Part shown: in pieces, positions 1 through 64,000 of the stretch
How the letters are laid out: each line of letters starts with the position of its first letter
Numbering within the stretch: position 1 is the first letter of the stretch
Source: Macrolepiota albuminosa
Taxonomy: Eukaryota > Basidiomycota > Agaricomycetes > Agaricales > Agaricaceae
Direction: 5' to 3'
Length of the DNA: 64,000 nucleotides
Assembly: GCA_027475525.1 (NCBI GenBank)
Contig: JAMWFC010000132.1
Span: 124,001 to 188,000 of the forward strand
Position numbers and translations under genes: made by a program
Notes under the pieces: model-generated
Told to the model about the DNA's origin: nothing
What the model saw: the letters and a program-made list of their open reading frames with translations, nothing else
The model's database searches: none

Positions 1-341
1 CTTTTATTATCAATCATTTGTGTCTTACATATGATGATGATTCATTAATAATAAATGTATTACAAAAACTTCTCTTTCTTTTATTATCAATCATTTGTGT
101 CTTACATATGATGATGATTCATTAATAATAAATGTATTACATAAGTGTTTGTCTGGACAAACGCTTATGTAATCATTTGAGAACAGGTCTGCAGTGACTG
201 TAATTTTCCTACACAGAGTGATAAAAAAACTTCTCTTTCTTTTATTATCAATCATTTGTGTCTTACATATGATGATGATTCATTAATAATAAATGTATTA
301 CGTATTACATAAGCGTTCGTCTGGACGAACGCTTATGTAAT
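1..341. repeat. AT-rich direct repeats with two palindromes
   Basis: A 63-bp AT-rich segment beginning at position 1 recurs at 78 and 239. The first two copies are 77 bp apart; the third follows a 161-bp period. Copies two and three are each followed by a palindrome: 18-bp arms around a 2-nt spacer at 136-173 (one arm mismatch) and 304-341 (perfect arms). A short segment (gtaattttcctacac) follows each palindrome. The palindromes could form cruciforms or be ends of a miniature transposon; no coding sense is visible. Confidence 0.7.
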
Positions 342-764
342 CATTTGAGAACACTGTAATTTTCCTACACGGAGTGATAAAAAATTTAAAAGAAAACTAG
401 CCTTGAAAGTTATAAAAATACAATAAAATTTTCGGGAGTATTATTATGTACTCAGTCTAGATTTCAAGAGGAAAGAAGACTCAAAAATTGAGAGAGCCTA
501 TTGCACATTAAAATGTGCAAAAAGAGTTGCTAATCCCAACAGGCAAAAGTTCAGAGTTATACACAAAGAAAAAGCACAGATTCAGATCAGGTTCTATTGA
601 ATGATACTGTAGCCAAATTGCAAGATGCTGATTTTGAACCAAGTAACAGACACTCAGACTCTGACTAGGAGAATAAACTTCAAGACTATTGGGGTACCTA
701 TACACTGTTCGTTGCAGTCAGCAAGGCTGTGTAACACTTCCAGAGGATGGAACCAGGAAAACTG

Positions 765-817
765 GAACTAGCAGGGGTTGAACCTGCATCGCATGTTACC
801 ATTACACCATAGTCCCG
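765..817 (-). pseudogene. tRNA-like sequence lacking an anticodon arm
   Basis: Read on the minus strand it folds as a tRNA minus one arm. A 7-bp acceptor stem (GGGACTA with TAGTTCC) closes it; a D-arm carries a Pol III A-box (TGGTGTAATGG), and a perfect 5-bp T stem with loop TTCAACC carries the B-box. Only five bases separate the D and T arms, so the anticodon arm is gone and the total is 53 nt. It cannot decode a codon. It is a processed or deleted tRNA copy or the head of a tRNA-derived SINE. Confidence 0.6.
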
Positions 818-1157
818 TGTTACTATTTGCTTTTTGTTGTCAACTAGTACCATTCTAGCTCCAGTCAATAGGGGCTTAAGCATAACCCCAGGCTTTAACT
901 AAGGTATATTGACACATCCTTACAGTCTGTGAATGAAGGGAAGACACATACAATGAGAAATTCCTGAGCTTGGATAAGGAAATTTTAGGCTTAGCCATAA
1001 CACTTTTTTGCATTGGATCAGAGAGTCTATATTATAAAAAGGGCGGCTTCCACCACAATCAGTCTGTATAGACATATTGGACCCTGTGATGTGAGGGTCA
1101 GTCATCTTTGTCTCAGGAAGTTCTTCATCTGTTGGCTCTGCAGCCATTTGATCTATC

Positions 1158-1311
1158 CTATTGTCTGGTTGTTTAGTTATGGGGTCCCACTTTACAGAAG
1201 GGGTGTTTAGTATGTTTTTTGCTCTATTTACACACTATTGTCTGGTTGTTTAGTTATGGGGTCCCACTTTACAGAAGGGGTGTTTAGTATGTTTTTTGCT
1301 CTATTTACACA
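1158..1311. repeat. Exact 77-bp tandem duplication
   Basis: Positions 1158-1234 are repeated base for base at 1235-1311, with flanks that do not match beyond the 77 bases. It lies in non-coding DNA. See the finding on 77-bp seams for the likely assembly origin. Confidence 0.9.
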
Positions 1312-1621
1312 CGGGTGGGGATGAAATTTCATTTGGTATTTTACATATAATGTACAGCCAGACTTCATATTATATTACCGGATAGCTGTATATATGCATA
1401 GGAGGAAGAGAGAGAGAAGACTTATATATATATATAGAAAATGAACTTGATACTTCCTATATGTCTGTTGGTATAATATTATTATTTATGACAAATAGCT
1501 GCTGAATAACAGTAAGACATGGTAACAAAACAGACAAGTTTAAAGTCTCGTTGATAAAGTCGTTGATGATGATTTTTGAAAAGAGTAAGCGAGACAAAAT
1601 ATACTAATAAGGAACTTAATA

Positions 1622-1644
1622 GAAACTTCTAGAGCATTCCAGAA
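1622..1644. promoter_or_regulatory. Heat-shock-element-like pentamer array
   Basis: The sequence reads GAA-nn-TTC-nn-GAG-nn-TTC-nn-GAA, i.e. five alternating units of the HSF recognition pattern with one mismatch. Stress-response motifs of this kind occur in retrotransposon LTR promoters, and the surrounding DNA may be a decayed LTR. Function is inferred from the pattern only. Confidence 0.3.
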
Positions 1645-2486
1645 CATCACGTGATCTAAAACGAACTTGTGAGGAACTCGAGACGTTCGAGCTTGTAAAG
1701 AACCCTTTCTCTTACTTACGTAAGAGAGTCGGGGATAGTGGATCAAAAGCAGCACATACGTATTTAAATGTAGGAATAATTATGTATTATTCCATAAGCA
1801 AGTTATGGGTTAACAGAGAGATTTTAGACATAGAGGACCCACAATAGGCTAGATGTAACCACAAGTGGGTGCAACACACAATGGCTAATTCGGGCAAGTG
1901 TGGATGGTACTTGATACTGTCATTATGATGCATTCCGAAATCTAGAGGCAACTTGAACCTGAACCACCACATAGTCCGGAAAGCACGTGCACACCCGCAC
2001 CTCTGCGACCAGCGGTAGACATACACAACGTATGTAAACCCTTGGAACCCACACAGGGCTTCCGTAAGAGAATGGAAATCAAGTTGGTTTGCCTGAGAAC
2101 AAGTCTCTCCCACCTCACAATAGAACGATTTAACTCGAAATGAGGACATCCAGAAGCTAAACCTGGAACTAGCAGCAAAATGCCCGTGTGACCCACCAAG
2201 TACAAGCAGCCTAAACTAAGAATGAGAGACGAAGTGGCCAAATGATTTAGAAAGAACATAAAATCCAGCGATTAAAAGTACATAACCTCCACTCAGAGGC
2301 CATGGAAGCCTACAATAGGGAGAGTACTGTTGCCTTCCAGGGCCATCAATATATTACTTCTCCCCGAGCCTGTACAGTCGCAGAACCTCAGCCAAACTGA
2401 GGTGCTCTGACACCTCCTGGCCAACCACATTGCTGGAGTGCTACAGAGCTTCAGGAATTTTGCCTGGGTATGATGGGTAGTACTAT

Positions 2487-2799
2487 TGACGCAGCATTAT
2501 AGCGCAATGGTGATGTATTTGTATATAGTAGACAATATAGTTATACACTGGAGTCAAATATCAAGAGATAGTTGTAAGTATAAGTTTAGAATAATGTAAA
2601 ATGGATGACGCACCTGGAGTCAAATATCAAGAGATAGTTTGACTCCAGGGTACGACACAATATTTATAATCATGAATATAGATATATGTCATACTTTCAT
2701 AATAAATGTATCATAATGAGGTAAAGAAAACATACATGTATGTGAGGCAAAGATGACGTCAGAAATGACGTATAGTGCTACGCGTCACATTCCTCAACA
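2487..2799 (-). repeat. Copia 3' LTR
   Basis: This 313-bp LTR matches the one at 7050-7439 with seven base differences by eye, all transitions and six of them at CpG sites. On the minus strand it starts TGTTGAGGAATG directly after the polypurine tract. The pol frame runs into it and stops at 2778-2780, so the last residues of RNase H are encoded by the LTR. Confidence 0.9.
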
Positions 2800-5700
2800 C
2801 TCCCACTTGACGCTAGCACAGGCACAATGACTCCCATTTTAGCTCGATATTTTTCAAATGTTTCGCGAGGTAAAGCCTTGGTTAGGGTGTCGGCAATCAT
2901 TTCATGAGTGGAGACATGTTCTAAGCGAATATTGTTTTGAAAAATGTGTTCACATATAAAATGATAACGAATATCGATATGTTTGGCCCGGGAATGTCCC
3001 ACAGGATTTTTCGAAAGGGCGATACTCCCGGTACTGTCCGTATGGATGATGGTGGCCTCGACTTGGGGAAAGTCCAGGTCTTTAAGTAGATTCCGTAACC
3101 AAATAGCCTCTCGCGTAGCATTTGATGAAGTGATGTATTCAGCTTCCACTGTGGATGTAGCGGTCACTGACTGCTTCTTCGAGGACCACAAGATTATGCT
3201 TCCATTCATATCGAAGCACCAACCGCTGATAGAACGACGATCGTGACTATCCTGAGCCCAATTTGCATCACTCCATCCTACCAGACGTACTTCATTGTTC
3301 GACCATCCTCCTAATTTCAGACAATACCCTTGAGTACCCTTCAAATATCGCAGGACTCGCTTGCATGCAGCAAGATGAGGGATGCCTGGGTTATTGGAGA
3401 AACGAGCTAGTAAATTTACTGCAAATTGTATGTCGGGTCGAGTTTGAGTGGCGTATAGTAGAGAACCAATCAAGGATAAATAGTTGATTCCGTTGGCAAA
3501 CTGTTTATAGTTTTCACGTTCAAGATCAGTATTAGGACTCTGAGCGAGAGACAAGTTATGGTTGGTGGTCAAAGGAGTCGATACTGGATGACATGTTGTC
3601 ATACCAAACCGCTCGAGTACAGATTCAAGGTAGAGCGATTGATTTAGGTAGATAGTATGGTCAGCACGGTTTCGTTTGATTTGAAGACCTAAAACATAGT
3701 GGATTTTGCCCAGATCGGTAATCTCGAAACGTTTGTCTAAGTCCTTCTTGAAGGAGATAATTCGAGTAAGATCTCAACCCGCAATTATCATATCATCCAC
3801 GTATACCACGACCAAGAGGACGATTTTGTTATTTTCGCAAAGGATATATAGACAATCATCAGCGTGTGAAGATAAGAAGCCAAGACTTATCAAGACTTCG
3901 TGTAATTTTTCCTTCCACTTTCTACCCGCTTGCTTCATCCCATAGATGGCCTTGATAAGTTTCCAATACGGTGACTTCCCTATCCCTTCAGGTGCTTTCA
4001 TATATATGTCCTCATTGAGCTTTCCCTCCAGGTACGCTCCGATCACATTGATTTGATGGATTTTGAAGTCCAATGTCGCCGCCATCATAAGAAATACGCG
4101 AAGTGTCGTGAACTTGGCAACTGAGGAAAACGTTTCATCATAGTCAATGCCGTAGATTTGAGAGAATCCCTGGGCTACAATGCGTGCTTTATATTTAGCA
4201 TGATTTCCGTTTTCATCTAACTTCTCTTTTAACACAACTTTACTTCCCACAGCTCTCTTTCCCGGAGGTAACTCTCCTACCTCAACGAATATGCCCCTCT
4301 TGATAAGTTGGTTGTATTCCTTTGTGATGGCTTCTTGCCATTCACTAGCTTTGTCAGATGACAGGGCGCATTTAACGCTAGGTCCAGAGACTGCAATGAA
4401 GGCCATATGGTTACTGGATTCACTATCATTGTCGTCCTGTCAATATCTAGTGGGAAGTCTTTTCAGTCGCTTGGAAGGTTCACGCTGAGGCAAATCCTTC
4501 CATTTAGCACTTTTACGAGGCGCTGGAGGTGGATTTGAGGGCGTTGGAACATGAGCTGCGGAGGGATGAGGCGTAGGTGAGGGATACCTTAGGTCTTCTA
4601 TTGGCATGTTGACTGACTCCTCGTCTGAATGTTGTAGATCCACTAATTGTGATTCAACCTCAGACTCAGAAGAGGGATTACGTATTGAGACTTGTCTAGT
4701 TTCTTCAGTCTTGGGGTACGTCGCTGTATTAACAAATTCGTTAATCTCTTCTGTGGTTGACTGAGTGAGTCCAAGATCCAGTTGTGCAAGCTCACTCGGA
4801 GTATCATCCTCGTAGAATTCGACATCCCGGGAAGTAATAAGCTTTCCATTCTCCAGATCTTCAAGCCTATATCCCTTTGTCTCGTCCGCCCATCAGCCTA
4901 GCATGCAAACACGTACAGCACGAGATTCCAACTTCCCTTGACGTACCTCCTTTGGGACGTGTGCCCATCCCAATGATCCGAAAATTTGAAGGTGCGCCAG
5001 ATCAGGTTTTTGACCATACCATTTGGTAAAAGGGATTTTTCCTTGTAAAGCGGAAGTTGGTGTGATGGATTGAATATATATCACGTACATGAACACTTCA
5101 CCCCAGTAACGTAAGTCCATCTTGGCACCATGTAACATTGACCTGACCATCTCCATTATGATGGCAATGGCATGCTCAGCTATGCCATTTTGCTGGGGTC
5201 GATATGGGTTCGTAGTTTGATGCCGAATACCATTCAACGCACAGAACTTTTGTACAGTTGAATTAATAAACTCGTTTCCGTTATCGGTTCATATGATTTT
5301 TATGAACTTGCCTCCGCTACATTTGTATAATGCTGTCGTTTTCCGTACCGCATCATTTACCTCTTCTTTTCCTTTTAGAAGTCTGCCAGATGGGAAACGC
5401 TTGCTAGCTTTGACCGTGATCATGGCGTATCGATTGCCATCCCAGGTGGGACCACTCATAGGTCCCATCAAGTCCATAACAAGTAATTTGTTTAATTCAT
5501 ATTTAGTTTTGCTGGTGTCGGGCAAGGGAGGTCTAGAGGACTTTCCTTCCGCACAGCCACTGCAAAGCCTATCAAACTCCTGAGGTAATTTTATCTTTAT
5601 CCCCGTTACGAGCTGTTGATCTATCATATGTTTAATGGCGTGTGGACTGATGTGACCCAGTCGTCAATGCCACAAATGCATTGTGGATTTGTTTGCAATG

Positions 5701-5948
5701 AAAGCAAAATGGTTGTCTGTTACCCCCATTGTCATAATTTCGATACGATAAAGTGTGCCATGGGATCCTATAAGGTTCGCATGCAGGAATTCTTGATTAT
5801 CCCATAATAGACTGATGCCATAGGTGAGTCCTTTAATGGTGGTGCCAGCCCTTTGCAACAGTCCGAGGCTTATAAGATTAGCTCCGAGGGTCGGGATGTG
5901 CAATACATCATGCAGCTGGACGTCATTGGTTCCTGATGGAAGATACAT
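2778..5948 (-). pseudogene. Copia pol: integrase, reverse transcriptase, RNase H (decayed)
   Basis: One frame runs from about 5948 to 2778 broken by in-frame TGA codons. In order: GAG-pre-integrase (LWH-stop-RLGH near 5660), integrase core with the first Asp in LVMDLMGP, the second in TDNGNEF just after a TGA at 5289, and the Glu in NGIAEH near 5170. A linker (5000-4440) precedes reverse transcriptase (4406-3774, with YVDDMII near 3795). RNase H follows (DANWAQD near 3280; STVEAEY near 3150). Stops lie near 5664, 5289, 4893, 4440 and 3774; all but one can be read as an Arg CGA turned into TGA. The protein would perform cDNA synthesis and integration if intact. The protease region just upstream is damaged. 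Confidence 0.88.
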
Positions 5949-5989
5949 TCAGAACAAGATAGTTCCTTTACCAGTAACAGGTAATGCAT

Positions 5990-7045
5990 TCATGCCGCCT
6001 CAGCGCTATTGAGGAGCAATCCTGTAGGCATGCCATTATATGTAGCCATGAGTACCTTTCTGACCTCTTGTGCTCCAGGCTCAAGCGTGGATATAGATAT
6101 ATTCGTGCTTCCAGAGCTCCTGGGCAATTTGGGCTTCGGACACTTTGGACTCCAATGTCCTTTTTCTCCACAATTATGGCAGACGTCATCGGGTTTTGGC
6201 TGGCGCTTAGTCCTAGGCATTTTCTTTTGGTTGAACTTTCCCCTACTCCCACTCGAATTATTGTTTCTAGTAGATAGGAACGCTAACGTTTTATTCGTAG
6301 AATTGTATTCAAGGGTCATTCTGTCATGCACAGATAATAATTCGGTCGTTACGGTTTCAAGAGTAAGTGAAGTTCCACGAGATAATAAATTTTGTTTAAC
6401 GACCTCCCAAGTTGGAGTACGAGGTAACAAAAGAAGCATGGCGTTAAGGATAGTGTAGTCATTGACATCGTGACCAGCCTTGATAAAACGGCGACAAATA
6501 CTCATGTAGAACCCGAGGTGATCAGTCAAGGGTGAGTTACCGTCCCATTTTTTCGCATATAGCTGCTGATAATAGTAGTGGACGTTGATACCACTTTGCT
6601 GGTCAACGTAATTCTTCTTCATATGTTCCCAAATCTTTTGGGAAGTGTTGAGATCGACTATAGTCTCGTGCTGGGTGTATTCGATTGCGTTACAAATTAA
6701 TCCCATGGCCGAGTCATCCTTGTTGAGCCAATGCTCATACTTGTCACGGGCAGTCTGCCAAGTCAGAAATTCTTTAGACTGCAACGCCTTCATCAAGTCT
6801 GATCCCTCTTTATAAATGACTTGAGGAGGCTTTTCACCGGTAGGGCACGTAGTAGTCATGAGGTCAGCATATTCGGTGGGTGGTTTTGGAGGACGAAGCT
6901 CTCTCCCAGATACGACACCCCATAAGGCTTTAGCCTGCAAAGCTGACTTCATATTATCAGACCAGATATGGTAATTTGTACCATTAAATTTCAGAAACTG
7001 TAACGTTTCGGAAGTGCTGGTCTCATTTGCAACGGCGGGGCCCAT
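5990..7045 (-). pseudogene. Copia gag (capsid-nucleocapsid)
   Basis: The reading frame from the ATG at 7045 encodes about 351 residues. Its N-terminal half has the copia Gag layout (NYHIWSDNMKSAL near the start), and a CCHC zinc knuckle (CHNCGEKGHWSPKC) lies near 6140-6185. The frame is open further upstream into the LTR, but the ATG at 7045 is preferred because it follows the LTR end and overlaps the primer-binding site. The frame stops at 5990. Immediately beyond, the protease active site is not intact (LLNSAE where LLDSGA is expected) and a short deletion or frameshift separates it from pol. Confidence 0.85.
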
Positions 7046-7049
7046 AACC
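7037..7049 (-). other. Primer-binding site, internal initiator tRNA-Met type
   Basis: Directly after the 5' LTR the minus strand reads GGTTATGGGCCCC. This complements the anticodon-loop region of initiator tRNA-Met rather than a tRNA 3' end. Half-tRNA priming of this kind is established for Drosophila copia. The ATG inside it (7045-7043) is the best start for gag. Confidence 0.65.
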
Positions 7050-7439
7050 TGATGCAGCATTATAGCGCAACGGTGATGTATTTGTATATAGTAGACAATA
7101 TAGTTATACACTGGAGTCAAATATCAAGAGATAGTTGTAAGTATAAGTTTAGAATAATGTAAAATGGATGACGCACCTGGAGTCAAATATCAAGAGATAG
7201 TTTGACTCCAGGGTACGACACAATATTTATAATCGTGAATATAGATATATGTCATACTTTCATAATAAATGTATCATAATGAGGTAAAGAAAAGACACAA
7301 TATTTATAATCGTGAATATAGATATATGTCATACTTTCATAATAAATGTATCATAATGAGGTAAAGAAAACATACGTGTATGTGAGGCAAAGATGATGTC
7401 AGAAATGACATATAGTGCTACGCGTCACATTCCTTAACA
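7050..7439 (-). repeat. Copia 5' LTR with an internal 77-bp duplication
   Basis: This is the same LTR as 2487-2799 but 77 bp longer, because 7217-7293 is repeated exactly at 7294-7370. Counting that segment once gives 313 bp, exactly the length of the partner LTR, which supports an assembly origin for the extra copy. Confidence 0.9.
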
Positions 7440-7444
7440 ACTAT

Positions 7445-9290
7445 CCCATCTCAGATGACGAGCTACGATTTGTGCCTTCGGCACGAATTTCATAGCTTGT
7501 TGGGGGCTTTGCCCCCAAACCCCCCCCCAACTAAGCCTCCACCCTAACCTCACTTCGTTCGGTTAGGGCTCCAAGTATGTATAGAGAACTCAGTGCTTAT
7601 TCCCGGCCTCAACCTCACTTCGTTCGGTTCTTCGTTCGGTTAGGGCTCCAAGTATGTATAGAGAACTCAGTGCTTATTCCCGGCCTCAACCTCACTTCGT
7701 TCGGTTTAGGCCTCCGCATTTCACAACTCAGTGCTTATTCCCGGCCTCAACCTCACTTCGTTCGGTTTAGGCCTCCGCATTTCACAACTCAGTGCTTATT
7801 CCCGGCCTCAACCTCACTTCGTTCGGTTTAGGCCTCCGCATTTCACAACTCAGTGCTTATTCCCGGCCTCAACCTCACTTCGTTCGGTTTAGGCCTCCGC
7901 ATTTCACAACTCAGTGCTTATTCCCGGCCTCAACCTCACTTCGTTCGGTTTAGGCCTCCGCATTTCACAACTCAGTGCTTATTCCCGGCCTCAACCTCAC
8001 TTCGTTCGGTTTAGGCCTCCGCATTTCACAACTCAGTGCTTATTCCCGGCCTCAACCTCACTTCGTTCGGTTTAGGCCTCCGCATTTCACAACTCAGTGC
8101 TTATTCCCGGCCTCAACCTCACTTCGTTCGGTTTAGGCCTCCGCATTTCACAACTCAGTGCTTATTCCCGGCCTCAACCTCACTTCGTTCGGTTTAGGCC
8201 TCCGCATTTCACAACTCAGTGCTTATTCCCGGCCTCAACCTCACTTCGTTCGGTTTAGGCCTCCGCATTTCACAACTCAGTGCTTATTCCCGGCCTCAAC
8301 CTCACTTCGTTCGGTTTAGGCCTCCGCATTTCACAACTCAGTGCTTATTCCCGGCCTCAACCTCACTTCGTTCGGTTTAGGCCTCCGCATTTCACAACTC
8401 AGTGCTTATTCCCGGCCTCAACCTCACTTCGTTCGGTTTAGGCCTCCGCATTTCACAACTCAGTGCTTATTCCCGGCCTCAACCTCACTTCGTTCGGTTT
8501 AGGCCTCCGCATTTCACAACTCAGTGCTTATTCCCGGCCTCAACCTCACTTCGTTCGGTTTAGGCCTCCGCATTTCACAACTCAGTGCTTATTCCCGGCC
8601 TCAACCTCACTTCGTTCGGTTTAGGCCTCCGCATTTCACAACTCAGTGCTTATTCCCGGCCTCAACCTCACTTCGTTCGGTTTAGGCCTCCGCATTTCAC
8701 AACTCAGTGCTTATTCCCGGCCTCAACCTCACTTCGTTCGGTTTAGGCCTCCGCATTTCACAACTCAGTCATTTCACAACTCAGTGCTTATTCCCGGCCT
8801 CAACCTCACTTCGTTCGGTTTAGGCCTCCGCATTTCACAACTCAGTGCTTATTCTCTCACTTCGTTCAGGCATTTCACTCTCAAAGCATTATTGCATTAT
8901 TGTAAACTAAATTGAATTTTTCAGATTTTATTCAGCATTTATAAATCTTTAAACTAAAAATCAGTATGTTAGTAGCATTTGAATTTTTCCTGATTTTCTG
9001 GTGATTTTCCTGGAATTATTTGAGCATTTTCCACTAACATCTCCTGAAAAACAGAGCAATTGAATTTTTCTTGAAATTTTCAGATTTCTTTAAGCATTTA
9101 TAAACCTCCAAAAATTCACAATCAGTGTATCAGTAGCCTTTGAATTTTTTCTGATTTTTCAGTGATTTCCTTTGAAATTTCAAGCATTTTATACACACAT
9201 CTACCAAAAAACAAACGAAAAAGGCAATTCTTTGTCAGCCTTAGTCAGAACTGACTAATCAATCAATTCCCAGGCGTCGTCCCATTCTAT
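7445..9290. repeat. Satellite-like composite unit, copy 1
   Basis: The unit starts with a long hairpin (about 7457-7519: arms around tgccttcggca, then a second stem of GGGGGC/GCCCCC). It continues with an array of a GC-rich hairpin minisatellite (7553-8870) and ends with about 420 bp of AT-rich sequence (8870-9290) containing near-repeats of 'gaatttttcagatttt'. The same order of parts is found in copy 2 at 9291-10105. The short ORFs translated from the array are artefacts of the repeat. Confidence 0.75.
7731..8846. repeat. 61-bp hairpin minisatellite array
   Basis: Eighteen near-perfect units have a period of 61 bp (unit start gtgcttattcccgg at 7731, 7792, 7853 and so on to 8707). Each unit contains an imperfect inverted repeat, ggcctcaacc against ggtttaggcc, around an 11-nt loop, so each could extrude a hairpin. 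The period is broken once near 8770 by an exact 77-bp duplication (8693-8769 repeated at 8770-8846), so the true copy number is not resolved. Confidence 0.88.
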
Positions 9291-10105
9291 ATAGACGAGC
9301 TACGATTCGTGCCTTCGGCACGAATTTCGTAGCTCGTTGGGGGCTTCGCCCCCAAACCCCCCCCAACTAAGCCTCCACCCTAACCTCACTTCGTTCGGTT
9401 AGGGCTCCAAGTATGTATAGAGAACTCAGTGCTCACCCCCCAACTAAGCCTCCACCCTAACCTCACTTCGTTCGGTTAGGGCTCCAAGTATGTATAGAGA
9501 ACTCAGTGCTCATTCCTGGCCTCAACCTCACTTCGTTCGGTTAAGGCCTCCGCATATCACAACTCAGTGCTCATTCCCGGCCTCAACCTCACTTCGTTCG
9601 GTTAAGGCCTCCGCATATCACAACTCAGTGCTCTTTCCACAACTCTCAAAGCATTATTGTAGACTAAATTGAATTTTTCAGATTTTATTCAGCATTTATA
9701 AATCTTTAAAAAACTAAAAATCAGTATATTAGTAGCATTTGAATTTTTCGTCATTTTCTGGTAATTTTCCTGGAATTATTTGAGCATTTTCCACTAACAT
9801 CTCCTGAAAAACAGCAGTGTTCAATCTCAGTTTGCCTCAACTCTCAGAGCATTATTGTAAGCTAAATTGAATTTTTCTTGAATTTTTCAGATTTCTTTAA
9901 GCATTTATAAATCTCAGAAAAACTCAAGTCAGTGTATCAGTAGGCCTCGAATTTTTTCTGATTTTTCAGTGATTTTATCTGAATTTTCTAAGCATTTCTA
10001 ATGCTGAAATGAGCCAACTCTTATGTCGTTACCCCAAAAGGAAGGTTCTTGGTCAGCCTTGGTCAGCATTAAATTTTCCCAGACGTCGTCCCATATATTA
10101 TAGAT
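9291..10105. repeat. Satellite-like composite unit, copy 2
   Basis: The same hairpin (about 9293-9355), a short version of the minisatellite (a few units with ggttaaggcctccgcatatc instead of ggtttaggcctccgcatttc) and the same AT-rich tail are repeated. Both copies end in a variant of gtcgtcccat. A 77-bp exact duplication lies at 9359-9512. No coding content. Confidence 0.72.
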
Positions 10106-10274
10106 TGAGAACAACTATGTGTTCTCATTCAACTACTCAAGGCACACAAGCTTTTGCCACTCACTGATTGTGAGTAGCTTTGCTATGGAGAGGATGCCAG
10201 GTTTATATTTCTAGCCAATCATCCAAAAGTGGCCACTTGTGCTGTCAGGTCAATTCTGTTGGCAGTGATGACTG

Positions 10275-10448
10275 TGTAACCGTAGGTTACGAGCTAGAAC
10301 AATCTTGTGTGTATCACACAGTACTGAATCAGACTGCAGTATTGGATTGACTGGAACTAGAGTGAATACAAGATGTTATCTTACATAATACTCTACTAGA
10401 TACCTATAGCGTCGTTGATGCTAGTAGCGAGTGTGATGCTCCATTACA
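10275..10448 (-). repeat. 3' LTR of the outer gypsy G1 element
   Basis: On the minus strand a purine-rich tract (ttggggggta) is followed by TGTAATGGAGC and, 174 bp on, by GGTTACA. The LTR at 39838-40153 has the same style of ends (TGTAGC to GTTACA) and shared internal segments, so this is assigned as the 3' LTR of the same family. The DNA between 10106 and 10274 contains a small hairpin (ttgagaac/gttctcaa) and nothing else I recognise. Confidence 0.6.
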
Positions 10449-10699
10449 TACCCCCCAATAAGACTGAACACTCAGTCTTTAGGACAGGGGTAGAAATGAA
10501 ACCACAATATGCACAGCAGTGCAAGCATCAGTTGGAGACACATATTGCGTTGCTGGAAAAAGTTGGTACCATGAATGAGGGATTAGTGTCTTCAATAACA
10601 CCTGAGATTGGAATATCTTAGTGTGCTAGTGTGCATATGATGCAAGCAGCCAAAAGAAAAAAATGAGATAAAATTGAGAGTAAAAGAAATATATACATG

Positions 10700-13414
10700 C
10701 TACACTGGAATATGTATCAGCCTGAAAATGTTGAGTGTGTACTCAAAATTACCTAAAAACAAATATGGGTCTATGACCTGTTCAATGAGGCCTCCACGAC
10801 CATGCCTGTCTCTGTCACCATTGACTCCTCCTCCAGTGCAACGTTAATTGTGGAAGGAGGAGGCGCCGATTCTGTCCTCAGTGGGGGTAGTTGACCCCTC
10901 GACTGCAGGTGAATCTACCACCATAGGCTCAGTAAGCACGACGTTAATTGCAGTAGGCATAGTAGTGAGCGTACCATGCACCGACGTTTGGTTTAGGAGA
11001 TTGACCCAATTTGGGTCCATTTCTATGAGGTAGTAGAGGCCATTGGCCTCAGGGTTGACAGGGAGATTGCTCTCCTCATGGTGTTTGAACATAAGATGAT
11101 AATGGTCGTCTTTGGTCATCTCCTGCCATCCATCTTATTGCAGGATTGCGGGAGGGGTGCCATACGTGGAGAGGTGCTCCATGCACTCATCGTCAATCTG
11201 CTTGAAGATGTCCATAGACATCGTGGGGGAGTGGAACTGCTGTTCCAGAAAGACCACGCCATAAGTGTAGGCATGGTCCACCCAGTCTAGTGGAATTTGG
11301 TTGTGTAAAAAGACATGTAACATGTCATCATTGGAGAAGTTCCATGCCTGGTCGTCAGGCACATGAACTTGATGAATCTCGAGCTTTGGCCCATGCTGGG
11401 GCTCAAATGGTTGCTCAGGAAACATGGCATCATACGAGGCAATTGCCTCTCGATACAGCTCCAGATGGGCCACAATAAGAGTCATGTGCCACATGATCAC
11501 AGGTTTGGCTGCGCTGTTAGTGCAGAGAGCTTGACATAATGTGAACCCAAAGAGGATCCGCCAGTGCATGCAGTAGGCATGGTCCACCACAATGCCCTGG
11601 TAGGTGTTTTCTAGCCTGGGTCGACCAAAGACTAGCGCGTACTGTGCTAGCTGGTCTAAGTTGAACAGCGTGGCTGGATCTTGAGCGTGCATTATACGTA
11701 GCGCTGTGGAACCATCTTCTTTTGTGCGCAAAAAGCACCCTGGAATGTGTCGTCGCTTGACAAGAGCAAGGTCATCAGGGCCCTGCATTGGGTTGACAAG
11801 GTCCTGGTATTGAGGCTCCTTCATCAGGAGCTGCATGGTCCGGTCGTGCAGAGCCTCAACTGTTTGCTGTGCAAACATCTGAAGCTCTATAATCAACATG
11901 TATGCAACAATTCTGTCACAACACAGGATGTGGATGTTTATATAATACTTGTAGAGCCAGTCCAGCTCTAACAGAGTGCAGAAAAGACTGTGCAGAGCGT
12001 GCTTGTACACAATCATACCCAGGATGTGGGCATACTGGCCAGAGGCATACTCATACGACACCACTCTATTGGTGTCAGCTTCCATCAGCATCGTATTCGT
12101 GGCATATGAATAGTACGTGCAATGGCTGAGTGCTCCTATAAAGCATGAATTCATTCACTCGATATCAAGTGGCCCCCACACTTTCAACTCCAAGCCATCG
12201 GGAATTCTTCCCAAGAACTCATCCTTGGCCCTATATTTCAGGGCCTGCAGCTCCTTGGCACAGTTTGCCTTCTTCTTTGCGATGCGCTTATTGCGCAATA
12301 CTTGTTGGAATTGGTCTGCTGCTAATTCCCCCTCCTCCCCATCCTTCTCCTGCTCTGAGCTCGACTCTCCATAGTTGCTTTTGTCAGACAAGGATGCAAC
12401 TGGCGCTTTGCCTTTTCTATGCATGGGTTTTCCTCTCAAGGTCGCCACCAGACCATCATATTGTTCCAGTGTGCGGAAGTCTGAGGTCAAGACGACTATG
12501 GGGTACTGTTCTGGCAGGGCCAGTACAAACACTGGCAGCATGAAGAGCATCTGGACTTCTCCTGCTCATGTAGGAATGCCAGCAGGGAAGGCTATGACCT
12601 TCAATTTGGAGGCATCAAGAGGTGGCTTGCAGCCACGACACTGACGAGATGGCCCTGACCTTGCTGGGGCAGACAAAACAGGTTGTGGCTGAGCCACTGG
12701 AGGGGCAGGCGCATTTTGTGCCAGAGTTCTCTCTCCCGACTCAGCATGGGATGTACTAAGAGTTGGTGCCTGAGGTGCCATGGTAACAGTTTTGGACCCC
12801 ATAAGTGGGGCCTGAGACGATGCAGGTTCCTGCTGACCCAAGGACAGGTTGGCCAGAGGCTCACTGACAATAGTCAGTGACTCTGACTAAGCCTGAGGGG
12901 CCACAGCAGGTAGCCGCAAAGATGAAGCAATAGGCTAAGCAGGCTGCTTGGGGCACGTAAATTGCACTGCTTCCAATCTGCTCAGGAGTGCGTCTGGCAC
13001 TGCTAACTCCTGTGCTTGTGGCACAGGCTCCATATACAGTTCTACCATGGGCTAATGCGCCCACAATACAGATGACGGTCCTGTCACTGCACCTGCATAC
13101 ATTGGAATCAATGCCTGCAAGCATGCTGGTGGTACCTGATAGTAGTGCTCTGAGCGCCTGCTGTCCTCCAGGTGCTCATAGTGCCCCTCATCATCAACCT
13201 TCATCTCTTGCAAGTGGAGGGGGGTCTGATATAGAAGCGGTTCTTTGCAGCCTGGATAGGCCATACCCGCAAGATGGTGTTGGCTTGCCACTGGATATGG
13301 CAGCTGCCCCTGGTAGTCTCGCATTTATATATTTGGGGGTCTCCCCCCACCACTAGAGCCTTGTAGGCTCTGATTACTCTTTTGTGGCCCCCAATAGGCC
13401 ATTGCAAAGAACAT
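10700..13414 (-). pseudogene. Large third ORF of gypsy G1, downstream of pol (unknown function)
   Basis: From the ATG at 13414 one frame can be followed for 905 codons to a TAG at 10700, interrupted by about eight stops. All can be read as single C-to-T changes of Gln or Arg codons. The N-terminal third is Gln/Pro-rich. A charged stretch with KGKAPVASLSDK near 12400 and a basic segment (RNKRIAKKKANCAKE) near 12290 follow. The C-terminal half (12150-10850) is a well-formed, Cys/His/aromatic-rich globular sequence without a motif I recognise. It lies between integrase and the 3' LTR, the place of env or accessory ORFs in other LTR elements, but no signal peptide or membrane anchor is evident. 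It may be a captured host gene. Confidence 0.55.
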
Positions 13415-13824
13415 GCTAGCAACGTGTATTGGGACTTAGAAGGAGAAAAGAAGAAAAAAATCTCCTAACTCCACCAGTGGTGTAAACAACTACAAATAGC
13501 TGCCACCTGGTCTTTCACCAGCCATCAAAGTGGACTTCATCCACATTTCACCACAACATATGCCTTATGCACGTTTTGCTAGCTGTTGAGGGTGTTTCAC
13601 ACCCTGCAGCTCTAGGTACCTGTCCATTGCTGCAAAATCTTTGCAGTTCGCTAGCGGGTAGTATCACCTAAGCTCCACCTTATCTCGAATTCAAGGTTTC
13701 CCCCTATCTACCTATGACCTATGAGATTATCTACAAACTATTCCTGGTCATCACCAGTTCCAAAGTCATATAGTTCTGGGGTAGCGTGATTAGAGAAGAG
13801 CACATTACTATTGGCCAAGTATGG

Positions 13825-15560
13825 TCACAACAGTGACACATGGAACTTAGAAACTATCCTGCATGCCTGCAGCGCCTGGGGCAGTTCCAGCATGTAGTTA
13901 AATGTGTTCGGCTCTGCCTCAAGGACTCTATATGGTTCAATCCACTTCGGACACAGCTTACTTGCTCTGCCTTTTGGCAAGTTCGAGTTCTTTGTCAAAA
14001 GATACACTAGGTTCCCTTTCTTGATGTCTGAATCATCACATCTGCGATTATTCACATGTTTTGTCTGCCAGACACGCAATTCTATAATTGCATTATAGGC
14101 ATCTGCTAAGTTTCATAGCGCATTGTGCGCAAACTGCTTTACTCTAACATGAATAGCTTCGTTGGTGCGAAGTTCACGAGTCATGGATGGCATATAGCCA
14201 TTATTGAGTTCAAAGAGTAAATACCCTGTGGTTTCAGATATGCTTGCGTTTATTGCAAATTCAACAAGTGGACATCTGTCCACCCAGTCCTTCTGATCAG
14301 GACGTATGAATGCTCACAATATTTGTGCAATATTCCTATTTGCTTGTTCTGTCTGGCCATCTATTTGCAGATGAAACAACATTGACATGAGCAACTTTGC
14401 TCTGAGCAGCTTGTGCAACTCCTTCTACTATTTGGAAATGAACTTAGCATCTTGATTGCTTATGATCAAACTTGGCAGTCCATGAAGGTGAACTATCTCC
14501 TTGAGATAGATTCAAGACAAGTCTGAAGCTGTCATAGTGGTCCTTACCGAAATGAGATGGACCATACTGGTTATTCTGCAAATCACTACCCAGAGGTAGT
14601 TAAAACCCTTTGACTTGGGAAACGGACCTATAAAGTCCATCCCGATCAAATCCCAAGGTTTAACTGATATAGGAAGTGAATGAAGCTTCCCCAGTGGCTT
14701 CAGTGTCGGTACTTTTGACTGTTGACAAAGCTCACATGCCAAGCAGAATTGGCTCGCTTCTTTGGCCATTTGCGGCCACCAGTACCAGCGTCGCACATAG
14801 TCCAGCGTTTTCTGAGTTCCGAAGTGGCCCACTACTCTATGGGCCTGGTCCAGGATAGTCATGATCAACAACCTCTCCTGGGGAATGCAGATGATGTTGG
14901 ATCCAGTGGATCTGGTAAGGTAGATGAGCTGCTGCTCTACCTTGAAGCACAAATGCGCTTGGATATTGTTCAGAATCTCTAAGAAGAGATTGTCATCCTT
15001 GTATCCTTGCTGGATATGTGTGCAAAATTGTGCATTTCCCAAGTCAATTGGTACAGGGTGATGGTCATGCGAGTCCAATGCCTGCTGGAGAGTCATTTCC
15101 GCACTACTAGGGCACACCTCCTGCCTCCTTTCTTTGCCTGGCTGGGGAATCTCATAATCCACCAGCCCCTGTGCCTTGATATCATGAGCTTCTTGCTGTT
15201 CTTGCAGTTGCTTGCTGCGACATGATTCCTGCGCTTGCATGGCACGTACATAGCTTGACTGTATGTTCTTTGATTTCATGGAACCTATGCAGAGGCAAGT
15301 CCTCACCCTCTGGGTCGATATGTTTGTCTGCCTGCACATAGTTGTGCACGTCATGGATGTCATCTCAAGTATTACTCTTGAAATATCGAGACAGGCAGTC
15401 CGCCACCTTGTTCAATTCATCTTTTACATAGGTGATGTCAAACTGATATTGCAACATGTAGTTGATCCAGCGACGTTGTTGCAGTGATAGATGCACTTGG
15501 GTCTTAAAAAACTCGAGTGCCTTGTGATCTGTAATGATATGGATCTTATACCCCATCAGC
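13825..15560 (-). pseudogene. Gypsy G1 pol, C-terminal half: RNase H end, integrase
   Basis: The minus strand begins inside RNase H (GYKIHIITDHKALEFF) exactly at the target duplication of the 16-kb insertion. It continues through the RNase H C-terminus (KVADCLSRYF near 15380). Integrase follows with the zinc-binding HHCC module (H..GHFGTQ..C..C near 14840-14730), the first catalytic Asp (GMDFIGPF near 14640) and the second in SNQDAKF near 14450. The GPY-type C-terminal domain ends VSLL at 13825. Stops and frame breaks occur between 14512 and 14080 and around 15363. The matching N-terminal half lies at 31699-33600. Confidence 0.85.
15554..15560. other. Target-site duplication, left copy
   Basis: CATCAGC here is repeated at 31692-31698, flanking the 16.1-kb inverted-repeat element. 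On the gene strand it is GCTGATG, encoding the Leu-Met of the RNase H sequence DKLMGYKIH. Joining the two flanks with one copy of this heptamer restores an uninterrupted reading frame. Confidence 0.85.
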
Positions 15561-16577
15561 CACATAGAGACATCACAATGGTATGTGTCATATGTTGTAT
15601 GGGAGCTTGCTTTGTGCCATACCATATGTGTCCAGCAGAGTCTGCTACACTGGAGTGGAGCAGTCTCCACAGTGCTGTAGAATACAGAGCTGCGGACTTG
15701 TCACAATGTGCTGTATGACACAGTCCAGTGGATCAGTAAAAGGCAGGCACACACATGCACATGCAGGCCCAGCGGATGCCAGCAGACACTAGCGGATGTC
15801 AATGTGCATCAGCAGCCACTGGCGGGCATCAGCACACGAGTGAAAACCTCCTCCATTGGCGGACTTCATGGCATGAATAAACCCTCCTTGAGGTTCCCCA
15901 CTTCCCTCCTCTTTCCATTCCTCCCCGCAATAACTCGAGGCTGCACATCTCCCCTTCCCTCCTTTTCCCACCCCCGACGCCAGCGTACATCCACAAAAGG
16001 GCCCTGCAAACCTATGCAGGCCTACGCAAGCCACTAGCAGACATCCACACAGACGTATGTTGACGGACTCAAACCTACACAGGCCCACGCAGGCCTGCAC
16101 AGGGCACCAGCGGACATCCACAGAGGCCTACGCAGGTCCACAGAGTCTGGTTGGACCAAGGAAAAAGGTAACTTCGTCTTGCCCGCCATATGCCTGTGGG
16201 GGGGAATCAAACCCCCGGCCTTGAGAAAGCCTCCAGCAATGGAACACACATTTAACCGTTGCACTACAGGTCCGTTACTAACGGATAAATTCAAAGGTTG
16301 GATAACACAATGAACAGACGCCTACCTACGTTTTTGCAGGTTCCCGTATGGATTTTTTGAGGTGGAAGGGGGGTGGCATACCTCCCAAAAGAGTTTTCGT
16401 GGCTTGAAAGGGGCGTTGGCATCAGCAGCCATCAGCTGGCATCTGTTGGAGTTCGTCGGCAGCCATCGTGACCCACTGGCATCTGTTGTGCATCTGTCAG
16501 CATCTGCTGGATATTTGCTGGTATCCATCGGCATCCACGGAAATCCATCAGCAACCCCCAGCATTGTCTGGCATCAG
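15561..16577 (+). repeat. Left terminal inverted repeat with Pol III-like module
   Basis: It begins CACATAGAGA and matches the reverse complement of 30648-31691, at roughly 90% by eye in the outer 200 bp, mostly by transitions. It contains a tRNA-like segment (16195-16270), GC-rich stretches with caggcctacgcaggcc-like units, and near its inner end a run of short units of the type ggcatctgctgg. The inner boundary, by loss of similarity, is at about 16577. Confidence 0.8.
16195..16270 (-). other. tRNA-like (A-box/B-box) segment in left inverted repeat
   Basis: The minus strand carries an A-box-like TAGTGCAACGG and a B-box-like GGTTTGATTCC inside a sequence closed by CCTGT/ACAGG. The equivalent in the right repeat (30985-31064) has a perfect B-box. 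It is too diverged or unusual to call a functional tRNA. Confidence 0.5.
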
Positions 16578-18360
16578 GACGGGAGAGAAGAAAACAAGGT
16601 GTGTGGGTGTCCACCGCATGGGATGGCATCTTGGAGAGCATGAGGGGTGGCGGAAGAGGGATGGGGGTGGGGAGAAAGAGGGGAAAGAGGGAAGAGGAGG
16701 AGCGTGGGTGTCCGCTGGTACGCCAGCGGACGTAGCAGACGTCGGATGTCAGGTCAGGGAGGAGGAGGGAAGCGGGGTGCATGTGGTGGATGGGGATGGC
16801 ATGTGAGGTAGTGTGGGGAGTGGAGAGGATGGCACTGGGGAGAAAGAGGCGGAAGGGTGGAAGAGGGTGCATGAGTGTCCACTGTCTGCTGGCATGCCAG
16901 CGGACGGTAGCGGACAGTAGCTGACATCGGCATGTGAGCCAGCTGACATCAGCAGTGCAACCAGTCCCAGTTTTTCAGTGGGAATATTCATTTATTGATA
17001 TTCAATATTGTGTACAGTGGTGGGTTCTACTCCTACTCCACCTTAATGGGGTCTAATAGTGACAATGGAATATTGAGAGGCGGGTTGGACTCCTGCTAGT
17101 GACAAATATTTTAATAGGGCCTATAAGCTCTAATAAAATATCCATTCATTACTCGCTAGCATTATCAAGTTGATCCGTTCAAAACGCTAGAAATTACTGA
17201 AGCGGGTATGGGTTGGATGACTTTGCGCATAGTCACAAGATCTGGAATGATCACATGCGCAAAGATGAGCAACCCATGCCACTGCAGAAATCTCTGGAGT
17301 TTTAAACGGATCACATTAATGATGCTAGCGGATATTAGCGGCCTGCTGCTCTAATATGCACTAGCAGGAGTTGAATCCACCTCTTGTGCACAATATGAAA
17401 TATCAATTTATCAATATTCCATTGTACCACAGGCGCTTACTTAGAAGTCAGGACAGTGTTCACGCTAGCAGACGTCAGTGGCCTGCTGCTATTATATAAT
17501 GTGCACTAGCAGGAGTCAAACCTGCCTGTCAGTGGCCTGTGGTAGTTGATCTGACCCACTTGATTTTCAGTATTGTGTGGAGTGGCAGGTTCGACTCCCC
17601 TAGTCCAGACTTCCCTAGTCCACCATAATGACATATAATGTTGTCTTTTTATACTGCTGCATTTTCGCACTAGATGTAAACTGTACTGATTTGTGGTAAG
17701 GACTTGTGGTTGAATGGAATATTGATACAATGATATTTCATATTGTGCACAAGAGCCAGGTTCGAATCCCACTAGTGCACATCATTAGACATGACATAAC
17801 TTTGTTTTACTAATTGTTATTTATGTCTTTCTACTGCCCACCCTTGTGTAATCGTTGAAGAGTGTGTTGTTTTTTGCGTTCATGAGAGTGGCATAACGGA
17901 ACAAAACAATGGGACAGTTAATCTTAGTAGACCTGAGTCCTGTCCAAACTAATTGAAATGTCTGTAGTAAAGTGCTATAGCCTAGTACACAATACTAGAG
18001 TGATATTTATGTATAACTGTCCAAACTAATTGAAATGTCTGTAGTAAAGTGCTATAGCCTAGTACACAATACTAGAGTGATATTTATGTATAATCCACAG
18101 AATGTCCTGTGGTCTAGCAGAATATTGTCAGTTTATGTTCCTTCTAGTGCACAACTGGAGGTAATGGATCAAACAGATTTATAATGGATTCTAGCAGAAT
18201 ATTGTCAGTTTATGTTCCTTCTAGTGCACAACTGGAGGTAATGGATCAAACAGATTTATAATGGATTCGTCAGTGGCACAACAGGACGGATAATCTTGAC
18301 AAAAAATAACCAACGGAAAAGCCAAGAATTATAGTAACTAAGGATTAAATTACTCATCTG
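16578..18360. repeat. Non-coding interior with tRNA-like repeat cluster
   Basis: 16578-16980 is GC-rich, purine-heavy DNA with more of the ccagcggac-type units. From about 17000 to 17790 there are at least five copies, in both orientations, of a repeat recognised by a B-box-like core (ggttcgactcc or its complement), an A-box-like tgg..caatggaatatt and the end ctagtgca. Examples are 17366-17450 (minus) and 17700-17785 (plus, with a perfect GGTTCGAATCC). Exact 77-bp duplications lie at 17940-18093 and 18113-18266. No protein-coding gene is supported. Confidence 0.65.
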
Positions 18361-18890
18361 ATATGTATTCCTCCTCTTCATTAGATTCATGTAATGCATC
18401 TGGATGTGTATTCCTCCTCTTCATTAGATTCATGTAATGCATCTGAATAGAACCAATCCTCATCAAGCAGGTAGTCTGCTGTCAAAAATGCAAAGTCGTC
18501 CTAGATTCATGTAATGCATCTGAATAGAACCAATCCTCATCAAGCAGGTAGTCTGCTGTCAAAAATGCAAAGTCGTCCGGTATATATGGCCCCTGAGGTC
18601 TGGGAAGTGTGATGTCTTCATAGTTCACTATCAGGCCTGACAATGAAGATGGTGAGGGTGACTCTGACATATCAACAGACACATCATCAGTACAACCAGC
18701 TTGATTGAAAGGGCCAATGGGCCTACATCGACCATGTTTTGCTCTAGCGCAAAATTCTTGTTCTGTTGAAATAAATTAACTATGATTACCAGTGCCAAAT
18801 TATACTCACATTGTTGATACAATTTGTTAATTCTTCTCTGATCCTCATGTCGAGTCATACATGTCTTATTCCTCCCACTCCTGGACATTG
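18360..18890 (-). pseudogene. Unrecognised acidic C-terminal ORF, frame-broken
   Basis: Read on the minus strand, a basic N-terminal piece (MSRSGRNKTC, then TRHEDQRRINKLYQQ) is followed by a possible intron (gtgagt...caacag). Next come a Cys-containing stretch (CARAKHGRC, near 18740) and an acidic tail rich in Asp/Glu/Tyr. The two parts do not join without a stop. A 77-bp duplication (18425-18578) and a natural 41-bp repeat (18364-18445) disturb the end. I do not recognise the family; cysteine spacing hints at a small metal site but nothing firm. Confidence 0.35.
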
Positions 18891-19501
18891 TTACCAGTAG
18901 GTAGGGTTGGAGAAGGAGATTGTTGGAAGGGGGAAGATGGGATTTGAAGAGCCGTTACATCAAAAAGCGGTAGAAGATTTTCTTTGTCATTGGCTGCCAT
19001 GCCTCCATCCATCTCTTCTGCCATCACAAGAAATAGCGGCAGAAGGTTTTCTTTGTCCTTGGTCACCATATGTCTGCCGCTCCGGACTTCCATTTGTCTG
19101 CTGTCACCGGCTGCCACAGCCTCCATCGCTGTTAGTCCTTCTGCTCCTTCACCAACAATGAATAGAGGTGGCAAAGAATCGTCGTCCATCTTCTCTTCTG
19201 CAGGAATGAACAAAGGAGGCAAAGAATCCTCTTCCATCTCCTCTTCTGCAGCAATGAACAAAGGTGGCAAAGATTTGTCTTCCGTCTCCTCTTCCACAGA
19301 AATGAACAAAGGTGGCAAAGATTTGTCTTCTGTCTCCTCTTCCACAAGAATGAACAAAGGAGGGATACCCTCTAAGTCAGGGTCATTAATGGATGGATTA
19401 GAAATATCCACCTGGTCGTCGTCAGTTTCCCCCAGCTCCCTGAATGTCCCACAGACATGAGCTGCTGAGGTGGAAGGAAGTTGGGATGCTGGTTGAACCA
19501 C
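18866..19501 (-). CDS. Acidic repeat protein (PPLFI repeats), unknown
   Basis: An intact 211-codon frame lacks any known domain. Its centre consists of five tandem units of about 17-18 residues around (S)LPPLFI-x3-EE, followed by two KENLLPLF units, so the protein is strongly acidic, repetitive and probably disordered. The corresponding DNA is visibly repetitive (19150-19370). It partly overlaps the preceding ORF, suggesting that both are exons or remnants of one gene. No homologue can be named. Confidence 0.4.
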   Translation of the reverse strand: MVQPASQLPSTSAAHVCGTFRELGETDDDQVDISNPSINDPDLEGIPPLFILVEEETEDKSLPPLFISVEEETEDKSLPPLFIAAEEEMEEDSLPPLFIPAEEKMDDDSLPPLFIVGEGAEGLTAMEAVAAGDSRQMEVRSGRHMVTKDKENLLPLFLVMAEEMDGGMAANDKENLLPLFDVTALQIPSSPFQQSPSPTLPTGNNVQEWEE

Positions 19502-19824
19502 AATGCGAGAGTTTTCTATTGTAGCATCCGTCTGCTTGATTCCGCTTTCTAATCATTGTCTCTCCAGGAAGGCCCAAAAGCACGATTTGAAGTGTGTGGA
19601 CGATGCAGATGTGCTTCGATTTAGAGAGATGGGCATGTTGAGTTGGACTGTTGTTGGTTGGTATGCAGATGAAGGCATGACTATTAGAATGTATGTGGTG
19701 CCATCATTCTTTAAACAATTTTGACACCAATTATAGTCATGACAATATGTCATACTTGACCCATGCTAACTGACCTACCTTTCAAGACTCCTTTCCTGAC
19801 CTTGTTAGTGACCTCAACAAGAAG

Positions 19825-21265
19825 ATGATGGATTACATGTCTGCTCTTCTTGGTAGAGACATGCCGTCCAACATGCAATCACCCCATGATTTGACTCCTC
19901 CTATCCTTACACGCCATGACCTCATCCTTGATCTGGATAGGGATGGATTCCCAATATTACCAGCAGATCCAGGACCAAATATATTTCAAACTCAGGCAGA
20001 ATTGGAAATGCTTGTCCGGGACTATCTAAATACTCATTACAGTGAATCCTAGTTTTCTCCACCTTTGCTCATCATCTGATTACTCTGTCGGAAATTGCGT
20101 CTGGTTACTGGTATGAATCTGCTCCTTACAAGGCAGTGAGGACCAATGATCAGCAATTCATACATTCAAGGTATTTTCCAGAGGGTCTGATATTCCAAGA
20201 TCCTCATAATCTTGGTCGGCCTGAGCTATTGTGTCTGCTGAACTTCTGGAGAGACTGTCAAGGACAGTATGGATCTGGTGACACCTTCCACTGGATGGTT
20301 TATCTCAACCGTCACAAGCAGCCAGTAGCTGCCAAGTACGGCACCCAAGCTGATTGTGAAAAAAATGTGGCAGCAGCAGCAGCACGTAAGGCTACACGCA
20401 AAAATAGAGGGAAAAATCGGAAACAGAGGCCAACACTATCAGCGGTAGTTGATGGCAACAGTAGGACCATTGCTAATGATGGAGCCACTGATGGCGGATC
20501 TACTTTAGTCACCGGATCTGCGGTAGTCGATGGCAACAGTAGAACCATTGCTAATGATGGAGCCGCTGATGGCAGATCTGCTTTAGTCACCAGATCTGCA
20601 GCCAACTTGGAGTGGCAACTGGGGCTTACACTTCCCCTGTCATCTAGCGTACCACACACACCACTGCCTGACTTACAGGAGGAACCTCCTGCCTTGCGCT
20701 CACCACACACTCCCCAGCCTCAGTGCCACAACAGATCCACAGTTCACAACAAATCCCGACCAAATGTATCAGCTTCTGCTCATGACGAGTCCGCTCTCAA
20801 TAAATCCGTTCATGACGGATGTGGTGATGATACAGCAGTGGTAGATGCCACTACCATCCACCTCTTACAATAAAGAGGATGGAGCTATCCAGATCCTCCA
20901 ATTAATGGCCCTAGTAATGGTTCCCCTAGATATAAAGTGTCAAGAAGGGTGCTCGACATTCTTCAAGATGAGGACAATGACCAATTTGAAGGTATGGTTC
21001 CCCTAGATATAAAGTGTCAAGAAGGGTGCTCGACATTCTTCAAGATGAGGACAATGACCAATTTGAAGGTGAGGGAAGGCTGGCATTACAAAACCAAAAG
21101 AAGCGCAAGGCATTGCCTAACCAATTGTCAACAAATTCCAAGCAACCCCGCAAGTCTCAAGCACAAATGCTACAGGAAGATGCAGCTCGATACATTGATA
21201 TGTCTACACCAGCAAAAAGGAGTAGCAGCCGCACTAAGGTCATTCGACCAGTCCGCCGTCATTGA
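19825..21265 (+). pseudogene. Unrecognised cargo gene of the inverted-repeat element
   Basis: Two blocks of good coding character lie in different frames. The first, 19825-20052, contains LTRHDLILDLDRDGFPILP. The second begins near 20066 and contains GYWYESAPY and FPEGLIFQDPHN, then LCLLNFWRDCQG. It continues from 20136 into a Ser/Asp repeat region (two copies of VVDGNSRTIANDGA) and ends, after a TAA at 20871-20873 and a 77-bp duplication at 20917-21070, in a basic tail (KVIRPVRRH) at 21265. Counting the duplication once puts both sides of it in one frame. The pieces recall uncharacterised Agaricomycete proteins, but I cannot name a family. The break near 20053 is a small indel or an unrecognised intron. 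Confidence 0.4.
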
Positions 21266-21401
21266 TGTGGGGAAGGGGGAAATGTTACATTACATTTTTG
21301 TAAACTATAGTGTTACAAAAATGTAGCAATGTCTGCAATGTCTATCATAATGAAAAAAAAAATTGTACAATAACAAACCATCCATCTTAAACCGTCCATC
21401 T

Positions 21402-22213
21402 TCACTTGTCTTTTGTTGCTTTCCATCTCTCAGTAAGCCAACTGGATGATCGGGTCCGTTGCATCGGCGGCTGACTACTTTGGGAGTTGCTGTGAGCCCG
21501 TCTTCTTAGGCCAGGGAGAGGGTTCTCGGCAGGGACTGCCGGAGGAACAGAAGATGGTTGAGGGGGTGATGGAGATGTTTGTGCGGGAGACGTTCCTGAG
21601 GATGTTTGTTGAAGTGGGGACGGAGCGATGGTGAGAGCAGATAAGTCAGTGGCATGATGGGATTGGTCAGTGGCGAGGGCAGAAGTGTCACCAGTGGAAA
21701 CGGATATGTTAGCAGTGGCAGGAGATTGGTCAGCAATGGGGTCAGGAGTGGTTTCTTCCTCTTCAACGATGGGACCAAGTCCACTGTGCCCTGTTGGATG
21801 CACTGCCACATCATCCTGAGCTGATGGACTGGAGGGACAAATAGAGATGTGAAGTTGATTCTGCAAAGCTGACGGATCCATCTGGCGTGGTCTTCAAATG
21901 TCTCACCCGCAAGAGAAACATTTGTCTGCAGGGTTTCTATGTGGCCACCGAGCATGTCGACCTAAGTCTGGTAGCGACGGAAAAAGTCCTCAATATGTGG
22001 TAATCAGCTCGCCTCAGCCATGATAAACCCATCCCGCACATGCTCCCCAATATTCTGCAATGGTTCCTGGAATCCATTCTCCATCCTGTCCAAACGGCTC
22101 TCCACCCCTGCCATTACACCAGCCACAATGTCCTCACTGTGACTAGACTCCATTGCCCGCTCCTTGCCATTTCTCTTGACCGGAAGAGGATCCACTGGGC
22201 AGTTGGAGGTCAA
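21402..22213 (-). pseudogene. Unrecognised coiled-coil-like ORF
   Basis: One minus-strand frame from about 22213 to 21506 is broken by TGA near 22004 and TAG near 21962, both readable as single transitions (Arg, Gln). It encodes a helical, amphipathic segment (AGVESRLDRMENGF, then VDMLGGHIETLQ) reminiscent of the N-terminal coiled coils of fungal retroelement Gag or transcription-factor-like proteins. A Ser/Thr/Pro-rich sequence follows in an overlapping frame. No catalytic motif is visible. Confidence 0.3.
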
Positions 22214-22379
22214 TGGTTGGGATGGATGGATGGACGGTTTTGATGGTCCTGCGATTGGACTGGCTGGTTCATCTGCTAACTATTGGTTAGCTATTTGAGC
22301 AGGAAAAGAGTTTCATACCGTCATCACTCTCGATAATCGTCACTGACTTCTTTCTCAGTGGTTTTTTCCCCTTAGCAGG

Positions 22380-23295
22380 CCAAAAATAGCAAACGTCTTA
22401 ATGTTCATTGCACTAAGCAGGAGTCAAACCCACCTACTGCAACACACAATGAACACCAATAGATAATATTCCACTAGACCATCAAAGCTTAATGTACACG
22501 TCAAACCCACCTACTGCAACACACAATGAACACCAATAGATAATATTCCACTAGACCATCAAAGCTTAATGTACACAGCTATAGTCTAAATAGATATCAT
22601 GTCACCCTGTTTAAATTAGGACATTATGACTTTGTTTATTATACTGTGTAGTAAATAACAATTAGCTAAGCGAGTCAAAAATTCTAAACAGTTTGACGTA
22701 AATGCACTAGTAGGAATCAAACCCGTCTACTGCAAGACATAATAAAGACCAATAGATAATATTCCACTAGACCACCGATGCTTACTGTACATTGCTATGA
22801 TGTAAATAAACATCAGTCTATTCTTCTGTGTGTGGTCAAAAATATTTGAGTTCGATGCTTACTGTACATTGCTATGATGTAAATAAACATCAGTCTATTC
22901 TTCTGTGTGTGGTCAAAAATATTTGAGTTTGATGTCAATGCACTAGAGGGAGTCGAACCCACCTAATGCAAGATACAAGAAATACCAATGGGAAATATTC
23001 CACTACACCACAGACACTTCATGTATAATGCTATGGTGTAAATCAATATCAGTTTAATATTCTGCTACAAACCATGGTTTTTCTCTTTCCTGTATACTTC
23101 TATGGTGTAAATAAATATCAGTCTAATATTGTCAATTTAATACAGATGCACCAGTTGCAGTAAAATCTCTATCCATTCAAATTCTGTATGGGTCCGTTTG
23201 TGCACTACATGAACACTGTCCTGACTTGTAGTAAGCACCTGTGGTACAATGGAATATTCATCAATTGATATTTCATATTGTGCACAAGAGGTGGG
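22380..23295. repeat. Second tRNA-like repeat cluster
   Basis: Four or more copies occur: minus strand at about 22411-22495, 22700-22790 and 22930-23020, and plus strand at about 23225-23295, where the sequence runs into the N gap. The minus-strand copies show TGGTCTAGTGGAATATT (A-box) and GGGTTCGACTCC-like B-boxes. The plus copy matches the reverse complement of 17366-17480 closely. Two 77-bp duplications (22423-22576, 22776-22929) lie inside. No gene seen. Confidence 0.65.
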
Positions 23296-23395
23296 NNNNN
23301 NNNNNNNNNNNNNNNNNNNNNNNNNNNNNNNNNNNNNNNNNNNNNNNNNNNNNNNNNNNNNNNNNNNNNNNNNNNNNNNNNNNNNNNNNNNNNNN
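23296..23395. other. Assembly gap (100 N)
   Basis: Exactly 100 N separate a tRNA-like repeat on the left from integrase coding sequence on the right. The round number marks a scaffold join of unknown length. The end of the nested gypsy pol and its 3' LTR are missing here. Confidence 0.99.
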
Positions 23396-26300
23396 AGCAC
23401 GTAAGCGCCTCCACGGTTACGGGAGATAACTACCAAAGGTCCTAGATAGCGAGGGCGCATTTTCTTGTTGTATGATGTTTCGATTTTGGAGTTGCGCATA
23501 AGCACTAGCGCACCCCTCGGGAAGTTGTAATCTTTGATAGTGGCGCTATGCTCGGTTTCGAATCGCAGGGCTGCTTGGCGACGGGCGCTAAAGACTACCT
23601 CGTGAAGTCGCTCCAAATCTTCTTTCCTTCGTTGGAGGTCAATAGCTCGTCTGGCGATAAGGTCGGTAGTCGCTAAGATGCTGTTGGGTGCTGGCTGAAG
23701 ATAAGTTGCTTCTATAATGTCGGCAGGGAGTAACGGATGGGTGCCAGTAGCCGCGTAGTAGGGAGAACAACCCATGCGCTTACGAATAGTAACTCTTTCC
23801 GACCAGAACACTGAATAGGTCGCTTCGCTCCAACGAGACTCGTCGCCATCGACTGCCTTGAAGAGTGCTTGCCGAACGTCAAAGTGGGGTCTCTCTACCA
23901 GTCCATTGGCGCGCTTGTTGTAGCCAGATACTCGAATGTGGTGAATTTTGTATTTCTTGGCGAGGTAAGTTAGCGCTTTGATGATGGGCGCACCGTTATC
24001 CGTGACGATTTCTCTTAGCGCTCCCCAACGGCAGATGACGTCTTCAAATAGCCACTTGGCGACCGCGTCGGTATTTTCTCTTTGGAGCATTCGAAATTCA
24101 GGCCAGTGGATTAGCGAGCAACGACCTTGAATGATGTACTTGTTGCGACCAGATTTAGGCATATGCATGGTGTCGACGTAGATTTTGCTGAAGAGGGGAG
24201 CTGGCGTTGCAACGGTTGGCGGTATGAGTACTTGGCGTGTCTGTTGAATTTGGCAAAGGTGGCAAGTCCTAATGTACCAGGCGATGTCGGCACTAGCGTG
24301 TGGCCACCAAAAGCGTTCTAGCAGAGAAGCTCGGGTAGCGTACAGACCTCTATGTCCTAGCTCGTCATGCATAGCGCGCAAGACTCGTAAGCGACCTTCT
24401 GGCTTGATGATCAGCTTGTGAGCGCCATCTCGATTTCGTCGCCAAAGTCTGTTGTCGGTAAAGAAGAAGCGGGTAGCATAGCGGATAAAGGTCGCGTATT
24501 GTTCATCGGTAAGGTCTGGGGGTCGCTTAAGGTCTTGTAGCCATTGTTCAACGATTAACAAGCGACTGTCTTCTGCCTTTGCTTTGGCGGATCGGGGAAC
24601 GGCATCGTAGGTCAGGTTTTTGCTGTCTTCTCTTAGCGGATGGGGTTCTTGTACGATTTTTACTGGTGGCGAGTCTTGACTGCAAATGCTTGCCGTATAG
24701 AACGTGAGGGGTGCGCTAAAGGTCTCGGGGCGGTAAGGGACGATGGGATGTAACAGGATGCTGGTAGGCTGTTGCCGTCGTAATAAGGGAATTGGCTGTT
24801 GAATGAGGTGCACGAAACCATGTAGTCGGTCGATCCAGTCCTCGAAATCGCTATCAGCCTGTGGGTCCACTGCCGGGTCGCCAGGCTGCCGTGGTCGCCT
24901 AGAGAGTCCATCTGGTCCGTGGAAAGAGCTCTTGACGTGCACCAACTCAAAGTGAAACATGAGGATAGCGACTACCCACCGGTTCATGCTAGCGGATGGC
25001 TGGATGTCGGGATTCTGCAGCATGCCTTTGATGTACCTAGCGTCGACTTCGACAATCAGGTTCCGCACGCCAATCAGATACATCTTTAGCGCTCGGAAGG
25101 CTTTGAACAATCCATAGAGCTCTAGCTTAGGCTGACTGTAGCGAGACTCCCGGTCGTTTAGCGTAATAGACCCAAAGCGGTTGTAGCGTCGCTGTTTTCT
25201 GTTGTCGCTAAGGCACTGGCACAAGAAGTAGCCAACGGCAATGTACGAGGTATCCACCGCCAAGATAACTGTTTTCTGTTGTCGCTAAGGCACTGGCACA
25301 AGAAGTAGCCAACGGCAATGTACGAGGTATCCACCGCCAAGATAACAGGGTCGGCAGAGGTATAATCGATGGGGACTAGGGGCTTGGCGTCCTGCAGAGC
25401 TTTTACTAAGTCGCGTTGGGCAGTGACCTGGTCTGGCCCAAATTCGAAGGGCTCGTTAGCGCGGGTGAGTCGGTTAAGGGCATGTGCGCGATGGGCAAAG
25501 TTCTTAACGAATATTCTAAGAACGCCAACAGTACCAAGAAAGGCGCGAACTTCAGATAAGTCGCGGCAAGGACCCCAGCGCTCCAAGAGTGCTAAGCGAG
25601 ACTCGTCGGGAACGCGACCGTCGGGAGTGCAGATGTGACCAAGTATTTTGAACCTTGGCGCGCAAAGGAGGAGTTTGTGACCGCTAAACGTACCACCGCT
25701 ATACTTCATACGTTGGAGAACTCGATTGAGCAGCTGGAAAAACTCCCATAGCGCTAAGCGAATGTTGTGGTTCTCGGGATGGGTCGCCGGTAAGCCGTTT
25801 ACGAGTCGCCAGTCTTTGGGACCTTTGACGCCAACGTCATCAATGAAGCTTAAGACGTTATGCGGTATCTCGGGTTGGAGGATGAATGTGATGTCGTCAT
25901 GAAATATGGGGACAGAGTTTGTCCAGCCCATCGGTAAGGTGACTAGGCGCAAGGCGCCAAACGGAGTTTGAAACGTAGTGAGGTCACGGGAAGAAGGGTG
26001 GATTAAGCGTTCATCATAGCCAACGTAAAGATCAAGGGTGGCGCCACAAATACGCCCGGCAAAGGACTCGGCAAAGTGGTCAGGGAAAGGCGGTACGCCA
26101 GAGTGTCGTATGGTTACTCTATTCAGCGGCTCAAGACTGTGAACTATGCGTAGATTGCCGTTCTTTTTGAGAACACAGAACCAACGGGAGCGGTAAGAAC
26201 TATTAGAGGGCTCGTAGACGCCAGCCTGTATCTTAGTCCTAATAATCTGGCAGACCTCGGCTTCGATTCCAGGCGGTAACGGTCGGTTGTGCTCAGTCCA

Positions 26301-27026
26301 CGGCACGTGAGGGATGGTCGGGATTACGACAGGCGGGAAGAAATCTGTGCGAAGGCTGCCGCGTTCTGAGTCCTCCCAGGCAAAGGCTTTGTCTTGCTTA
26401 GCGACAAGATCGGTAAGGACATTCAACTCATCTTTGGTCAAAAATCCTGTGTCGTGCTCCTTGGCGAACTGCTGCTGGCGCTCCGCGGTAAAACGTCCGG
26501 TGGGCTGAAAGGGTCGCGGATTCGGTGTTAAGGTCGGTATGGCGGCAAGAGGGTCGCCAATAATTTGGCGCTTGATCCTAAACGTCTCGGGAGAGTGCGT
26601 AGCGATGGGTTTTGTTTTAAGCGCAACTGGCTTATATTTCTTTTTAACTTGAACCCCTTTCCTTTTGGGAGCGTTAGCTTGGTTATACACAGATGTGGAA
26701 AGGGGAACTGTAGCCTGAGGAGCGGCAAGTCCAAGAACGGCAGGAGACGAGGCTCCGGGAAGGGTAGTGAGATACGTATCGGTAGACGCAATATTTTGAA
26801 ACGATTCGGAGGCGGTAAGGTATAAGTAGGCAAGAGAAGAGTCGGTAATGTTTTGATTTTTCTGGGAAGGCTCTGCGTCGGTAGTAGGTAAAGTAGTTAA
26901 AACATCTTCGTCAAGAAAAGCAGTTGACATAACAGTTACAAGACCAGTTGAATGGTCAAATTCCAGCGTTAGCGCTACATCTCCGTGATCGTCGCCAATC
27001 ACCTCCTCGATGGTCTGTGAAAACAC
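23396..27026 (-). CDS. Nested gypsy pol: reverse transcriptase, RNase H, integrase (3' partial)
   Basis: The frame has no internal stop apart from one caused by a 77-bp duplication (25192-25345); counting that segment once joins 27026-25263 to the rest. Reverse transcriptase (about 26300-25800) has the catalytic box FIDDV instead of YLDD. RNase H has AVDTSYIAVGYF near 25340-25250. Integrase has its HHCC module near 24390-24240, then YVDTMHMP, TDNGAP and GLVERPH for the D,D35E triad (24180-23880). The sequence is cut by the N gap inside the integrase C-terminus. Translation beyond the gap to 23137 is an antisense reading of a repeat and should be ignored. Pol is in the -1 frame relative to gag, implying frameshift expression. 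Confidence 0.9.
25192..25345. repeat. 77-bp duplication in nested gypsy RNase H
   Basis: 25192-25268 recurs exactly at 25269-25345. It is the only lesion in an otherwise perfect pol frame. Confidence 0.92.
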
Positions 27027-29311
27027 CGGTGTGGAGGCTCGTTGGCGTGTTGGTCGGTAAACTCCGGGGGCTTAGCGCGGGCGCCTTTTCGTTGTCCCCT
27101 AGGGAACGTTGGCACCGTTCGTCGGATTCCAGAGTTGGGGTCGCTAATGGTGAGGGTCGTTTCCTCGTCGGTAACTGTCTTGACGACTGATCGCGCCAAG
27201 ACGTCGAAGGGTCTGCCAAGTAGTAGGTCGTAAGCTGGTGAACGTAAGATGTGGATCTGAAGATAAAACGTGATGTCGCCAAGGGTGCACGGCACATTCT
27301 TGGCGAGGCCTAGGGATCTGTCTACCGTACCGTTAGCGCTCTGCATATTTAGTATAACGGTAGGGTCGTAAATAAGGCCTAGATCGTTAGCGACTTCCGC
27401 TGCCATAGAAATGATCTGGGACCCGCTATCCACAATTGCCTCTACTTCGTGCTTGTTGTCTATGGTTAGCGCTACCGAGCGGATAGCGTGCGATTCTTGA
27501 GCGACGGTAAGGATTGCGGGGTCTTCTCCATGGTCTACCGACCTAAGGTAGGTCTCCACTGGATCCACAGAGGTAGCGTTAGCGATGGTGTCGGCAGGAG
27601 AGTCTTCAGTGTCCAGAGAGTCGACGGTAACGGAAAAACCAGGGAGCGCGTCGTCGAGATCCTCGACCTCGGCAACGGCTGTCGCCAAGGGTCGTCGGGG
27701 AGTGACTGCCGTCTTGACTTGGTTGCGGACGTCGGGAGCAATACTACAAAGCTCTTCTACTGATAAGGTAACATTGGTTTTCATGATGCGGTTAAAGACG
27801 TGGTTGGATTTCTCGATATCGAATATTGGCGCAGTAGGTCGGTAGCCACCCTCAGGACGTTTCTCGGGAGCGGCAAAGTTTCGTTGTGCGGGAGCATGAT
27901 AACGATCGGGAATCCCTGAATAGGGATGGAGAGGCGGCAAAGGCGGTTCGGGAGCGGTAGCGGACGACGATGGTTCTGAAGCAGGAGCAGGGGCAGTGGC
28001 AGGCGGTGCGGTAGGAGCAGGTGTCGGTAACTTGCTAGCGGGAGGCATCGGCTTGTATCCTTTAAGAGGTTGTTTAGGCTGCTTAACTTCAACCCCATCA
28101 AAGACCTGATTCTTAAGCGAATCCAACTCCTGTTGGAGCTTGGCGATACGCTCTTCCCGCGAGAAAGTAGGATGGTCGCCAACGCTGTCGAAGTGTAAGA
28201 CCTCGTGAATCATCTGTTGTTGGGTCGCCTGTTCGGGGTCGGGGTTGGCGTTGCCAGATAGCGTGCCGGTAACGATTTGTCCTGGGTTGCGCCTATGCCA
28301 TTCATCTACCCGCTCCTGGAAGGACTTCTTGTCTGGGTAGTTGGGGATGGTGGCGCCAGTGGTGAGGACTATCTTGCCGTCGATAGCCCGTCGAATTCTA
28401 CCTTGGCGAACGTAATTCTCGAGGGTAGCGCAGCGTCCTCTAGTCATGGTATGGCCAATTTCCCCACAGAAGTGGCAAGGGCCAGGCGCGGGTACGTTAG
28501 CGGGTCGGTTAGCAGTCAGGTTGGTGGTAATCATAGTTTCGATACGTGTCATCGCGGAAGCGACAGCGGCGGTAATAGCAGCATTGAGCTCCTCTTTCTT
28601 AACGAAGTCGGCAACAGGAGGCGGGATGGGAATGATACCGTTAGTTCGCTCAGGGGGTGGGCTCATCCTAGCGCGTTGCAGTCCAACGCCAGTGTCCGTT
28701 CCCTTAAGAACCCATTTACCGGCTTCAAAGACGTCGGCAACGTTATAGGGCTCGTCTGGGTGATGAGCCTGGTGAACTATCTCTAGGCGACGAGCAATAC
28801 GAGTCCAAAGCGAAGTCGGGATGCCTTGCTGGAAAAGGCGACGCTCCTCGTTAATATAGAGCTTGCCGTTCTGCAGAAGCCACCTAGCGATCTTCTGGAA
28901 CTCGCGGTAATACGTAGAGAATGCGCCAAGAGAAGAAGTGCCACTGTCGAAAGATTCCTGTACTAGTTTCTGTAACTCGTTTACCGTGTATCGGGTAGCC
29001 TCCTCAGCGCCAGGGTACAGCTGGATCACTGCTGTCTTCCAGTCCTCATACGAAGCGCCTTGGGCGGGAGCTGTCGGCGTGGCGGGAACGAGCGCTGCAA
29101 ACTCGGAAAGACCAGTCCAAGTCTCTGCCGTGTCGTACGATACGTATCTTGCCGCGTACTCCTTCATCTGCGTGTGGTCGGTAATGTTACAGTCTCTGAA
29201 TAAATACTCCAACTCCTTGAAATACTGGGAGAGCTCCCGTGGCTTGGTCTCGTCCCATTTCGGTGCCGAGAAGTGGTTGCGTGGCGGCATGCGCTGAACT
29301 TGTTGTTCCAT
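26999..29311 (-). CDS. Nested gypsy gag-protease
   Basis: An intact 770-codon frame starts at the ATG at 29311. Residues 1-220 form the Gag capsid-like region (KPRELSQYFKELEYLF). A zinc knuckle CHFCGEIGHTMTRGRC lies near residue 280, a Pro/Ala-rich linker at 420-510, and a retropepsin with IVDSGSQIIS near 630 and LLLGRPFD near 705. Protease is therefore fused to Gag, and pol begins in an overlapping -1 frame (open from about 27070). No stop, frameshift or CGA-to-TGA scar was seen, in contrast to every other retroelement in the window, so this copy is the youngest. Confidence 0.92.
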   Translation of the reverse strand: MEQQVQRMPPRNHFSAPKWDETKPRELSQYFKELEYLFRDCNITDHTQMKEYAARYVSYDTAETWTGLSEFAALVPATPTAPAQGASYEDWKTAVIQLYPGAEEATRYTVNELQKLVQESFDSGTSSLGAFSTYYREFQKIARWLLQNGKLYINEERRLFQQGIPTSLWTRIARRLEIVHQAHHPDEPYNVADVFEAGKWVLKGTDTGVGLQRARMSPPPERTNGIIPIPPPVADFVKKEELNAAITAAVASAMTRIETMITTNLTANRPANVPAPGPCHFCGEIGHTMTRGRCATLENYVRQGRIRRAIDGKIVLTTGATIPNYPDKKSFQERVDEWHRRNPGQIVTGTLSGNANPDPEQATQQQMIHEVLHFDSVGDHPTFSREERIAKLQQELDSLKNQVFDGVEVKQPKQPLKGYKPMPPASKLPTPAPTAPPATAPAPASEPSSSATAPEPPLPPLHPYSGIPDRYHAPAQRNFAAPEKRPEGGYRPTAPIFDIEKSNHVFNRIMKTNVTLSVEELCSIAPDVRNQVKTAVTPRRPLATAVAEVEDLDDALPGFSVTVDSLDTEDSPADTIANATSVDPVETYLRSVDHGEDPAILTVAQESHAIRSVALTIDNKHEVEAIVDSGSQIISMAAEVANDLGLIYDPTVILNMQSANGTVDRSLGLAKNVPCTLGDITFYLQIHILRSPAYDLLLGRPFDVLARSVVKTVTDEETTLTISDPNSGIRRTVPTFPRGQRKGARAKPPEFTDQHANEPPHRCFHRPSRR

Positions 29312-29666
29312 AGCGACTGTGTTGGCGAGTTCGGTTAGCGGTAGTGGGGAAGGAGTTCTAGAAATTGGCGACGGGGTAAGAGAAATGAGTTGTGAAAGAG
29401 GCGTTAGCGGAGTAATGGGAGTGATTGACTGTGGTACGGCAAAGGGCGACGCTAAGGGGTCGTCGGTACTATAATCGAGGGAATGCGGGAAGAGATCAGG
29501 AAAAGCGTCTACAGTGGCGTTCTGTAGTTCCTGGGCGAGAGAGAGACCCGGTAAGGCACCAGGTGGTTGTGGAGTTGATGGGTGGGAAGGAGCAATGCCT
29601 TCTGCCGACTGGTCTAGCAGGCGGCGCCTACGCTGGAGACGGGTTTCTGGCGGAATTCTGCCTTAG

Positions 29667-29688
29667 AGATCCCTCGCGGTGGGCTCCA
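29667..29688 (-). other. Primer-binding site of the nested gypsy
   Basis: Three bases after the LTR end (...GTCATCA) the minus strand reads TGGAGCCCACCGCGAGGG, beginning with the TGG that complements a tRNA 3' CCA. It should pair with a tRNA 3' end; I did not assign which tRNA. The 29312-29666 leader has short uninformative ORFs. Confidence 0.55.
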
Positions 29689-29691
29689 ATT

Positions 29692-30642
29692 TGATGACGC
29701 CCAAAGTTTGGTCAGTAACAAATGTAGCGATTGTGTTACCGTACCAAGAGTGTGCGTTGGGCGCGCTATAAGTGTGTTGAGGAGTCCCGGGCAGGTCCCA
29801 GAGAACGCGTCTGTGAAAAAGGGTAAAAGTCGGTAACGGGGTCGGCAAGTGGTAAGCGCTAAGGTAAAGCGCCTAAGGAAATGCGGTAAGTGAACACGGC
29901 AAGGGTGAGCGGCAAGAGCACGATAAGCTTAGCGAGGTTCTAAGCGTCGATAATGCCTGCCGTAGTTGCAAGGCGCGAGTATGTCGAGTGTTGGCGAACG
30001 TCTGTAACTACCGATGAGTTTTGACGTTGCCGACCGTAGCGTAAATGAGCTCTTGAGCGTAAGGGAGACTGAAGTAAGGGGGAAACTGTGGTCTATTCGT
30101 CTGCTGTTCTTCTATGTACAAGTCAGTAAGTACTTTTATACTACAATGAGTTTGCCGTCGCCAGTGGCTAATGACGCCAGAGTGCGGTAAACTGGAAAAT
30201 TTCAAAGGGGTAGCTCCAACGGTTTCAGATCCCTACCGTCCTTTGAGGACCCTTGGCGCCACCAGGCGGCAGATCGCGGTACTAAACCATCACTCCATCA
30301 CCCTTCTGTCTGTCAGAACACCTAAGCGACGTTGGGCGCCAAATCGAGACGGTAAGCGGTGTCAGACGCCAAGGTCAAACGCCAAGCTGTCCGTCAGTTT
30401 TTGATAGATCATCAAGCTTCTCGCTAAGCGCTGTCGTCAGTGACTGATGCCATCTGTCAGTTGTCATTCTTGCTGCCGTCGGCGCTATCATTGATTGGAT
30501 CTGCTTCTTGCCGTGCGCGGCCGTCAGAAATGGCTTAAAATGGGTAGAACGCGTGCGCTAAGTTCGGAACGAGTGCGGCAAGGTTTCCGGAGCCGGTGCC
30601 GAGCCTGCCGTTGATGCGCCTAACCTGTATGGGGTCCTATCA
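29692..30642 (-). repeat. 5' LTR of the nested gypsy
   Basis: On the minus strand it starts TGATAGGACCCC at 30642 and ends GGGCGTCATCA at 29692, about 951 bp, with a TATA-like tagtataaaag near 30140. Its start lies only five bases from the inner edge of the right inverted repeat at 30648. The matching 3' LTR would lie in the N gap. Confidence 0.6.
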
Positions 30643-30647
30643 CCGGA

Positions 30648-31691
30648 TGATGCCAGACAATGCCAAAGGTTGCTGATGGATTCCTGTGGATGCCGATGGA
30701 TACCAGCAAATATTCGGTGGATGCCAACGGATGCACAACAGATGCACAATGGATGCCAACAGATGCCAACAGATGCCAGCAGGTCATGACGGCTGCTGAC
30801 GAACTCCGACGGATGCCAGCTGATGGCTGCTGATGCCAACGCCCCTTTCAAGCCATGAAAACTCTTTTGAGAGATATGCCACCCCCCCTTCCACCTCAAA
30901 AAATCCATACGGGAACCTGCGGAAATGTAGGTAGGCGTCCGTTCATTGTGTTATCCAATCTTTAAATCTATCCGTTAGTAATGGACCTGTGATGCAACGG
31001 TTAAATGTGCGTTCTGTTGCTGGAGGCTTTTCCAAGGCCGGGGGTTCGATTCCCCCCCACAGGCATATGGCGGGCAAGACAAAGTTACCTTTTTTCTTGG
31101 TCCAACCAGACTCCATGGACCTGCGTAGGCCTCTGTAGATGTCCGCTGGTGCCCTGCGCAGGCCTGCGTGGGCCCACATAGGTTTGAGTCCATCGACGTA
31201 CCTCTGCATGGATGTCCACTAGTGGCTTGCATAGGCCTGCGTAGGTTTGCAGGGCCCTTTTGTGGACGTACGCTGGTGTTGGGAGAAGAGGAGGGAAGGG
31301 GAGATGTGCAGCCTTGAGTTATTGCGGGAAGGAATGGAGAGGGGAGGGAAGTGGGGAACCTCAAGGAGGGTTTATTCATGCCATGAAGTCTGCCAATGGA
31401 GGAGGTTTTCACTTGTGTGCTGATGCCCGCCGGCGGCCGCTGACGCACATTGACGTCTGCTAGTGTCTGCTGGCATCTGCCAGGCCTGCGTGTGCATGTG
31501 TGTGCCTGCCTTTTATCGATCCACTGGACTGTGTTATACAGCATATTGTGACACGTCCGCGGCTCTGTATTCTACAGCACTGTGGGGACTGCTCTGCTTC
31601 AGTGTAGCGGACTCCGCTGGACACGTATGGTATGGCACAAAGCAAGCTCCCATACAACGTATGACATGTACTGTTGTGATGCCCTACTCTG
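30648..31691 (-). repeat. Right terminal inverted repeat with Pol III-like module
   Basis: This is the inverted counterpart of 15561-16577. Read outward-in on the minus strand it starts CAGAGTAGGGCATCACAA, followed by the shared gtatgggagcttgctttg. It contains the tRNA-like segment 30985-31064 and inner ggcatctgttgg-type units. It may originally have extended further, because the nested gypsy LTR begins right at its inner edge. Confidence 0.8.
30985..31064 (+). other. tRNA-like segment in right inverted repeat
   Basis: A stem CCTGTG/CACAGG closes the segment. Inside are an A-box-like TGATGCAACGGTTAA and a perfect B-box GGTTCGATTCC within a GC-rich T-arm. The 80-nt length and the extra stem (ggaggc/ggcc region) resemble a class II tRNA, but the anticodon arm is not convincing. 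It may be a Pol III promoter carried by the element. Confidence 0.5.
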
Positions 31692-31698
31692 CATCAGC

Positions 31699-33600
31699 TT
31701 ATCCTTCCACTTTAGAAGGGCTTTCAGGATAGCAAGTGTTTCCAACTCATGAATAGCATAGTTCTGCTGTGCAGCAGTGAACTTATAAGATATAAATCCT
31801 GCTGGTCAGCAAGTTTGCCACGTTTTACCTTGGCCAAACATGGCCCCAACCCTGGTCTTTGATGCGTCGCATATGAGCCAAATGGGCTCGTCAATGCATG
31901 GATCAATTGGCTGGATCACTGGCATTTTTGTGCAAATGCACTTAATTATCTCAAAATACCGCTGATGCAGTGGTCTCCAGTGAAAAGGGGACCCATTCTG
32001 GGTCATGGCCATCAGTAGCCCAGTGTATGCTGTAATATCTGGCAAAAAGTTACCAATGTAATTTACAAGTCCAACAAAATGCTGGATATCATTATATGTG
32101 TGTGAGATATGCCACTCTTGAATTTGGTCGAGTTTATCCATGTCTGGGTAAATATCCTTCTGATCAATGACGTGACTGAGACAGTCTATACTAGGTGCGT
32201 ACAATTCACACTTCTTCTATTTGAGGTAGAGACTAGCCTTACATAGTCGTTTGAATATGACTCATAGGTGCTGCTCATGCTCCTTGATGGAATCAGAAAA
32301 GATGAATATATTGTCTAAATAGACGTGCATAAACTTCCCAATTACGTCTTGAAAGATGGAGGTCATTAACCTCTGGAATGTCGCTGGTGCATTGCAATCA
32401 CCAATCTGCATGATATTACTCACAAATGTCCCCATCAGGGACAAAAACAACGTCTTTGGTATATCCTTTTTGCATATGCAAACCTGTTTGTATACATTTA
32501 TAAGGTCAATTCTCGACCTATATTTTGCTATGGCAACATCTTCACGTATGACTTCCTGATTTGGAAGGAGTGTTACGTCCTTGACTGTATTATCATTGTG
32601 CTGTCATGCATCCAATGCAGTTTGTAATGTCCCATCCTTCTTGGAAATACACAGTAAAGGTGCAGCTTGCACCGCTGGTCATGGTTCCCACCACTTTGCG
32701 TTTATGTATCTGTTTATCTTTTCACAAAGCTGATCCTGTAGTGCTTGTGGACAGTGAGCAAGTGGTACTTGTACTGCTTATTATCATCAATGAGATTAAT
32801 CTCATGATTAACCTCCCACCACGGAGGAAGTTCTTTCTTTGTTCCATTGACAATATCAGCAAACTCATATTGCCATTGCTGGTGCAATTGAGGAATATCT
32901 TCCTCAGTAAGGCTCACTGCCTTGCCTTTCCCTTTTGATATGCATGCTATTTGTGGCTGAGCCTTTGGTTCAAATTGCTCTCGTAAGGCACATATGTGCT
33001 CTTTTGTGAGATCCTCTGGGTTCAACCTTATGACTAGTTGCCTCCTTGCTACTCTTGTCATATTCAATGACGATTGCACACTTCTTGCCTTCAGCAATAC
33101 ACCATTAAATATGATATGCGACGCTTTGGAGATCTCATCCTCCCATGCATGACAGTATACTTCTCCTGTCTGGGTTGACTGCACCCTTTCCATAGTATGT
33201 GTCACCATTGATGCTACCAACTCGTTCCACTCTCGTGGCATTTGTGGGTTATACACCCATTGCACTCCTGGCCAGGACACTAGTCGATCTATTAATGACC
33301 TTGTGCTTCCCAACGTTCCCATTGTACTATATACCTTATTCTTGACAAGATCCTCAACCTTTACTCAAGAGCTAGTCAGCTGACACTCACTCTACCCCAC
33401 GTCTACCACGCTCATTCTTATGCTGTATAGCCTGCTTAAGCTTTCTATTCATACACCCGACCACATCCAGGTGCTTCCTCTTCTTCAGAGTTTCTTGAAA
33501 CTCTTCCTCAGACATCAGTATAGCCAGTGAATCTGCTGGCAAGCTTTTTGGTGGGACATGTTCATCCTCCACCTCCTGTACAGTTGCTCTCTTGTGACCA
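31699..33600 (-). pseudogene. Gypsy G1 pol, N-terminal half: linker, reverse transcriptase, RNase H start
   Basis: The minus strand shows a post-protease linker (MSEEEFQETLKKR near 33500). RT fingers and palm follow, with the QIGDCNAPATFQRL box near 32400 and a catalytic box YLDN near 32310, where YLDD is expected. The RNase H start (CDASKTRVGAMFGQG near 31850) runs to DKLM at 31692. Several stops and frame breaks are present. It continues, across the 16-kb insertion, into 13825-15560. The changed catalytic Asp means it was dead even apart from the insertion. Confidence 0.85.
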
Positions 33601-33605
33601 TCTAG

Positions 33606-35752
33606 TCAGTTGCATTCATCACGCCACTTTTCAGTTGTGCAATAGCACCTTAGGCACCTATCCATGTCATTTAGCAGCGTACAGGGGAGGCAGACCACTG
33701 CCACCCCTTGACGGTTCTCTATCGTGATCAGTCCACCAGGCTCATGCCTGAACCAAGGATGGTCGTCAGGATTGGTGATTATCTCAGCAAAAAGAGAATC
33801 ATCGCCATATTCCTGCACCACTTCTATCCAGAAGTCGTCGCTGCCCAGGCTAGGGGGCTGGGATGAAGGCAATTTGCCTTCGAGCATCTCAGCCAGCGTA
33901 ACAGGTATATCGGGGTGCTTGTGCTCCCCAGATGATGCTGGGTCCATGACTTCATGCTCCTTGAGCAACTGGGCTGCTACATCCCACTTTTCACGCTGCT
34001 CCCTGAGGCAAGTGCTTTGCCTCTGTTCATCATCATGCATAGCGCATACTTCCAGGACATGCTCTCTGAGCTCCTGGTAGCGGTGGAGAGGTAGATCCTC
34101 TCCATCTGGGTCTATGCAGCAGTCTGCCTGCACATATTCATGAGGCTTGTTAGCCTCCCCAACTACATCGCTCTCAAAGTAGTGAGACAAGCAGTCTGCC
34201 ACTTTGTTGAGTTCACCTTTAACATAGGTGATGTCAAACTGGTATCTTGACATGTAGTCTATCCAACGTCGCTGACGTGGCAACAAGTTCACCTGAGTTT
34301 TGAAGAACTCGAGTGCCTTGTAATCTGTTATGATGTGGATGGGATATCCCATCAGCTTATCCTCCCACTTGAGGAGGTCCTTGAGTATGGCGAGAGTCTC
34401 CAGCTCATGCACAGCATAGTTTTGCTGGGCCGTCGTGAATTTCTTTGACATGAACCTTGCTGGGTGGCAAGTCTGCCAGCTACTTCCCTGACTGTACATG
34501 GCTCCAACACCTGTCTTAGACACGTCGCAAATGAGCCATATCAGCTCGTCCCATCTAAGATCGATTGGTCAAATCACTGGAGTCTTCATACAGATCCGTT
34601 TGACCATCTCAAAGCACCGCTGGTGCAGCGGCCTCCAATTGAACAGTGACCCATTCTGTGTCATGGCCATAAGTGGTCCAGTATAGGCCATGACATCGGG
34701 CAAGAAGCTCGATATGTAGTTGACCAGGCCAATGAATCATTGGATGTCATTGTAGTTTTGTGGTGTGCGCCACTCCTGAATGCAATTGAGCTTGTCCTGA
34801 TCGGGGTGGATACCCCGCTCATCTATGACATGCCCTAGGCAGTCTATACTCTGAGCGTAAAGCTCACATTTCTTCCACTTCAAGTACAACTTGTACTTGC
34901 ATAGTCGTTTGAATACGACTCTGAGGTGCTGCTCATGCTCCTCCATAGAATCCGAGTAGATGAATATGTCATCTAAGTAGACATGCATAAAACATTCTAT
35001 TATGTCTCAAAAAATAGAGGTCATTAGCCTCTGAAAGGTTGCAGGAGCATTACAGTCTCCAATCTGCATTATGTTGCTCGTGAACATGCCCATGATGTCA
35101 TTAGCCTCTGAAAGGTTGCAGGAGCATTACAGTCTCCAATCTGCATTATGTTGCTCGTGAACATGCCCATGATTGATGCAAATATGGTCTTGGGTACGTC
35201 TTTGGTGTGAATGCGCACCTGCTCGTAAGCGTCAGTAAGGTCAATCTTCGAGCAATATTTTGCCCGAGCCACATCTTCCTGGATCACCTCCTGATCTGGT
35301 AAAGGAGTTACATCCTTTATAGTATTGTCATTGCGCTGATGCACATCAAGAGCTGTTTGAAGAGTTCCATCCTTCTTTGGGATGCACAATAATGGTGCAG
35401 CCTGAGCAGTGGTGCATGGTGACCACCATTGAGCATTCAAGTAGTGATTAGTTTTATCGCGTAGTTGTTTCTGAAGTGCGCGTGGACAGCGCGGCAAGTG
35501 GTACTTATATTGCTTGCTCTCGTCTATGAGGTTGATCTCATGGTTCACCTCCCACCATGGCAGGAGCTCCTCCTTGGTCCCATTGACCATATCAGCAAAT
35601 TCTTCTTGCCATTGCTGATGCAACCGAGGTATATCTTCCTCACAAAGGCTTGTCACCTTCTGCTTCCCCTTCATATGCACCAGGGAAAGTACTTCCACCA
35701 TCTCTGAGAGTGACCAAGGCGGCGGTGCATATTGCTTGTGCATTGCAAGCAC
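33606..35752 (-). pseudogene. Second gypsy G1 copy: reverse transcriptase and RNase H
   Basis: RT runs from 35752 (GDCNAPATFQRL near 35130) to 34737, with an intact YLDDIFIYSD box near 34970. RNase H (34523-33606) contains HELETLAILKDLLKWEDKLMGYPIHII, the uninterrupted form of the site where the 16-kb element is inserted in the other copy. The frame is broken at 35021-35174 by a 77-bp duplication; counted once, both sides are in phase. After VVCLP (about 33690) the frame degenerates, and at about 33605 the sequence switches to the linker of the other copy. Integrase and 3' LTR are missing. Confidence 0.85.
35021..35174. repeat. 77-bp duplication in G1 reverse transcriptase
   Basis: 35021-35097 recurs exactly at 35098-35174, separating the GDCNAPATFQRL part of RT from its YLDD part. 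One copy restores phase. Confidence 0.92.
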
Positions 35753-38700
35753 CGAGTAACACTGTCATCAGGTATATGTAGTCTTAGCAGAGAACCCACT
35801 GCCACTGCCTTATAAGCCACAAGGCTTTTTCTCTTGTGTACAAGTGAGTACACTACGGACACCTCGTCTGACGCTGGCTGGCAATATGCTAGTCTGACGG
35901 TCATCTGTCTCTGGTGCGTGTTTCGTGCACACATGGCCACCACCAGCTCATTCCACTCCTGTGGCATTTGAGGGTCGTATGCCCAGTCATACTCCAGAAG
36001 GGGTGCTGGTTGTTCCCATAGGGACCATGTGTCCCCCTCTCCTGAGGCTTCCGCCTCTCGGATGCTGTCTCTCAAGTCATCCAACTTGACTCGTGAGGAC
36101 GTAGGTGGACATACATCCACTGAGTCCTCCTGTTGTCTTGCCTTTTGATGGCACTTGTCTGGAGGCTTTGCGCCTCGAATATCAGGAGCGATTATTTGCT
36201 CATCGCTCCTCTTGGAGGCTTGATACTCCTTCTCGCTCATCATCACCACGTTGTGGTCTGCGCTCAGTCCAGGCATAGCCTGCACTTCCTCCTCCACATC
36301 CTCCACCGCTGGCACTCTGCGCCGGCCAAGTCATGGAGACTCCTTGCAGGCATAGCCTGCACTTCCTCCTCCACATCCTCCACCGCTGGCACTCTGCGCC
36401 GGCCAAGTCATGGAGACTCCTTGCATTTCTCCATAGTGCGATGACGTCGCAGACAATTATCAGTGTCATCTGCTGTAGCTTGTTCAGCTGGGATCACTTT
36501 CCCATTCACTAGTACCTGACAGTGGTCAAAGTCTAATATGACTTTGTTACGCCGCATGAATGGCGTTCCCAGTATCATATCATAGCAATCGAAGTTTGCT
36601 ACGTCCATGTATTCCCGGCTATGTGAGCCCGGTGTCTGAACAGTCACATTCGTCTCATACTGCACCATAGCCTGGCTTCCTACAGTGCCCAGCTGTAATG
36701 CCAATGGTGTATCCAACTCCTGCATGGATATTCCGTACACATGGGTGAACTGGGGCGTTATGCCTGACGTAGTACTCCCAGAGTCCCATAAGGTCCATGC
36801 CTTGTGGCCATCTACGTCCACATACGAGACCAGGCACTCCTTGTCTGCCTGTTTCAGTGTAGGGCGCTGCAAAGTGTCCTCTGCACGACGAAGAGTCACC
36901 TTCTTCATCTGAACCACGTTATTCTTTTCGGGATCATTTGTAGACGGCCAATCCGTCATCGCTGCTAGGCACTCGGAGTCGCTGTTGCAACTGTAGTACT
37001 CATTGTTGTAGATGTCGTCATATACGTTGACTATGACGTACTCCTCCCCCTCCACAACCACACTCTTGGGCTCGGCGCCCGATGCCTCCTCTGGGGGCTC
37101 CTGGTCGTTTGTGGGGTGCTCTGCCTCAGACTCGGCAGACACGTCTCCGTCACTCCCACTCACGGCTGCAGTATGTGCAGCTTGAAGGTGGGCGCGGGGT
37201 GTATACCCCTTCCTTGGGGCTCCCGGCTTTGCAGGGCAGTTGGTAGTGTAGTGGCCTGGTTGGCCACACACGAAACAAGTCCCCGTCTGACCTGGTGGGT
37301 TGGCCGGCTTGAAGTCTGGCCTTGGTTTAGGACGTTTTCCATCCAGCGTCCGCTCTGGATGTGGGCGGCTCTGCCCTCGGTTTGCAGCAGGGGTTCTGCA
37401 TACCACAAACCACGTGTTGCGGTCACGATCCAAATTGGCCTTTTTGGCCAAGAAGGTCTCCACATACTGACTCTGTGAGGGTGTCCCAGCAGGCGGTAGT
37501 CGCCTGGTTCCTCCTTTGTGTCCACTCTGATGTTTGTAGTGGTTAGCAGTCTTCAGGGACTGCTCATACCTGATGGCATATGCCACAAACTCTTTCACAT
37601 TGTTGACTTCTGGGGACAGTCTGTCCTCACGTATCAGATAGCGGCGCACGTCTGCTGGAATGCCATCCAAGAATGTTTTGAGCATTGTATACCCGTCCGG
37701 GTATACTGCCATATTCTGGGCATGGTCGTTAAGGGTATCATAGAACTCTTGCACTCCCAACTTCTTGGTGTACTTGGCGGACTGGAAATACCGCCTCGCA
37801 TCCTGGAGCGTTGAGGGGTGCACAAATCAATCGTACAGTCCTGTAAGGACTCCTTTGAACGTCCAGTCATACTGGACACGGTTGACATGCAGTACTGCCT
37901 GTCGAAACCACCCTATGGCCTCTCCAGCCAAGAACTCAGGAAGAATGAAGATCCGTTCTCGTTCCATATGGTCGCCTCCGTATAAGCACATGGCGAGATG
38001 GGTGCATACATCCATTGCCCAATCCTCCAAGTCGCTGAACTTGGACGCGCCTGTATAGGCGCGAATATGCCTACTGTCTGCTTTAAGCAGCTTTATCCCA
38101 TCTGGTAACCGTAAGGTTACACCCAGGGCATCATTGACTACTTGATGCAGGCGATTGTGCATGGCTTCACGATGCATTCAAATGGCCTCCCGCTGACCCG
38201 GGGATCTAGTTGCCAAATCAGCGGCCTGGGGAAGTGACTTCCCTCGTCCACCTTGCAGAGGAGGTCCCGAGCCTCCTTGACTGTGGGCATAATTGCCCTC
38301 ATCTCGAGGAGTCAACCTAGGGCCGTCATCCTGGCCGTTACCAGGGGCATCATGTCTTGTGGTGCCATCTCGATTGAGGAAGTCTCCTCGATCATGATCG
38401 TTGTGCCGCTCTGGGACTGGAGAAGCTTGATTCTTCTGAATTGACAATGCATCTTGTCAATAGGCTTAGTGCTCTCGAATACAATGCCCTGATCATCGAT
38501 AAGGGACTGTCCCTTAGTCCTGAGGTCGCCATTGTGCATACGTTGATACGCAACTCTGTCGCTCAACATTTCCACCATGGGCACGCGCAGCATCACAGAT
38601 GCCTCGCTCTCCACCTTGAGCATGGTACTATCGTGCCCATCTGGACCTGACATATCTGTCCTATGGTCTTGGTTATGCATGTGTGGGGGCTCCTCACGCC

Positions 38701-39484
38701 ACCCTTGTCCTGCTGGAGTATAGAAAGTACTCACCGGTTTTACTTCGGGCACTTCTTGTGTCCGTGCTAGTGCCTCCACTAGCTCGAGTCCAACATCTTG
38801 ATTGCAATGTGCCGAGCATTCCTCGGAAGTGTGGCTCCAGGGGGTTGAGGCCCCCAATTGCCATGTGGCCTTCCGCTGCACATACATTTGCAGCTCCATA
38901 GTAAGCACTCTTACCATCAAATCAGTATATTTTGTACTGAATACATTGGGCACTTTGTGCCCTTGTCGCCTAAGTGCTACTATATGTGCTGACGCGTAGC
39001 GCTCGAGTCGTGCTTGGGTGGTGTATTTCATCACCTCTGGGTGCAAGTCCCAGAACACCCGCAAGCGCACGGTGTACGCGGTTTTCAGCCGCTGTTCCTC
39101 TGCTCCGGTGTCGTCGTCACTTGACGACTCCATCACCTCCTCTGGAAGCTCTACAACCTCCGGAGCTTCCTCCACTGCTGGTGTGCATGGGAATCGGTTT
39201 TCTGCGCGGGATACTTCAGGCCTTGCAGCCTTCTCTGGTACCTCTTCTATGCGGGCTTCCACTATTTTAGAAGGCATTGAGCCCATGGTGGACCGCCTGG
39301 TCCCACTACTCCAGCTCAGAAGAAGAGCTCTCTCAGTCCGTACTGACAACTCAGTGTCTCCTGGGGTGCCATAGGCGCCTGTTGACTGTCGGCCATCCTC
39401 AAGGGGCCCTTTTGAAGCTAACCGGCTAGACGGTCGCAGTCCTCCTGGCAACTGCGTAACTGGGGGAGTTAGTCCCCCTGGCAT
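35671..39484 (-). pseudogene. Second gypsy G1 copy: gag, protease and linker
   Basis: Gag begins MPGGLTPPV at 39484. It is acidic in the middle and frameshifted near 38440 by a small deletion relative to the intact frame at 40287-41864; TGA codons lie near 38178, 37824 and 36408. The capsid core is at 38170-37600, with a CCHC knuckle CFVCGQPGHYTTNC near 37250. A retropepsin follows with LWDSGSTTSGI near 36780 and DMILGTPFM near 36560. The linker to RT (36315-35671) is thrown out of frame by the 77-bp duplication at 36270-36423; counting it once restores phase with gag-protease. The charged, Cys-poor N-terminus is typical of fungal gypsy Gag. Confidence 0.85.
36270..36423. repeat. 77-bp duplication at the G1 protease-linker junction
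   Basis: 36270-36346 recurs exactly at 36347-36423. One copy restores phase between protease and linker frames. Confidence 0.92.
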
Positions 39485-39837
39485 CTTGTCCTGGAGACAT
39501 TGCTGACCGTTCTGCTGTGAGCTTTCAGCTCTCCGGGCCTCGCTTTCATTTCCGGTCAGGTCGGTGCTCTGACCTCGGTCTCAAGCCTTGGGTCTTGCCT
39601 GACTCGCATTGGACGCTGACGTGTCCTGAGTGTCTGCTGGGTCTTCCCATAGGTCGTGGGCATTCCGCCCGCCGTCAGTGGACACTGCAGGTATGGGATT
39701 ACTCATTGATTCCCTGTTTGAAATTTGCACAGTGTGGCTGTGCAAGAAGCTCGAGAAGCTGATAGAGTTCTGTCAACGAACTCAGCGACTGACGTCGGAT
39801 GCTAGACAATAGATCCTAGCTGGTGGATTCAAAAAAA

Positions 39838-40153
39838 TGTAACGAAGTTACAGGAATTGTGAGAGCTTAAGGTTCACACTGCACAGAATCAGACCAGTCC
39901 GGTCTATTGACTATGTAGTATAAACACAAAAGATTGTGAGAGCTTAAGGTTCACACTGCACAGAATCAGACCAGTCCGGTCTATTGACTATGTAGTATAA
40001 ACACAAAAATAAGCTGCTTAATAAGCAGCACATGTACGTATATATATGGTAAGGTAACTAATATATTAATATTATATTATAATAATCATAATATAATATC
40101 TACTACAGTAAGTAAAGCTATGTGGCCAACACCACATAGCGGACTATGCTACA
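39838..40153 (-). repeat. 5' LTR of the second G1 copy
   Basis: On the minus strand it starts TGTAGCATAGTCC at 40153 and ends CTTCGTTACA at 39838. A 77-bp duplication (39856-40009) inflates it; counted once it is 239 bp. It lies between the 5' leader of the copy on its left and gag sequence of the outer copy on its right, so this element inserted into the outer copy's gag. A long AT-rich stretch (40060-40110) probably holds the TATA region. Confidence 0.65.
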
Positions 40154-42230
40154 TTCTCGGTGTACTTGAGAAATCCCGCCTTGCATCCTGTAGCGTTGAG
40201 GGGTGCACGAATCGATCATACAGTCCTGTAAGGACTTCTTTGAACGTCCACTCATACTGGACACAATTGACGTGCAGTACTGCCCGTCAAAACCACCCCA
40301 TGGCCTTTCCGGCCAAGAACTCAGGCAGAACAAAGATTTGTTCTCGTTTCATATGGTCGCCTCCGTATAAGCACATGGTGAGATGGGTGCATACATCCAT
40401 CACCCAATCCTCCAAGTCGCTGAACTTGGATGCGCCTGTGTAGGCACAAATATGCCTACTGTCTGCTTTACGCAGCTTCACCCCATCTGGTAACTGTAAG
40501 GTCACACCCAGGGCATCATCAACTACACAATGAAGATGATTGTGCATGGCTTCACGATGCATCTGAATGGCCTCCCGCTGACCCAGAGATCTAGTCACCA
40601 AATCAGCGGCCTGGGGAAGTGACTTCCCTTGTCTACCCTGCAGAGGACGCCCCGAGCCTCCTTGACTGTGGGCATAATTGCCCTCGTCTTGAGGAGTCGA
40701 CCTAGGGCCATCATCCCAGCCATTACCAGGGGCATCATGTCTTGTGGTGCCATCTCGATCATGATTGTTGTGCTGCCCTGGAACTGGAGAAGCTTGATTC
40801 TCCTGGCCCTGCATGACGAATTGACGATGCATCTTGTCAATGGGCTTAGTGCCCTCAAATACAATGCCCTGATCGTCAATAAGGGACTGTCCCTTAGTCC
40901 TGAGGTCGCCATTGCGCATATGTTGATATGTGACTCTGTCGCTCAACATTTCCACCATGGGCACGTGTGGCATCACAGATGCCTCGCTCTCCACCTTGAG
41001 CACGGTACTATCATGCCCATCCAGGCCTGACATATCTGTCCTAAGGTCTTGGTTACGCATATGTGGGGGCTCCTCACGCCACCCTTGTCCTGCTGGAGTA
41101 TAGAAAGTACTCACCGGTTTTACTTTGGGCACTTCTTGCACCCGTGCTAGTGCCTCCACTAGCTCGAGTCCAACGTCTTGATTGCAATGTGCCGAGCATT
41201 CCTCAGAAGTGTGGCTCCAGGGGGTTGAGGCCCCCAATTGCCATGTGGCCTTCCGCTGCACATATATTTGCAGCTCAATAGTGAGCACTCTCACCATCAA
41301 ATCAGTATGTTTTGTACTGAATGCATTGGGCACTTCGTGTCCTTGTCGCCTAAGTGCTACTATATGTGCTGATGCATAGCGCTCGAGTTGTGCTTGGGTG
41401 GTGTATTTCATCACCTCTGGGTGCAAATCCCAGAACACCTGCAATCGCACGGTGTACATGGTTTTCAGCTGCTGCTCCTCTGCTCTGGTGTCGTCGTCAC
41501 TTGACGATTCACTCGCCTCCTCTGAAAGCTCTACAAACTCTGGGGCTTTCTCCACTGCTGGCGTGTGCAGAAATTGGTTTTCTGTGTGGGCTACTTCAGG
41601 ACTTGCAGCCTCCTCCAGTACCTCTTCTATGTGGGCTTCTGCTATCTTAGAGGGCATTGAGCCTGCTGCGGACCACCTGGTCCCACTACTCCGGCTTGGA
41701 GGGATAGCTCTCCCAGTCCGTACCGCCAACTCAGTGTCTCCTGAGATGCCATAGGCGCCTGTTGACTGTTGGCCGTCCTTAGGGGGCCCTTTTGAAGCTA
41801 GTTGGCTAGACCGTTGCAGTCCTCCTGGCAGCTGCATAACTGGGGGAGTTAATCCCCCTGGCATCTTGTCCTGGAGACATTGCTGACCATCCTGCTGTGA
41901 GCTTTCAGCTCTCTGAGCCTCGCTTTCATTCCTGGACAGGTTGGTGCTCTGACCTCGGTCTCAAGCCTTGGGTCTTGCCTGACCCGCATTGGACGCTGAT
42001 GTGTCCTGGGTGTCTGCTGGGTCTCCCCATAGGTCATGGGCATTCTGCCTGCCATCACTGGAAACTGCAGGTATGGGATTACTCATCAATTCCCTGTTTA
42101 AAATTTGCATGGTGTGGCTGTGCAAGAAGCTTAAGAAGCTGATAGAGTTCTGTCAACAAACTCAGCGACTGATGTCGGGTGCTAGGCAATAGATCCTAGC
42201 TGGCAGATTCAAAAAAATGTAACAAAGTTA
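40154..42230 (-). pseudogene. Gag of the outer gypsy G1 element
   Basis: An intact 525-codon frame (41864-40287) parallels 39484-37900 of the second copy, showing what an unbroken G1 Gag looks like. It begins MPGGLTPPVMQL, has a variable acidic region, and ends in the capsid core (LEDWVMDVCTHLTMC). It is truncated at 40154 by the LTR of the second copy. Upstream, 41865-42216 is the leader, ending in a 14-bp LTR remnant TGTAACAAAGTTAC at 42217-42230. Its continuation is probably 33600 downward, with the middle of gag and protease lost. Confidence 0.8.
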
Positions 42231-44446
42231 CGCATCCTGGATCGCAGGCCAGGACCACCCAGGGCAACGAGTTGGGATCTCGTGGCCTTCAAGACACGGG
42301 CGGAACTGGCTATGATAGCCCAGAAATCCCGGAGCGCAGAGAGCCCAGAGACCCTTCAGAAAGGGAGAGTACTGCCACCTCGGGTGCAGAAGATAGTGAA
42401 GAACACTTGACTGCAAGGGATATGTCAGAATTGATGGAGTTACCCAATGAGTTGGACGATGAGCAGAGGCTCAAGGAAGACACGAACCTACTCCATTGAC
42501 AGGCGAGGGTGGAAGATGGTACATCGGAACATGCTGATAATGGGGGACTGTCAGAAGAACAAGCCCAAGCAATAGATTCTGCTAGGAATAATCTTACCAA
42601 GGTAGACCGAGAACGTATTGACCGTAGATACATCAATATATCCATGACTGCAAGGAATGAGTCAGGGATTGATAATGAGAGAGATCTGCAGGAGAGCACC
42701 TCTAAAGACAAAGGGAAAGGAGTAGATCCTCGTACTTGGGGAAATCTACATTTGACAAGGGAGGAAATCGACCCCGAAATACAGGAAAGGATCCTAGAAG
42801 AGTACAACTTGGCTCAACAGGAATGAGAGGCCAAGGACAGAGAAGCAATAGACCTTCAGGCTGAAGGGAAGAAGATCATTTGGCATGGGAGGACCATGGT
42901 GAAGACAAGTCGGAGGTAGAGCCAGAAAATGATGATTGAGAAAGTCGTCGTAATACCAGGAGGGCTGAACGTATGCAGGCAGCTCTTCTCAAAGCCTACC
43001 GTGAAATAGAAAAGAAAGAAAAATCATGCGCTAATAAGAAAGGATGCACCTATGAGGTTCCCAAAAGCTATGAACGCAACGTCAGAGAACTCCTCTCCTG
43101 GATGCAGACCAATGCCAGGGAAAACAATGAGAGCTCACCGGAAGACGAACCAGAAATCGGGTATAGAAAGAGAAAAGACAACTCTAAGTATAAGGCCAAG
43201 GATAGAAAGGAAGCATGCACCAAAGCCTTGAAACCTGTATCTCAAATTGAGGGAAGAGGTTCACTGGGAGCTGCGTTCCACAGGATTCAAACCTTGAATG
43301 ATGTGGGCTATAATGACAATGGCTCAGAATCACCGTCGGATGACAATAGTGATGACTCTTCAAGCAGTTCTGATACCAAGAGTTCCTCATCAGACGCTGC
43401 ATCGATTAGCAGCCAAGGAAGTCGATACCGGGGAAGAAGACGACGATCCAGAAGAGATGGCAGGTCTAGATGCTGATCCAGAGGAGCGCATAGGCCAAGG
43501 AGGGCTAGGAAATCTAGCAGAAGTCGAGACTTGATAAAGCCGATGCCACCATCGCCTTATGATGGAACAGCTGATGTACAGCAGTTTGTTCTTATCTAAC
43601 TGTTCTCTGTACCTGAAACATGGTCGAGTTAGCAGAAAAAGACAGGTGCTGGTAATCTCACCGTTCCTGAAAGGCAGAGCTTGGAGATTCTACTCCTGAG
43701 AGGTGTCCTTGAACCCTGAACGTTGAGGTGTTGATAGGTTTTTTGAGGGACTTTTCAATGATTGTTTTCCAGTGAACTTCTGCAACCAACAATGGAACAA
43801 GCTGAGCAGCTACCACCAAGGAAAACATGCAGTTCGTGACTATGTGTCCAGGTTGGAAGAGCTGTTTGCTGTCGTTGAGTTCATTGGTTACCGGGAGAAA
43901 ATTGTCAAGCTGTTCAATGGGTTCAGACCATCCATGAGAAAGGAATTGTATAAAAAGGGACTTACCCCAGAAACCTCCACCTGGAATCAAATACTACAAG
44001 AAGCAGAGTTTATTGAGAGATCGGAGCTAGTCGATGTGGAAGAGAATCATACCTCGGAAGCACGACACCATAAACCGCATGCCCATTCAACCAAGCATGA
44101 TAAACGAGATTGACAGAACAAGAGATCTGGTCACCGTAAGCACCATAAATCTCCATATCATAAACATACCAATAGCACGCCGGGATTCTCATTGGCAAAA
44201 GCCAAAACCAGTGGAAATCCAGAACATAAGGCTAAAACAAGTAAGCCCAATGAAAAGCACTATCCTCGTAAGTTGAGTAAGGAGGAGGAAGAGGAATATA
44301 GAGCTGGAAATAAGTGTTTTGTGTGTGGAGGAGTGGGGCACTTTGCCCGCAATTGTATGCAAAACCGGATGGCCAAATCTAGCTCAGGAAAACCCCCTGG
44401 GATCCAGTCTAACAGCGTCAGGCTTGATTTGAGGGAAATTGATTGA
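42231..44446 (+). pseudogene. Gypsy-2 gag
   Basis: The element starts abruptly after a fragment of another LTR. A TGG at about 42237 may begin its primer-binding site. Gag is spread over one path with stops near 42498, 42825, 42945, 43475, 43697, 44112 and 44445 and a frameshift near 42870. Most stops are TGA flanked by sequence consistent with a former CGA. Features in order are acidic N-terminus, Ser/Asp-rich run (43320-43420), capsid core (43640-44030, including VRDYVSRLEELF and FNGFRPSMRKEL), and a zinc knuckle CFVCGGVGHFARNC at about 44314-44355. It would package RNA if intact. Confidence 0.85.
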
Positions 44447-44569
44447 CAATGGGAGGAGGCCTTAGGGGATACCACTCAGGGTCTATCGGTTGGATTTCTT
44501 GAGATAAGGGAACCAATCAATGAGGAGCCTGTTTCAGAAGGCACCAGTGGAGATGAAACAGCTTGGGAT

Positions 44570-46100
44570 GTGATCAGCTTCATGTTTAGTGAAGATGACA
44601 ATTTACCTGACTTACAATCTGTCTTGAATACTGATGAATCGGAAATGGATGATGATCCTGTTGAAACTCAAAGTCTTGCTAACTGGGGGACTGATTTGGA
44701 GGAGCCAGCTGATTCCAATGACTCCAATGATAGCCTGCCAGATCTGCAGTCTGTGTCAGACTCAGATGAGTCTGTAGAGTCTGAAAGTACCATCGAGCAC
44801 CCTATCCTGCCCACTCAGGAGTATGGAGAGACTGATTCGGATGACAAAGCAACAGAGGAATTTGATGATGAGGATGAGGAGGCAGAAGTGGTGTTGCGAC
44901 CACCAAAAGACTTTGGATGTGATACCTATGATACAGATGTACCGAATGGAGAAGTTAAGCTGCATCACCTGTGGAAAGAAGAATTAGCCTGTGGGAAGCC
45001 AGATAGAATAGGAAGCACTCAAGGTCGTAAGATGGAGTTCTTTTTAGAGATGAGGCAGCCCTATCCCGGGGATCCAGCCAATTGTCTACAGTTTCAAGGC
45101 CATCGCTTCTTGTCCTATGATATAAGCGAGGATGAGGTTTGTCTCGTAGACATAATAAGAAACTTTGACACCGTGCTGCCCAAAAGCCTGGTTGAAGATG
45201 AAAATTTCAGACCATCGCTGTGGTACGCTCACCAGTGACACACTGCATCCAGAATTGCGCTCAACAGGAGACAGTGGTATTCCGTAGGACTGGCTTTTGA
45301 CATATGGGGTTGGAATGCAGCTCAAGTGCTGCAATCAGGTACTCCATACCTCAAGGGTGAGGACTCCCGGCTCTCCAAGCGATGGGGGCGGTTTAAGGTG
45401 AACCAAATCACTGATACCGAGTTCGAAGTGTACAATCAAACCCTGGATTTCTGTGTGAATGTTTCAGAAGAATATCTAAAAAATCCATTATTCAATATTG
45501 TACACTGGTATGAAAAACAGCTAGAACAAAAGTTGAACCTTCTCAAAACTTTGGCATTTGGAGATGACAAATCTAGCCCAGCTGATCTGTTAAGTGACTG
45601 GTCTAACAAAGACTCGCAACCAGATACCCACCCCATCTGTCTGTGAAAGGCAGTGAGAGCCTTGAATTGTCTGCAGGTCTCGACTACAGGCAATGTGATT
45701 CGAGTATTAGAACTCAATGGTCAACAAGTAGAAGCAGGAACTTACCCTGCCTTATTACGCAACAATGTCAGGTGCAAGGAAGCAGTGCGATCAGTACCAA
45801 AACCACTTGTCATTGTTGTTAAGGTGAATGGTCCCCTGTCAGAGCTCTGGTTGACTCAGGGTCATTGGGGGATTTTATGTCGTCAACTAATGTTGAGCAG
45901 CTTTAGCTAAAGAAACAAGAATTAAGTCAGGCCATACCGGTGTTGCTGGCTGTACAGGGATCAAGATCAAAGGTGAACTTTGGAGTAACAGCCAAGATAG
46001 AGTATCAGCATATCTCAGGACCTCGTTACTTTGATGTAATGAACTTACATGGTTACGACATGATTCTAGGTACTCCCTGGATTTACCAGCATAAGGTAGC
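44570..46100 (+). pseudogene. Gypsy-2 linker and protease
   Basis: A long acidic Asp/Glu/Ser-rich stretch (44570-44900) precedes a compact segment of unknown role (44930-45640). A retropepsin follows whose active site VDSGS lies near 45847-45865, with flap/core DMILGTPWIY near 46057-46087. Stops occur at 45236-45238, 45644-45646 and one TAG near 45906, each consistent with a single C-to-T change. The acidic insert between zinc knuckle and protease is longer than in the other gypsy elements here. Confidence 0.75.
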
Positions 46101-49100
46101 AATTGGACTCAACCCTCCACGTGTCATTGTTGGCAGTAATAATCCGGTGCCCATGAAGGAGGGAGTCGGAGTATCTCGATTGTCATCTTGGGCCATGGAA
46201 CAGGTAGAAAATAATTTGGAGCAAGTCCGAGAAGAACTGCGTGAGTATGCCAAGCCCATTTGCAAATCGGCAGAAGACACACCTTTGCCACCATTACGAG
46301 CAATAAACCATGAGATTCCTCTTATTGAAGAGGATAAAATCTACCCTTGGAGGCCATCTCAATGCCCCGAGGCTCTGAGACCATTATGGGATGAGAAAAG
46401 AGTGGCCTATGTTAAGACAGGTCGATGGGAAGTCACAGCAAGTGACAATGCAGTGCCAATGATGTTCCTGAAAAAGCCAGGGAAACCGGGCAAATCAGTA
46501 CGTTTACGAAGTGTAATCAATCTTAGAGCTCGAAATGCAAATACTCGGAAAATGTCCTCACCTTTGCCTGACATTGAAGGTATCTTGCGAAGAGCTGCAA
46601 GTGCTAAGTATCAGTCAATCATCGATGGCCAAGACGCATATGAACAGATACGCATCAAGCCTGAACATGTACATCGGACACCAGTCACTACTCCAGATGG
46701 CAATATGGTCAGCCATGTTATTCAACAGGGCGATTGTAACACACTGGCTATGTATCAGGCCCTGATGAACCACTTGTTTGCTCCCTACCTGGGCCAGTGG
46801 ATGAATGTATATCTTGATGATATTATTATATATTTGATGTCTCTGGAAGAGCATGTGAAACATGTCAAAATGATACTCGATATTCTGAAGAGAAAGAAAT
46901 TGTACCTAAGTGAGTGTAAGTTGCAGTTCTTATGTAAGGAAATGAAAATACTGGGACACATTGTGGATGATGAAGGGATCCAGATGGATCCTGACAAGGT
47001 AGATGCTCTGTCCAAATGGAAGGTACCAACAAATCGAGACCTACTCAGAGGTTTTCTGGGGGCAGCAGGATACTTGGCAGATGATATTGATAGGGTCCGA
47101 ATTTCCATGGGAGTTCTCCACGGACTGACAGGAGACACTGTTTCATATCGATGGGATCACACCCATCAACGAGCCTTCAAAAATGTAAAACGTTTAGCTG
47201 TCAAGTGCCGAGAACATCATCGTCGACCCCTGAATTATGGAAAAGATGCTGACCCCATAAATGTGGTAACTGATGGATGTACTACTGGAATAGCTGGAGT
47301 CATCAGCCAAGGGGCTGACTGGAAGACAGCAGCGGTAGCCACATCCTTTTCAGCAAAACTCAACACAACGCAACAAAACTATCCAGTTCACAAAATAGAA
47401 ATGTTAGCTGGTGTTGAGACCATGCTTAGACATCAAGATATCCTGCAGGGAGTTAGATTCTGTTGGTATACAGATCACAAAGGGTTAGTTCACTTACTAA
47501 ATCAGAAAAATCTCTCAGGAAGACAAGCACGTTGGATTGAAAAGATATCAGAGTTTGATTTCGAAGTAATCTACGTGCCAGGTACTGAAAATATCTTATC
47601 TGATGCATTGTCTCGCCTGTACTCCAATGAAGAAGCTGGAACTGTGCAAGCAAGAAGTGAGTATACATATCACGACATAATTGATAATGATTACTTGGGA
47701 GAACATTTAATCACCATGCCTGTACTTGTAGGCAGGGAGGGCAAGAGTGAAACTTTGACAGAGAATGAGTCTGCGGAACAGAGAAAAGAGTCAGACTTCC
47801 GAAAAGGAAGGAAGAAAAAAGAGGACATACCAGCAGAGACCGGAAGACCAGAAACTTCAAAAGAATTTGCTGCCAGGATGGCTCGTCATTTTGTTCTTCG
47901 AGGCCCTCATGAACAAAAGGAGGGTGGGGACAAAGGAGACAACACACAGCGAACTGGATTGAAAATTAAGTTGCCAGCAAGACGTGCTTGGAAAGATCCT
48001 TTGTTGACAGAAAATCTGGATCAAGACCAGAATAGACCAGACAATCAATCAGTGGAGCGAGAAAGAGATGAGAATTTACTTGCCCAATCAAGATATCTTC
48101 AGGAAAGACTGGAGACGCTGCCACCAGTTACCATAGAAGAACTCATGTGGGGAAGTAAAGAAAGCATCAGAAACAAGTACAAAAAAGATCCACTGTTTAA
48201 AAAGATAGTAGAAAATCCCCAAGCTTATAAGAACTTTGAAAGTGTTGAAGGATTAATCTATCTAAAAACAGCAGCGAATAGAGTAATCTGCATCCCAGAC
48301 CTTATAGTCAGCGGAAGAAGCATCAGAGAAATAGTGATATCTGAGGCACATTCTTTATTAGCTCATCTGGGACACCGTAAAACATACACGTACCTTCATG
48401 ATTTGGTGTGGTGGAAGACCATGGACCGAGATGTCAGGAAGTACTGTGAGACTTGTACCACATGCATGCACACCAAGCCCAGTAATCACCGAAAGTATGG
48501 ATTGTTAAACCCACCAAAAGTTCCGACTCAACCTTGAGAAGTAATTGGAATAGATTTTGTGGGCCCACTACCTGAATCAAAGGACCGCAATGGCTCATAT
48601 GACTCAATAACTGTGATTATAGACTTGCTGACTGGCATGGTCCATATTGTACCAAGTCAGACTGATTACACAGCGTGTAATGTGGCTGAATTAGTGTTTG
48701 CTGAAGTGTACAAACATCATGGATTGCCTAGGGCAATTATCAGTGACCGAGATTCTTATTTCACAAGCACCTTTTGGGGTCATCTTCACCAACTAATCGG
48801 AATACAACTCAGAATGTCATCGGCTTACCATCCTGAATCAGATGGATTGACAGAGCGTGCAAATCGCACTATAACACAGATGATTAGACAATGTATTGGA
48901 CCTAATCAGCGAGATTGGGTGCCTAAGTTACCCGCTGTTGAATTTGCTATCAACACAGCCCGCTCAGAAACCACGGGATATTCTCCATTCTTTCTTAATA
49001 CGGGCCAAATGCCTAGACCAATGATTTGGAAAACAGCACCTAGATCTGAGTATCCTGGAGTTCGGGTATTTGCTCAAAGATTGCGGCTAGCCATAATGGC

Positions 49101-49797
49101 AGCCCATGACAGCATTATTGCAGCAAGGGTTAAGCAAACACAAGATGCAAACCGAAAAAGAAAACCAGCTCCATTCAAAACCAATGACTTAGTCTATGTA
49201 TCGACTGAAAATATGAGCTTTCCTAAAGGATTAGCCTGAAAGTTCATCCCTAAATTTGTAGGGCCATATCCTATTACTGAGGATTATGGCAACAATTCAT
49301 TCCGGGTAGATATACCATCTGAAATGAAACGGCGAGGGATACACAATGTATTTCATTCATCATTGCTCCATATTCATCACCCAAATGATGACAGACTATT
49401 TCCTGGACGTCTGGATGAACAAATTGTTGGTATGAACCCTGAGGAATGGGCAGCTGAACGTATTGTGGCTCACCATGGGAATAAAACTAATGCTATGTTT
49501 GAAGTGCTCTGGAGGGTGGGAGATAAGACCTGGATGAACTATGCTCAAGTAGAGGAATTGAATCTCTTACCTCCATATTTTGATCTGTTAGGAATAGATA
49601 GTATTTTGGAACTTCAGGAGGGAGTGGGCGCACCACCTCCTGATGACCCACAAGTGTTTCTGGGTAATCTCATGCTGGGAATGCCTCTTAAAAAGGGGAG
49701 GCTTACTATTGAGGACATTGGTATGGCACCTGTCCTCTCCCTTCATTCCCTCAATCTCCTCACTGACACTCATTTATCCAACGCTCCCCCCTCCTGA
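45940..49797 (+). pseudogene. Gypsy-2 pol: reverse transcriptase, RNase H, integrase with chromodomain-like tail
   Basis: An 865-codon open stretch (45940-48537) contains the protease end, RT with QGDCNTLAMYQALM and YLDDIIIY (46807-46830), RNase H (VTDGCTTGIAGVI near 47265; YTDHKGLVHLL near 47470) and the integrase HHCC module (48345-48480). A TGA at 48536-48538 replaces what is usually Trp before EVIGIDFVGP. The catalytic core follows with Asp in IIDLLTG, Asp in ISDRDSYF and Glu in GLTERANR (48620-48865). A TGA at 49237 precedes the GPY-like segment. The tail AERIVAHHGN...VLWRVGDKTW (49450-49560) is chromodomain-like, which in fungi can target integration to heterochromatin. Confidence 0.9.
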
Positions 49798-49806
49798 TCA
49801 ACCGGC

Positions 49807-50439
49807 ATGTTGTATCAAGGATATCGTGGTCGAGCTAAAGCGTCTTGACGTTTCAACCCGGGCTACTCTTTCCATGGTTGAGGGTTCAAACGAGGCCTGG
49901 TAATTCCTCAGCATCCATGGTTACGTCAGGATAAAGAGACTCAGTTGCTCTCATTCAAACCCCCTAGCTTGGGCTCCAGCTTCTATCTGCATCCGCATCA
50001 GATGCTGGAGTATTTGGACTTTAATCAGAAAGTCTGTCGCAAGGGAGGACGTACCAAGGCACCTGCTCCATTCGGATTTGAGCAGTTCGCATCATTGTTC
50101 AACACGGTACCTGAAACTCAATATCCGTTCCAATTTGCTACTCGTAATCCCCAGGATAATACCTGGACAGTCCCTGAGTGGCAGGTTTGATCCCAGCATA
50201 TTCATACCCACTTCGTCAATTGTGTGCGCTATCACAATTTGATCACCTTAGGTTTAATCACCAAACGAGGAAATGTGGACTCTATTATGTTAAAGACTAC
50301 GATGGCAGCAATCCACCAACCCCACTTCACTAATTCCTCCAAGACCCATTTCTATCAGCGTCGCCAAGATGAGAGAAAGGAACAAGCTTGTGATGGGAGT
50401 GACGAATCTGATACTGATGGTAGTGATGCTGGATATTGA
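49807..50439 (+). pseudogene. Gypsy-2 third ORF (unknown function)
   Basis: An ATG at 49807 opens a frame of 211 codons in the +1 frame relative to the end of pol, starting directly after the pol stop. It is interrupted by three TGA codons (near 49847, 49877 and 50188), each fitting a former CGA Arg. The product would be basic at the N-terminus, rich in aromatic residues in the middle (FGFEQFASLFNTVPETQYPF) and acidic at the C-terminus. No signal peptide, transmembrane segment or known domain is apparent. Its position parallels the much larger third ORF of the G1 element. Confidence 0.5.
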
Positions 50440-51375
50440 TACGTCTGCCTCACTTGAGGCAGACAAACAAATGTCGAATATTCCCAATATACCCTATAAA
50501 AACACCGAAAACTGTAGGTGTGAGTCGAAACCTGTAGACTCGGGGACGACTCACCACAAAATCAACCCCGAAATGCTAAAACGCGAAGGCAAAAGTCACA
50601 GTCAGTCAGCAGTAAACGCGAGCCAGCCGCGATCAGTGATGTGACGGCAATAGCTGAGGTGTGGCAGTGCTTGATGAGGAGATCTCGGCATAATCTCCGA
50701 GATCCCCATCAAAACTGACATCACTCTCAGCGCATGCATCAAACCGTCGTCCCGTCTCAAGAACTCACTGCTCCTCCGTACCTGCAGACCACCGACACAA
50801 AGAGACCATCCGTGACGGCCAAGAACTGATAAAACAGCAGCTCAGACCGAAAAAGGAAGCAGGAGAAAGGGAAGAGGGAGGAAGAAAGAATAGCCAGGAG
50901 ATCGGGAGGAAAGTTTAGGCTTCGGTAATGCAACTACCGACGCCCAGACCCGGCAGCAGACCACGCCGGGTCACCGAGCATGCAAATAACACGAATAACC
51001 GCATTTACCACGCGAGTACACGCTGGTCCGTGCGTAGAGGGAAGGAGTATAAAGGGAGTGGGATTTCGGGGAGGCCTGGCAAGCAATCAACTTGCCACGG
51101 GCTCGGAGTCCCCAGGGAGCAGACGTCTTAGGCCTACGAGCGATTAGATTGACTTCGGGTCACATTTTAATAATAATTACTTGAACCCATTTTGAGTGTG
51201 AATTAACTTTGCATTCTTAATAAATCACATACAAAATTATACTACGCTTTTACAAAGTGTGCGCACGTGTACCGTTAGCCCCACGTACTTTGTGAAATAA
51301 AGTTGAAATATACCAAAAGTCTAGTCTTATTCCGCTAAGACTACTTTTACATAAAGTAAACTTACATTTCGCATC
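50440..51375 (+). repeat. 3' untranslated region and probable 3' LTR of gypsy-2
   Basis: A long purine tract (50851-50905) is followed by GC-rich DNA with a TATA-like gtataaag near 51048 and AATAAA signals near 51216 and 51296. The stretch ends TTCGCATCA near 51375, comparable to GCATCC at the element's 5' start (42231). The exact LTR start could not be fixed. An inverted repeat, gagatctcggcataatctccgagatc, lies near 50680-50706. Confidence 0.5.
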
Positions 51376-51979
51376 AATATGATTCTGAACCAGAGATAGG
51401 CTGCCCCTCAGCTGGTCCTCAGAAACCTCATTCTCCCCCTCCTTGACACACCCAGTCTCAAAATGCAGACCGTTCTATGCCAGACAATGAAGAGCGAGCC
51501 TTTTCTGTCGAAAGGAATGGCCGTGGAAGCCCTGTTTTCCATGCCAGTGATGGAACTCTTATTGAGAATTGCTATGCACCGGACAGCCCTTGCATGAGTC
51601 CTAAAATCACTGCAGTTAATCCTCTTGATACAGTTACCAAGCCCCAAGGCCAGGGAGATGACGTAATCATGAAGTCTGCTGAAGGTTTCCAGCCTAGTGA
51701 AGGCTACTTCAGCCTCGATCTTGAAAACATCTAGATTCGATGTATGGTCTGTTTGCAAGGCTATCCTATACCCTTGGACTATCTATTTGGTCCAGTACAC
51801 ACTCTTTTATAATCCATCTCGTTCCCTCTGATTTCCATCCAACTTGATGTCTTTCCTTACCCACTTCTGACTCACATCTCGGGATGACTTCCCTTTGACT
51901 AGGATACCCAGTTTATTGTTAGTGACACTCTCTTTTGTGTTGAGCCAAGCCAGGACTGCCAGTTCGGCTGGAGGGCGTA
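51376..51979 (+). pseudogene. 3' remnant of a third gypsy element
   Basis: A single 85-codon open stretch (51477-51734) continues upstream through one TGA. It encodes a hydrophilic sequence (MPDNEERAFSVERNGRG) with no known domain, so it could be the tail of pol or an accessory ORF. It is placed in a gypsy remnant because an LTR follows directly (51980). Beyond 51735 no coding sense is seen. Confidence 0.35.
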
Positions 51980-52203
51980 TGTAGCGGCCCCGTGACTTAG
52001 TGACCTATTTCTCCTTATGATAAAAACCAACTTATATCACTCTCCTTAGCGACCGGTTAGTTTTCGTATAAATATTCAGATCAAGTTGTAATTAGCCTAG
52101 TTTTTCTTGCAATCAAGGACTTACACTAGTTCACACCGCGAGACTCTTTTAGTGTGCCGTGTCCTTGCCATAATTGGCAGGCCCACATCACAAGATCCCT
52201 ACA
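51980..52203 (+). repeat. Gypsy-type LTR
   Basis: The sequence starts TGTAGCGGCCCCG after a purine-rich tract (ggctggagggcgta) and ends GATCCCTACA, about 224 bp, with a TATA-like ataaatatt near 52068. The left flank is element sequence and the right flank is a gene fragment, so it is read as a 3' LTR whose partner is lost. Confidence 0.6.
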
Positions 52204-52284
52204 GTGACTATTCTCCCATACTTGCCGGGCAACCATACATACTATGTCCCTTTTGATCCAGTACTGACCGTCGATTCCTTTCAG

Positions 52285-52575
52285 GCAGCTGGACGCCCAC
52301 CAACATCACTCTCGACACCTCCGGCGCACAATACATTCCCGTCCCCTCGCATATAAGCCTGCTCACCAAATCCCTCCTGCTCTCCGGCATGCGCTTCGCC
52401 GTCAAAGTCATCTTCGACGTTGAAGGACTTCCTACAGGTGCAGACTCACACGCCTACACCCTCGTGCATCCCTCCCCGCTCTTCACCACCGTGCCATCAA
52501 TCCAATGTCTTCTCGCTCTTGGCGCTTCCCTTGTAGGCAAGACATGCACATCCCAGTTTGCACACGACGCACGTC
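52285..52575 (+). pseudogene. Amidase N-terminal fragment
   Basis: One frame encodes a piece typical of fungal amidase-signature enzymes: GMRFAVKVIFDVEGLPTGA, followed by PSIQCLLALGASLVGKTCTSQF. The Lys of FAVK corresponds to the catalytic Lys of the Ser-cisSer-Lys triad; the usual Asp after it is Val here. The Gly/Ser-rich signature with both catalytic serines is absent because similarity stops at about 52575. A tttcag just upstream (about 52284) resembles a 3' splice site, so this may be one exon left behind. It is truncated on both sides and cannot be active. Confidence 0.6.
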
Positions 52576-52660
52576 TCTCACCCCCATTGACTCCATCTCC
52601 GCCCCTGACGCGCTCAACGTAGGCTGTCTCCATGCTTACATCCTCTCCATCCCTCCTCAG

Positions 52661-53687
52661 ATGTTCGACACCTATACCGCCTCCCACCTCCACTCCGACC
52701 TCGACCCCGCTACCTTCCACCATCTCACTGCCTTTTTCACCGAGCTAATGCCCCCGCTGAAGCTCCACTGCATGCGGTGCCACAAGGCGTTCTTCGAGAT
52801 TGAGAATACGGACAGGAGCTGTCTTGTTGCCCATGATGAGAGTGCGGAGGTAGAGTGTGTGTCGGCCAAATCAAAGGACAAGGGAACGTTGTATGAGACG
52901 ACATGGAGCTGTTGTGGGAAGACCGTGGAGGGCGATGGAGATATGGGCCCGCCGGATGGGTGGTGTTATGAGGGCCAACATACCGTGCGTCTCTCCATTC
53001 TCCCTCTGTAACCTACTTGGCTGACAAATCATGCAGACTGACACTAAACACGTACGGTTTCGTGCAGACTCGACGATGCACAACGACAAGCTTGTCTCAT
53101 GCGAGCATCTACGATGCGGCATGCCCCCGCGCAGCACATGCAAGCGTGGCCAGGCCGTCACTGAAGACGAGGATGAGCATTCCTCTGTAACGTCCTCGCA
53201 CCCGTCAACAAATGCCTCCCTGCGCTCGTCCAATGGCCGCAAGAAGGCCCACACATGCACACCACCACCTCCCCTCGAAGAGTCCAACCAGATGGACATC
53301 GTGCACGACAACGACAATCACGTTACCTACCCTTCCCCCGGCCCTGCACCCTCATCTCCCAAACCCAACCTGAAACCGCATGCTAACCCGAAACCGAAAC
53401 CGAAATCCAAACCTGCAAGCGCAACGACGATGGTGCCCAAAACAAGCAGCCTCCTCGTCCTCGCGCCGCCCTTTGTTTCGCGCCCGTTGTCCCCCAATGC
53501 CAACAAGGTCCAGGTCGTGATCACGTCAAGTTCTGCCTCTGCGTCACCTGCGAGGTCGAGGAAGGACTCGGATGTGTTGGTGGGGAGGGGCAGGGGAAGC
53601 ATCAAGGCCAGAGCCAAGGGAAAGTCGCGGCCGCTTGAGGAGGTCGTGGATTCGAGCGTGGATGCTGAAAGGGCCATGGACACCTAA
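52661..53687 (+). CDS. Cys/His-cluster protein with low-complexity tail, unknown
   Basis: Two exons, 52661-52984 and 53037-53687, join in frame around a 52-nt GT-AG intron to give 324 residues. The N-terminal 110 residues contain an ordered set of likely zinc ligands: Cys37, Cys40, Cys54, His58, Cys84, Cys85, Cys102 and His107. The pattern recalls an uncharacterised zinc-binding module seen in Agaricomycete proteins, though I cannot name it. The C-terminal part is Pro/Lys/Ser-rich and basic (PKPKPKSKP; RGRGSIKARAKGKSRPL), possibly nucleic-acid binding or nuclear, by inference. The ATG at 52661 is chosen because it opens the module, but cctcctcag before it could also be a splice acceptor. It lies 458 bp after an LTR. 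Confidence 0.55.
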
Positions 53688-54562
53688 ACCAGATGATGAG
53701 CTTCCCTTATTCAATCTCTCCTTCATCTGAATTTCCTGCTGGATGGTCTATGATAATATCTATCATATCTACTGCTGGCAGCTCAGATATACTCATTATC
53801 TATCCCCACTTTTTTATCTGGTACATTGTATCCTTGCGTTCCTTATTCTATTATATCACGCCATTGAGCGAGTATATTCACTCCCTTTATTTTATCATAC
53901 CTCTCACCAATATGCATATATTGACATTCCTTTCTTGGTTATCTCTCTCTTGCATACCAATGTATACTATATTACAGAACTTGCGAAAATGTGTTGACAA
54001 GCATTGTATAATTTTTGGACCAATGACACAAGTTTGCTTGTGGATTTAAAAGTATGTATACCATACTTATTGATGGCATTTTGAGGAGGTAAATTAAATG
54101 CGAGGTGGGTACCTCAACTTGTGTCCATGGATGATCTACAGTATATTCAAATCCATCAACTGAACCTCTTTCTGTCTAGCCTCATGCCATGTATATTCTT
54201 GATTATTGTCTGTTGAAGTTGATGCTACCATTGTGCCCAGACTCACCTCTTTGTGAGGATCTCTACTATTCACACACCACTTACATATTGAATTTTATCC
54301 CACAAGTATACTTAGTTCCATTTGTATACATCAGGAATAGATCTTACCACTCACATACATTTAATCATACAGGTGCATAACCATCAATTTAATTGGGGCA
54401 TGAAACTATACTACACACTGTCCTACGTTACTTCCATCTCACAGCACAGCCTAACTAAATTATGTACATCTGAGTCAGAGATCCAATGCTACTTTGCAGA
54501 GATACTAACCTTTTCATATGTTGAAACAAACTTGCAGAATCATTCTTCTTGATCAATTTCCA
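53688..54562. other. AT-rich intergenic stretch
   Basis: No convincing gene; small ORFs are hydrophobic and AT-driven. A poly(A)-like signal could serve either neighbour, as both genes end here (tail-to-tail). Confidence 0.5.
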
Positions 54563-57500
54563 TTATTTCTGATTCTTTAATTGAGTATAGACTAATTTAA
54601 GTGTGATAAAAAAAAACTTACTACTTTGGCTATCTTGAGACTGGACATCTTGTGGTGCATAACATTCTGTCCATTGATGACCAAGCCTACATTGAGATAG
54701 GTCAAGAGAAAGTGAGACTGGACATCTTGTGGTGCATAACATTCTGTCCATTGATGACCAAGCCTACATTGAGATAGGTCAAGAGAAAGAGACCCAAATC
54801 GAGAAATAATAAGAGTATTGTGGAAATGGCAAAGGACCTGAAGAATGTTTGATGGAACCCACATTAAAGGCATGTGATTGTAAGAAGATAGAATCCATCC
54901 ATCAGAAGTAGAATACCATGGCAGATTAACTATCTGTGATGGTTGAACAGGTTGATCACTGGATTCAGAAACATGAACGTTTGAATCAAGTGAAAATGTG
55001 GTAGATGTGACTCTATTGTTATAGCCTTGTGATTGCTGCATTACTTCAGAGGAAAAAGTATTTTCCTCTTGTACAGATTTGTAATAAGGTTCAGAGAGAA
55101 CTTGAGGTTCATAAGTTGAATGTTTATCAGATGTTACTAGACTAGTTTTGGTGCTATGTAATAAGGTTCAGAGAGAACTTGAGGTTCATAAGTTGAATGT
55201 TTATCAGATGTTACTAGACTAGTTTTGGTGCTATGTAACTGTTGAGTACTTGAAACATTCCATACTCTTATAGAGTGATCGTTAGAGCCAGATACAATTT
55301 TGAGCCCATCAGGTGAGAATGCAACAGATCTGACAGTCTCAGCGTGGCCATGAAATTCCTGCACCTTTTTTCCAGTTGAGACATCCCATACACATACAGA
55401 TTTGTCAGCAGATCCAGATACAATTTGAGTGCCATCAGGGGAAAAGGCAACAGATACAACCTGACTAGTGTGGCCTTGGAACTCTTGCACCTTTTGATGA
55501 GTAGATAAATCATACACACATATGAACTTATTACTAGATACATATGCAGTTTGAGTCCTATCCATTGAAAAGGCAACAAATGTATCAGGAGTGGAGATGT
55601 GGAACTCTTGCACTTGTTTACCAGTTGAGACATCCCACACAATTATGGAGTAACAAATAGATGCAGATAGAATTTGAGTCCCATCAGATGAAAATGCAAC
55701 AGACCAACTATAATGATTCTCTTGTAACTCATGTATTTTTTTACCAGTTGATACATCCCACACATACACAGATTTGTCCTGAGCAGATCCAATTTGAGTC
55801 CCATCAGGTGAAAAAGCAATAGATGTGACTATATCAGTGTGGCCTAGTAACTCTTGCACCTTTTTACCAGTTGATACATTCCACAGACATATAGATTTGT
55901 CATAGGATCCAGATACAATTTGAGTCCCATCAGGTGAAAAGGAAACAGATGAGATATCAGTAGTAGAGTATAGTAACTCTTGCACCTTTTTTCCAGTTGA
56001 TCCATCCCAGACACACACAGATTGGTCATAAGATCCAGATCCAATTTGAGTCCCATCAGGTGAAAAGGCAACAGATGCAACACTATTAGTGTGGCCTGGT
56101 GACTCTTGCACCTTTTTACCAGTTGATACATTCCACACACATATAGATTTGTCATAAGATCCAGATACAATTTGAGTCCCATCAGGTGAAAAGGCAACAG
56201 ATATGACATTAAGAGTGTGGCCATGTAACTCTTGCATCTTTTTTCCAGTTGATACATCCCACACACATATAGAGTTGTCATAAGATCCAGACACAATCTG
56301 AGTCCCATTAGGTGAAAAAGCAACAGATGCAACACTATTCATGTGGCCTAGTAACTCTTGTGCCTTTTCACCAGTTGATACATCCCACACACATATAGAG
56401 TTGTCATAAGATCCAGACACAATTTGAGTCCCATCAGGTGAGAAGGCAACAGATAAAACACCTCTAGTGTGGCCTGATAACTTTTGCACCTTTTCACCAG
56501 TTGATACATCCCACACATATATAAGTGTATCACTAGATGCAGATACAATTTGAGTCCCATCAGGCGAAAGAGCAACAGATGTGACACTATCAGTGTGGCC
56601 TAGTAACTCTTGTACTTTTTTGCCAGTTGATACATCCCACACACATATGTATTTATCATCAGATCCAGATACAATTTGAGTCCCATTAGGTGAAAATGCA
56701 ACAGATGTGACAGTGTCTGTGTGTCCTTCAAATTCCTGCACCTTTTTACTAGTTGAGACATCCCATACATATACACAATTATCACCTGATCCAGTGTGTG
56801 TCCTTCAAATTCCTGCACCTTTTTACTAGTTGAGACATCCCATACATATACACAATTATCACCTGATCCAGATACAATTTGAGTTCCATCAGGTGAAAAG
56901 GCAACAGATGTGACCAAAAAAGGGTGGGCAGTTACTGTGTTTTTCCTCTTTTTACCAGTTGGTAAATCCCATACAAAGTGATGTTCATCATAAGATCCAG
57001 ATGCAATTTGAGTTGGATCAAGTGAAAGAGTAATTGTTATGTTCCAATACTTGCACCTTTTAAACTGGTGCACTTTTTTACCAGTTGATACATCCCACAT
57101 ATATATATGTTCATCACCAGATGCAGATACAATGTGAGTTCCATTAGGTGAAAAAGCAACAGAGTTGACACTATAAAGGTGACTTTGTAAATCTCGTATT
57201 TTTTTACCAGTTGATATATCCCACACACACACAGATTTGTCATAAGATCCAGACACAATCTGAGTCCCATTAGGTGAAAAAGCAACAGATGCAACACTAT
57301 TCATGTGGCCTAGTAACTCTTGTGCCTTTTCACCAGTTGATACATCCCACACACATATAGAGTTGTCATAAGATCCAGACACAATTTGAGTCCCATCAGG
57401 TGAGAAGGCAACAGATAAAACACCTCTAGTGTGGCCTGATAACTTTTGCACCTTTTCACCAGTTGATACATCCCACACATATATAAGTGTATCACTAGAT

Positions 57501-60500
57501 GCAGATACAATTTGAGTCCCATCAGGTGAAAGAGCAACAGATGTGACACTATCAGTGTGGCCTAGTAACTCTTGTACTTTTTTACCAGTTGAGACATCCC
57601 ATGTGAAAGAGCAACAGATGTGACACTATCAGTGTGGCCTAGTAACTCTTGTACTTTTTTACCAGTTGAGACATCCCATATATATATACAATTATCACCA
57701 GATGCAGATACAATCTGAGTTCCATCAGAAGAAAAAGCAACAGATGTGACCCAATCAGTATGGCCTTGTACCTCTTGCACTATTTGACCAGTTGATACAT
57801 CCCACACATATATAGAGTTATCATCAGATCCAGATACAATTTGTGTCCCATCAGGTGAAAAGGCAATAGAGGTAACCCAAAAAGTATAGCCTCGTAATGC
57901 TTGCATCTTTTTACCACTTGATACATCCCATACATATATACAATTATTTTGTGACCCACATACAATTTGGGTCCCATCCTTTGAAAATGCAACAGAACTG
58001 ATAAAGGCCCCACTAAATTTCTGCACATTTTTACCGGTTGAAACATCCCACACACATACAGATCCATCAGCAGATCCAGATACAATTTGAGTGCCATCAG
58101 GTGAAAAGGCAGCAGATGTGACCCAATTAGTGTGGCCTTGTAACTCTTGCATTTTTTTACCAGTTGATACATTCCACACACATATAGATTTGTCATAAGA
58201 TCCAGATACAATTTGAGTCCCATCAGGTGAAAAGGCAACAGATACAACACTATGAGTGTTGCCTAGTAACTTTTGCACCTTTTTACCAGTTGATACATTC
58301 CACACATATATAGATTGGTCATAAGATCCAGATACAATTTGAGTCCCATCAGGTGAAAAAGCGACAGATGAGACACTATTAGTGTGACCTTGTAACTCAT
58401 GCACCTTTTTACCAGTTGAAACATCCCATATATTTACACAATTATCACCAGATCCAGATACAATTTGAGTCCCATCAGGTGAAAACGCAACAGATAAAAC
58501 ACTCTGAATGTTGCCTAGTAACTCTTGCACCTTTTTACCAGTTGATACATTCCACACACATATAGATTTGTCATAAGATCCAGATACAATTTGAATCCCA
58601 TCAGGTGAAAAGGCAACAGATGAGACACTCTTAGTGTGGCCTAGTAAATCTTGCACCCTTTTACCAGTTGATACATCCCACACACATATAGACTTATTAC
58701 TAGATCCAGACACAATTTGAGTTCCATCAGGTGAAAAAGCAATAGATGTGATATCATTATAGCCATGAAAGCTTCGCCACGAATGACGAGGTACATTCCA
58801 CACCTTTATAGAGTTATCATCAAATCCAGATGCAACTTGTGTCCCATCAGGTGAAAAAGCAACAGGTGTGATTCGACCAATATCACCTTGGAACTCTTGT
58901 ATTTTTTTTCCAGTTGAGACATTCCACACACACAATGAGTTGTTGGTAAATCCAGACACAATTTGAGTCCCATTAGGTGAGTATGCAACACATTCAACTT
59001 CAATGTCAGAATTTAATTTTAGCAATGGTGCTTCCATTTTGGAACCTTCAATCCATGGCAAAAATCTAAATTGATTTTTCCATTGTGTTATAAAATTGCC
59101 ACCTTCCCATGTTGATAATGCAGACAAATAAAGATGAGGAGTTGATAATGCTACCTTATTTGCACTAAAATATTTAGCAAAGTTTATAGCATCCTGAAGA
59201 TCTTTCATTAAATCTGGAGATTCTATTGCATACTATTTATTATAATTAGCTTGACAAAAAGACTAGACTAAATTAGCAGTCTTACCTCAGAGAATTTTTT
59301 AGCTATTTGGTAAATGGCTGTTCCACAATCATGAGATAATTGCATAAGATTCATAGTTTCTATCCAGAAGAGAAATTTATCATAAAGAAATTGTGATATT
59401 TTGCCTGAAAAATGTTTAAATATACTCAGATCAAGAGTATTGGCTATAGATTGAAGTACATGATAAGCCCAATGTTTACATGCATATTTTAATTCATTGG
59501 AAATTGTTTTTTTTTTACTTTCAAGATCAGATACTTCATTATCAAATAAAAAAGATGATTCAAGGCCACATATATTAAATTTGAGGCCTGTCATCATAAT
59601 GTTGAAACACTGAGTAGCAAGAAACTTATTATGATCAATTGCATTACAACTCATATTCGGTGCATATTTTTGCATAGTAATATTTGAACAAGCTTGTTCA
59701 AAAATAAAATCAGGAAAGGATGCATGGTACCAAAAAACACATTCATCTTTAATAAACAGAACTGCATGGAGGTTTTCAACAACATTTTGAGCCTGATCTA
59801 CATCTTTAGAATTATTGAGTATTGCAGCAAGAGAAGGAGATATACGCTCTTCTGCACAAAGAAGTGTGTGCAAAACTTTTAACCGAGCATTTAGATCATC
59901 ATTTTCAAAGCCACTAAAAGCCTCAGACAAAATTTGACAATAAATATTATTAACTTGTGAGAATTGATTTGTTTGCAGAGAATGTGCATAAGGTGTAAGT
60001 AATCTTTTCAATTTTTTTTCTTGTTCCATTGAAGTAGATCGATCAGGATAGGATATGTATTTAACTGCAGTTGAAGCATATATGAAGAGACCATCTGCTT
60101 TCTTTGCAAGAGTGTCAAGTCCATGATCATTTTTAAGTTTTGGAAGACTATAATGCAAGTATTTTTCAATATCTTTTTGAACATCTTCTTTAGCAACATC
60201 ATATAGATGACAAACAGCCTTTGATGTAAATGATTCACATAAATGAGCAAGTTCAGGATCTGGTCGACTTGTAACAAGGAATTTGAGACCAGACAAATAA
60301 TTATCATTGATCATTGTAAAAAGGTCTTTTAGAAAAGTTAACCCTCCTCTTCCTTCAATTTCATCCAAAGCATCAATAACAATAAGATATGATGAAAGAT
60401 TGGTTGAATGTTTATTTATAGATTTTTGCCATGGATCAGCTAAAAGATCTTTCATCTGCTTTGAAAGTATATCAACTGAGTCAAACTTGTCAGCATTATG

Positions 60501-62173
60501 CAAGGATTGTGCAAATAACTTTGAATTTCGAGCAAGCTGATATACAAGTGTTGGAATGATGAATCTCTTATGTTTTGTATCATGAAACTGTTGAGAGCAA
60601 AAAAATGAGGCTTTAAGAATACAAGGCATATTTAAAGCCTCATCACTGAAATGCTGGGCCACAGTATATGCAATTGTTGATTTTCCTGATCCTGCTTGGC
60701 CAGTTAACCAGAAAACATGAGGAGATTCTGGTGTTACATCTTGTGCCCATTTATAAATTTGTTCAAGAATAGAAATACGAGTATCTGGAGTGCAAGGTCC
60801 ACGAGATAATTGTTTTGTATTTTCAAGATCAGCATTGAAGACTGCTTTGCGTGAACGAGGCCAGGTATTGAGTTGAAGTTGCTAGTAAATATGTCAACAT
60901 TCATCCATTACTTATATTAGCAGTTAAACTACCTCAAGTTTTGGGAATATAGCAGATGTATATTTGTCAATGCTAAGCATGATTTTGAGCTAAAAAAATC
61001 CAGTATCACCATTAATAGTTAGCATTTACATATTGAAAAACATACATAAAAGTTTTTGGTATTATCATCAATATTTCTAAGAATTTTTTGGCTTTTTGTC
61101 TTAACTTGTTCATTTTCCAAAACATCTCGCCATAATCTGTTATTCTTCATTTTATAAAGCTCAAAAAGATCTTCAAGCAGAATTCTACATATTGGTCAGA
61201 AGACAAGTAATGAGATCAATCCCATCAAGCACACCTTGCAAAGTCTTGTTTCATCTTTGTTGAAACTGTATCTGCAGCATCTTCACTAATCAAAGCTTCT
61301 CCTATAATTTCAACTCGTTTTTTAATGCTATTTATCAATTCTTTGAGTGTTTCATGGTTATTGTCCACAGCCTGCATTGATCTTTAGCAAAGCACTCAGA
61401 GAAATACAATAAGAATGTACATTTCCAAGCTGAATAAGCATGTTGACAGCAGCAACTGGCACTTTGAAAGGTGTTCCATCAAGTAATCCCCCCCCCACCT
61501 GTCCAAGAAGCATTTGGAGGCCATGCCAAGCAATTTTGAGTCCATCCCTAGCCTTTGAGCCAGGTAAATCACCTACTGAAAGTGAGTTTCTTACAACTTT
61601 GTTTCAATATGCCATTTACTTGTTTTAGCGCTGTAATTTTCTTCAGGCATGTTCTCTGATAGATCTCCGGAGCTCCCAGGAGCTAATAGTACTTGTTCAG
61701 ACTAGGTGTAATACATTACATTGATGCACTCACCACCTCCTGCTTGATCATTTGTTTCCGCATGGGTATTGAGAGGAGAAGATATCCCTCCAGTCGAAAT
61801 GACCATGGCAGGACCTTGCGGACCTGAGGATGGATGTCAGAGGTATTGAGAGGAGAAGATATCCCTCCAGTCGAAATGACCATGGCAGGACCTTGCGGAC
61901 CTGAGGATGGATGTCAGAATTCTCATTGTCAGAAACTAAGAGTAGGTAGATACTAATAATGGGCACTCCAGGCGACCCTTGAATGCTTGCAGTTGGGACA
62001 TCTGTGGTTACAGTTGCACTTGGTCCCTCCGATGCACTTCTAGGAGAAGGCGATGGAGTACGGCTGCCGGGCTTCTTGAAAAGGTCCTTTACTGGAGCAA
62101 GAAGGTGACGTTGAACCCATTTCCTGTTTGAGCGTTGAGCATGCATATCTTGTTTCTGAGCGTTGTGCGACAT
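54563..62173 (-). CDS. NACHT-WD40 NLR-type receptor
   Basis: Nine exons on the minus strand: 62173-61954, 61823-61734, 61682-61620, 61575-61421, 61371-61235, 61184-61046, 60989-60933, 60881-59286 and 59232-54563, with GT-AG introns. The last exon holds four exact 77-bp duplications. Counting each once gives one open frame of 2,272 residues; as written, each shifts the frame. Domains: Ser/Pro-rich start (1-100), helical N-terminal region (about 130-287, with DGLKIAWHGLQMLL), NACHT (P-loop GQAGSGKS at 348-355; Walker B YLIVIDALDE), about 28-29 WD40 units (about 905-2090), and a tail with GWILSS and MWVPSN as in related Agaricomycete proteins. Related fungal NLRs (HET-E/D/R of Podospora) act in non-self recognition; that role is inferred here. 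The last codons (after 54640) may instead be spliced. Confidence 0.85.
54636..54789. repeat. 77-bp duplication in NLR 3' coding end
   Basis: 54636-54712 is repeated exactly at 54713-54789 and shifts the C-terminal frame. The true C-terminal tail is read by using one copy. Confidence 0.9.
55080..55233. repeat. 77-bp duplication after the last WD40 unit
   Basis: 55080-55156 is repeated exactly at 55157-55233, separating the WD40 frame (stop at 55137) from the tail frame (starting 55041). One copy joins them. Confidence 0.9.
56719..56872. repeat. 77-bp duplication inside the WD40 array
   Basis: 56719-56795 recurs exactly at 56796-56872. It is not a WD40 period (126 bp) and breaks the frame in mid-unit. 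Confidence 0.9.
57526..57679. repeat. 77-bp duplication inside the WD40 array
   Basis: 57526-57602 recurs exactly at 57603-57679, at the edge of a 342-bp block that is present twice in the array, where an assembly graph would branch. Confidence 0.9.
61765..61918. repeat. 77-bp duplication across NLR exon 2
   Basis: 61765-61841 recurs exactly at 61842-61918. It duplicates the splice acceptor and most of exon 2. Splicing to the acceptor ending exon 2 at 61823 still gives an open frame as written. Confidence 0.88.
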
Positions 62174-63729
62174 AGCAATAGAACAATCTCGTAGTGGACG
62201 TTGATAGTTGAGGTTCGGTTGTAAAGAACAAGCAAACGTGTCGTTCTCCCATGAGTACCATCAATCATCTGATCATCTTTTCACAGCGTTTTCTAGATTT
62301 AAATCAAAAAATGACCGGTCTTGTCAGAGCTGAACCATCAATCATCTGATCATCTTTTCACAGCGTTTTCTAGATTTAAATCAAAAAATGACCGGTCTTG
62401 TCAGAGCTGAAAAAACAAATGCCAATTTGAGGACAATGTGTAGTACGTGAGTCCCAATCGTGTCGAAAAGTTCCCATTAGGACTTCTATATCACGACAAT
62501 GCTCACACGACAAGGTAGCATACAGTGGCGAGTATGTCCGCTGACTCGAACGTTTCAGTCCCATCTGTAATGATCGCCAGCCTCACAACATTTGTCATTG
62601 ATCAAGAGCATCATGTACGTGGGCTGCGGGGCTGCGACAAATGTGTAATGCGATTATATAGGAGCAAGAAAACAACGTGGGATGCAAAGTACGTACTTAG
62701 ATCAGGTGCATGAGGTTAGTTCGGGTTCTGAGTCACATGAGGAAGATGTACGTCGTCTTTTTTTGACTATACGTATTTTTTTTAGTCCACCACCTGTCGT
62801 GTCGGAAGGAACTCTAATGTGATGGTATGGGAAGTTGTCCCAGCCGAAGAGGGCCTACAAGTCAAGATACTTTGCAGACAAGAGGGCCATATACAAGACG
62901 AAATTTGAACTATTAAGATATATAGAGGTTCGAAAATTGGAAGTCATGGAGATCCTTCTGCATATAGAAGGTGGCCCGAGCATAACCTAATGGAGTGGAA
63001 TTGGTCTTGAATTTTGGGCTGATGAATAAGACCAACCTGCTCAACGGAGGTGATAGATAATGTAATGATAGAAGCCCACAGCAGTAATAGCGGACGGAGG
63101 TCTAGGTCACTATATCCATGAAGAGTCACTTCGTCCAGGCTTTACGCGCAGCAGATATTGAAGGCAATCCTGTACAAGGTATTTTGTAGCGGTTTTGGTA
63201 CCCGCTTATGGAATGGCTGGTAGCCTTGTCCATTTCTGCGTAGTGGGTCACCGGATAGTCACGCCTTTTGTTCTAATGGATCTCTCAAAACGTGTACTCG
63301 AGTACTAGGGACCCTTTGATACCAGAGATTTGTTCGTCTACTTCTGCATTTAGACACGACAATTTCTATGATAACATCCAGAAGCTATGTCCCCACCTTC
63401 GTACAGTGGACGGACACTCTGCAAAGCGGGGATTGAGCAACATGTTCTGAAGAAGATATGGGATGGTTTTCCGCGAAAAGGCAACAGATAACTTGCGTCG
63501 TAAGAGCCGGTCGACGCTGAATCAAAGTTGCCGCCATTTCCTCATGTAATACGGTAGGAGGATGGCGAAACACGTTTAACGCAGGAACTACTGACCTGAT
63601 ACCAATAAACTGTTTCGTTTACATTTAGGGTGGTGTGACTTCACATTTAAACCAGTCAGGACACGCCGATATATTGCAAACAACAATGACATCATTTTGA
63701 CGTTAAAACGCCAGTTTTCAGAAGACCAA
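62174..63729. other. Region upstream of the NLR gene
   Basis: This contains the NLR promoter side (62174-62530), with a 77-bp duplication at 62258-62411. A 57-codon ORF from the ATG at 62534 (plus strand) lies divergently to the NLR gene and has a possible splice donor (gtacgtgg) at about 62610. It could be a first exon but shows no known motif. A weak LTR-like start (tgtagcgg) is at 63187. No other gene is supported. Confidence 0.4.
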
Positions 63730-63980
63730 TGTAAGGGCCTGATGAATCGCGACAATCACGTGAGCTAGCCTAGGAGAGGAGGCGCAAGTGAGACTGGGTT
63801 CCCTAGGGAACTTTCACTTCGACGTCCTCCTCCCTAGGTAAGAACTTAAACTTAGTCAGAGGGAACTTCCACTGACTGCGACTATAATAGATTGTCGCGA
63901 GTTGATTCTTATTTTTTAGTCTACCCACCACGCATCCCTGTGTAGTTTAGCCGCACGTATGGCGGAATAAATTTGGCATC
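63730..63980 (+). repeat. Probable LTR at the window edge
   Basis: The sequence starts TGTAAGGGCCTGATG and contains a 14-bp palindrome (gttccctagggaac). It has a TATA-like ctataatag near 63882 and AATAAA near 63966, and it grades into TTTGGCATCAACCGGGGG, reminiscent of the LTR/primer-site junction of fungal gypsy elements. The element would continue beyond 64000. Confidence 0.4.
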
Positions 63981-64000
63981 AACCGGGGGTCGGGAAGAGC

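Follow-up and report, generated by a model that had tools for sequence, protein, structure and literature searches.

An internally deleted giant transposon, very probably of the KDZ superfamily, inserted in a Gypsy element of Macrolepiota albuminosa

A 64,000-nucleotide stretch of Macrolepiota albuminosa DNA (contig JAMWFC010000132.1; hereafter the window) contains a long unit with kilobase inverted repeats (IRs). Very probably this unit is a member of a high-copy family of giant DNA transposons of the KDZ superfamily, for which the best placement is near Kyakuja. The copy is non-autonomous because its KDZ gene was lost by internal deletion. Membership in the KDZ superfamily, the 7-bp target-site duplication (TSD) and the CA..TG termini are known features, while kilobase IRs are unusual for the type. 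The host agaricomycete probably belongs to Lyophyllaceae. Coordinates are collected in Table 1.

Table 1. Features of the transposon copy and its insertion site (window coordinates)
Feature	Position	Strand	Remarks
7-bp target-site duplication, left copy CATCAGC	15554..15560	.	repeated at 31692-31698
Left tip, L type, CACATAGAGA	15561..15570	+	outside inverted repeat
Left inverted-repeat arm	15571..16790	+	88.7% vs C95 right arm over 1240
Remnant of conserved interior ORF C	18866..19552	-	acidic repeats PPLFI-AEEE; cut by internal deletion
Internal-deletion junction	19519..19524	.	C95 positions 3760 and 9493 fused
Conserved interior ORF A, two pieces	20046..21326	+	contains 77-bp tandem duplication at 20917
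Remnant of conserved interior ORF B	21402..21961	-	
Assembly gap, exactly 100 N	23296..23395	.	nominal length; family sequence ends at 23295
Nested Gypsy retrotransposon, gypsy-2	23396..30642	-	LTR 29692-30642, then gag-protease, RT, RNase H, integrase
Right inverted-repeat arm	30643..31681	-	inner end truncated by gypsy-2
Right tip, R type, inward reading CAGAGTAGGG	31682..31691	-	
7-bp target-site duplication, right copy CATCAGC	31692..31698	.	sequence match

The sequence from 15561 to 31691 is one insertion, flanked by a perfect 7-bp TSD, and its host site is a Gypsy RNase H frame. The first-pass annotation had read the two flanks as halves of one frame bordered by the same heptamer, with an empty site in a sister Gypsy, and each of these points is borne out. 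When joined (300 bp per side, one heptamer), the flanks align without a gap over 599 bp, at 84.8% identity, to an uninterrupted Gypsy on contig C120, a copy that is itself nested in another element of the same transposon family. The sister Gypsy copy, which carries CATCAGC at 34350, aligns with the joined flanks at 71% over 34059-34656. The 16.1-kb length given earlier holds for the assembled element, but it is nominal in that it includes the 100-N gap.

Searches with the end motifs at up to one mismatch returned 226 L and 210 R matches in the host genome, compared with 1 and 0 for the reversed-pattern controls. From this number of ends and the typical full size of 15–19 kb, the share of the genome taken up by the family would come to an estimated few percent. 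Facing L/R pairs were drawn from exact matches on contigs C1–C78 among the first 100 listed of the 226 L and of the 210 R motifs. In this exact-match set, 41 of 100 L and 41 of 71 R motifs have a partner and 59 L and 30 R do not, in part because near matches fall outside it, as does the window's own R tip with its one mismatch. Five of the resulting 43 pairs were left out, which gave 38: C24:591811, verified beforehand, C25:128933, C78:176505 and two alternates situated 77 bp away from an end that was retained. A perfect 7-bp duplication flanks 30 of the 38, one pair (C24:437615) has an 8-bp duplication, one has 7 bp with one mismatch, and six share none (C5:96599, C6:2884302, C14:1092614, C14:1152818, C54:267837 and C71:318101); these six may be chimeric or wrongly paired. 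Off-diagonal pairings of the flanks, used as a control, gave no duplication in 1406 combinations. This difference excludes a chance origin of the heptamer, and the check for 7-bp duplications at other copies that the first-pass annotation had advised thus supports its reading of the window unit as a single mobile one. In a separate test, C25:128933 turned out to share its flank with C25:143204, which may reflect a duplication in the assembly.

The same data bear on the possibility that the unit is a pair of independent repeats, or a chimera made in assembly, instead of one mobile unit. The gap lies within the element, and exact 77-bp tandem duplications, many of which occur in the assembly and some inside the window element, look like assembly (join) artefacts. 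Such a composite is nevertheless extremely unlikely given the identical heptamer, the single ancestral frame across the flanks, the uninterrupted site in two Gypsy copies and the matching duplications in 32 of 38 further units. The elements in the window and on C114, C24, C95 and C120 have interiors in common in long blocks of about 85–98% identity, and all five are flanked by exact 7-bp duplications.

The ends of the family are built in two layers: two unlike 10-bp tips, followed from base 11 by IRs of about 1.0–1.5 kb. The tips differ at bases 3–8 and 10 and are not part of the repeat, and the R tip of the window copy departs at one position from the genome-wide form CAGGGTAGGG. In the window copy, 15571-16576, the part of the left arm still paired, and 30648-31681 form four paired blocks of 87–91% complementarity. 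The repeats of about 1.02–1.04 kb described previously therefore exist as kilobase IRs, but they start at base 11 and appear so short because gypsy-2 cuts the right arm; the left arm is unbroken, and 1240 bp of it can be aligned with the right arm of the C95 element.

The KDZ gene resides in full-size relatives, which measure about 15–19 kb and contain it along with three other conserved ORF regions. The first-pass annotation had listed KDZ among candidates for profile searches and had suggested looking for full copies; the C95 element encodes a KDZ domain (PF18758, E=3.9e-38), with CxC2 (PF18803, E=9.5e-15) in the neighbouring ORF. Of the 32 TSD-consistent elements from the 38 further pairs, 20 contain KDZ; it was not found in the other 12. 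The gene is read towards one tip from a distance of about 6.5 kb, with a range of 5.6–7.4 kb in 19 of the 20 KDZ-bearing copies. Residues D106, E166 and E169, which we take to be catalytic, are invariant in 11 aligned sequences. The same protein has 148 matches in the host genome, where many KDZ frames carry stops. The hallmarks of the superfamily, a KDZ domain, a CxC cluster and a target duplication of about 7–8 bp, are all found in this family. The earlier statement that no known transposase is visible is thus true of the window copy, whose gene is deleted, but not of its full-size relatives; the reading of the unit as an undescribed element family fails on the same finding, and an undescribed superfamily was rejected on it. 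Reading one deleted copy alone can make a known kind appear new.

The internal deletion in the window copy, at about 19,520, removes about 5.7 kb (C95 positions 3760–9493), including the KDZ transposase gene. None of the ten interior ORFs of this copy that were scanned against Pfam gave a DNA-transposon transposase. The C95 and C120 elements also have ORFs A, B and C, and both of them have, upstream of ORF B, an ORF with a Cys-rich stretch that is missing from the window copy. For the C120 counterpart of ORF A there is one database relative, from Termitomyces sp. Mn162, at 39% identity; the predicted AlphaFold model of this relative (mean pLDDT 35, two sequences) is unusable. A protein search with ORF B found no match among 7995 scored candidates, and ORF C has no Pfam match. 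These results, together with the recurrence of the ORFs, could indicate an undescribed superfamily with its transposase among the conserved ORFs and KDZ as a passenger. However, the position of KDZ relative to the tip, together with a TSD length and termini that are those of a KDZ branch as described in PMC12730594, makes this very unlikely. To long-TIR elements of the Mutator, hAT, Plavaka or Galileo/P type we give almost no credence. Many Mutator-like elements characteristically have long TIRs (PMC3310237, in the portion available), as does Galileo (as described in PMC3573991), and hAT7 families make 7-bp duplications (according to PMC12730594), but KDZ is the only DNA-transposon transposase domain across eight C95 and ten window ORFs, and the Pfam matches of these ORFs (E up to 0.1) include no Mutator or hAT transposase domain. 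Plavaka, as described in PMC12730594, has 2- or 3-bp duplications and CATCA..TGATG or TGT..ACA termini, and the window family differs on both.

The large ORFs at 23137-29662, previously described as unrecognised cargo, belong to the nested Gypsy with its gag-protease, RT, RNase H and integrase, and the cargo reading was rejected. Gypsy-2 is itself cut by the assembly gap, its 3' part and second LTR being absent from the assembled sequence.

These observations lead us to propose a model in which KDZ transposase from intact copies would act in trans on the L and R tips, excising the element by cut-and-paste and reinserting it into staggered 7-bp cuts. The KDZ-less window copy would have moved in trans into a Gypsy, and gypsy-2 would then have entered its right arm. 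The sequences themselves show the insertion, its 7-bp duplication, the family, KDZ within matching elements and the deletion in this copy; that KDZ is the catalyst, that movement occurs in trans and in what order the deletion and the insertions took place are what we infer. KDZ would likewise have driven in trans the 12 of 32 elements in which it was not detected.

Arms from the L and R sides intermix in an arm tree, although support is weak for 30 of its 53 inner branches and a few of its rows sit on very long branches. Tips of mixed type were not encountered, and family interiors occur in both orientations, the inverted one in three KDZ elements read towards R and in C24:591811. On this basis we tentatively suggest, at rather less than even confidence, a KDZ lineage with two-layer ends in which the inner arms exchange freely and the outer tips stay unmixed, so that the interior inverts, the arms lengthen by inward copying and transposition still depends on a single tip of each type, L and R. 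If true, flipping of the cargo with respect to the ends would belong to the ordinary life of such a transposon. The same-type facing pairs, L-L on C72 and R-R on C71, share no duplication in either case; that elements of L-L or R-R type are lacking is no proof that the transposase requires both kinds of tip, because descent from one L-R ancestor predicts the same. The unlike tips do provide a natural tag for asking if an L end is paired with an R end by KDZ transposase.

Among known systems, Kyakuja of Laccaria bicolor resembles the window family in its 7-bp duplications, CA..TG termini, agaricomycete host and KDZ transposase. The 7-bp duplication, which had been called unusual, is already published for this branch, described as having 7-bp TSDs, CA..TG termini and no TIRs (PMC12730594, in the portion available). 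The window family has CA..TG termini as well, but its 1.0–1.5-kb IRs from base 11, behind unlike 10-bp tips, depart from the TIR-less description, and it is therefore called Kyakuja-like here and not a Kyakuja member. 7-bp-type KDZ elements can thus bear kilobase IRs, unlike the published Kyakuja families, so that TIR absence may be an unsafe criterion for the branch. Kyakuja-1_LB and -2_LB carry a TET/JBP dioxygenase, according to PMC12730594; a PF12851 (Tet_JBP) profile search gave 0 matches in the host genome and likewise 0 in the control genomes. The Chlamydomonas and Agaricus bisporus papers (PMC8226300, PMC7473861), in their available portions, name Kyakuja without describing its ends.

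The assignment to a branch of KDZ is tentative, since kilobase IRs contrast with a TIR-less Kyakuja and Cryptococcus KDZ1-3 do have TIRs; the Kyakuja-like placement rests on TSD length and termini as described. A Zisupton- or Dileera-type element with long TIRs is an unlikely, though appreciable, alternative. The Cryptococcus neoformans elements KDZ1-3, of about 9–11 kb and shown to move, have a KDZ transposase, a CxC cluster and TIRs, as does the window family, with TSDs of 8 bp (KDZ1) or 4–8 bp (KDZ2, KDZ3), as described in PMC12810828, and one 8-bp duplication occurs in the window family. Their TIRs, however, are 139–241 bp long and their cluster is CxC1, as opposed to kilobase IRs, 7-bp TSDs and CxC2 in the window family; the Zisupton value of 8 bp is found in 1 of 38 pairs and 7 bp in 30, and the CA..TG termini and unlike tips agree with Kyakuja as described in PMC12730594. 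The available portions of PMC12810828 make no mention of tip asymmetry in KDZ1-3. Ectocarpus and Chlamydomonas likewise have giant KDZ elements, which reach about 30 kb, have nested insertions and extra genes, and often have a dead transposase gene that implies movement in trans; their hosts are algae, and PMC12477816, as far as available, does not describe their ends. The ends themselves resemble those of Galileo in Drosophila, with TIRs to about 1.2 kb, proposed arm exchange and TIR growth from the interior (PMC3573991, in the portion available); its transposase is of the P superfamily, and the likeness to the window family is one of resemblance only.

The insertion in the window is real. 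The first-pass annotation had described a unit flanked by the same heptamer, CATCAGC, with flanks forming the two halves of a single sequence, and both descriptions hold: joined with one heptamer, the flanks align gap-free over 599 bp to an insertion-free Gypsy copy (84.8%) and also match the sister Gypsy copy in the window (71%). The inverted repeats are likewise genuine, at 87–91% in four ungapped blocks.

Coordinates of features in the window
Feature	Position	Strand	Remarks
Heptamer, left	15554-15560		CATCAGC
Heptamer, right	31692-31698		CATCAGC
Deletion junction	19519-19524		position 3760 of the C95 element fused to 9493
Nested Gypsy (gypsy-2)	23396-30642	minus	domain matches: gag-protease, RT, RNase H, integrase
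gypsy-2 LTR	29692-30642		~950 bp
77-bp tandem duplications	1158, 7217, 7553, 8693, 9359, 17940, 18113, 18425, 20917, 22423, 22776, 25192, 35020, 36270, 54636, 55080, 56718, 57526, 61765, 62257		exact

The window is C26:124001-188000 in a genome of 100 Mb (129 contigs), and a search of this genome with the 1-kb arm returned 593 first-look candidates, 40 of which were scored to give 41 matches. A tip was visible in 29 of 30 fetched arms (the exception being the stretch L029), and only two types were found, CACATAGAGA (L, 16 arms) and CAGGGTAGGG (R, 13 arms). Allowing at most one mismatch, these motifs occur 226 (L) and 210 (R) times genome-wide, while reversed-pattern controls gave 1 and 0. When the first 100 listed L motifs were paired with the 71 listed R motifs, all exact matches on contigs C1–C78, 43 L-R combinations faced each other within 45 kb, and 2 pairs were of the same type. 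These took up 41/100 L and 41/71 R motifs; that the remainder have no partner among the listed motifs is at least partly due to mismatched partners, such as the window's own R tip, being absent from an exact-match list. The 7-bp duplications that the first-pass annotation had proposed to look for at other copies were found in 40-base snippets from both ends of 38 distinct pairs: 30 were perfect, one was 8 bp, one was 7 bp with one mismatch, and six pairs had no duplication, while mismatched pairings used as a control gave 0 of 1406. Including the window element and the copies on contigs C24, C95, C114 and C120, 37 elements are consistent with target-site duplication (TSD). All are L-R, the shortest 410 bp and the longest 29 kb, with a median of 16.1 kb and 19 of them in the 15–19 kb range. 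The smallest is a miniature derivative (G000:C65:2500416-2500825; 410 bp) that has both tips as well as a perfect 7-bp duplication; short units of 1.6, 2.6 and 2.9 kb also exist. Two R ends 14.3 kb apart, at G000:C25:128933 and 143204, have the same flank and equally distant KDZ copies, and are a local duplication, either real or assembly-made.

Interior sequence of the window element recurs in the C95 element, 17,207 bp long, and in the C120 element, whose 28,089 bp include a nested Gypsy. In the C95 element, Pfam detects a KDZ transposase domain (PF18758, E=3.9e-38) and, in the neighboring ORF, CxC2 (PF18803, E=9.5e-15). A protein search with 886 candidates identified 470 relatives; the top five by E-value are 51–55% identical, one being from Sphagnurus paluster. 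All 11 aligned sequences share D106, E166 and E169, which, by analogy with known DDE transposases, may be catalytic. In the same genome, the C95 KDZ protein has at least 148 matches (144 of 283 candidates scored) and PF18758 at least 162 (150 of 351 scored). Of the 32 TSD-consistent elements in the 38-pair set, 20 contain KDZ, and in 19 of these 20 it is 5.6–7.4 kb from the tip towards which it reads; KDZ therefore belongs to the family itself and is no mere neighbor. Other KDZ matches, e.g. G000:C11:807411-807986 (E=1.6e-60), score above those of this family against the Pfam model and may be separate KDZ families. Among the other conserved interior ORFs, ORF A has one relative, from Termitomyces sp. 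Mn162 (39%), at E<=0.001 in a search of 5.8 billion proteins that yielded 2405 candidates. None of the 7995 candidates scored for ORF B is a relative, and Pfam gives no match to ORF C. Termitomyces and Sphagnurus, the sources of the ORF A relative and of one of the five KDZ relatives, are both Lyophyllaceae, which hints at a host probably within this family.

Up to C95 position 3760 the window copy follows the C95 element collinearly; there begins the deletion that removed the KDZ gene, and a smaller piece at about C95 12234-13255 is also missing. KDZ is absent from the C24 and C114 elements too, through different deletions. A 100-N gap directly follows the last base of family sequence in the window copy, 23295. 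Elsewhere, the gypsy-2 LTR is present in two copies ~10.3 kb apart (e.g. C92:2392199 and 2402482), and since the window has only one, the gap probably conceals several kb. This Gypsy, ~11 kb in full copies, is very abundant: its LTR region gave 1824 first-look candidates, with 47 matches from the 40 scored. It adjoins the right arm at arm position ~1030, which accounts for the apparent arm length of 1.02 kb; arms of the other copies measure 1239 bp (C95, 96.3%), 1550 bp (C24), 1382 bp (C120) and 1008 bp (C114). The Gypsy inside the C120 element (G000:C120:449719-477797) measures ~11.6 kb, is bounded by 177-bp direct repeats (97%) and is related to the window's host Gypsy, so that Gypsy and KDZ element have each inserted into the other.

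Left and right arms are not separate lineages: on a 57-arm tree built from 43 L and 14 R arms, with 30 of its 53 inner branches weak, the side label changes 12 times, compared with a shuffled mean of 12.7. When 43 L arms were compared with 15 R arms over their first 400 bases, no L/R difference in base frequency exceeded one half in any column after base 10; these rows were picked by their tips, so that the fixed difference at bases 3–10 follows from the selection. Arms picked by homology have the same two tips, and none of 29 is a hybrid. The reading direction of KDZ is towards the L tip in 17 of 20 elements and towards the R tip in three (C6:740798, C25:143204, C36:333412), and the interior of the KDZ-less C24 element is inverted as well. 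The C24 element and the C6 copy have one internal junction in common (C95 14042/1470); the C24 copy contains no Ns, while the fetched C6 stretch has a 100-N gap. That two loci have one junction speaks for an inherited inverted subfamily rather than an assembly error; the subfamily could have arisen when the inverted repeats exchanged sequence, or through template switching between them. Arms that lengthen in a similar way, through uptake of interior sequence, are described for Galileo (PMC3573991).

The window contains 20 exact 77-bp tandem duplications, while all other unit lengths between 30 and 150 bp account for just two (61 and 122 bp). In the fetched stretches L031–L039 and L150 there are 14 more with the 77-bp unit, plus one with a unit of 78 bp. 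These are most likely products of assembly-graph joins at k=77. As 77 is not divisible by three, they shift reading frames, and frame breaks at these sites should not be taken as mutations.

Among published KDZ elements, the Laccaria Kyakuja families have 7-bp duplications and CA..TG termini without TIRs, and Zisupton and a Dileera element have 8-bp duplications (PMC12730594). Cryptococcus KDZ1, KDZ2 and KDZ3 are given TIRs of 241, 139 and 169 bp (PMC12810828), and for Ectocarpus, giant KDZ elements are described that contain nested insertions and are moved in trans (PMC12477816). Within the open-licence listings and passages covered, KDZ elements with kilobase repeats did not turn up. On this comparison, the family is a Kyakuja-like variant of KDZ elements and a possible member of Kyakuja itself.
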